Assembly: GCA_001314805.1 (NCBI GenBank)
Contig: LJSY01000040.1
Span: 1 to 33,365 of the forward strand
Direction: 5' to 3'
Source: Rhodobacteraceae bacterium HLUCCO18
GTDB taxonomy: Bacteria; Pseudomonadota; Alphaproteobacteria; Rhodobacterales; Rhodobacteraceae
DNA: 33,365 bases
A program made the position numbers and the translations under genes. The notes under the pieces were generated by a model that did not search any database, was not told where the DNA came from, and saw nothing but the letters and a program-made list of their open reading frames with translations. This document shows, piece after piece, positions 1 through 33,365 of the stretch. The number at the start of each line of letters is the position of its first letter. Positions within the stretch are counted from its first letter, which is position 1.

Positions 1-591
1 TTCGCCCAGTCGCGCGCCGCGCAATGGGCGGCCTGGGACGCGCAGGTGACACCGCCGAACTACGATCCGGCGACGTCGAACCCGTGGGGGCTGCATCCCC
101 GCCTGCTGCCGCAACGGGTCGCGGCCAATCCGGGCCTGACACCGGGCGACATCCATGTCGATGCCGTGGCGCGCTACCTCTACTTCATCGAGGAGGACGG
201 GACGGCGATGCGCTACGGCGTGGGCATCGCCCGCGGCGACCTCTACGAGCCCGGCACCTACACGATCCGGCGCAAGGCCAGGTGGCCGGGCTGGCGGCCG
301 ACCGACAGCATGATCGAGCGCGACCCGGAAAGCTACGCGCGCTTCGCCGATGGTGTCGATGGCGGGCCGGACAACCCTTTGGGATCGCGAGCGCTCTATC
401 TCTACGAGGGCGGGCGCGACACCTACCTGCGGATCCACGGCACGCCCTCTCCGCGCTCGGTCGGGGGCCGGACGAGCGCCGGATGCGTCCGCATGGTGAT
501 GGCGCATATCATCGGCCTGTACGAGCGTGTGCAAACCGGGGCGACGGCGGTTCTCTATCCGCCCGAGGAATACGTCACCGCGCGAAGCTGA
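1..591 (+). CDS. L,D-transpeptidase (YkuD domain), 5' end outside the window
   Basis: The frame is open from base 1, so the start lies upstream. A GTG at 46 is only an internal candidate. The product carries the YkuD catalytic signature: a histidine in IHGTPSP, followed by SAGCVRM with the nucleophilic cysteine (codon near 483-485). Enzymes of this family form 3-3 (meso-DAP to meso-DAP) cross-links in peptidoglycan or attach proteins to it, and act in the periplasm. A signal sequence would be in the missing part. The C-terminus follows the catalytic motif by about 30 residues, as is usual for short Rhodobacteraceae members. The last 17 bases overlap the 3' end of the convergent lipoprotein gene. 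Family is secure; substrate is not. Confidence 0.9.
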   Translation, partial: FAQSRAAQWAAWDAQVTPPNYDPATSNPWGLHPRLLPQRVAANPGLTPGDIHVDAVARYLYFIEEDGTAMRYGVGIARGDLYEPGTYTIRRKARWPGWRPTDSMIERDPESYARFADGVDGGPDNPLGSRALYLYEGGRDTYLRIHGTPSPRSVGGRTSAGCVRMVMAHIIGLYERVQTGATAVLYPPEEYVTARS

Positions 592-901
592 GGTCTGCGC
601 GGGCCACGGGTTGGGCCGGGGGCGCGCCCTCTTCGGGCGGACGGGCGCAGATCGACCTTCCGTCTGCGGTCCGCAAGGGCAGAAGGGTCGTCTCGACCGG
701 GCCGACATGGCGGTACCAGTAGCAGCCGTCCTCCTCCAGCACGCGCGCGGTCGAAACGTCCTGGTGGGGGGCGGCGAGCTCCCGCACGGCGTCCGGGACG
801 GCGCGCGTGGCCCCGCCGCTCTCGCGATCGGCATCGACAGGGGCTTCGCACGCGGCGAGGAGCAGGGCCGCGGCGGCGGATATCGCAACACGATGGGTCA
901 T
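575..901 (-). CDS. small predicted lipoprotein, unknown function
   Basis: A 108-residue product starting MTHRVAISAAAALLLAAC. This is a short basic n-region, an Ala/Leu core and a lipobox LAAC, with Cys18 as the expected lipidation site. Residues 19-108 are probably periplasmic and contain two further cysteines (around 60 and 85) that could form a disulfide. There are no membrane segments after the signal. The open frame continues upstream, but the lipoprotein signal fixes the start at 901. The gene converges on the L,D-transpeptidase gene with a 17-base overlap. I do not recognise the family; small lipoproteins of this kind are common in Rhodobacteraceae cell envelopes. Confidence 0.72.
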   Translation of the reverse strand: MTHRVAISAAAALLLAACEAPVDADRESGGATRAVPDAVRELAAPHQDVSTARVLEEDGCYWYRHVGPVETTLLPLRTADGRSICARPPEEGAPPAQPVARADLSFAR

Positions 902-1330
902 GGCTCTCGTCTCCGTCCTGACGGCCCCGTTCGGCGAGGGCACCTTCTCGCATCGCACGCCGCCCCCGGCAAGTCGGCCCGCGCGGCGGCCCCGTCCATC
1001 GCCGGGACCGCGCGCGGTCCGGGCGGCCGCGGCGGGCCGCCAGGAGGATGCAGGCATGCGCCCGTCCGGTGGCGGCGAGATGGAGGCGAGACATGTATCC
1101 GGCCCGGTGTCCTGCAACGGGCGCGAGCGCGATGGTCGCGGCCTCCGCGGGCATCGGCGCACTCATCACGATCTCGGGCCGGTGACACAGGCGCAGCAAC
1201 GGCCGATCTGGTTGCGATTTTTGGTGATGTGGCGAAATCCCTGTTCGCCTCAGGCCAGCGCCTTCAGCCCGACATCGTCGAACTGCGCGAGAATGTCCTG
1301 CCCGATGGGCCCGTCGAGCACAGTGCGCGC
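902..1330. other. 429-base gap without a convincing gene
   Basis: This lies between the lipoprotein start and the acetyltransferase start. Open frames here are GC-driven shadows with Arg/Pro-rich composition. The acetyltransferase frame is open upstream of 1331, so a GTG start near 1228 cannot be fully excluded. The gap should hold the lipoprotein promoter, but no clear -35/-10 pair stands out. Confidence 0.5.
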
Positions 1331-1777
1331 ATGGCCGAGATCGCGCGCGCCTGCTGGCCCGACGGCGCGGACCGCTGGACCCCCGCGATGATCGAGACGC
1401 TGCTCGCCTCGGACAACGCCTTCGCGGTCTGCAGACCGGACGGCTTCGCCCTGTTGCGGGTTTCGGGCGAAGAGGCGGAGCTTCTGTCGCTCGACGTGCT
1501 GCCGGAGGCGCGACGGCGGGGCCTCGGATCGGAGATCCTGCGCGAGGCCCTGCACGAGGCGCAGGCCCGCGGCGCATGCGAGGTCTACCTCGAGGTCGAT
1601 ACGGAAAACGCGGCCGCCCTTGCGCTCTATGACCGCGCGGGTTTCGTCACGCGTGGGACGCGCAAGCGCTACTACCGCAAACCGGACGGAACATGGGGCG
1701 ATGCTCTTGTGATGGCCCGTTTTTTCGGCAGCGACGACACGGATCGGGCGCAACGCGCGGAACGGTCGGACAGTTGA
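1331..1777 (+). CDS. rimI: RimI-type GNAT N-acetyltransferase
   Basis: The product has 148 residues, the usual RimI length. It is a single GNAT domain: the acetyl-CoA pyrophosphate loop is in the stretch LPEARRRGLGSEIL (Arg/Gly-rich motif A), followed by EVYLEVDTENAAALALYDRAGF, shortened here to its key residues N-A-A-A-L-Y and the GF typical of motif B. The ending YYRKPDG...DALVMARF is characteristic of RimI. RimI acetylates the N-terminal alanine of ribosomal protein S18, and homologues acetylate other N-termini. The start at ATG 1331 matches family length, but the Shine-Dalgarno is weak. In many relatives rimI follows tsaB; that is not the case here, so another GNAT role is possible. Confidence 0.78.
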   Translation: MAEIARACWPDGADRWTPAMIETLLASDNAFAVCRPDGFALLRVSGEEAELLSLDVLPEARRRGLGSEILREALHEAQARGACEVYLEVDTENAAALALYDRAGFVTRGTRKRYYRKPDGTWGDALVMARFFGSDDTDRAQRAERSDS

Positions 1778-1788
1778 CCCAGGGTCAA
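1774..1788. promoter_or_regulatory. 15-bp perfect dyad, possible operator
   Basis: TTGACCC-A-GGGTCAA is perfectly symmetric around 1781 and overlaps the rimI stop codon. It lies about 155 bases before the nucleoside-transport operon. The spacing differs from an FNR box (TTGAT-N4-ATCAA), and no U-run follows, so a terminator is unlikely. It may be a repressor site for the downstream operon. Confidence 0.35.
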
Positions 1789-1820
1789 TCCCGACGGCCC
1801 CGCGCAGGTGCAGAATCCGG

Positions 1821-1850
1821 TTGACCGCAACGCGGCGCTTAGCGCTTATT
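1821..1850 (+). promoter_or_regulatory. tentative promoter of the nucleoside operon
   Basis: TTGACC at 1821-1826 is a good -35 box. About 17-18 bases later lies a weak -10 (GCTTAT/CTTATT, three of six matches). This is upstream of the first operon gene with about 95 bases of leader. No known riboswitch fold was seen in the leader. Confidence 0.35.
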
Positions 1851-1942
1851 TGGACCGGGGATCAGCCACGATCTGAGCTCGACATGGCAACCGCGGCCAG
1901 AATGCACCGGCACGTGGGCCTGTCCAACCGGGAGAAAGACCT

Positions 1943-2941
1943 ATGAAACTGATGAAAACCCTTATGGGTGCCACTGCGGCGCTGGCCATGTCGGCCGTCG
2001 GCGCGCTGGCCGACGGGCCCGCGATCATCTTCGACCTGGGCGGCAAGTTCGACCGCTCCTTCAACGAGTCGGCGTACGATGGCGCCGAGCGCTGGGCTGA
2101 GGAGACCGGAGGCGAGTATCGCGAAATCGAGCTCCAGTCGGACGCTCAGCGGGAGCAGGCGATGCGCCGCCTCGCGGAGGCCGGCGCAAACCCGATCGTG
2201 ATGGCAGGTTTCAGCCAGACGACAGCCCTGTCCGATGTCGCCCCGGACTACCCCGACACGCGTTTCGTGATCATCGACGGTGTGGTTGACGAGCCGAATG
2301 TTCGTTCAGTCGTCTTCCGCGAACACGAAGGCTCGTACCTTGTCGGAATGTTGGCGGGCATGGCGACCGAAACGGACACGGTCGGCTTCGTGGGCGGCAT
2401 GGACATCCCCCTGATTTCCCGCTTCGGCTGCGGTTATGCCCAAGGCGTGAAGGCAGTGAACGAGAACGCGACAATCATCTCGAACTTCACCGGAACCACC
2501 CCGGCGGCATGGAACGATCCCGTCCGCGGAGGCGAGATCGCGCGGAGTCAAATCGCTCAGGGCGCCGATGTTGTTTATGCTGCTGCGGGCAACACGGGCA
2601 CTGGCGTCCTCCAAGTTGCGGCCGACGAGGGCGTCTTCGGGATCGGGGTCGATGCCAACCAGAACTACCTCCAGCCCGGCTCTGTGCTCACGTCGATGCT
2701 GAAGCGTGTCGATACCGCCGTGTACAACGCGATGATGGCAGGCGAGGACGTAGAAACCGGCGTGATCGAAATCGGCCTCGCGGAGGACGGCGTGGGCTAC
2801 GCAGTCGATGAGTACAATGAGGAACTGATTACCGCGGAGATGGAGTTGGCCGTCGAGACGGCACAGGAGCAAATCATAGCGGGCGAAATTGTCGTTCATG
2901 ATTACATGTCCGACGGCACCTGCCCCGTGCAGATGCAGTGA
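1943..2941 (+). CDS. BMP/PnrA-family nucleoside-binding protein of an ABC importer
   Basis: This 332-residue periplasmic binding protein has a Sec signal of about 23 residues (MKLMKTLMGATAALAMSAVG, then ALA before ADGPA). Family marks are DLGGKFDRSFNESAYDGAE near the N-terminus, with the conserved FDrSFN, and VGFVGGMDIPLISRFGCGY in the middle, where the mature domain contacts ligand. The Bmp/PnrA family binds purine nucleosides (Treponema PnrA) and related ligands. The start is set by GGAGAAAG about six bases before ATG 1943. It is the first gene of the operon with matching ATPase, permeases and a purine nucleoside phosphorylase, which supports nucleosides as cargo. A strong hairpin follows the stop. 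Confidence 0.92.
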   Translation: MKLMKTLMGATAALAMSAVGALADGPAIIFDLGGKFDRSFNESAYDGAERWAEETGGEYREIELQSDAQREQAMRRLAEAGANPIVMAGFSQTTALSDVAPDYPDTRFVIIDGVVDEPNVRSVVFREHEGSYLVGMLAGMATETDTVGFVGGMDIPLISRFGCGYAQGVKAVNENATIISNFTGTTPAAWNDPVRGGEIARSQIAQGADVVYAAAGNTGTGVLQVAADEGVFGIGVDANQNYLQPGSVLTSMLKRVDTAVYNAMMAGEDVETGVIEIGLAEDGVGYAVDEYNEELITAEMELAVETAQEQIIAGEIVVHDYMSDGTCPVQMQ

Positions 2942-2962
2942 TCCTCTGATACCAGAAAGGCG

Positions 2963-2993
2963 CGGGCCGCGGTGCGAGAGCTGCCGCGGCCCG
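2963..2993 (+). other. intercistronic hairpin after the binding-protein gene
   Basis: Perfect 10-bp arms CGGGCCGCGG (2963-2972) and CCGCGGCCCG (2984-2993) with an 11-base loop, and no U-run after it. It sits between binding protein and ATPase genes. Such hairpins typically stabilise the upstream mRNA or attenuate transcription, so that the binding protein outnumbers the transporter. It also argues against an ATPase start at GTG 2972. Confidence 0.75.
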
Positions 2994-3025
2994 TTCCGCA
3001 TCCGACGCATCCGGGAACATCCGAC

Positions 3026-4570
3026 ATGACCGACGCTGCCGCCATCGAACTGAGGGGCATCTCCAAGGCCTTCGGCCCCGTGCAGGCCAACAAGGACATA
3101 TCGATGTCCGTCAAGCGCGGCACGATCCACGGCATCGTGGGCGAGAACGGCGCGGGCAAGTCGACGCTGATGTCGATCCTCTACGGCTTCTACAAGGCTG
3201 ACCGGGGCGAAATCTTCATCAACGGGCAAAAGACCGAGATCCCCGACAGCCAGGCCGCGATCCGCGCCGGCATCGGAATGGTTCATCAGCATTTCAAGCT
3301 GGTGGAGAATTTCACCGTCGTCGAGAACGTGATCCTCGGCGCGGAAGACGGCGCGATGCTGAACCCCTCCATCGCCAAGGCGCGCAGGACGCTCAAGGAA
3401 CTCAGCGAGGAATACGGCCTGAAGGTGGACCCCGACGCGATCATCGAGGACCTGAGCGTTGGCCACCAGCAGCGCGTCGAGATCCTGAAACAGCTTTACC
3501 GCCACGCCGACATCCTCATCCTCGACGAGCCCACGGGCGTGCTGACGCCCGCCGAGGCCGACCAGCTTTTCCGAATTCTCGAGCGGCTCAGGGAAGAGGG
3601 CAAGACCATCGTCCTCATCACCCACAAGCTGCGCGAGATCATGGAGATCACCGACACGGTCAGCGTGATGCGCCGCGGCGAGATGACGAACACGGTCGCG
3701 ACCGCCTCCACCTCTCCGGCCGAACTGGCCGAGATGATGGTCGGCCGAAAGGTCCTGCTCCGGGTCGAGAAGTCGCCTGCGAAACCGGGTGACGTGATGC
3801 TCAAGGTCGACGACTTGCGCGTCGTGCGCGACGGGGTGGAGAGGCTCAAGGGCGTCTCGCTTCACGTCCGCGCGGGGGAAATCCTCGGCATCGCGGGCGT
3901 GGCCGGAAACGGGCAGACCGAGCTGCTGGAGGTTCTGGGCGGGATGATCCCGGCAACAGGCGGTACCGTGACGGTCAGGAACGAGCAGATCGACGTCTCG
4001 GGCAAGCATTCGAACGGCCAGACCCGGCGCGCGCGCGGGATCGGTCATGTGCCCGAGGATCGGCAGGACGAGGGCCTCATCATGCCGTTCGAGGCTTGGG
4101 AGAACACGGCCTTCGGCTACCACAAGGACCCGAAATACAATCACGGGATGCTGATGGACAACGCCGCCATCAAGGCCGATTGCGCCGACAAGATGGAACG
4201 CTACGACGTGCGCCCGCCCAACCCGCGCCTGCCTGCGCGGAACTTCTCGGGCGGCAACCAGCAGAAGATCGTCGTCGCCCGCGAGATGGACCGCGCACCC
4301 GATATCCTTCTGGTGGGCCAGCCCACGCGCGGCGTCGATATCGGCGCGATCGAGTTCATCCACAAGGAAATCCTGCGGCTGCGCGACGAGGGCAAGGCGA
4401 TCCTGCTGGTCAGCGTCGAGCTTGACGAGATCATGGGGCTCAGCGACCGCATCGCCGTGATGTTCGACGGCAAGATCATGGGCGAACGCCTGCCGTCCGA
4501 GACCAACGAGAACGAGCTTGGCCTCCTGATGGCCGGCGTCACGGAAACCAGGGTCGGGGGGGCCGCGTAA
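3026..4570 (+). CDS. nucleoside ABC importer ATPase with two NBDs (NupO/YufO type)
   Basis: The 514-residue protein has two nucleotide-binding domains. NBD1 has Walker A GENGAGKS (39-46), signature LSVGHQQR and Walker B ILILDEPTGVLTP. NBD2 has a degenerate Walker A (GVAGNGQTE), signature FSGGNQQK and ILLVGQPTRGVDI in place of the usual Walker B. The degenerate second site and QPTRG motif are normal for sugar/nucleoside double ATPases. It energises uptake through the two following permeases. ATG 3026 is preferred: GGGAA lies just upstream, and the earlier GTG at 2972 falls inside the hairpin. The stop overlaps the next start as TAATG. Confidence 0.93.
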   Translation: MTDAAAIELRGISKAFGPVQANKDISMSVKRGTIHGIVGENGAGKSTLMSILYGFYKADRGEIFINGQKTEIPDSQAAIRAGIGMVHQHFKLVENFTVVENVILGAEDGAMLNPSIAKARRTLKELSEEYGLKVDPDAIIEDLSVGHQQRVEILKQLYRHADILILDEPTGVLTPAEADQLFRILERLREEGKTIVLITHKLREIMEITDTVSVMRRGEMTNTVATASTSPAELAEMMVGRKVLLRVEKSPAKPGDVMLKVDDLRVVRDGVERLKGVSLHVRAGEILGIAGVAGNGQTELLEVLGGMIPATGGTVTVRNEQIDVSGKHSNGQTRRARGIGHVPEDRQDEGLIMPFEAWENTAFGYHKDPKYNHGMLMDNAAIKADCADKMERYDVRPPNPRLPARNFSGGNQQKIVVAREMDRAPDILLVGQPTRGVDIGAIEFIHKEILRLRDEGKAILLVSVELDEIMGLSDRIAVMFDGKIMGERLPSETNENELGLLMAGVTETRVGGAA

Positions 4571-5685
4571 TGGACAAGATGCCGAAATGGGCCGATGTGA
4601 TCCTGATCCCCCTGATCAGCGTCCTTCTGGCGCTGATCGTGTCGGGCCTCGTGGTGCTGATAATCGGCGAGAACCCGATCGAGGCCATGCAGATCATGGT
4701 GCGCGGCGCCTTCGGGTCCGCCTATGGCTGGGGCTATACGCTTTATTATGCCACGAATTTCATCTTCACGGGCCTTGCCGTGGCGGTGGCCTTCCACGCG
4801 CGGCTCTTCAACATCGGGGGCGAGGGGCAGGCAGCACTCGGCGGCCTCGGCGTCGCCATCGTGCTTCTCAGCTTCGGCTGGCCGCACTGGACCATCGCGC
4901 TTCTGGCGGCGATTCTCGGCGCCGCGCTTTTCGGCGCGGCATGGGCTGCGGTGCCCGCCTATCTTCAGGCCAAACGCGGCAGCCACATCGTGATCACCAC
5001 GATCATGTTCAACTTCATCGCCTCGGCACTGCTGGTCTACCTTCTGGTCAACGTGTTCCGCGTGCCGGGCTCCATGGCGCCCGAAAGTGCGCGCTTCGCC
5101 GAGGCCGTGCACCTGCCCAGCGCCGCCGAATTCGCGGGCTTTCTGGGCTTTGGCGGCTCCACCCCGCTCAACTTCGCCTTCTTCGTCGCGCTGGTCTGCT
5201 GCGTCCTCGTCTGGATCCTGATCTGGCGCACGCGGCTGGGCTACGAGATCCGGGCCTTCGGCCATTCCGAAACGGCGGCGGTCTATGCCGGCATCAACCC
5301 GACCCGGATCATCATGATAACCATGCTGATCTCGGGCGGCCTGTCGGGGATGATGGCGATCAACGTCGTGATGGGCGAGGCCGAGCGTCTTGTCCTCGAC
5401 TTCACCGAAGGGGCGGGCTTCGTCGGCATCGCCGTGGCGCTGATGGGCCGGTCGCATCCCGTGGGCGTGGTCCTTGCCGCGCTCCTGTTCGGCGCGCTCT
5501 ACCAGGGCGGCGCGGAGCTTCAGTTCGAGATGCCCGCCGTCAGCCGCGAGATGATCGTCGTCATCCAGGCGCTTGTGATCATGTTCACAGGCGCGCTCGA
5601 CAACATGGTGCGCATGCCGATGGAAAAGATCTTCCTGTCGATCAGACGCAGCCGCGAATCCGGCAGCCAGAGCCCGGCGGAGTGA
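4570..5685 (+). CDS. nucleoside ABC importer permease 1 (NupP/YufP type)
   Basis: The 371-residue polytopic protein belongs to the BPD_transp_2 (branched-chain/ribose/nucleoside) family. Clear marks are the N-terminal membrane segment (ADVILIPLISVLLALIVSGL), GLAVAVAFHARLFNIGGEGQ with the conserved FNIGGEGQ, and a long series of hydrophobic helices. GLSGMMAINVVMGE lies near the C-terminal third. Its start overlaps the ATPase stop by one base, implying translational coupling. It pairs with the second, shorter permease to form the heterodimeric channel in the inner membrane. Family assignment is firm; the nucleoside substrate is inferred from the operon. Confidence 0.92.
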   Translation: MDKMPKWADVILIPLISVLLALIVSGLVVLIIGENPIEAMQIMVRGAFGSAYGWGYTLYYATNFIFTGLAVAVAFHARLFNIGGEGQAALGGLGVAIVLLSFGWPHWTIALLAAILGAALFGAAWAAVPAYLQAKRGSHIVITTIMFNFIASALLVYLLVNVFRVPGSMAPESARFAEAVHLPSAAEFAGFLGFGGSTPLNFAFFVALVCCVLVWILIWRTRLGYEIRAFGHSETAAVYAGINPTRIIMITMLISGGLSGMMAINVVMGEAERLVLDFTEGAGFVGIAVALMGRSHPVGVVLAALLFGALYQGGAELQFEMPAVSREMIVVIQALVIMFTGALDNMVRMPMEKIFLSIRRSRESGSQSPAE

Positions 5686-5689
5686 CAGA

Positions 5690-6667
5690 ATGGATTTCCT
5701 GACCGTCCTGCAGATCCTCGACAGTTCAATCCGGCTTGCCACACCGCTCCTGCTGGCCTGCCTTGCGGGCCTCTTTTCCGAGCGCGCGGGCATCTTCGAC
5801 ATCGGGCTCGAGGGCAAGATGTTGGCGGCCGCCTTCTTCTCGGCGGCCTTCGCCTTCACCTCGGGCTCCGTCTGGGTGGGCCTTTTCGCGGGGGTCGGCG
5901 CGTCGGTCTTCCTTTCCGGCCTGCATGGCGCGGCGTCGATCACCTTCCGCGGCAACCAGCTGATTTCCGGGGTGGCGATCAACTTCCTCGCCGCCGGCCT
6001 GACCGTGGTCATCGCGCAGACATGGTTCTCGCAGGGCGGGCGCACACCGCAACTGCCCTCGGAGGCGCGGTTCGGCAACATCGTGCTGCCCGGCGCGGAA
6101 AGTACCATTCGGGAAATCGCGCAGCTGGGACCATTGGGGCAGATCTATTCGGAACTCATCTCGGGCCACTCGATCCTCGTCTATATCGCCTTCCTGATCG
6201 TGCCGCTTACCTGGTGGGTGCTGTTCCGCACGCGGTTCGGCCTGCGCCTTCGGGCCGTGGGCGAAAACCCGGCCGCCGTCGATACCGCCGGCATCTCGGT
6301 CGTAGGCATGCGCTATGCCGCCGTCATCATCTGCGGCGTGCTGTGCGGACTGGCGGGCGCCTATCTGGCCACGGCGCTCAATGCGGGTTTCGTCAAGGAC
6401 ATGAGCGCGGGCCGCGGCTACATCGCGCTCGCCGCCCTCATCTTCGCCAAGTGGCGGCCCTGGTATGCGCTGATGGCCTGCCTGCTCTTCGGCTTCTTCG
6501 ACGCGGTCGGCAACCGGTTCCAGAACATCACGGTGGGCGAGATCGTCGTGCCGGTGCAGTTCATGCAGGCGCTGCCCTACATCCTCGTGGTCATCGTGCT
6601 TGCGGGGCTCGTGGGCAGGGCCATTCCGCCGCGCGCAGGAGGGGAGCCTTATGTCAAGGAACGCTGA
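5690..6667 (+). CDS. nucleoside ABC importer permease 2 (NupQ/YufQ type)
   Basis: The 325-residue polytopic permease is of the BPD_transp_2 family. The conserved early segment FSERAGIFDIGLEGKM is the counterpart of FNIGGEGQ in its partner. Further on, FRGNQLISGVAINFLAAGLT and a Gly/Ala-rich set of helices follow. It starts four bases after the stop of the first permease, and its 3' end overlaps the phosphorylase gene by 17 bases, so transport and phosphorolysis are made together. Heterodimeric partner of the upstream permease. Confidence 0.92.
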   Translation: MDFLTVLQILDSSIRLATPLLLACLAGLFSERAGIFDIGLEGKMLAAAFFSAAFAFTSGSVWVGLFAGVGASVFLSGLHGAASITFRGNQLISGVAINFLAAGLTVVIAQTWFSQGGRTPQLPSEARFGNIVLPGAESTIREIAQLGPLGQIYSELISGHSILVYIAFLIVPLTWWVLFRTRFGLRLRAVGENPAAVDTAGISVVGMRYAAVIICGVLCGLAGAYLATALNAGFVKDMSAGRGYIALAALIFAKWRPWYALMACLLFGFFDAVGNRFQNITVGEIVVPVQFMQALPYILVVIVLAGLVGRAIPPRAGGEPYVKER

Positions 6668-7454
6668 GGAGCTCGCGGCCCTGATCCGCGACCGGGCGGG
6701 GAACACGGCGCCCAAGGTCGGCCTCGTGCTGGGCTCGGGGCTGGGGCATCTGGCCGGGGCGGTGGACGGCGTCGCCATCGACTACACCGACCTGCCCGGT
6801 TTTCCGCATGCGGGCGTCTCGGGCCACAACCCGAAACTCGTGATCGGCGACCTGGAGGGCACCCGCGTCGCCGTCTTCGGCGGTCGCGCGCATTACTACG
6901 AAAGCGGCCGGGGTGACGCGATGCGCCTGCCGCTCGAGGTGCTGAGGGCGCTGGGGGCCGACCGGCTCATCCTGACCAACGCGGCGGGGTCCATGCATCC
7001 CGACATCGACCCGGGCGACCTGATGCTGCTGTCCGATCACATCAACTTCTCAGGGCTCAACCCCCTGATCGGGGAGCCGACGGACGCCCGCTTCGTCCCC
7101 ATGACCGAGGCCTATGACCCCGAGCTTCGCGCGGCGCTCAAATCCGCCGCCGAGGCGGAGGACGTGCCCCTGCCCGAGGGCGTCTATGCCTGGTATTCCG
7201 GCCCGTCCTTCGAGACCCCGGCCGAGATTCGCGCGATCCGCACACTGGGCGCGGACGCGGTGGGCATGTCCACCGTGCCCGAGGTCATCCTCGCCCGTTT
7301 CCTCGGCCTGAAGGTCGCCGCGATATCGACGATCACCAACAAGGCGGCGGGCCTTTCGGACGAGCAGATCAGCCACGAGCACACCAAGGCCATGGCACCG
7401 CTGGGCGCGGGAAAACTGGAGCGTATCCTGCGGCGGTTCCTGGCGACACGCTGA
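6651..7454 (+). CDS. punA: purine nucleoside phosphorylase, class II (trimeric type)
   Basis: The 267-residue enzyme cleaves purine nucleosides with phosphate to base and (deoxy)ribose-1-phosphate. Motifs are GLVLGSGLGHLAG (phosphate loop), FGGRAHYYESG (Arg and His at the phosphate/ribose site), NAAGS, YSGPSFETPAEIR with the purine-site Glu, GADAVGMSTVPEVI, and ITNKAAG. The Asn-Lys pair in that last motif corresponds to human PNP Asn243/Lys244 and points to 6-oxopurines (inosine, guanosine) rather than methylthioadenosine. The start at ATG 6651 has AGGAGGGGAG just upstream, inside the 3' end of the permease gene. It completes an import-and-salvage operon. Confidence 0.92.
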   Translation: MSRNAEELAALIRDRAGNTAPKVGLVLGSGLGHLAGAVDGVAIDYTDLPGFPHAGVSGHNPKLVIGDLEGTRVAVFGGRAHYYESGRGDAMRLPLEVLRALGADRLILTNAAGSMHPDIDPGDLMLLSDHINFSGLNPLIGEPTDARFVPMTEAYDPELRAALKSAAEAEDVPLPEGVYAWYSGPSFETPAEIRAIRTLGADAVGMSTVPEVILARFLGLKVAAISTITNKAAGLSDEQISHEHTKAMAPLGAGKLERILRRFLATR

Positions 7455-7484
7455 CCGATCCGATTTGACGCAGCCCTAGACTAT

Positions 7485-7498
7485 ACCCGCGCGCGGGT
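7485..7498. terminator. palindrome after the nucleoside operon, possible weak terminator
   Basis: The 14-base perfect palindrome ACCCGCGCGCGGGT lies 31 bases after the phosphorylase stop and is followed by the T-rich GTCTTCTGT. The stem has no proper loop and the U-tract is poor, so the assignment is weak. Confidence 0.3.
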
Positions 7499-7542
7499 GT
7501 CTTCTGTAAGCGTATCGGCAACAGGACGCCCCCGGGACACCC

Positions 7543-8469
7543 ATGCAAATCTACCTGCCCATTGCCGAAGTCAGCGTGAACGCGTTTCTGCTGCTTGGGC
7601 TGGGCGGGATCGTGGGTGTGCTGTCGGGCATGTTCGGCGTCGGCGGCGGCTTCCTCATGACGCCGCTTCTGTTTTTCATCGGCATTCCCCCGGCCGTGGC
7701 CGTGGCGACCGAGGCCAACCAGATCGTGGCCTCCTCCTTCTCGGGCGTGCTAGCGCATCTGCGGCGCAAGACCGTGGACCTGAGGATGGGAACGGTGCTG
7801 CTGGTCGGCGGTCTTGTCGGCGCGGCGATCGGCGTGCAGATCTTCGCCGCGCTCACCCGGATCGGGCAGGTCGATCTTCTGGTGCGGCTGTCTTATGTGG
7901 TGTTCCTCGGCATCATCGGCAGCCTGATGTTCGTCGAGAGCGTCCGCGCGATCCAGAGGGCCCGCGCGAATCCCGAGGCGGTGCCGGCCCCGCGCCGGCA
8001 GCGCGGCTGGATCGACGCGCTGCCCTTCAAGATGCGCTTTCGGACCTCGGGTCTCTATATCTCGGTGATCCCGCCGCTGCTGGTGGGCTTCTTCGTGGGC
8101 GTTCTGGCCGCGATCATGGGGGTGGGCGGCGGCTTCGTCATGGTGCCCGCGATGATCTACCTTCTGGGCATGCCGACCAAGGTCGTGGTGGGCACGTCGC
8201 TGTTCCAGATCATCTTCGTGACCGGTTTCGCCACGTTGATGCACGCGACGACCAACTTCACCGTCGACATGGTGCTGGCCGTCCTGCTTCTCGTGGGTGG
8301 CGTCTTGGGCGCGCAGATCGGCGCGCGGATCGGGGTCTACCTCAAGGCGGAACAGCTGCGCGTGCTGCTGGCGATCATGGTGCTGGCCGTCTGCGGCAAG
8401 CTCGCCTTCGACCTTCTGGTGATGCCGTCCGAGCTCTATTCGCTGGGCACGCCCGGGGCGGCGCATTGA
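7543..8469 (+). CDS. TauE/SafE (DUF81) family anion exporter
   Basis: The 308-residue membrane protein has the two-repeat architecture of TauE/SafE proteins. Each half contains a glycine-rich motif: GMFGVGGGFLMTPLLFF near residue 30, and IMGVGGGFVMVPAMIY near residue 195. The halves are separated by a basic cytoplasmic loop (ARANPEAVPAPRRQRG). Members export sulfite, sulfoacetate or related organosulfur anions; the substrate here is unknown. The following gene starts within its stop codon, so the two are translationally coupled. No strong Shine-Dalgarno was seen before ATG 7543. Confidence 0.88.
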   Translation: MQIYLPIAEVSVNAFLLLGLGGIVGVLSGMFGVGGGFLMTPLLFFIGIPPAVAVATEANQIVASSFSGVLAHLRRKTVDLRMGTVLLVGGLVGAAIGVQIFAALTRIGQVDLLVRLSYVVFLGIIGSLMFVESVRAIQRARANPEAVPAPRRQRGWIDALPFKMRFRTSGLYISVIPPLLVGFFVGVLAAIMGVGGGFVMVPAMIYLLGMPTKVVVGTSLFQIIFVTGFATLMHATTNFTVDMVLAVLLLVGGVLGAQIGARIGVYLKAEQLRVLLAIMVLAVCGKLAFDLLVMPSELYSLGTPGAAH

Positions 8470-9224
8470 TCCGCGCGGCGGCCATACTTCTGACCTGGGC
8501 GGTCCTGAGCGCGCAGGCGGCGGCGGAGACGGTGGTCGCGGGGCTGAGCCGTGACGCGATCTCGATCACGACGAATTTCGAAGGCTCCGAGATCCTGATC
8601 TTCGGCGCCGTCAGCCGCACGGCGCCGCCGCCGCCGGACAGCGAGCTTCATGTGATCGTGACGGTGGAAGGTCCGCCCCGGCCGGTCACGGTTCGGCGCA
8701 AGGCGCGGCGCTTTGGCATCTGGGTCAACACCGATGCGATCGAGGTCGATGCGGCGCCGACCTTCTACGCGGTGGCTTCCACGGCGGGCTTCGCCACTGT
8801 CATGACGGCGACCGAGGACCTGCGTCGGCGCGTCTCGATCCCCACGGCCATAAGAGCCGTCGGCACCAATGTCGGCGACCAGGACAGTTTCATCCAGGCG
8901 CTCGTCCGCATCCGAACGGCCGCGGAGCTCTATCAGTTCAACGAGGGGGGCGTGACGCTTCGCGACCAGACGCTTTTCGACACCTCGATCCGGCTTCCGG
9001 CGAACCTCGTCGAGGGTGACTACCGGACCCGGATCTTCCTGACTCGTGACGGCGAGGTGATCGACGCGCTGTCCCAGAACATCACCGTCCGCAAGGTCGG
9101 GCTTGAACGCTGGATCTACAACCTCGCCCATGACCAGCCGCTGGCCTACGGGATCCTGTCGCTTGCCATCGCCATCGCGGCGGGCTGGCTGGCCTCGGCG
9201 GTGTTCCGGTATCTCAGGGGGTGA
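8466..9224 (+). CDS. TIGR02186-like membrane-anchored protein, partner of the TauE exporter
   Basis: The 252-residue product begins at TTG 8466, which overlaps the TauE stop by four bases (TTGA). This start leaves a clean signal sequence (AAAILLTWAVLSAQAAAE). The central 200 residues look periplasmic and beta-rich (SITTNFEGSEILIFGAV, FGIWVNTDAIEV). A C-terminal membrane helix (YGILSLAIAIAAGWLASAVF) ends in a short basic tail. Alphaproteobacterial proteins of the TIGR02186 family typically sit beside TauE/SafE genes; the function is unknown. An accessory role in export is inferred from the fixed pairing. The unusual TTG start follows from the overlap; no in-frame ATG near the signal exists. 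Confidence 0.82.
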   Translation: MIRAAAILLTWAVLSAQAAAETVVAGLSRDAISITTNFEGSEILIFGAVSRTAPPPPDSELHVIVTVEGPPRPVTVRRKARRFGIWVNTDAIEVDAAPTFYAVASTAGFATVMTATEDLRRRVSIPTAIRAVGTNVGDQDSFIQALVRIRTAAELYQFNEGGVTLRDQTLFDTSIRLPANLVEGDYRTRIFLTRDGEVIDALSQNITVRKVGLERWIYNLAHDQPLAYGILSLAIAIAAGWLASAVFRYLRG

Positions 9225-9258
9225 GCGCCGCTCGGGGCCTCGAGCCCCTCGCGGCGCT
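9224..9258. terminator. hairpin terminator between convergent genes
   Basis: Outer arms AGCGCCGC (9224-9231) and GCGGCGCT (9251-9258) pair perfectly. After a two-base internal mismatch an inner GGGGC/GCCCC stem (9234-9238 with 9244-9248) continues. It lies immediately after the TIGR02186-like stop and before the convergent SDR gene end, so it can serve both directions. There is no strong U-tract; TATTTT occurs at about 9276. Confidence 0.55.
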
Positions 9259-9261
9259 GTT

Positions 9262-9294
9262 GCCTCCGGCGGGCGTATTTTCGGAAAGATGAAG
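9262..9294. repeat. Rhodobacteraceae-type intergenic motif
   Basis: GCCTCCGGCGGGCGTATTTT followed by CGGAAAGATGAAG resembles a short motif (CCTCCGGCGGG, TATTT, then an AAGA/GAAG end) that I remember as frequent after genes in Rhodobacteraceae genomes. There is only one copy in the window, so repetition is from memory, not shown here. Confidence 0.4.
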
Positions 9295-9298
9295 GGGA

Positions 9299-10030
9299 TC
9301 AGCCGCGGCCCACATAGGGCATCTTGGTCGCCATGATCGTCTGGAAGAGCACGTTGGCCGTGAGCGGCAAATCGGCCATGGCCAGCACCGCGTCGGCGAC
9401 GTGGGACACATCCATCATCGGCGGCGGTTCGCGGCCTGCCGCGCGGGCGGCCTCGGCGATGCCGCGCAGGAGGTCGGTCTCGGCGTTGCCGATGTCGATC
9501 TGGCCGCAGGCGATGTCGAATGGCCGACCATCGAGCGCGATCTGGCGCGTGAGCCCTGTGACGGCGTGCTTGGTGGCCGTGTAAGGTGCTGCACCCTCGC
9601 GCGGGACATGGGCGGAGATCGAGCCGTTGTTGATGATGCGCCCGCCCTGCGGGTCCTGGCGGCGCATGATGCGAAAGGCCATGCGGGCGCAGAGGAACAT
9701 CCCCGTCAGGTTCACCTCGACCGCGCGGCGCCAGTCCTCGACCGCGATCTCGTCGATGGGAGCGGCAGGCGTGAAGATGCCGGCATTGTTGAAGAGACAG
9801 TCGATCCGCCCCGCCCCTTCGGCGAAATCATGGAAGGCCACCTGCACCGCATCTGCATCCGTCACGTCGAGTGGCAGGGCCACGGCCCGGTCGCCGTAGG
9901 GGTCGGCCAGTTCGTGCAACGGATCGGCGCGGCGCGCCACGAGGCCCACATACCAGCCGTTTGCCAGCATGCGCTCGGCGACGGCGCGCCCGATACCGGC
10001 GCTCGCGCCCGTGACGATGGCGGTTTTCAT
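9299..10030 (-). CDS. SDR-family oxidoreductase
   Basis: The 243-residue classical short-chain dehydrogenase has a Rossmann NAD(P) motif TGASAGIGRAVAE at residues 8-20, NNAGIF after strand 4, and the catalytic set of Asn, Ser (NGSISA) and YTATK (Tyr-x3-Lys). An Arg-Arg after strand 2 (VARRADP) suggests NADP(H). It reduces or oxidises a hydroxyl/carbonyl on an unknown substrate. The start codon overlaps the stop of the helicase gene (ATGA), so the two are one transcript. No functional link to a helicase is evident; the pairing may be transcriptional only. Confidence 0.88.
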   Translation of the reverse strand: MKTAIVTGASAGIGRAVAERMLANGWYVGLVARRADPLHELADPYGDRAVALPLDVTDADAVQVAFHDFAEGAGRIDCLFNNAGIFTPAAPIDEIAVEDWRRAVEVNLTGMFLCARMAFRIMRRQDPQGGRIINNGSISAHVPREGAAPYTATKHAVTGLTRQIALDGRPFDIACGQIDIGNAETDLLRGIAEAARAAGREPPPMMDVSHVADAVLAMADLPLTANVLFQTIMATKMPYVGRG

Positions 10031-11559
10031 TCGCTTTCCTCCTGCGCGTCCAGTTCCAGCGGCGCGGCCGGCACCTTCAGGTCCTCGATCCCGAGCGGCG
10101 CCTGAGGTTTCGACAGCATGTAGCGCGTGACCCAGATCAGCCGCTCCTCGGCGCGGGTGATCGCCACATAGGCCAGCCGTTTCCACAGCGCCTGCCCGGC
10201 CTCGATCCGGCCAGACCAAGCGGCGGCATAGAGGTCGGGGGCGAAGACCTGCACCGCGGGCCATTGCGAACCCTGCGCCTTGTGGATCGTGACCGCCGCG
10301 CCATGCAGGAACGTGGCGCCCATGCGCGCCGCGAAGGGGATGAAGGGTTCCTCCTCTCCCGGCTTCTCGATCTTCACGATGGATGCGGCCGAAAGGCGGG
10401 GGTTTTCGGCACCTAGGACGTGGAGCCGCGAGAAACCGTCCTTGCTTCCCCGGCCGAGATAGATCACCGGCGCGCCCTTGATGAGACCACGGGCCTCGAG
10501 GTCGATGCGCCGCTTGCGATGCTTGAGGGGCAACTCGATGCCGTCGCACAGCAGCGGCTCACCGGGGATGAGCTCGTCGTCCGGCGCGCCATGGGCGGCG
10601 CGGAAGGCGGCAATCAGGCGGATGCGCGTGGCGTTGCGCCAGACCAGAACGGGGGAGCGGGCCATCATGTCGCTGTCGGCGCGGGGGGCCAGCTCGATCC
10701 GGTCATCGGACGCGGCGGCATCCTCCACCATCCGCTCGAAGGTCTCGAAGGTCAGGTCGGGGTCGCCCAGCGCGTGGGCGAGATCGAGGATCGGGTTGTC
10801 GGCCTCCTGCCGGTGGACACGGTTCAGCTCAAGCCGCCGTTCGGGTTTGAACTTGTCGAACACCATCTCGCCGGACTGTCCCACCGGCGCGAGCTGGGCG
10901 GGATCGCCGAAGAGAACGAGGGCGGGGAAGATCTCGGTCAGGTCGTCGAACTGGCGCTCGTCGAGCATGGAGCTTTCGTCCACCAGACCGATATCGAGCG
11001 GGCTCTCGCGGCGCTTCCAGCCGGTGATGAAATCCGACCCGCGCAGGCCCGCGGAGGCGAGCGCGGCGGGCACGGATTTATGCGCCTCGTAGACGACCTT
11101 CGCCCGGTCGAGCGCGGCGTCGGTCAGCGCCTCGATCACGGGCCGCTCTCCCTGTCCCGCCAGCCACTCGGCGACCTTCTCGAATTCCGGGTCGTAGACG
11201 GGCGTGTAGAGGATGCGGTGGATCGTGGTCGCGGGCACGCCGCGCGCGCGCAGAACGCTCGCGGCCTTGTTGGTGGGTGCCAGAATGGCCATCGTCCGCC
11301 GGTCCTTGCGCCGCCGTCCCTCCCAGTCGCCCGAGACGATCTCGACGCCTGCCGTCTCGAGGGCGCGCACCAGTTCGGCCAGCAGCAGCGTCTTGCCCGA
11401 GCCCGCCTTGCCGATCACGGCGAGCACCTCGGACCTGCCCTCGGCCATGGGCGTGATCGTGCCGCGGTCGATATCCACGCCATGGCCCCGCAGGCTCTCG
11501 GCGATGCGGTCATGGGCTTCGGCCTGTTCGTCGGAGAAGGCGAGCGATTGCGCGGACAT
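10027..11559 (-). CDS. RecD/Dda-like SF1B ATP-dependent DNA helicase
   Basis: The 510-residue superfamily 1 helicase has Walker A VIGKAGSGKT near residue 45, motif Ia APTNKAAS, and Walker B GLVDESSML. Motif III is LFGDPAQLAPVG, motif IV is HRQEADN, a UvrD-C-like segment reads TIHKAQGSQWP, and motif VI is YVAITRAEERL. It lacks the N-terminal extension of RecD proper and the length of TraI, so it is a free-standing RecD2/Dda-like enzyme, probably unwinding DNA 5' to 3' in repair or replication restart. The start is at 11559 because the frame upstream is low-complexity and extends into the divergent aminotransferase promoter region. It is the first gene of a two-gene minus-strand operon with the SDR. 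Confidence 0.88.
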   Translation of the reverse strand: MSAQSLAFSDEQAEAHDRIAESLRGHGVDIDRGTITPMAEGRSEVLAVIGKAGSGKTLLLAELVRALETAGVEIVSGDWEGRRRKDRRTMAILAPTNKAASVLRARGVPATTIHRILYTPVYDPEFEKVAEWLAGQGERPVIEALTDAALDRAKVVYEAHKSVPAALASAGLRGSDFITGWKRRESPLDIGLVDESSMLDERQFDDLTEIFPALVLFGDPAQLAPVGQSGEMVFDKFKPERRLELNRVHRQEADNPILDLAHALGDPDLTFETFERMVEDAAASDDRIELAPRADSDMMARSPVLVWRNATRIRLIAAFRAAHGAPDDELIPGEPLLCDGIELPLKHRKRRIDLEARGLIKGAPVIYLGRGSKDGFSRLHVLGAENPRLSAASIVKIEKPGEEEPFIPFAARMGATFLHGAAVTIHKAQGSQWPAVQVFAPDLYAAAWSGRIEAGQALWKRLAYVAITRAEERLIWVTRYMLSKPQAPLGIEDLKVPAAPLELDAQEESE

Positions 11560-11735
11560 GGGCCGGAGCCTAGCCGCACCCGCCGCCTTGTGCGAGGGGC
11601 AGGCGGTGCGGCAGATGCTGCTGCGATGCCGAACCAGGGTTGAATCAAGATTGCTGATCACCCGCGCGGGGCGACTTGGGTCGGGTCGCGCATATCGATA
11701 GTCTGGCCGGGAACGATTCGAAGGAGCGGCGTGCC

Positions 11736-13106
11736 ATGCTGACGAACGACCAACTCGCGAAATGGGACCGGGACAGTTTCCTGCACCCTTCGACCCATCT
11801 CGCCCAGCACGCGCGCGGCGACACGCCAAGCCGGATCATCAAGAGCGCCGAGGGGTCCTTCATCACCGACCGCGACGGCAACCGCTTTCTCGACGCCTTC
11901 GCGGGGCTTTACTGCGTGAACATCGGTTACGGCCGGCAGGAGGTGGCCGAAGCCATCGCGGAACAGGCGCGGGAACTGGCCTATTACCACGCCTATGTGG
12001 GCCACGGCACGGAGGCCTCGGTCACGCTGGCCCAGATGGTCATGGACCGCGCGCCCGATCACATGTCCCGGGTCTATTTCGGCCTCGGCGGGTCGGACGC
12101 GAACGAGACCAACATCAAGCTGGTCTGGTATTACAACAACATTCTCGGCCGGCCCGGGAAGAAGAAGATCATCTCGCGCTGGCGGGCCTATCACGGCTCG
12201 GGGCTGATGTCCGGGTCGCTGACGGGGTTGACGCTCTTCCACAAGAAGTTCGACCTGCCTCTCGACACCGTGCGGCACACGACCTCGCCCTACTATTTCC
12301 GGCGCGAGGACGCATCGCAGTCCGAGGCGGAGTTCACCGCCCAATGCGCCGCCGATCTGGAGGCACTGATCGAGGCCGAGGGCGCGGACACCATCGCCGC
12401 CTTCATCGCCGAGCCGATGCTGGGCACCGGCGGCATCGTGCCCCCGCCCGCGGGCTACTGGGCCGCGATCGAACCGATCCTGCGCCGCCACGACATCCTG
12501 CTGATCGCGGACGAGGTCGTCACCGGCTTCGGTCGCCTCGGGTCGATGTTCGGCTCCCCGTTCTACGGGATCACGCCCGACATCATGACGATCGCCAAGG
12601 GACTGACCTCGGCCTATGCGCCGCTGTCGGGCAGCATCGTGTCCGAAGGCGTCTGGAAGGTGCTCGAGAAGGGAACGGACGAGAACGGCCCGCTGGGTCA
12701 TGGCTGGACCTACTCCGCCCACCCCATCGGCGCTGCGGCCGGCGTGGCGAACCTGAAGCTTCTGGACAGTCTGGGCCTTGTCGCCAACGCTGGCGAGGTC
12801 GGGCCCTACCTGACGCGCACTCTCGGCGAGGCGCTGGGCGAGCATGCCCATGTGGGCGAGGTCCGGGGCGAAGGGATGCTGAGCGCGGTTGAACTGGTGA
12901 AGAACCGCGACACCCGCGAGGCCTTCGACCCCGGCGACAAGGTCGTGCCGCGCATCGCCGAGGCCATGAGCCGCCGCGGCGTCATCGCGCGGGCCATGCC
13001 ACAGGGCGACATCATCGGCTACGCACCCCCCCTCAGCCTCAGCCGGGAAGAGGCCGATACGGTCGTTTCGGTCACGACCGACGCGATTGCCGAGGTGCTG
13101 GGCTAA
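11736..13106 (+). CDS. class III PLP-dependent aminotransferase (omega-amino acid/amine:pyruvate type)
   Basis: The 456-residue fold-type I aminotransferase shows GLGGSDANETNIKLVWYY, the cofactor phosphate region. ILLIADEVVTGFGRLG carries the Asp that pairs with the pyridine nitrogen, and IAKGLTSAYAPLSG has the Schiff-base lysine. AGLYCVNIGYGR near residue 60 is typical of omega-amino acid:pyruvate and polyamine aminotransferases. It transfers an amino group from a terminal amine (beta-alanine, taurine, putrescine and similar) to pyruvate; the actual donor cannot be read from the sequence. AAGGAG lies about ten bases before ATG 11736. It is apparently a single-gene unit with a terminator after it. 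Confidence 0.88.
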   Translation: MLTNDQLAKWDRDSFLHPSTHLAQHARGDTPSRIIKSAEGSFITDRDGNRFLDAFAGLYCVNIGYGRQEVAEAIAEQARELAYYHAYVGHGTEASVTLAQMVMDRAPDHMSRVYFGLGGSDANETNIKLVWYYNNILGRPGKKKIISRWRAYHGSGLMSGSLTGLTLFHKKFDLPLDTVRHTTSPYYFRREDASQSEAEFTAQCAADLEALIEAEGADTIAAFIAEPMLGTGGIVPPPAGYWAAIEPILRRHDILLIADEVVTGFGRLGSMFGSPFYGITPDIMTIAKGLTSAYAPLSGSIVSEGVWKVLEKGTDENGPLGHGWTYSAHPIGAAAGVANLKLLDSLGLVANAGEVGPYLTRTLGEALGEHAHVGEVRGEGMLSAVELVKNRDTREAFDPGDKVVPRIAEAMSRRGVIARAMPQGDIIGYAPPLSLSREEADTVVSVTTDAIAEVLG

Positions 13107-13114
13107 GTATTGAC

Positions 13115-13141
13115 GGCGCCGCCGTTCCCATCGGCGGCGCC
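13115..13141. terminator. bidirectional terminator hairpin
   Basis: Perfect 10-bp arms GGCGCCGCCG (13115-13124) and CGGCGGCGCC (13132-13141) with a seven-base loop, between the convergent aminotransferase and hydrolase genes. A short T-containing run (TTGCGT) follows on the plus strand. Confidence 0.7.
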
Positions 13142-13146
13142 TTGCG

Positions 13147-13803
13147 TCAGACGTTCAGGTGCCCCCGCATCGAAGCGATGGCCTCGGGTCCGATCCCGTG
13201 GCCTGCGCCCGGCGTCACCGCAAGGCGCGCGCTGGCGCCGAGCCGGTCGAACACGGCCACGCTCTCGCGCGCACGGGCCAGCGGGATATGCGGGTCCTGC
13301 TCGTGCACCGTGATCTCCACCGGAACTCCGTCGAGCCTCGTGGCGTAGTCGAAGGCCTTCGGGCCGAAACCGTAGAGCGCTTCGGTTGCGGGGCCATCCG
13401 CGTCGCCGGTGCCCACCAGCCCCGCCGACAGCCCGAAGACCGCCACCAGCCCGCCACGCCGCGCGGCATACTCCAGCGCGAGGCAGCCGCCCTGGCTGAA
13501 CCCGGCAAGCGCGATGCGGTCCCGGCTCAAGCCTTCTTCTACTAGAGTGGCGATCGCGGCGTCGATGGCCGCCATGCCGCGCTCCACGTAAGGCTCCATC
13601 CGCGCAGCAGGCGCGAGGAAGGAGGTGGGCCACCAGCTCATCCCCGGCGCCTGTGGCGCCGCCAGCGCGAGGTCCGGCAGGGCAAGCGCGTGGCCGAGGT
13701 CGAGGATGCCCTCGGCCGTCGCCCCGCGCCCGTGGACCAGCACGAGGCCCATGCGCGCATCGCGCGGACGGGCCCCGGCGTGGCGCAGTTCGTTCCCGCC
13801 CAT
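13147..13803 (-). CDS. phospholipase/carboxylesterase-type alpha/beta hydrolase (MhqD/YpfH-like)
   Basis: The 218-residue alpha/beta hydrolase has VLVHGRGATAE (oxyanion loop), nucleophile elbow GFSQGG, the acid in VHEQDPHIP and the histidine in GAGHGIG, which complete the Ser-Asp-His triad. This is the Abhydrolase_2 family, cytoplasmic esterases with no signal peptide. Its start overlaps the upstream dioxygenase stop as TGATG. In Bacillus subtilis a hydrolase of this family (MhqD) is co-regulated with ring-cleaving dioxygenases (MhqO, MhqE) for quinone detoxification, and the same two families are paired here. A role after ring opening is inferred. A shorter start at the methionine before GLVLVHG is possible. 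Confidence 0.86.
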   Translation of the reverse strand: MGGNELRHAGARPRDARMGLVLVHGRGATAEGILDLGHALALPDLALAAPQAPGMSWWPTSFLAPAARMEPYVERGMAAIDAAIATLVEEGLSRDRIALAGFSQGGCLALEYAARRGGLVAVFGLSAGLVGTGDADGPATEALYGFGPKAFDYATRLDGVPVEITVHEQDPHIPLARARESVAVFDRLGASARLAVTPGAGHGIGPEAIASMRGHLNV

Positions 13804-14720
13804 CACGCCACCTTCAGGGGCGGCAGAACCGCCTCGATCCGGTCGCGCAGCGCCTCGTATTTCGCGGGCAGCTTCAGTGCCTCGCCCAGATGGGCGGCAT
13901 CCTCGTCCACGGCAAAGCCCGGCGGATCGGTGGCGATCTCGAACAGAACACCACCGGGTTCGCGGAAGTAGATGGCGTTGAAATACTGCCGGTCGAACAC
14001 CGGCGTGACCCCGTGACCGGCAGAGGCCAGTTTCTCGCGCCACTCGGCCTGCACCGCGTCATCCTCGGCGCGGAAGGCCACGTGATGGATCGTCCCGGTC
14101 CCCTGCCGCCCGATCGACGGCGCGTCGGAACGTATCAGGTCCACGACCGCGCCCCGCGCGTCACCGGGCGCCGCAAGGCGGAGCCGTTCGACGCCATCCG
14201 CCGCCTCGTGGCCGACCTGCTCATAACCGAAGATGTCGGTCAGAAGGCGCGCTGTGGGGCCGGGGTCACGCTCCCAGAGCGTCACCGAATGGAACCCGTC
14301 CAGCGCATCGCCGCTCTCGCGGTCGGTCTCGACCAGCTCCACCGGCGCGCCGTCGGGATCGCTCAGCGTGATGACACGCTGGCCGAAGCGGTCCACGGGG
14401 CCGGCGAAATCCACGACTTCCTCCGCGAGGCGCAGCATCCACTCGTCGAAACCGCCTTTCGGCACGGCGTAAGCATAGGCCGACGCCATGCCGGGCCCGG
14501 CCCGTCCAGGGCCCGCATCCGCGAAGGGAAAGAAGGTCAGGATCGTGCCCGGCGCGCCGGTCTGGTTGCCGTAATAGAGGTGATAGGTGCCGGGATCGTC
14601 GAAATTCACCGTCCTCTTCACCAGACGCTGCTTCAGCAGGCCGGCGTAGAAATCGACATTGGCTTGCGGCGGGCCGGAGATGGCCGTGACGTGATGCAAG
14701 CCGGGGATCGTGCGGGGCAT
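13803..14720 (-). CDS. VOC-family ring-cleaving dioxygenase (MhqO/LinE-like)
   Basis: The 305-residue protein contains two vicinal-oxygen-chelate modules. Metal-ligand candidates are His in GLHHVTAI (N-terminal module), Glu in APVELVE, His in TIHHVAFR and Glu in GGVLFEIATD (C-terminal module). This matches the extradiol dioxygenase-like proteins that open hydroquinone or catechol rings with Fe(II). The start at 14720 is chosen because GGAG lies about five bases before it; an ATG at 14738 would add six residues. It is the first gene of a coupled two-gene operon with the hydrolase, divergent from the FadR-type regulator. The substrate is inferred to be quinone-derived. Confidence 0.87.
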   Translation of the reverse strand: MPRTIPGLHHVTAISGPPQANVDFYAGLLKQRLVKRTVNFDDPGTYHLYYGNQTGAPGTILTFFPFADAGPGRAGPGMASAYAYAVPKGGFDEWMLRLAEEVVDFAGPVDRFGQRVITLSDPDGAPVELVETDRESGDALDGFHSVTLWERDPGPTARLLTDIFGYEQVGHEAADGVERLRLAAPGDARGAVVDLIRSDAPSIGRQGTGTIHHVAFRAEDDAVQAEWREKLASAGHGVTPVFDRQYFNAIYFREPGGVLFEIATDPPGFAVDEDAAHLGEALKLPAKYEALRDRIEAVLPPLKVA

Positions 14721-14801
14721 GGCTCCATTCCTTCTCATCGGGACAGCACATTTCCGTGCTGCATTCGCCTCATCACATCGTCGGGAGACGGCTTCGCATC
14801 A

Positions 14802-14830
14802 ATGCACATCGACGCAGGCGGGCTGTGCAT
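14802..14830. promoter_or_regulatory. inverted repeat in the dioxygenase/regulator intergenic region
   Basis: ATGCACA (14802-14808) and TGTGCAT (14824-14830) are perfect inverted arms with 15 bases between, 82 bases upstream of the dioxygenase start. It is a candidate operator for the dioxygenase-hydrolase operon; the regulator is unknown. Confidence 0.35.
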
Positions 14831-14855
14831 ATTCGCGTGAACCGCAAGCCGTTCG

Positions 14856-14877
14856 GATTGGCTCTGGACCGCCAATC
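14856..14877. promoter_or_regulatory. second inverted repeat, candidate operator
   Basis: GATTGGC (14856-14862) and GCCAATC (14871-14877) form a perfect 7-bp dyad with an eight-base spacer, 22 bp overall, a usual size for a dimeric repressor site. It lies between the divergent dioxygenase and FadR-type genes. Confidence 0.35.
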
Positions 14878-14894
14878 GACCGCCCGTCATATCT

Positions 14895-14908
14895 ATCATG
14901 AGAAATTT
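14895..14908. promoter_or_regulatory. probable autoregulatory site of the FadR-type regulator
   Basis: ATCATGAGAAATTT differs at one of 14 positions from ATCATGATAAATTT at 16436-16449, the right arm of the operator pair in front of the dipeptide operon. It lies 12 bases before the regulator start codon, a good place for self-repression. Confidence 0.6.
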
Positions 14909-14920
14909 CACGGAACCAGA

Positions 14921-15682
14921 ATGCCCGAGGACAGTACAACCCCGACACCGCGCCGGTCCCGCCCCCTTCAGGTCGCCGACCGCATCAAGGACTGGGTGGT
15001 GGAGCGTGACCTGAAAACAGGCGCGCGCCTGCCCAGCGAGGCCGAGATGATCGCCCAGTTCGGCGTGTCGAAGGGCACGGTCCGCGAGGCGATGCGCATC
15101 CTGGAGGCGCAGGGCCTGATCGTAACGCGCACAGGGCCGGGTGGCGGCAGCTTCGTGGGCGAGGTCACGGCGGAGAAGGCCAAGGCGCTTCTGGCGAACT
15201 ACTTCTACTTCCAGGAACTGTCGATCGCCGACATCTACCGGCTCCGGAAACTGCTGGAGCCCGAGCTTGCCGCAGGGCTCGCCGGACGACTGACCGCCGG
15301 CCAGCTGGCCGCGCTGCGCGAGATCGCGACGCGCTACGATCGACCCGCCGCCTCGCCCGAGGAAGAACGCGAACAGCACGTGACGTCGCTGAGATTCCAC
15401 GAGCAGCTCGCAGGCTACGCGGCCAACCCTCTCCTGGCGTTCTGCGTGTCGTTCATGGCGCGGATGCTGGCCGATCTCACCGTCTACCGGCGTCTTTACG
15501 AACCCCACAACGAAGAGCTCTGGGCGCGCGGGCGCAGCCACCAGATCGACCTTGTCGCGGCGCTGGAGCGCGGCGACGCGGAAGGCGCGCGGGCCATCAT
15601 GCGCTCTCACATGGAGGGCGCGGAAGATATGATGCAGAGGCAGGAGGCGCGCGTGATGCGCCGCTTCATGTCAGCGCGCTGA
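14921..15682 (+). CDS. GntR-family transcriptional regulator, FadR subfamily
   Basis: The 253-residue protein has an N-terminal winged helix (about residues 15-85) with LPSEAEMIAQFGVSKGTVRE and EAQGLIVTRTGPGGGSFV typical of GntR. An all-helical FCD ligand-binding domain (about 105-235) follows, in which acidic and histidine residues (SLRFHEQLA, MRSHMEGAE) usually bind a metal and a carboxylate effector. The start ATG 14921 is chosen because the upstream frame has no domain content and would cover the probable operator. The gene converges on DUF1028 with seven bases between stops. The matching operator motif in front of the dipeptide operon makes that operon its likely target. The effector is unknown, probably an amino acid, peptide or derived acid. 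Confidence 0.9.
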   Translation: MPEDSTTPTPRRSRPLQVADRIKDWVVERDLKTGARLPSEAEMIAQFGVSKGTVREAMRILEAQGLIVTRTGPGGGSFVGEVTAEKAKALLANYFYFQELSIADIYRLRKLLEPELAAGLAGRLTAGQLAALREIATRYDRPAASPEEEREQHVTSLRFHEQLAGYAANPLLAFCVSFMARMLADLTVYRRLYEPHNEELWARGRSHQIDLVAALERGDAEGARAIMRSHMEGAEDMMQRQEARVMRRFMSAR

Positions 15683-15689
15683 GGCGCGA

Positions 15690-16376
15690 TTACTCGGCGG
15701 CACCGGGGGCGGCATCCGGGCCGCGATGCGGATTGCGCGCGACAGGAACGACCTTGAGCCAGTCCGCATAGGGCGGCGTGCGGGCAGCCTCCAGCAGGCT
15801 TTCGAGGTCGTCGAGCGGCGCCTCGCTCAGGTCGATACGCAGGTCGAGCGGCGGCGCGTCGGGACGGAGCACCAGAAGCGCCGCCGATTTCAGCCCCCGC
15901 GCGTCGCCACCCGCTCGGTCCGCTGCACGCAACGACGCCAGAGCGCGGTCTGCGGGATCCGTGCCGGCCGCCGCGTCCCACGCGCGGCGCATGGCGGGCA
16001 GCACGTCGCAATTGGCCAGCATGTTGCCCGCGCAGACGCCGTCGGCCCAACTCAGCGCGTCCGCCACGGCGACGGAGGCCGACCCGGTGAAGGCCGCGCC
16101 ATGCCCGTCCCGACCAAGCGCCGCGATCTGCCGGTGCCCGCGCTGCGGATCGACCCCGGTCACATCGCCCACAGCGGTGTCGGCCGGGGCGCCGTCGGCC
16201 ATGCGGGCCAGCACCTCGTCGCGCCACAGCGTCGAGGGCGCCGTGCCCTGCGACGCCACCAGCCCGGCGCCCAGCGCGCCGCGAATCACCCAGCCCCCAA
16301 CGCAGAGCGATCCGGTCGCCGAGGCGGCAACCAGAGCGCCTGTTTTTTCATCACGGGCAAGAAGCGAAAAGGTCAT
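15690..16376 (-). CDS. DUF1028 protein (Ntn-hydrolase-like)
   Basis: The 228-residue protein begins MTFSLLARDEKTGALVAASA, the standard N-terminus of DUF1028. Its interior has GAGLVASQGTAPSTLW and NMLANCDVLPAM, also typical. The structure of a Silicibacter pomeroyi member (as I recall, SPO2555) placed the family with N-terminal-nucleophile hydrolases, so an amide or peptide hydrolase is plausible, perhaps with Thr2 exposed after Met removal; that is inference. The start is at 16376, because an upstream in-frame ATG would run through the promoter/operator. It is transcribed divergently from a dipeptide-type ABC operon under apparently the same operator pair, which suggests it processes the imported compound. 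Confidence 0.85.
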   Translation of the reverse strand: MTFSLLARDEKTGALVAASATGSLCVGGWVIRGALGAGLVASQGTAPSTLWRDEVLARMADGAPADTAVGDVTGVDPQRGHRQIAALGRDGHGAAFTGSASVAVADALSWADGVCAGNMLANCDVLPAMRRAWDAAAGTDPADRALASLRAADRAGGDARGLKSAALLVLRPDAPPLDLRIDLSEAPLDDLESLLEAARTPPYADWLKVVPVARNPHRGPDAAPGAAE

Positions 16377-16404
16377 GGTGGATCCGCGAAACAATTTTCT
16401 TGAA

Positions 16405-16432
16405 TTTATCATGATCATTTGTCTCACTGCAA
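16405..16432 (-). promoter_or_regulatory. predicted promoter of DUF1028
   Basis: On the minus strand TTGCAG (16432-16427) and GATAAA (16410-16405) are separated by 16 bases. The -10 box lies within the left operator arm. The 5' leader would be about 25 bases. Confidence 0.5.
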
Positions 16433-16446
16433 TTCATCATGATAAA
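16419..16446 (+). promoter_or_regulatory. predicted promoter of the dipeptide ABC operon
   Basis: TTGTCT (16419-16424) and GATAAA (16441-16446) are separated by 16 bases. The -10 box lies within the right operator arm. It mirrors the divergent promoter, with interleaved -35 regions. Confidence 0.5.
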
Positions 16447-16467
16447 TTTTGTCAGAGAGGACACCCG

Positions 16468-18045
16468 ATGACGCTGCTCTCCCTAACACGGCGCAGGATG
16501 CTGGCGGCCACCGCCGCGACGGCGCTGGCGCTCGGCGGCCTGACGGCGGCCCAGGCGCAGACGCCCCCTGGCGTGCTGGTCGTGGGCCAGATCGCGGAAC
16601 CGCAGGCGCTCGACCCACATGCCGTGACCGCCGTCAACGACTTCCGCATCCTGATGAACGTCTACGACGGTCTCGTCCGCTACGCCTCGGGCACGCTGGA
16701 GGTCGAACCGGCGCTCGCGAGCGACTGGACGATCTCGGACGACGGAACGGTCTACACCTTCACGCTCCGCGATGGCGTGAGCTTCCACGACGGCTCCCCC
16801 TTCGACGCGGAGGCCGTTGTGTTCAACTTCGAACGCATGCTGAACGAGGATCACCCCTATCACGACACCGGTCCCTTCCCGCTGTCGTTCTTCTTCTCGG
16901 CGGTCGAAAGCGTCGAGGCGACGGGCGAGATGGAGGTGACCTTCACGCTCAACGCACCCTACGCGCCGTTCCTGTCGAACCTCGCCTATCCCACGGGCCT
17001 GATCGTCTCTCCGGCGGCGGTGATGGACCACGGGTCAGACTTCGGCCGCAACCCGTCGGGGACCGGCCCCTTCACCTTCACCGAGTGGCGGTCCAACGAG
17101 GCCGTGGTGGTCGAGGCCAATCCCGACTACTGGGACGGCGCGCCCGAGCTTGAGGCGGTCATCTTCCGCCCCATCACCGACGCCAACACCCGCACCGCCG
17201 AGATGCTGGCCGGCGGGATCGACGTGATGGTGGAAGTGCCCCCGGTGGCCCTCGGCGAGTTCCAGGGCGACGGCTTCACCGTGCACGAACAGGCCGGACC
17301 CCATGTCTGGTTCCTGATCCTGAACGCGCTCGAAGGTCCCTTCGCCGATGTCCGCGTCCGTCAGGCCGCGAACTACGCGATCAACAAGGAGGCCATCGTC
17401 AACGACGTGCTCGAAGGCACGGCCGAGGTCGCCGCGGGCCCCACGCCCCCCGCCTTCGCCTGGGCCTATAACGAGGAACTGGAACCCTACCCCTACGACC
17501 CCGACCGTGCCCGCGAACTGCTGGCCGAGGCGGGGATGGAGAACCCCGAGATCACCTTCTACGTGACCGAGGGCGGATCGGGCATGCTCGACCCCATCGC
17601 CATGGGCACCGCCATGCAGGCCGACCTCGAAGCCGTGGGCTTCGAGGTGACGATCGAGACCTATGAGTGGAACACCTTCCTCGGCGAGGTGAACCCCGGG
17701 CTGGAGGGCAAGGCCGACGCCGCGCAGATGTCGTGGATGACCAACGACCCCGACACCCTGCCCTATCTGGCGCTGCGCACCGCCGCATGGCCGGACGAGG
17801 GCGGTTTCAACTCGGGCTACTACTCCAACCCCGAGGTCGACGCGCTTCTCGAGGAGGCCCGCACCGCAACCGACCAGGACCGCCGCGCGGAGCTTTATCG
17901 CGAGATGCAGGTTATCGTGCAGGAAGACGCGCCCTGGGTCTTCGTGGCGAACTGGGTGCAGAACGCCGTGACGAGCGACCGTGTGGAAGGGTTCCAGCTT
18001 GAACCCTCCTTCTTCCTGCTGCTCGATGACGTGGTGAAGAACTGA
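16468..18045 (+). CDS. dipeptide-type ABC importer, family 5 solute-binding protein
   Basis: The 525-residue periplasmic protein has a twin-arginine-like basic n-region (SLTRRRMLAATAAT) and a signal ending around AQAQ. The SBP_bac_5 core shows VGQIAEPQALDPHAV, VYDGLVRY, LASDWTISDDGTVYTF, the characteristic FHDGSPFDAEAVVFNFERM, and NPSGTGPFTF. The length fits DppA/OppA-class proteins that bind di- and oligopeptides, glutathione, opines or nickel. GAGAGG eight bases before ATG 16468 sets the start. The first gene of a four-gene operon, it is followed by a strong hairpin. The specific ligand is unknown; the linked FadR-type regulator and DUF1028 protein suggest a small amide or peptide. Confidence 0.92.
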   Translation: MTLLSLTRRRMLAATAATALALGGLTAAQAQTPPGVLVVGQIAEPQALDPHAVTAVNDFRILMNVYDGLVRYASGTLEVEPALASDWTISDDGTVYTFTLRDGVSFHDGSPFDAEAVVFNFERMLNEDHPYHDTGPFPLSFFFSAVESVEATGEMEVTFTLNAPYAPFLSNLAYPTGLIVSPAAVMDHGSDFGRNPSGTGPFTFTEWRSNEAVVVEANPDYWDGAPELEAVIFRPITDANTRTAEMLAGGIDVMVEVPPVALGEFQGDGFTVHEQAGPHVWFLILNALEGPFADVRVRQAANYAINKEAIVNDVLEGTAEVAAGPTPPAFAWAYNEELEPYPYDPDRARELLAEAGMENPEITFYVTEGGSGMLDPIAMGTAMQADLEAVGFEVTIETYEWNTFLGEVNPGLEGKADAAQMSWMTNDPDTLPYLALRTAAWPDEGGFNSGYYSNPEVDALLEEARTATDQDRRAELYREMQVIVQEDAPWVFVANWVQNAVTSDRVEGFQLEPSFFLLLDDVVKN

Positions 18046-18049
18046 ACCC

Positions 18050-18079
18050 GTCGGCCCCGGGCGCGCGTCCGGGGCCGAC
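18050..18079 (+). other. intercistronic hairpin after the binding-protein gene
   Basis: Perfect 11-bp arms GTCGGCCCCGG (18050-18060) and CCGGGGCCGAC (18069-18079) with an eight-base loop, five bases after the stop. There is no U-run. It probably protects the binding-protein message or attenuates readthrough to the permease genes. Confidence 0.72.
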
Positions 18080-18101
18080 CGGAATTCTCGAGAGTTCCGC
18101 G

Positions 18102-18123
18102 CGGTTTTACACAAGGAAAACCG
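18102..18123 (+). other. second short hairpin before the permease gene
   Basis: CGGTTTT (18102-18108) pairs with AAAACCG (18117-18123) across an eight-base loop containing AAGG. It lies 16 bases before the permease start and may tune its translation. Confidence 0.4.
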
Positions 18124-18139
18124 TCGCTCCGGGGGGCTG

Positions 18140-19083
18140 ATGGCTGGCTACATCCTGAAACGACTGCTGTCCGCCGTGCCCGTGCTGATCGGCATCTCGG
18201 TCATCGTGTTCCTCATCATGGCGATGATCCCCGGCGATCCGGCGACGGCGATCCTCGGCTCCTTCGCGACGCCGGAAAACGTGGCCGCGCTGAACGAGGA
18301 TCTCGGCCTCGATAAACCGCTGGTGCAGCGGTATTTCATCTGGCTCGGCAACATGCTTCAGGGCGATTTCGGGCGCTCCTTCGCGCTCAACCGCCCGGTG
18401 CTCGACGAGGTGACGGAGCGTTTCAATGCCACGCTGGTGCTTGCCGGATCGGCATTCGTCCTGTGCACCGTGTTCGGCATCGCCGCCGGGGTCATCTCGG
18501 CCGCGAACCAGTACGGTCTCGCCGACAAGGCGATCACCTTCTTTGTTCTGCTGGGTATCTCCATCCCGTCCTTCTTCCTCGGCATGATGATGATCCTCGT
18601 CTTCGCCGTGAACCTGAGGTGGTTCCCCGTCTCGGGCATGTGGCCGATCTTCGGGGACCGGACGATCTGGGTCCTGCTCGACCACCTCGCCATGCCCGCG
18701 ACGGCGCTGGCCGTCGTGGCCACGGGCGTTGTCGCGCGCCTCTCGCGCTCGGCCATGCTGGAGGTGCTGCGGCAGGATTTCATCCGCACCGCGCGCGCCA
18801 AGGGCGTGCATGAACGCCGCGTGATCTGGGGCCATGCGCTCCGCGCCGCGATGGTCGCGATCATCCCGGTGCTCGGCCTTCAGGCGGGCTTCGTGCTGTC
18901 CGGGGCCGTCTATATCGAGATGGTGTTCCAGTGGCCGGGCGTGGGGCGGATGCTGGTGGACGCGATCCTGCGCCGCGACCTCCTGCTGGTGCAGGGCGGC
19001 GTCGTCTTCGTCGCGGCCTGCTACGTGATGTTCAACATCATGGTGGACGTGGCCCAGAGCCTGCTCGACCCGAGGATCAAGAC

Positions 19084-19087
<4 letters not shown>
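18140..19087 (+). CDS. dipeptide-type ABC importer permease (DppB class)
   Basis: The 315-residue inner-membrane permease is of the DppB/OppB class: the N-terminal helix GYILKRLLSAVPVLIGISVIV, followed by DPATAILGSFATPENVAALN, is the usual periplasmic loop. The coupling (EAA-type) loop is RQDFIRTARAKGVHERRV. Six membrane segments can be counted. GGGGGG just before ATG 18140 serves as a ribosome site. Its last four bases overlap the next start (ATGA). Confidence 0.92.
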
Positions 19088-20969
<1,882 letters not shown>

Positions 20970-20973
<4 letters not shown>

Positions 20974-21929
20974 CCGAGGCGCTGAAGCTCACCGGTCTTT
21001 CCAAGGCCTTCCCGGTCGGAAAGCGGCTGTTCGGGCCGCCGCGCGCGCTGGTGCGGGCGGTTCAGCCCGTGGACCTCGTCGTACAGAAGGGCGAGACGCT
21101 GGGCATCGTCGGCGAAAGCGGTTGCGGCAAGTCCACGCTGGCGCGGATGCTGGTGGGACTACTCGAACCGTCCTCCGGCCGGATCGAGATCGAGGGGGAA
21201 CCGCTGGACAACGCCGACCCGGCCGTCTTCGGCAAGAAGATCCAGTATGTCTTTCAGGATCCGATTTCCTCGCTGAACCCGCGCAAGACGATCCGCCAGA
21301 TCATGGAAGCGCCGCTGAAGCACCTTCACCGGATGGGCCCCGCCGCCCGCGCCGACCGCATCGCCGAGATCTTCGCCGCCGTGAACCTGCGCGAGGAGTT
21401 CCTCGACCGCTATCCGCACGAGTTCTCCGGCGGGCAGGCGCAGCGCATCGGCATCGCCCGCGCGCTGGCGGCGGACGCGCGCATCCTGATCCTCGACGAA
21501 CCGGTCTCGGCGCTCGACGTGTCGGTGCAGGCGCAGGTGCTGAACCTGCTGGCGGACCTCAAGGCGCAGTTCGGTCTGACCTACCTCTTCATCAGTCACG
21601 ATCTCGCCGTGGTGGAGGCGGTGTCCGACCGGATCGCCGTGCTCTATTTCGGCGCGGTGGTGGAGGTGGGCCCGGCGGTCGAGATCTTCGCCAACCCCCG
21701 CCATCCCTACACGAAGCTTCTGGCCGACAGCGCGCCGGTGGTCGGCCGCGCGCTCAAGGCACCGGAGGGGCGGGAGACGGAACTGCCGGACCCCGAAAAC
21801 CCGCCGGAGGGCTGTGCCTTCCGCGCCCGCTGCCCGCGCGCGACGGCGCTTTGCGCCGCCGAAGTGCCCCCATTGACGGGCGAGGGCGGGCGGCACCCGG
21901 CCGCCTGCCACCACCCGCTCGAGGCCTGA
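20970..21929 (+). CDS. dipeptide-type ABC importer ATPase (DppF class)
   Basis: The 319-residue ATPase has Walker [10 protein letters not shown] near residue 50, Q-loop [11 protein letters not shown], signature [15 protein letters not shown], Walker [13 protein letters not shown] and the H-loop FISHDLAVV. The C-terminal oligopeptide/dipeptide motif is [11 protein letters not shown], with cysteines that in some relatives bind an Fe-S cluster. It forms the heterodimeric motor with the ATPase half of the upstream fusion. Last gene of the operon, it ends 12 bases before the stop of the convergent small membrane-protein gene. Confidence 0.93.
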
Positions 21930-21941
21930 CGCAGCGCGGTC

Positions 21942-22115
21942 TCAGCGCCGTCCGCGCAGCACGCGCCAGAGCACGACCGCGCCCGCCACCGTCAGGACCA
22001 CGGCCGCGACCGCGGTCTCGATGCCATGGGGATGGAAGTGGAAGAAGCCGGCATCCTCATGGGCCACTGCCGGGGTGGCGAGCATCAGGAGGGCGGGGAA
22101 CAGGATACGGGCCAT
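21942..22115 (-). CDS. 57-residue His-containing membrane protein at the end of the guanidine operon
   Basis: This frame reads MARILFPALLMLATPAVAHE as an N-terminal signal, probably cleaved after AVA. Then comes DAGFFHFHPHG with four histidines, one transmembrane helix (TAVAAVVLTVAGAVVLWRVL) and a basic tail RGRR. A topology with the His segment in the periplasm fits. It starts three bases after the stop of the His-rich gene, with a GGACC-type ribosome site inside that gene's end. Small size and close linkage suggest a metal-related accessory to the hydrolase, possibly at the import step. I know no named family. Confidence 0.7.
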   Translation of the reverse strand: MARILFPALLMLATPAVAHEDAGFFHFHPHGIETAVAAVVLTVAGAVVLWRVLRGRR

Positions 22116-22118
22116 GGG

Positions 22119-22538
22119 TCAGGTCCTTTCTTTCGCGGCGATGAAATCGCGGATGTCGATCAGGTGTTTTTCGTCCATCGAGACGTAGACGAGGGCCATG
22201 TTGGTCCGCTCGCGGATCATCTCGCCGGGAAACGGGAGGTAAGACAACTCCCGCGTGCCGAAGGAGGGCGAGGCGGTGCCGACCTGCCACTCGGTCTTCA
22301 GTTCCACGTCCACCAGCTTCAGCTCACTCGGCCCCGCCTTGCCGGGGCGTTCCAGAGGCACGCCGGCAAGGCGCAGATAGGCCTGCTTGTCCTTCGCCGC
22401 GACGAAACCGTCGATGAACTGCGCGGTCAGAACCTGCAGGTCGGCGGCCGCATCCTCGGGCGTCAGGTGGGAATGAAGGTGATCGGCGTGGTGGTGGTTG
22501 TGGTGGTTGTAATGATGGTGCGGATGATCATGGGGCAT
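22119..22538 (-). CDS. His-rich protein, candidate metallochaperone for the hydrolase
   Basis: The 139-residue cytoplasmic product (no signal) has 13 histidines in its first 24 residues (MPHDHPHHHYNHHNHHHADH and onward), a pattern known from nickel-storage or nickel-delivery proteins such as HypB and UreE tails. Residues 28-139 form a compact domain (LQVLTAQFIDGFVAAKDKQAY, FPGEMIRERTNMALVYVSMD) that I do not recognise. It overlaps the hydrolase gene by 11 bases and so is translationally coupled to it. Since characterised guanidine hydrolases are nickel enzymes needing HypA/HypB-like helpers (GhaA/GhaB), this protein is a good candidate for an alternative nickel donor. Function is inference. 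Confidence 0.8.
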   Translation of the reverse strand: MPHDHPHHHYNHHNHHHADHLHSHLTPEDAAADLQVLTAQFIDGFVAAKDKQAYLRLAGVPLERPGKAGPSELKLVDVELKTEWQVGTASPSFGTRELSYLPFPGEMIRERTNMALVYVSMDEKHLIDIRDFIAAKERT

Positions 22539-23766
22539 TGGACCAGCGCCTTCCTTCGAACTCCCCGTGAGGGATGGTGACGGGCTTGTCGATATGGGCC
22601 TTATGGGCGCCCATCTTGCCCGCCGCGACCATGGAGCCCAGAACGTCCACGATCACCCGCGTGCCCATCAGCGCGGTGATGTCGGAGGTGTCGTAGGGCG
22701 GCGAGACCTCCACCAGCTCCATCCCGCAGAGCCCCTCGGCCGCGACCTTGGACGCAAGCGCCAGCGCCTCGCGCGGCAGGAAGCCGCCGGGTTCGGGCCA
22801 GCCGGTGCCGGGAACGAAGCCGCAGTCGATACTGTCGATGTCGAAGGACATGTAGACCATGTCCGCCCCGTCCCACGCCATCTCGAGCGCCATCTCGGCG
22901 GTCCTGTCGATGCCCATCCGCTCCATGTCGGACATGGTGATGATGTTGGTCTCGCGCTCGCGGGCGACCTTCACCGCCTCGCGCGGGACCTGCCAGCCGC
23001 CGATGCCCACCTGCACGAGGTTCTTCGCCGGAACGTTCGGCAGGTTCGTCGAATGGAACCACGGCGTGGTGTGCATCCGCTCGTCGAGGTCCTTCTCCTG
23101 GATGTCGGCGTGGCGGTCGAAATGCACGATGCCGATGGTCTTGGACGTGCATTCCGCGATGCCGCGCACGCAGGGAAAGCCGATGGAATGGTCGCCGCCG
23201 ATCATCACCGGGAAGCTGCCGGAGGAAAACACGTGGCTGACCGCGCGGCTGATCTGGTCGAAGCTCTTTTCGAGGTTCGCCGGGATCGTGAAGACGTCGC
23301 CCGCGTCGCAGAGCGTCATCTGCTCGCGCAGGTCGACGGCCATCTCGTAGTTGTAGGGCGTGTAGAGGGCGGAGATCCTGCGCAGGCCCTGCGGCCCGAA
23401 GCGGGTGCCGGGGCGGTAGGTGGTGCCGCCGTCGAAGGGGATGCCGAGCACGGTCGCGTCGTAATGGCCGACCTCGGTCACGTCCTCGGCATAGGGCGCC
23501 TTGAGGAAGGTGTTGATGCCGGCATAATGCGGCAGCTCGCCCCGCGCGAAGGTGGGGATCGACTTGTCCTCGATCGTGTCCGCACCGGTCAGGCCCATCC
23601 GCAGAGCCCAGCGCCGCTCCTCGTCCCAGCGGTCCCCGGGGATGTCGGCCTCGGCCTTCATGGAGCGCCACCCCTGGAGCTTCGTGAGGTCGGGGTGATG
23701 GCGCCGACGGTCCCTGAGGGGCCGGTCGGCGGGGTGATGCGAGCGGGAACGCTCGAGAGGGGTCAT
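22528..23766 (-). CDS. gdmH: ureohydrolase, probable nickel-dependent guanidine hydrolase (agmatinase-like)
   Basis: The 412-residue arginase/agmatinase-fold enzyme has metal ligands in the canonical set: His193 (GGDHSIG), Asp217, His219 and Asp221 (HFDRHADIQ), and Asp309 and Asp311 (SFDIDSID). PGTGWPEPGG follows at 319-328. Differences from agmatinase (usually about 320 residues) are a long N-terminal extension (about 90 residues before VGHYDATVLGIPFDGGT), DRH instead of DAH, and a Trp in the substrate-loop motif GTGWPEPGG. The start is set by AAGGAG seven to eight bases before 23766. The gene lies in an operon headed by a guanidine-I riboswitch with its own importer. Known riboswitch-linked ureohydrolases (Synechocystis Sll1077) split guanidine to urea and ammonium using nickel. 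Agmatinase activity is the alternative. Confidence 0.85.
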   Translation of the reverse strand: MTPLERSRSHHPADRPLRDRRRHHPDLTKLQGWRSMKAEADIPGDRWDEERRWALRMGLTGADTIEDKSIPTFARGELPHYAGINTFLKAPYAEDVTEVGHYDATVLGIPFDGGTTYRPGTRFGPQGLRRISALYTPYNYEMAVDLREQMTLCDAGDVFTIPANLEKSFDQISRAVSHVFSSGSFPVMIGGDHSIGFPCVRGIAECTSKTIGIVHFDRHADIQEKDLDERMHTTPWFHSTNLPNVPAKNLVQVGIGGWQVPREAVKVARERETNIITMSDMERMGIDRTAEMALEMAWDGADMVYMSFDIDSIDCGFVPGTGWPEPGGFLPREALALASKVAAEGLCGMELVEVSPPYDTSDITALMGTRVIVDVLGSMVAAGKMGAHKAHIDKPVTIPHGEFEGRRWSNAP

Positions 23767-23795
23767 GCGGTCTCTCCTTCGCTTGACGGGTATGG

Positions 23796-24584
23796 TCAGG
23801 CCACGCTCGGGACGGCTGCGGCCAGCACCTGCGCGGGGTGCGTGTCTTCCCGAAGCTGGAACGGGATGCCGCCGTTCCGGGCGTCGAAATCATATGTGAT
23901 CGTCGCACCATAGGCGGCGGGGTCGTGCGGGTCCCAGCGCACCTTGTCGAAGACCAGCACCCGGTCGCCCAGCTTGAACGCCTCGGGCAGGTCATGGGTG
24001 ACCATGAACACGGTCATCCGCGTCTCCGTGCGCAGGTCCTTCAGGAATTCGTGCATCTGCTCCCGCGTGCCGGGGTCGAGCGCGCCGAAAGGTTCATCCA
24101 GCAGCAGAATGCGCGGCTTGGCGGCCAGCGTCTGCGCGATGGCAAGCCGCTGCTGCATGCCGCCCGACAGCGCCGAAGGATACTGGTCGGCCACATGGGC
24201 GAGCCCGATCCGCTCCAGCGCGGCATCGGCGCGCGACCGTGCGGCGCGCTTGACGCTGCCGAAAAGCCGCCCAAGCGGGCGGGACAGCCCCTCGGCGGCC
24301 ACGATGTTGTCGCGCACGCTCAGATGCGGAAAGACGGAATACCGCTGAAACACGATGCCCCGCGACCGGTCGGGTTCTCCCTTGAGCGGCATGCCGTCCA
24401 CGGTGATCCCGCCGCGCGTGGGCCGCTCCTGATCCAGCAGAAGCCGCAGGAAGGTGGACTTGCCGCAGCCCGAGGCGCCGACGATGGAGACGAATTCCCC
24501 CTCCGTCGCGTCCAGCGAGACGCGCTCCAGGATCGGCCGTCCGCCATAGCTCTGGAAGATGTCCCGGACCTCGACGAAGCTCAT
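23796..24584 (-). CDS. ABC importer ATPase (nitrate/taurine/guanidine type)
   Basis: The 262-residue ATPase is of the NrtD/SsuB/TauB class: Walker A GASGCGKST near residue 40, Q-loop FQRYSVFPH, signature LSGGMQQRLAIAQ, Walker B LLLDEPFGALD and H-loop MVTHDLPEA. The C-terminal 45 residues (WDPHDPAAYGATITYDFD onward) extend past the usual end and are also seen in relatives next to urea-carboxylase genes. The start overlaps the permease stop (ATGA at 24584-24581). With the adjacent permease and binding protein it forms an importer that, by its riboswitch, should carry guanidine. Confidence 0.9.
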   Translation of the reverse strand: MSFVEVRDIFQSYGGRPILERVSLDATEGEFVSIVGASGCGKSTFLRLLLDQERPTRGGITVDGMPLKGEPDRSRGIVFQRYSVFPHLSVRDNIVAAEGLSRPLGRLFGSVKRAARSRADAALERIGLAHVADQYPSALSGGMQQRLAIAQTLAAKPRILLLDEPFGALDPGTREQMHEFLKDLRTETRMTVFMVTHDLPEAFKLGDRVLVFDKVRWDPHDPAAYGATITYDFDARNGGIPFQLREDTHPAQVLAAAVPSVA

Positions 24585-25393
24585 GCCCGCGCCTCCGCCC
24601 ACGGATAAAGCCACCGTGACAACCGCGCGAGGCCCCAGTCGATGAGGAAGGCCAGCACCGTGATCCACGCCACGTAGGTCAGGATCACGTCCATCGCAAG
24701 GAAGCGCCGCACGAGGAAGATGCGGTAACCCAGACCGCTGTCCGAGGCCACGGCCTCCGCCGCGATCAGGAACAGCCACGCCGGCCCCAGCGACAGGCGC
24801 ACCGCCGAGATCAGGCGCGGCATGATCTGCGGCAGCGCGACCGAGACCGCGATGGCGAAGGTCGAGGCGCCCAGCGTCTGCGCCTTGACCAGCTGCTCTT
24901 GCGGCAATTCCAGCGTGCGTGCCGAAAGATCTCGGATCAGGAACGGCGTGATGCCGATGGCGATCAGCGCCACCTTCGCCGTGTCCCCCACGCCCAGCGT
25001 GATGAAGAGGATCGGCAGGACCGCGAGCGGCGGGATCATCGACAGGATCGCCACGAACCCCTGAAACGTGCTGCGGATCACCGGGACAAGGCCGATGGCC
25101 AGCCCGAAGACCAGCCCGATCAGCGCCGCGATGCCGACGCCCGCGCCCAGCAGCGTGAGGCTCGATACCGTGTCGCCCCAGAACAGGATGTCACCCGACC
25201 GGCGGTCCGGCTCGCTGACAAGCCGCACCGCCGTTTCGACCAGCGTCGCCGGCGACGGCAGGACCCGGTCCTGCGGGTTTTCCGCAAGCCGCGCCGCCGA
25301 TCCGGCGGAATAGGCGAGGAAGACCAGCACGAAGGGCAGCGCGGCGAGCGTCGCATGGCCCGCCCGCCCCGGCATGCGGTTGATCCATCGCAT
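24581..25393 (-). CDS. ABC importer permease (SsuC/TauC class) of the guanidine operon
   Basis: The 270-residue permease has about six membrane helices. It starts with a cytoplasmic stretch (MRWINRMPGR), then LAALPFVLVFLAYSAGSAA, and carries the EAA-type coupling loop LVKAQTLGASTFAIAVSVAL PQIMP (continuous in the protein). The C-terminal helices include VILTYVAWITVLAFLIDWG. The start 25393 has GAGGGGGG upstream, and the frame beyond it is a shadow of the binding-protein gene. It is 22 bases downstream of the binding-protein stop. Confidence 0.9.
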   Translation of the reverse strand: MRWINRMPGRAGHATLAALPFVLVFLAYSAGSAARLAENPQDRVLPSPATLVETAVRLVSEPDRRSGDILFWGDTVSSLTLLGAGVGIAALIGLVFGLAIGLVPVIRSTFQGFVAILSMIPPLAVLPILFITLGVGDTAKVALIAIGITPFLIRDLSARTLELPQEQLVKAQTLGASTFAIAVSVALPQIMPRLISAVRLSLGPAWLFLIAAEAVASDSGLGYRIFLVRRFLAMDVILTYVAWITVLAFLIDWGLARLSRWLYPWAEARA

Positions 25394-25415
25394 CGCCGTG
25401 CCCCCCTCGCCCGGC

Positions 25416-26480
25416 TCAGAGCGACCCGTCGGCGGCCATCTGCATGTAGGTCGTGTCGAAGCGCAGCTGCACGTTGTCGGGATCGCCCGTGATCGCGCCA
25501 CCGGGATATTCGACGCCGACGAAATCCGCGCTCGGCGCGCCTTCGCCCAGGATACCCTGTTCGAACAGGAACTCGGCCACGGTGACCATGGTCTCGGGCA
25601 GGGCCTCGCTCTCGACGAAGGCCACGGCCTCGGCGGGATCGTAGAACATCTGGGTCGAGGCAAGCTGCGCCTCGTAACCGGCGAGGTCGGTGCCGGAGGC
25701 CTCGGCCATGGCGGTCCGCGCGGCGATCCCTTCCTCCGTGTCGGAGGACATGATGGCCATCAGTTCATACCAAGCCCCCACAAGCGCGCGCCCGAAATCG
25801 GGGTTCGCCTCCAGCGTCTCGGTGTTCACGACCATCATGTCGATGATCTCGCCGGGGATATCGGAACTGTCGAAGAGCATGTTGGCCCCGGGTGTCTCCA
25901 TGATCGTGGAGACCAGCGGGTTCCACGTCACCACCGCTTGCACATCTTCGGTCTGGAAGGCCGCGATCATGTCCGCGTCCGAGGTGTTGACCACGCCGTC
26001 GAGGTCACGCTCGGCGAGCCCGACCGAGTCCAGCGCGCGGGCCAGCAGGTAATGCGACACCGACAGCTCCACGAGGTTCACCGGCATGCCGGCAAGGTCC
26101 GCGATGCCGCCCTCCCCCTTCAGGATCACCGCATCGTTGCCGTTGGAAAAATCGCCAACGATCAGCGCCGTGGTGTCCACGCCCGAGCCCGCCGGGATCG
26201 ACAGCGTGTCCATGTTGGTGGCGGTGACACCGTCGAATTCGCCCGAGGTATAGAGGTTGATCGACTCCACGTAGTCGTTGATCTGCACGATCTCCACGTC
26301 GATGCCGTAGCGCTCGGCCCAGCGGTCCATGATCCCGCTTTCCTCGAGATACCCCCAGGGCATCCAGCCCACATAGATCGACCAGGCGACGCGGAACTCG
26401 GTGCGGTCCTGGGCCGTGGCGGTGGCGGGGCTCAGCGCGAGGCCGAGGGCAGTGGTGGCGGCAAGGGCGGTTCTTAGCAT
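25416..26480 (-). CDS. ABC importer substrate-binding protein, probable guanidine binder
   Basis: The 354-residue periplasmic binding protein is of the NMT1/TauA-like superfamily. Its signal MLRTALAATTALGLALSPAT ends near ATAQ. The mature part starts with EFRVAWSIYVGWMPWGYLEE and has DGVTATNMDTLSIPAGSG, which resemble the binding proteins found beside urea carboxylase genes (often annotated putative urea ABC binding protein). The many acidic and aromatic residues would suit a cation such as guanidinium. The start 26480 is fixed by GGAGGT with seven bases of spacing; in-frame ATGs upstream lie in the riboswitch leader. First gene of the operon. Confidence 0.9.
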   Translation of the reverse strand: MLRTALAATTALGLALSPATATAQDRTEFRVAWSIYVGWMPWGYLEESGIMDRWAERYGIDVEIVQINDYVESINLYTSGEFDGVTATNMDTLSIPAGSGVDTTALIVGDFSNGNDAVILKGEGGIADLAGMPVNLVELSVSHYLLARALDSVGLAERDLDGVVNTSDADMIAAFQTEDVQAVVTWNPLVSTIMETPGANMLFDSSDIPGEIIDMMVVNTETLEANPDFGRALVGAWYELMAIMSSDTEEGIAARTAMAEASGTDLAGYEAQLASTQMFYDPAEAVAFVESEALPETMVTVAEFLFEQGILGEGAPSADFVGVEYPGGAITGDPDNVQLRFDTTYMQMAADGSL

Positions 26481-26487
26481 CTGCGAT

Positions 26488-26519
26488 ACCTCCGATCGGA
26501 TCATGAGTGTGGTCCGACC
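26488..26519 (-). promoter_or_regulatory. ribosome site and adjacent hairpin, possible riboswitch expression platform
   Basis: The Shine-Dalgarno GGAGGT (26493-26488) is directly preceded by a hairpin: GGTCGGA (26519-26513) pairs with TCCGATC (26500-26494), one G-U, 12-base loop. The site could alternatively pair with CCTCC at 26538-26534, or fold in the palindrome TCCGATCGGA (26500-26491). No U-tract terminator is seen, so control of translation is more likely than of transcription. Confidence 0.5.
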
Positions 26520-26554
26520 GGAAAGGATGTCGGGGAGGGGCCGAACCATCTGCG

Positions 26555-26671
26555 ACAGAGCTCTCCCGGGATTTTGGCCCGCCGTGGACCGGGCGGAATT
26601 TGCCGACCGGCTGCATTTCTCGGACCAGACCCTTCGGACGGCGTCGGAAGGCGGAACCCTAAATGCTCTGT
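26555..26671 (-). ncRNA. guanidine-I (ykkC class) riboswitch aptamer
   Basis: Read on the minus strand, the 117-base element carries the conserved core in order: AGGGTTCCG (26660-26652), CTGGTCCGAGA (26628-26618), CACGGCGGG (26586-26578), AAAA, and CCCGGGAGAG (ending near 26560). P1 is closed by ACAGAGC (26671-26665) with GCTCTGT (26561-26555), seven perfect pairs. A side stem CCTTC/GAAGG sits between the first two motifs. This class senses free guanidinium and turns on genes for its export, import or breakdown. It begins 75 bases before the binding-protein start and heads the whole minus-strand operon. Identification is by motif, not by covariance search. Confidence 0.93.
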
Positions 26672-26680
26672 GCGCTTCAA

Positions 26681-26709
26681 CCGTCTTTTGCGACCGAACC
26701 GCCTGTCAA
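26681..26709 (-). promoter_or_regulatory. tentative promoter of the guanidine operon
   Basis: A perfect -35 box TTGACA lies at 26709-26704 on the minus strand. The -10 region 16-17 bases later (around 26687-26681, AAGACGG) is poor. Transcription would start within a few bases of the riboswitch P1 stem, which supports the placement. Confidence 0.4.
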
Positions 26710-27267
26710 CGATCAAAGAGGTCGCCGGCGCCTGCGGCCGCGAACGCCGGGAAATCCGGCGGCGCCCCGGTGCAATGCTCGTTTTCCGGGCAGAGGAGCG
26801 AAGCGGCCGCCCACACCGGCACCGGCGGCCTGTCACGTGCCGCGCGCGTCCGGAACCCCGTCCTGCACGGGATTCGCGCGCGCCGAGACCGAAGCGCTCT
26901 TCGTCGAACTCCGTCCCCTCACGTTCCGGCACAGATCAGCTGGCGGCGGCCCGTGTCCGGTTCCGGCACTCATGGGACGGAATGGGGTGACGGAGGACCC
27001 GTCGGACGGCAGCAGGCGTCCGCCGTCATGGACCACACCGCACCGATCCGGCCACGATCCGAAGCGGCGGCGGCGCGCCGTGCGCAGTTGTTGAACCGTC
27101 CACGGCAAGACCGCCGCGCATGATCGCTGATCGTCGCGGATGACGGGTACATGCGCCCCGCCAAACCACCCTTGCGATTTGACGCTACTCTCCTAGGGTA
27201 CCGGCACGAGAAGGACAGGCGATCGAAAAGCGCCCTTCGAGCAACGCTAGCAGGTTCTGGACATCGC
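26710..27267. other. about 560-base gap without a recognised gene
   Basis: This lies between the guanidine-operon promoter and the flavoprotein gene. Open frames in it are Arg/Pro/Gly-rich and look like GC shadows. TTGACG at 27179-27184 is a possible -35 for the downstream gene, but no good -10 follows. No tRNA, repeat or second riboswitch was seen. Confidence 0.5.
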
Positions 27268-28716
27268 ATGCAGGACACTGAAGTCTTTGATCTTGCCATT
27301 GTCGGGACCGGCTTCGCGGCGGCGTTCTTCCTGAAGAATGCGCTTGGATCGCCCGAGGTCGGGCGTGTCATCGTGCTCGAACGGGGCAAACGGCACAGCT
27401 ATGACTGGCAGCTTCGGAACGGACGCCACAACGATCTCTCCGAGCCGCGCCCGCATCGCGAGACAGGTCTCCCCGGCAAGTGGTGGAACTACAACATAGG
27501 TTTCGGTGGCGGCTCGAATTGCTGGTGGACCAATGCGATGCGCATCCATCCCGCGGATTTCGAGTTGCAAAGCCGCTACGGCGTGGGCGCCGACTGGCCG
27601 ATCAGCTACGAGGATCTCGAACCGTATTACTGCGACGCCGAAGACGAAATGCTCGTGTCCGGCGACAACTCCTCCGAGGTCATCTTTCCGCGGTCGCGTC
27701 CCTTTCCGCAGCCGCGACACCGCTATTCGGATATCGGGCTGGCACTCAAGGCGGCTTATCCCGACACAACCTTCGCGATGCCGACGACGCGCGCGCGCGT
27801 CGCCAACGACAAGCGCGGCGTGTGCTGCGCGGTCGGGCAGTGCGATCTCTGCCCGAACGTCGCGAAATTCACGATTGTCGAGGAGATGGCCTATCTCTTC
27901 GACGACCCCCGGGTGACCCTCGTCCTCGAGGCGGAGGCGACAGCCATCGAGACCGAGGCAGGTCAGGCGTCGGCCGTTCTTTACCGCAAGGACGGTGTCG
28001 AACACCGCGCGGCTGCACGGTTCGTGGCCCTCGCCGCGAACGGCATATACAACCCCTTCCTCTTGCTGAAATCCGGCATCGACGACGGTCCCGTCGGGCG
28101 GGGCGTGACGGAGCAGATCCCGATCTACCTCAGCGTCGATTTCGCGACCGCCGGCAACCAGGGCTACAGTTCGTTGATCGGCGCGGTGAACTACGCGTTC
28201 GCGGACGGCCCGCATCGGGCGCATGCCAGCGGTGGTTTCCTTGAAATCTCGAGCCGTTTCCGCGTGCGCCCCAATGCCGGGAAATGGAACAGGAACGCAT
28301 TTGCCGTTTTTCTGCTGGGCGATCTGAGAGACGAGGAAAACCGCGTTACCATCGATCCCGACATGCCGGATCGACCCTTGGTCACCTTCCGGGACTGGAC
28401 ATCCTACGCACGGGCCGGACTTGCGCATGTGGAAGCCGGCATCGGGGATTTCCTGGCCCCGCTCGGGGTCGACCGCATCACCGCCGATTACGACAAGGTC
28501 AGCACGCACTCCCATATCGAAGGGTCCACCGTCATGGGCTCCGATCCCGCGACGAGCGTCGTCGACGCGGATCTGCGGCATCATCGGGTGCGCAATCTCG
28601 CCGTTCTCGGGTCCGGCGCCTTCCCGACCTCACCCGGTTCGAACCCGACCCTGACGATCGCCGCGCTGTCCCTGCGTGCGGCTGACCGCATTTTCGGCAC
28701 GGGGACCCGTCGATGA
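27268..28716 (+). CDS. GMC-family FAD-dependent oxidoreductase with a Cys cluster
   Basis: The 482-residue protein has an N-terminal FAD motif (DLAIVGTGFAAAFF) and the usual GMC C-terminal signature: STVMGSDPATSVVDADL, then GSGAFPTSPGSNPTLTIAAL, with the Asn of NPT and an upstream SHIEGS histidine near the flavin. CCAVGQCDLC at about residues 189-198 resembles the cysteine group that holds a 3Fe-4S cluster in the large subunit of FAD glucose/gluconate dehydrogenases. There is no signal peptide, so export might depend on the Tat-signal partner encoded next. The start ATG 27268 gives the standard N-terminus; the upstream frame is non-domain. The substrate (sugar, sugar acid or alcohol) is unknown. 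Confidence 0.85.
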   Translation: MQDTEVFDLAIVGTGFAAAFFLKNALGSPEVGRVIVLERGKRHSYDWQLRNGRHNDLSEPRPHRETGLPGKWWNYNIGFGGGSNCWWTNAMRIHPADFELQSRYGVGADWPISYEDLEPYYCDAEDEMLVSGDNSSEVIFPRSRPFPQPRHRYSDIGLALKAAYPDTTFAMPTTRARVANDKRGVCCAVGQCDLCPNVAKFTIVEEMAYLFDDPRVTLVLEAEATAIETEAGQASAVLYRKDGVEHRAAARFVALAANGIYNPFLLLKSGIDDGPVGRGVTEQIPIYLSVDFATAGNQGYSSLIGAVNYAFADGPHRAHASGGFLEISSRFRVRPNAGKWNRNAFAVFLLGDLRDEENRVTIDPDMPDRPLVTFRDWTSYARAGLAHVEAGIGDFLAPLGVDRITADYDKVSTHSHIEGSTVMGSDPATSVVDADLRHHRVRNLAVLGSGAFPTSPGSNPTLTIAALSLRAADRIFGTGTRR

Positions 28717-29210
28717 GACTGACCAGGCGACACATTCTCGCGAGCGTGGCGGCCCTTGGCCTGCCGGGCGGCATCGTGCTTTGGCGCCTTGCGAACCGCC
28801 CCGGCCTGAACGAGGCGGTGAAGGCAGTCGTGCATGTCGCATTCGGGCCCGATATCCTGTCGGAGACCGATCTGGATCGTTTCGCGCGGGACCTGGAACC
28901 CGAGCTTCTGGTGACCTTCGATGACGCCTACCTCAGATCATGCCGGGATTGGGTCGGGCGCCTCGATCCCGGCGCGGTCCGAGGTCTCGATGAGGCGGCC
29001 CTGAACCGCGCCAGGGCCGAGGCGGAGGGTCCGGTCGCCCCCTTCACCGGTTTCGTGGCCTCTCACCTCGTCAGTTCGACGGGGTTTGCATTCGATCCGC
29101 AGATGCGGCCGCAGGTATATCACGGCCTGCAGGCGGAATGGCCGTCGCCCAATGTCCTGACCTGCCCACCGCTTGCCGATTTCGGCATGGATGACGGTTG
29201 GCCGGCATGA
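28713..29210 (+). CDS. small Tat-signal protein, possible dehydrogenase small subunit
   Basis: The 165-residue product starts MRLTRRHILASVAALGLPGG, a twin-arginine signal (RRHIL). The rest contains DLDRFARDLEPELLVTFDDAYLRS, and a C-terminal segment (FVASHLVSSTGFAFDPQ) with no cofactor motif. In membrane gluconate/glucose/sorbitol dehydrogenases a small Tat-signal subunit escorts the GMC subunit across the membrane, and this gene occupies that position. Sequence similarity to that subunit family is weak by eye. It overlaps both neighbours by ATGA, so all three proteins are coupled. No cytochrome c subunit gene is present nearby. Confidence 0.72.
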   Translation: MRLTRRHILASVAALGLPGGIVLWRLANRPGLNEAVKAVVHVAFGPDILSETDLDRFARDLEPELLVTFDDAYLRSCRDWVGRLDPGAVRGLDEAALNRARAEAEGPVAPFTGFVASHLVSSTGFAFDPQMRPQVYHGLQAEWPSPNVLTCPPLADFGMDDGWPA

Positions 29211-30739
29211 CGTCTCCCGGTTCAGCCGAGCACCCTGCGGGACCGGCATCGCGGTCCGGACATATCCCCGACTGGGTACCGCTCGTCATCTATCTCCTGA
29301 TCGCGGCGGCGACCCTCGGCCTTGCTGCCGTGACGGCGAGTACGAACATGATCGCGGATCAGCCGAACAAGGACATCTGGCAGCACGTCGCGGCGGTTCG
29401 CGCCTTGATGGAGAACCTGTCGGAGCCTCGGAACCCCTTTGTCGTGAGCCCGGAGCCGAGCCGCCATTTCCAGCCGCTCTGGGTCGCCACGGCAGTGGTG
29501 GGGAACGCGTTGAACCTGACGGTCTGGCAGGCCGTAACCGTGGCGACCTTCGCGATCATGCTCACCTTGGCCTTCGCGATCCATTTTTTCGCACGCACGG
29601 TGTTCGAGTCGCCCTGGGCCCCGTCCGTCCTGCTATGCGTCATGCTTTTCGCGTGGTCCGGCCCCTACGAGCACACGGGGCTCCATTCATTCTGGACCTT
29701 GCTCTATGCCGCCGCCTACCCTGCGACCTTCATGATCGCGCTGTCGCTCCTGCTATGGGCGATGGTGATCAGAGCGCTCGGCGATCCCCGATACCTGCCT
29801 GCTCTCGTCCTCCTGAGCGCCGTGATGCTGGCCACCCATCAGCTTGGCGCCGTGATCGGGTTCATCGGGGCGTTGTCCTTTGCCGCGGCGCAACCCGGTG
29901 CGCCGGTCATGCGCCGCCTGGGCGCCCTGATGGCCGGCTTGATCGGGTTGGTGGTCGCCCTTGCCTGGCCGTATTTCAATCCCGCCCAACTGATGCTGCA
30001 GGGAAGCGATTCCGCCTGGGTGGGTGGGCCGAATTTCTATTCGCCACCATGGATGCCTCGAATCCTGCTGCCGGCGGCAATCGGGCTGCTCTGGTTGCGA
30101 CACCGCAAGGCGCGTCCACTTGCGCTGGCCCTTGGGCTCTATCTGGGCCTCTATCTGCTTGGATTGTTCGGCGTTCAGATTGCGGCCCGCTTCCTTATGC
30201 CCGTCGTGCTGGTCCTGCATGTCGCGCTGGCCGGGCTCCTTCTTGAAGCGATGACCTGGGTCAGGCTCCGACGACCCGTCCTCCGCCAGTCGGCGCCGTG
30301 GCTGGCGGCTACTGGCGTCATGACGCTGGCGGCCATCGAAACGATACAGTTCCAGGCACGGTTCGAGTTGCATTACGCGGCGGCGCCGGACGTCTACATC
30401 GCAGCGGAAAGGTTGACATCGGACATTCCCGACGATGAGCAGGTCGCGGCGTTCGGGCTCACGGCATGGCCGGTGGTCGCGGCGGGCCAGCGGGTTCTCT
30501 CGGTACCGTGGCCGGAGCCGGGTATCACCGATCTTGCGGAACGGCAGGAGATGACCGACGCGCTGTTCGACACCGCCCTGTCACCGGCGGCGCGCCGTGC
30601 CATGGCCGAGGGGCTCGGCATCCGGGTCTTGATGACCGACCGGCGCTACGTACCGCCCGATCTGCTGGAAGCCCTGGCGGAAATGGCGATTTCGGCATCG
30701 CAGGACAGCACGATGCATCGGTTTGACTTGTGGGAGTAG
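29207..30739 (+). CDS. polytopic membrane protein, GT-C glycosyltransferase-like
   Basis: The 510-residue protein has about 10-12 hydrophobic segments (for example WVPLVIYLLIAAATLGLAAV at the N-terminus and LALALGLYLGLYLLGLFGVQ in the middle). A soluble C-terminal domain of about 130 residues begins around FELHYAAAPDVYIAAERL. An early extracytoplasmic loop with NKDIWQHVAAVRAL and acidic residues, and a second loop ending in a C-terminal domain, fit the GT-C fold of lipid-linked-sugar glycosyltransferases, but no DXD is certain. The start at ATG 29207 overlaps the previous stop. Its presence in a flavoprotein operon is unusual; it might modify a cell-surface glycan whose sugar is oxidised by the flavoprotein. 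Confidence 0.65.
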   Translation: MTSPGSAEHPAGPASRSGHIPDWVPLVIYLLIAAATLGLAAVTASTNMIADQPNKDIWQHVAAVRALMENLSEPRNPFVVSPEPSRHFQPLWVATAVVGNALNLTVWQAVTVATFAIMLTLAFAIHFFARTVFESPWAPSVLLCVMLFAWSGPYEHTGLHSFWTLLYAAAYPATFMIALSLLLWAMVIRALGDPRYLPALVLLSAVMLATHQLGAVIGFIGALSFAAAQPGAPVMRRLGALMAGLIGLVVALAWPYFNPAQLMLQGSDSAWVGGPNFYSPPWMPRILLPAAIGLLWLRHRKARPLALALGLYLGLYLLGLFGVQIAARFLMPVVLVLHVALAGLLLEAMTWVRLRRPVLRQSAPWLAATGVMTLAAIETIQFQARFELHYAAAPDVYIAAERLTSDIPDDEQVAAFGLTAWPVVAAGQRVLSVPWPEPGITDLAERQEMTDALFDTALSPAARRAMAEGLGIRVLMTDRRYVPPDLLEALAEMAISASQDSTMHRFDLWE

Positions 30740-30925
30740 GCTCTGCAACGCCGGGCCTCCGCTGAGAAATGATCTCTCCCGTTTCCCGCTGCTGGCGACG
30801 ATGTCCCGTGGGACGGCTGCGCGGTGGTAGCAGACCGCCCCGCGACGATACAGACGAGCGTGTCCAGGCACTGTCTCAAGGCTCCTCACTGTAACACCTC
30901 AGCGTAACAGCGCTCGAGAAAAACC
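30740..30925. other. boundary region between the flavoprotein operon and mobilisation module
   Basis: No gene is seen. It contains a 12-base dyad GTCCCGTGGGAC (30803-30814) and two GTAACA copies at 30891 and 30904. No tRNA end or clear attachment site was recognised. Confidence 0.4.
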
Positions 30926-31090
30926 ATGGAAAATCAGCTGGTTACTGATCTTACTCCCGAAAGAGGAGGATTGGTGGACCTAACGGCAGAAGAATCGAAC
31001 CGATTCTTCGAGGCGTTAGAGGACTGGAGCCACCAACTCGCACATTATGATCTGACTGATCATGGGTGCGAGCATGAGCACCCTTCATAA
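30926..31090 (+). CDS. small acidic ORF before mobC, hypothetical
   Basis: This 54-residue frame starts MENQLVTDLTPERGGLVDLT and ends DHGCEHEHPS. It has a helical-looking acidic middle (AEESNRFFEALEDW) and is preceded by GAGAAA. It overlaps the start of the MobC-like gene by 29 bases in another frame, and its base use is less GC-rich than its neighbours. No family is recognised; it may be a small regulator of the mobilisation genes or a chance frame. Confidence 0.42.
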   Translation: MENQLVTDLTPERGGLVDLTAEESNRFFEALEDWSHQLAHYDLTDHGCEHEHPS

Positions 31091-31493
31091 CCAATTCAAT
31101 GCCTTAGCAAGCCAGAAGGTCGGCAAGTACCCGCCGCCCTTCTCGCTGCGCCTGACCTTCGAGGAGAGGGCCAGGCTGGACGTGCTGCGGGGCAACATGC
31201 CGCTCGGACAGTACATCCGCGAGCAACTGCTCGGGGATGATGCTGCGCCGCGCAAGAGACGGGTGCGGACTCCGGTCAAGGATGAAGAGGCCTTGGGCCG
31301 GGTCCTTGCTGAGCTTGGCAATTCCCGGCTGTCGCAGAACCTGAACCAGCTGGCGCGGGCGGTGAACACCGGCTCGCTGCCGGTCTCGCCTGAAGTCGAA
31401 GCCGATCTTCGGGACGCCTGTAGGGCAGTCGCCGAGATGCGCGAAGCGCTGCTCAAGGCTCTTGGCTCCAGACCTTCAGGGGGTGAGCCATGA
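31062..31493 (+). CDS. mobC: MobC-like relaxosome protein
   Basis: The 143-residue protein has an N-terminal part with FSLRLTFEERARLDVLRG, like a ribbon-helix-helix DNA-binding segment. The conserved MobC region LGNSRLSQNLNQLARAVNTG is followed by LPVSPEVEADLRDAC. MobC proteins bind near oriT and help the relaxase open and nick it. The stop overlaps the relaxase start (ATGA). Two start codons (31062 and 31074) are possible; neither has a strong ribosome site. Confidence 0.85.
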   Translation: MGASMSTLHNQFNALASQKVGKYPPPFSLRLTFEERARLDVLRGNMPLGQYIREQLLGDDAAPRKRRVRTPVKDEEALGRVLAELGNSRLSQNLNQLARAVNTGSLPVSPEVEADLRDACRAVAEMREALLKALGSRPSGGEP

Positions 31494-32830
31494 TCCTGAA
31501 GGCTTCCCAGCGGGCCAATGCCGCGAACCTGTCTCGCCACCTGCTGAACGCTAAAGACAACGAACACGTCGAGCTCCACGATCTGCGGGGCTTCATGGCC
31601 GATGATCTGGACGGGGCGCTGAAGGAAGCCGAGTGCATCGCCAGGGGCACGCGCTGCCAGCAATTCCTGTTCTCGATTTCCTTAAGCCCGCCGCAAGACC
31701 AAGACGTTTCCATCGAAACCTTCGAAACCGCCATCGCCATGATCGAGCAAAAGCTCGGTCTGGAGGATCAGCCGCGCGCCATTGTCTTCCACGAGAAGGA
31801 CGGGCGCAGGCACTGCCATGCCGTCTGGAGCCGGATCGACGCGCAGGAGATGAAGGCGATCAACCTGCCGTTCTTCAAGAACCGGCTGATGGAGATATCG
31901 CGCGAGCTCTATCTGGAGCATGGCTGGGACATGCCGCACGGCATGATCGACCGCGCGCTCCGCAATCCGCTCAACTTTAGCCGCGCCGAGTATCAGCAGG
32001 CCAAACGCCTCGGCAGCGATCCGCGGCTGGTAAAGGCGCTGTTTCAGGAGGCATGGCAACGCTCGGACAACCCGGACAGCCTGAAGGCGGCGCTGGCCGA
32101 AAAGGGCTTCTATCTGGCGCGCGGCGACCGGCGCGGTGTCGTTGTTCTCGATTATCGCGGCGACGTCTACGCCCTCGCCCGTTGGGCGGGGGTCAAGACG
32201 AAGGAGGTGAAAGAACGGCTTCCGGATGCCGATAAGCTGCCGTCGGTGCAGGAACGCAGCGCCGAGATTGCTGGGCTGATGCGGGACCGGCTCAAGGGCT
32301 TCGAGGCCGAGATCAAGACGGCCCATGCGAAGCAGCGTCCCTCGATTGAGTTTCGGCGCAAGCAGATGGTGGACCGGCAACGCGTGGAACGCCGTGAGCT
32401 GACCGAGCGCCACGAGCGCCGCCGTGACCAGGAAAACGCCGTTCGCGCGGCGCGCTTGCCCAAAGGGGTGCGTGGGCTCTGGTCACGGCTGACCGGGAGC
32501 TATTCCAGGATCAGGGCGCAGAACGAGCTGGAGACCTGGCGCAGCCATCTGCGGGACCGTGAAGAGCGGGAAAACATGATTGTTCGCCAGCTCGATGAGC
32601 GGCGGCACCTTCAGCTTTCAATCCGCAAGCAGCGCGAGACCTTCGCGCGCGAGCTCTTCGGGATCAGGCAGGACATCGCAACATACCTGCGTATGCAGCG
32701 CGGCGAGTTGCCTGCGCTCGAGCTTACCGACGAGCGCCCGCGCCAGAGCAAAAACAACGACAAGACCAGGGACCGCAGCCGCCGCAAAGACCGGCGGCCT
32801 GACGGTCCGGGCTTCGACCCAGATTTATGA
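31490..32830 (+). CDS. MobA/VirD2-type relaxase
   Basis: The 446-residue protein has an N-terminal nuclease domain (about 1-180) with the three-His metal motif in FHEKDGRRHCHAVWSR (His101, His108, His110). Relaxases nick oriT and carry the strand to the recipient. The middle part (LKAALAEKGFYLARGD) is a conserved segment of alphaproteobacterial relatives. The C-terminal 200 residues are highly charged and helical (KQMVDRQRVERRELTERHER), probably coiled-coil. No tyrosine occurs before residue 130, so a classical motif I Tyr is missing; His17 (LSRHLLN) is the best alternative nucleophile, as in MobM of pMV158. Fused catalytic-helical layout is usual for this family. Confidence 0.88.
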   Translation: MILKASQRANAANLSRHLLNAKDNEHVELHDLRGFMADDLDGALKEAECIARGTRCQQFLFSISLSPPQDQDVSIETFETAIAMIEQKLGLEDQPRAIVFHEKDGRRHCHAVWSRIDAQEMKAINLPFFKNRLMEISRELYLEHGWDMPHGMIDRALRNPLNFSRAEYQQAKRLGSDPRLVKALFQEAWQRSDNPDSLKAALAEKGFYLARGDRRGVVVLDYRGDVYALARWAGVKTKEVKERLPDADKLPSVQERSAEIAGLMRDRLKGFEAEIKTAHAKQRPSIEFRRKQMVDRQRVERRELTERHERRRDQENAVRAARLPKGVRGLWSRLTGSYSRIRAQNELETWRSHLRDREERENMIVRQLDERRHLQLSIRKQRETFARELFGIRQDIATYLRMQRGELPALELTDERPRQSKNNDKTRDRSRRKDRRPDGPGFDPDL

Positions 32831-32843
32831 AAGGAGAACCATC

Positions 32844-33062
32844 ATGAGACACACACTCATGCTCAACCTCGACGACCGGCACGCGCAGCTGCTGGATGAC
32901 CTGTCCACGCATTTCCGCCTGTCGGCGGAAGACACGGCGCGGTTTGCCATCCGGCTCACACATGCGCGTTTCCGGCAAAAGCCCGATGTATTGGTGCCCG
33001 AGTTCAAGCCGAGTGCAGCGAAGCGGCCACCGTGTGCGTCCGATGACTATGAGCCGTTCTGA
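32844..33062 (+). CDS. small protein after the relaxase gene, possible RHH-like regulator
   Basis: The 72-residue product begins MRHTLMLNLDDRHAQLLDDL, a beta-strand followed by a helix, then a second helix (SAEDTARFAIRLTHARFRQ), which resembles a CopG/Arc-type dimer but is not certain. AAGGAG eight bases before ATG 32844 makes a real gene likely. Its position within the mobilisation module suggests control or DNA binding at oriT. Confidence 0.65.
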   Translation: MRHTLMLNLDDRHAQLLDDLSTHFRLSAEDTARFAIRLTHARFRQKPDVLVPEFKPSAAKRPPCASDDYEPF

Positions 33063-33076
33063 GAGGGGGAACATCG

Positions 33077-33322
33077 ATGAGCGAACTTGATCAGGGTCCG
33101 CAGACCTACGTTGTCACCATGTCGGCCAGCGCCTACCGCGCCGCGCAGGAGCTCGAAGCGCGCTGTGAGCGGCTGGGGCTGGATAGCTACCATGAGGCCG
33201 GATTGCATTTGATGGCCGCTGGCACGCCTTCAGAAAAAGAGCATTGGCGCGAAGTCTGGGAGTACATCGGTAGTGCCCCACCGGGTGGTGTAGGAGGCCG
33301 CGCGCGGAGCCTTTTGGCGTAG
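33077..33322 (+). CDS. hypothetical protein of the mobilisation module
   Basis: The 81-residue product reads MSELDQGPQTYVVTMSASAY and then a helical part (RAAQELEARCERLGLDSYHE), with a Gly-rich tail. GAGAGGGGGAA lies just before ATG 33077, and it is 14 bases after the previous stop, so the two genes are cotranscribed. No family is recognised. Confidence 0.62.
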   Translation: MSELDQGPQTYVVTMSASAYRAAQELEARCERLGLDSYHEAGLHLMAAGTPSEKEHWREVWEYIGSAPPGGVGGRARSLLA

Positions 33323-33336
33323 CGCAGCGCGCGGCC
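33296..33336. repeat. inverted repeat at the right end
   Basis: GGCCGCGCGC (33296-33305) and GCGCGCGGCC (33327-33336) are perfect 10-bp inverted arms with a 21-base spacer, spanning the end of the last gene. It could be a terminator or part of a transfer origin; the window ends 29 bases later. Confidence 0.45.
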
Positions 33337-33365
33337 GTACTGGCGGCCACCGCGCTTCTTCGTAG

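Follow-up and report, generated by a model that had tools for sequence, protein, structure and literature searches.

The window, that is, the whole 33,365-nucleotide stretch of Rhodobacteraceae bacterium HLUCCO18 DNA that was analysed, contains six genes at positions 21942-26480 of the minus strand, in agreement with the six-gene operon proposed in the initial annotation. All features described below lie on this strand, in the order Guanidine-I aptamer, substrate-binding protein (SBP), permease, ATPase, gdmH, a gene for a His-rich protein and a gene for a membrane micropeptide. Given that the aptamer match is strong and that relatives keep the gene order, a chance match is excluded.

Riboswitch and leader

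The aptamer (26561-26673) was matched in full (model positions 1-107) by the Rfam covariance model RF00442, at 77.2 bits (gathering threshold 63) and with an E-value of 2.8e-12. The covariance search therefore bears out the guanidine-I aptamer first recognised by inspection. It was the only Rfam match in the window at gathering thresholds and the single copy found in the genome, where scoring covered 103 of the 167 first-look candidates. A perfect P1 stem had also been described; the GCAUUU/AAAUGC stem can form, but its outermost pair is non-standard with respect to the Rfam consensus.

The leader between the aptamer and the first gene (26481-26560) constitutes the expression platform, and the Shine-Dalgarno sequence of the first gene lies inside a predicted hairpin. 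A terminator-type platform was considered and rejected, pairing between the aptamer 3' end and downstream sequence being no greater than in shuffled sequences (76 distinct leaders, median shuffle fraction 0.6). Sequestration of the Shine-Dalgarno sequence was likewise not seen as a general trend among relatives: mean pairing was 0.69 versus 0.72 in shuffles for the 31 usable leaders, 18 of which exceeded their own shuffles, 45 leaders having been left out because they had no Shine-Dalgarno sequence by the rule used.

ABC importer and ureohydrolase

The SBP (25416-26480) is of the NMT1/SsuA type (Pfam NMT1_2 and NMT1) and is predicted to be a probable guanidine binder. It scored 538.8 bits against TIGR03427, a "putative urea" ABC transporter SBP model with a cut-off of 333.9 bits; passing this cut-off does not test the cargo named in the title of the model. 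The permease (24581-25393) is of the TauC/SsuC type (PF00528, 64.4 bits), with the TauC/SsuC NCBIfam models below cut-off. For the ATPase (23796-24584), of the nitrate/sulfonate/taurine kind (PF00005, 119.1 bits), no NCBIfam ATPase model was above cut-off among the models listed. Guanidine would be the cargo of this importer.

The 412-aa ureohydrolase encoded by the fourth gene (22528-23766) has as its closest relatives in the PDB the guanidine hydrolase Sll1077 (7esr/7oi1, E 1.8e-164) and the Nitrospira guanidinase (9fek, E 1.7e-159). The dimetal motifs GGDHS, HFDRHAD and SFDID are all present, so the metal site is intact, as had been noted from the sequence. Residues T116 and W323 align to Thr97 and Trp305 of Sll1077, and both are invariant in the alignment; the matching was a manual count using chain numbers less 2, and with that offset the corresponding residues in 9fek are Thr105 and Trp313. 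This Thr/Trp pair is described as the specificity residues of guanidinase in a published study (PMC11410670). In a tree of 30 rows, with long branches flagged, the protein fell into one group with Sll1077 and the Nitrospira guanidinase and was split from four other ureohydrolases (guanidinobutyrase, guanidinopropionase, proclavaminate amidinohydrolase and the genome's own paralogue), with support of 100/100; the tree holds no characterised agmatinase. The agmatinase models TIGR01230 (164.9 versus 174.3 bits) and PRK02190 (205.8 versus 302 bits) were both below cut-off.

At the level of sequence, then, the enzyme is GdmH rather than an agmatinase, as initially suggested, and it would hydrolyse guanidine. 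The rival reading, in which it is an agmatinase or hydrolyses some other guanidino compound and the importer takes up something different (urea, for example), draws on the bit scores of the two agmatinase models and on the "putative urea" SBP match; set against the sub-cut-off status of those models, the T and W specificity residues, the tree and the riboswitch, it is highly improbable. The point made earlier that automatic annotation would miss the function is a fair one, since in Limimaricola the SBP orthologue bears the name "putative urea ABC transporter substrate-binding protein" and the hydrolase orthologue that of "agmatinase family protein". A urease alpha subunit gene is present in the genome, and a search of 11 carrier genomes detected one in all 11; urea should therefore be usable.

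The His-rich protein and its linkage to gdmH

The fifth gene (22119-22538) starts inside gdmH and shares 11 nt with its end, and translational coupling is therefore probable. Its 139-aa product, a proposed nickel-delivery protein of GdmH, consists of a His-rich N-terminal tail and a conserved core of 115 residues, and changes within the gene are in excess at third codon positions. The tail is N-terminal in most members; locus L086 has a long C-terminal one, and in L129, L130, L131 and L132 the tail is short or almost missing. No Pfam or NCBIfam family was found for the protein, the best Pfam match of 48 members was to an unrelated model (E 0.014), and no sequence match to the HypA, HypB, UreE or SlyD families was detected. 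A family profile gave nothing below E 0.12 against PDB sequences; the window's protein alone (P0005) matched a tagged eIF5A-2 (E 0.0028), which was read as chance or a His tag. Predicted structures had pLDDT values of 80.9 (full-length) and 93.0 (core), and neither model gave a Foldseek match at E <= 0.001. Thus, no chaperone fold backs a nickel-delivery role. Chains with COMM domains appeared in the top Foldseek rows at non-significant E-values (0.1 to 2.4), and no relation to them is claimed.

The gene is strictly linked to gdmH. It stands after gdmH in every one of 83 loci (80 genome contigs and three plasmid records), mostly from close relatives, and in draws of 398 and 385 genomes it was present on the same contig within ~410 nt of gdmH in all 15 genomes with a full-scoring gdmH (above 700 bits). 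The linkage also holds in L117, whose 13-kb stretch yielded no ABC genes. Three hits without gdmH (G293, G540 and G758) look like remnants, and neither draw yielded a complete copy with a start of its own in the absence of gdmH. The gene was not found within 6 kb in three actinobacterial loci with the specificity Trp (L113-L115). Two GdmH-like proteins at 52-56% identity without a His-rich gene (L123 and L124) were at first apparent counter-examples and were set aside: L123 has T in place of the specificity W and 11 kb without a riboswitch, and is probably not a guanidinase, and the L124 sequence ends before the specificity residue.

An N-terminal element of GdmH, HHPDLTKLQGW in the window (residues 23-33, 23668-23700), is a proposed docking site for the His-rich protein. 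The pattern HHP..GW, defined after inspection of the sequences, was present in 96 of 96 linked GdmHs versus 0 of 6 unlinked ones; an initial, less strict version (HHP plus D, E, N or A) picked up unlinked L113 as well and missed linked L132. Given that the linked GdmHs form one clade (support 100/99), both the linkage and HHP..GW may partly reflect common descent.

Micropeptide, HupE and HypA/HypB

The sixth gene (21942-22115) encodes a 57-aa membrane micropeptide in which a signal-like segment, A-x-A followed by His, a His-rich loop (HFHPHG) and one transmembrane-like stretch were discerned by eye. By a counting rule made after the loci had been inspected, similar micropeptides occur in 41 of the 83 loci, and 39 of these 41 overlap the His-rich gene by ATGA. 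The micropeptide is possibly a periplasmic metal binder. The idea that it is a shortened HupE was rejected: the window's micropeptide (P0006) had no HupE_UreJ match at E up to 0.1, and six from other loci had no such Pfam match at a limit of E 10, a search in which program filters drop most matches above 0.1. In L012 and L118, HupE itself lies beside the His-rich gene (Pfam scores of 153.3 and 169.3 bits, respectively); it is rare, the L012 query finding only itself among the 83 loci and L118 among 17 further loci.

No HypA-like gene was found in the 83 related loci. HypA was detected in 5 of 11 carrier genomes, and HypB over cut-off in the same five. The other six had neither; among them is the window's genome, with no HypA match and the hydrogenase-type HypB model below cut-off only.

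Discussion

It is very likely that this operon imports guanidine and splits it for nitrogen, and cells carrying it would be expected to grow on guanidine. In the model that we consider likely, the operon is a guanidine-induced nitrogen-scavenging system in which the His-rich protein delivers nickel to GdmH. Guanidine acting on the Guanidine-I leader would switch the operon on, the NMT1/Tau-type importer would bring guanidine in, and GdmH, as a nickel-dependent ureohydrolase, would convert it to ammonium and urea, the latter then being handled by the genome's urease. The His tail of the 139-aa protein would gather Ni2+ and pass it to GdmH, perhaps after docking on the HHP..GW element, and nickel entry may be aided by the micropeptide or, at two other loci, by HupE.

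The arrangement of riboswitch, importer and GdmH is already published for Synechocystis. There, sll1077-1082 of strain PCC 6803 (GdmH, GhaA, GhaB and ABC importer) shares with the window Guanidine-I control, a GdmH with T and W and a TauABC-type importer. The gene order differs, and the HypA/HypB-type chaperones GhaA and GhaB were not found in the window's operon, which encodes a His-rich protein unrelated to them and also a membrane micropeptide. The guanidinase operon of the comammox organism Nitrospira inopinata likewise has a Guanidine-I riboswitch and an enzyme of the GdmH clade (9fek), with an APC permease rather than an ABC importer; the available text mentions no His-rich protein and reports no chaperone near comammox guanidinases (PMC11410670). 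Together with the three actinobacterial loci, this indicates that not every guanidinase requires a chaperone of its own. Metformin and dimethylguanidine hydrolase operons (MefH/DmgH, MetCaCb) also pair a nickel ureohydrolase with dedicated chaperones, with hypA/hypB before and hupE directly downstream of the related enzyme (PMC11399263), and differ in having HypA/HypB chaperones, a two-subunit enzyme and other substrates. For metformin hydrolase, chaperone co-expression had no effect on in-vitro activity in one study (PMC11271267), and chaperone deletion abolished growth.

The role of the His-rich protein admits other explanations. HypB, UreE and SlyD carry a His-rich terminal stretch of variable length; no sequence relation or significant fold match to these proteins or to Hpn was found. 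The His-rich protein could serve to store or buffer nickel, as Hpn does in Helicobacter, keeping free Ni2+ down without inserting it. The varying length and place of the tail, mostly N-terminal but C-terminal in L086, would fit such a role, as would the acquisition of some metal by comammox guanidinase without known chaperones. We nevertheless regard a store as unlikely, given that the core is conserved and confidently modelled, that no whole own-start copy occurs without gdmH in the two draws, and that members with almost no His tail suit a docking core better. Those same members, and the way in which the protein is tied strictly to one enzyme clade and to HHP..GW, would be compatible with a protein that acts on GdmH structurally or allosterically and has no metal role; this is more doubtful still, in that most members seen carry a His-rich tail and HupE adjoins the gene in two loci.

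Nickel delivery is therefore retained as the preferred role: the gene directly after gdmH probably represents an unnamed His-rich family that supplies nickel in place of known helper proteins, and in Synechocystis terms would do the job of GhaA/GhaB. A more far-reaching proposal, for and against which we judge the case evenly balanced, is that the 139-aa protein founds a new GTPase-independent nickel metallochaperone family for the alphaproteobacterial guanidine hydrolase, with an unplaced, perhaps new fold and a His-rich tail, docking on the HHP..GW element of its client, such that two unrelated maturation systems would have arisen for one enzyme.

What is new here, and was not discussed in the initial annotation, is the His-rich protein in place of HypA/HypB-type chaperones (GhaA/GhaB). 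How guanidinases without such chaperones obtain nickel is stated to be an open point for comammox in PMC11410670, and a compact, client-specific nickel candidate in Alphaproteobacteria makes the question testable with two genes. This candidate occurs in 11 of 385 drawn genomes and in 80 named loci; Sinorhizobium fredii NGR234 and an Actibacterium are among the carriers of the operon. The analysis suggests a role for two nameless genes, casts doubt on the names "urea" and "agmatinase" given to the genes beside them, and points to a second arrangement of guanidine use next to the cyanobacterial one.

Riboswitch, Importer, and Enzyme of the Operon

A covariance search (cmscan, Rfam 15) of the whole window gave a sole Rfam match at gathering thresholds, Guanidine-I (RF00442), which covered the full length of the model at 26561-26673 (-) with 77.2 bits and an E value of 2.8e-12. 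The genes 3' of this aptamer on the same strand encode a substrate-binding protein (25416-26480), an ABC permease (24581-25393), an ABC ATPase (23796-24584), a 412-aa ureohydrolase (GdmH; 22528-23766), a 139-aa His-rich protein (22119-22538), and a 57-aa peptide (21942-22115). The initial annotation, which had placed a riboswitch-controlled operon of six genes for guanidine import and hydrolysis at 21942-26709, is thus correct in its coordinates, gene count, and riboswitch class; the operon type is already known.

Related loci were collected by scanning genome contigs with a GdmH alignment, and of 566 stretches confirmed, the best 80 were used. This sample is biased toward near relatives, and we take its genera to be mostly Rhodobacterales. 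Together with three plasmid records, it gave 83 loci, 76 of which carried a Guanidine-I-like leader within 400 nt 5' of the binding-protein match in a motif search. The seven misses comprise L025 and L058, which lack a binding-protein match; L065 and L086, which start just 5' of that match; L085, which has the leader but lacks the match; and L042 and L066, in which the search gave no motif. Rfam scored Guanidine-I above gathering in 6 of 12 loci scanned, with no match in L123, L125, L127, L128, L130, and L132. A scan of 24 genomes gave 15 above gathering and one below (G731), with no match in the gdmH carriers G012, G516, and G715.

The substrate-binding protein scored 538.8 bits with TIGR03427 ("putative urea ABC transporter substrate-binding protein"), for which the cut-off is 333.9, and also matched Pfam NMT1 models. 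The permease and ATPase are Tau/Ssu/Nrt-like and scored below the cut-off of each named model listed. In the portions consulted of two papers, the Synechocystis importer is read as a guanidine importer (PMC12186494; PMC10094980); by analogy with that reading, and from the riboswitch, the cargo here would be guanidine.

In a phmmer search of PDB sequences, the ureohydrolase was closest to 7esr/7oi1, an identical single sequence (E 1.8e-164), and 9fek (E 1.7e-159), with the third-best relative, 1gq6, far behind (E 1.2e-49). The text consulted of PMC11410670 identifies 7oi1 as the Synechocystis enzyme (Sll1077) and 9fek as that of Nitrospira, and attributes the guanidine specificity of Sll1077 to Thr97 and Trp305, with which T116 and W323 of the window enzyme align. 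The initial annotation had read this protein as a guanidine hydrolase. In agreement, a 30-row tree, whose rows do not include characterised agmatinases, grouped it with Sll1077 and 9fek, and a 100/100 split separated it from guanidinobutyrase, guanidinopropionase, proclavaminate amidinohydrolase, and the own-genome paralogue; long branches were flagged, and the order within the guanidinase part is weak. The enzyme also fell under the cut-offs of the NCBIfam agmatinase models. The own genome (G000) encodes a urease alpha subunit and carries, at a contig end (G000:C41:29514-29747), a ureohydrolase fragment (44% over residues 80-158).

The window holds further features. A convergent dipeptide/oligopeptide ABC transporter (15778-21929 (+)) ends 12 nt from the guanidine operon; it includes a 680-aa frame (18931-20973) that combines an OppC-type permease and an ATPase, and its other permease scored 307.3 against a cut-off of 350 with a nickel/peptide permease model. 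Other ABC importer genes lie at 2972-6667 (+), where a BPD_transp_2 permease accompanies an ATPase frame with two ABC stretches. A MobA/VirD2-like relaxase domain (PF03432, 58.1 bits) at 31490-32830 (+) raises the possibility that this contig is a plasmid or a mobilizable element. In Limimaricola, SC52, and S. fredii, the orthologous operons are plasmid-borne.

The His-rich Protein and Its Linkage to gdmH

The 5' end of the His-rich gene overlaps gdmH by 11 nt. Comparison with four relatives placed codon differences mostly at third positions (for L013, 12, 7, and 34 differences at positions 1, 2, and 3 over 98 core codons), an excess that marks it as a real gene. The protein belongs to no Pfam or NCBIfam family; 48 members searched singly against Pfam gave a best E value of 0.014, to an unrelated model. 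Alone against PDB sequences, the window protein gave E 0.0028 to a tagged eIF5A-2; this was taken for chance or an effect of the tag. A profile of the 48 members found nothing in the PDB below E 0.12. AlphaFold2 modelled the full-length protein at pLDDT 80.9 (45 sequences), its tail being of low confidence, and the core at pLDDT 93.0 and pTM 0.77 (53 sequences). The core model has a pair of helices, a strand-rich region, and a final helix. Neither model had a Foldseek match in the PDB at E ≤ 0.001. In one member (L086:3957-4496), the long His stretch is C-terminal rather than N-terminal.

The His-rich gene follows gdmH in all 83 loci (best 80 of 566 plus three plasmid records). With its start assigned to the start codon closest to the stop of gdmH, it begins within 20 nt of that stop in 74, and 31 share the 11-nt overlap. 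Two less biased samples were also searched. Among 398 Pseudomonadota genomes, six had gdmH at E ≤ 1e-100, and the His-rich gene was found in these six and in G293. Among 385 Alphaproteobacteria genomes, 11 had gdmH above 700 bits and two more had matches of 331-334 bits; the His-rich gene occurred in 13, namely the 11 and G540 and G758. Given that G000 and G335 are common to both draws, 15 distinct genomes carry the two genes on the same contig within ∼410 nt. Six of 61 relatives, including the own genome, have the His-rich gene, and gdmH adjoins it in the other five; within the genus it is patchy (two of four others). The relative and locus sets overlap (G002 is L014 and G004 is L013).

The three His-rich matches lacking gdmH look like remnants. 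In both G293 and G540, the match is to a C-terminal piece; that of G540 contains a TGA, and gdmH was not found in its 11.5-kb stretch. In G758 (L126:6019-7035), which looks like a deletion remnant, the riboswitch and the first part of the binding-protein gene run into the His-rich core, the His stretch is C-terminal, and the permease, ATPase, and gdmH were not found in the 8.5-kb stretch. In L117, a riboswitch precedes gdmH and the His-rich gene, and ABC genes were not found in 13 kb; therefore, the link is to gdmH and not to the importer. No His-rich gene accompanied the two weaker GdmH-like proteins (331-334 bits; L123 and L124) in 11 kb and in 3.3 kb ending at a contig end, respectively.

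A Sequence Signature in Linked GdmH Proteins

The sequence HHP, with GW 4 to 18 residues further on, was present in 96 of 96 frames of His-rich-linked GdmHs and missing in all six unlinked relatives (L113-L116, L123, and L124), with 7esr and 9fek covered beyond their first ∼20 residues and with a pattern fixed after inspection of the sequences. An earlier pattern, in which HHP was combined with D, E, N, or A ahead of the IPTF motif, matched 106 of 114 frames. Its matches included L113, which is unlinked, and it failed on the linked L132, which has HHPS, and, owing to a wrong anchor, on L073. The motif suggests a docking element, a reading that is weakened since linked GdmHs form one clade (100/99, 30-row tree). 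Among the unlinked proteins, the specificity position holds Trp in L113-L115 and Thr in L116 and L123; L124 is truncated. The L123 (2760-8266, G499) and L124 ureohydrolases are GdmH-like with 52-56% identity. Upstream lie a gene that looks LysR-like by eye and one for an NMT1-type binding protein; downstream are a cysteine hydrolase-like gene (by eye) and a glutamine amidotransferase-domain protein (GATase_6). Such loci could perhaps encode a pathway for another guanidino compound.

Proposed Nickel Supply

Activation of Synechocystis GdmH is said to require the HypA/HypB-type chaperones GhaA and GhaB, according to the portions consulted of PMC11271267 and PMC10094980, and the part consulted of PMC10119275 places hypA/hypB homologues within the picocyanobacterial cluster. 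Of 11 His-rich-carrying genomes, five have HypA, and HypB exceeded the cut-off in the same five; neither did so in G000, G004, G012 (82% complete), G230, G335, and G447. Weaker HypB-model matches (67 to 85 bits) share a contig with urease alpha, itself present in all 11 genomes, in 10 of 11 and are probably UreG. HypA queries from the five genomes found nothing in the 83 loci (best 80 of 566 plus three plasmid records).

A HupE/UreJ gene directly follows the His-rich gene in S. fredii NGR234 (L012, 153.3 bits) and G230 (L118, 169.3 bits; cut-off 23). It is rare: with the L012 protein as query, none of the 83 loci (best 80 of 566 plus plasmid records) apart from L012 itself gave a match, and one of 17 further loci did. 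In metformin hydrolase operons, as described in the part consulted of PMC11399263, hypA/hypB lie upstream and hupE downstream of the nickel ureohydrolase. A micropeptide occupies the position after the His-rich gene in 41 of the 83 loci (same best 80 of 566 plus plasmid records) under a post hoc definition (a length of 44 to 130 aa, a start close to the stop, and A-x-A-H or A-A-H), and 39 of the 41 overlap the His-rich gene by ATGA; that of the window starts 3 nt after the His-rich stop. The micropeptide has no Pfam match.

Titles and abstract openings of the open-access literature examined place no His-rich protein beside a guanidinase, and an earlier mention is possible; the nickel side of the operon is the part that this literature does not cover. 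The His-rich family is linked to GdmH of Alphaproteobacteria, where it most likely takes the place of GhaA and GhaB.
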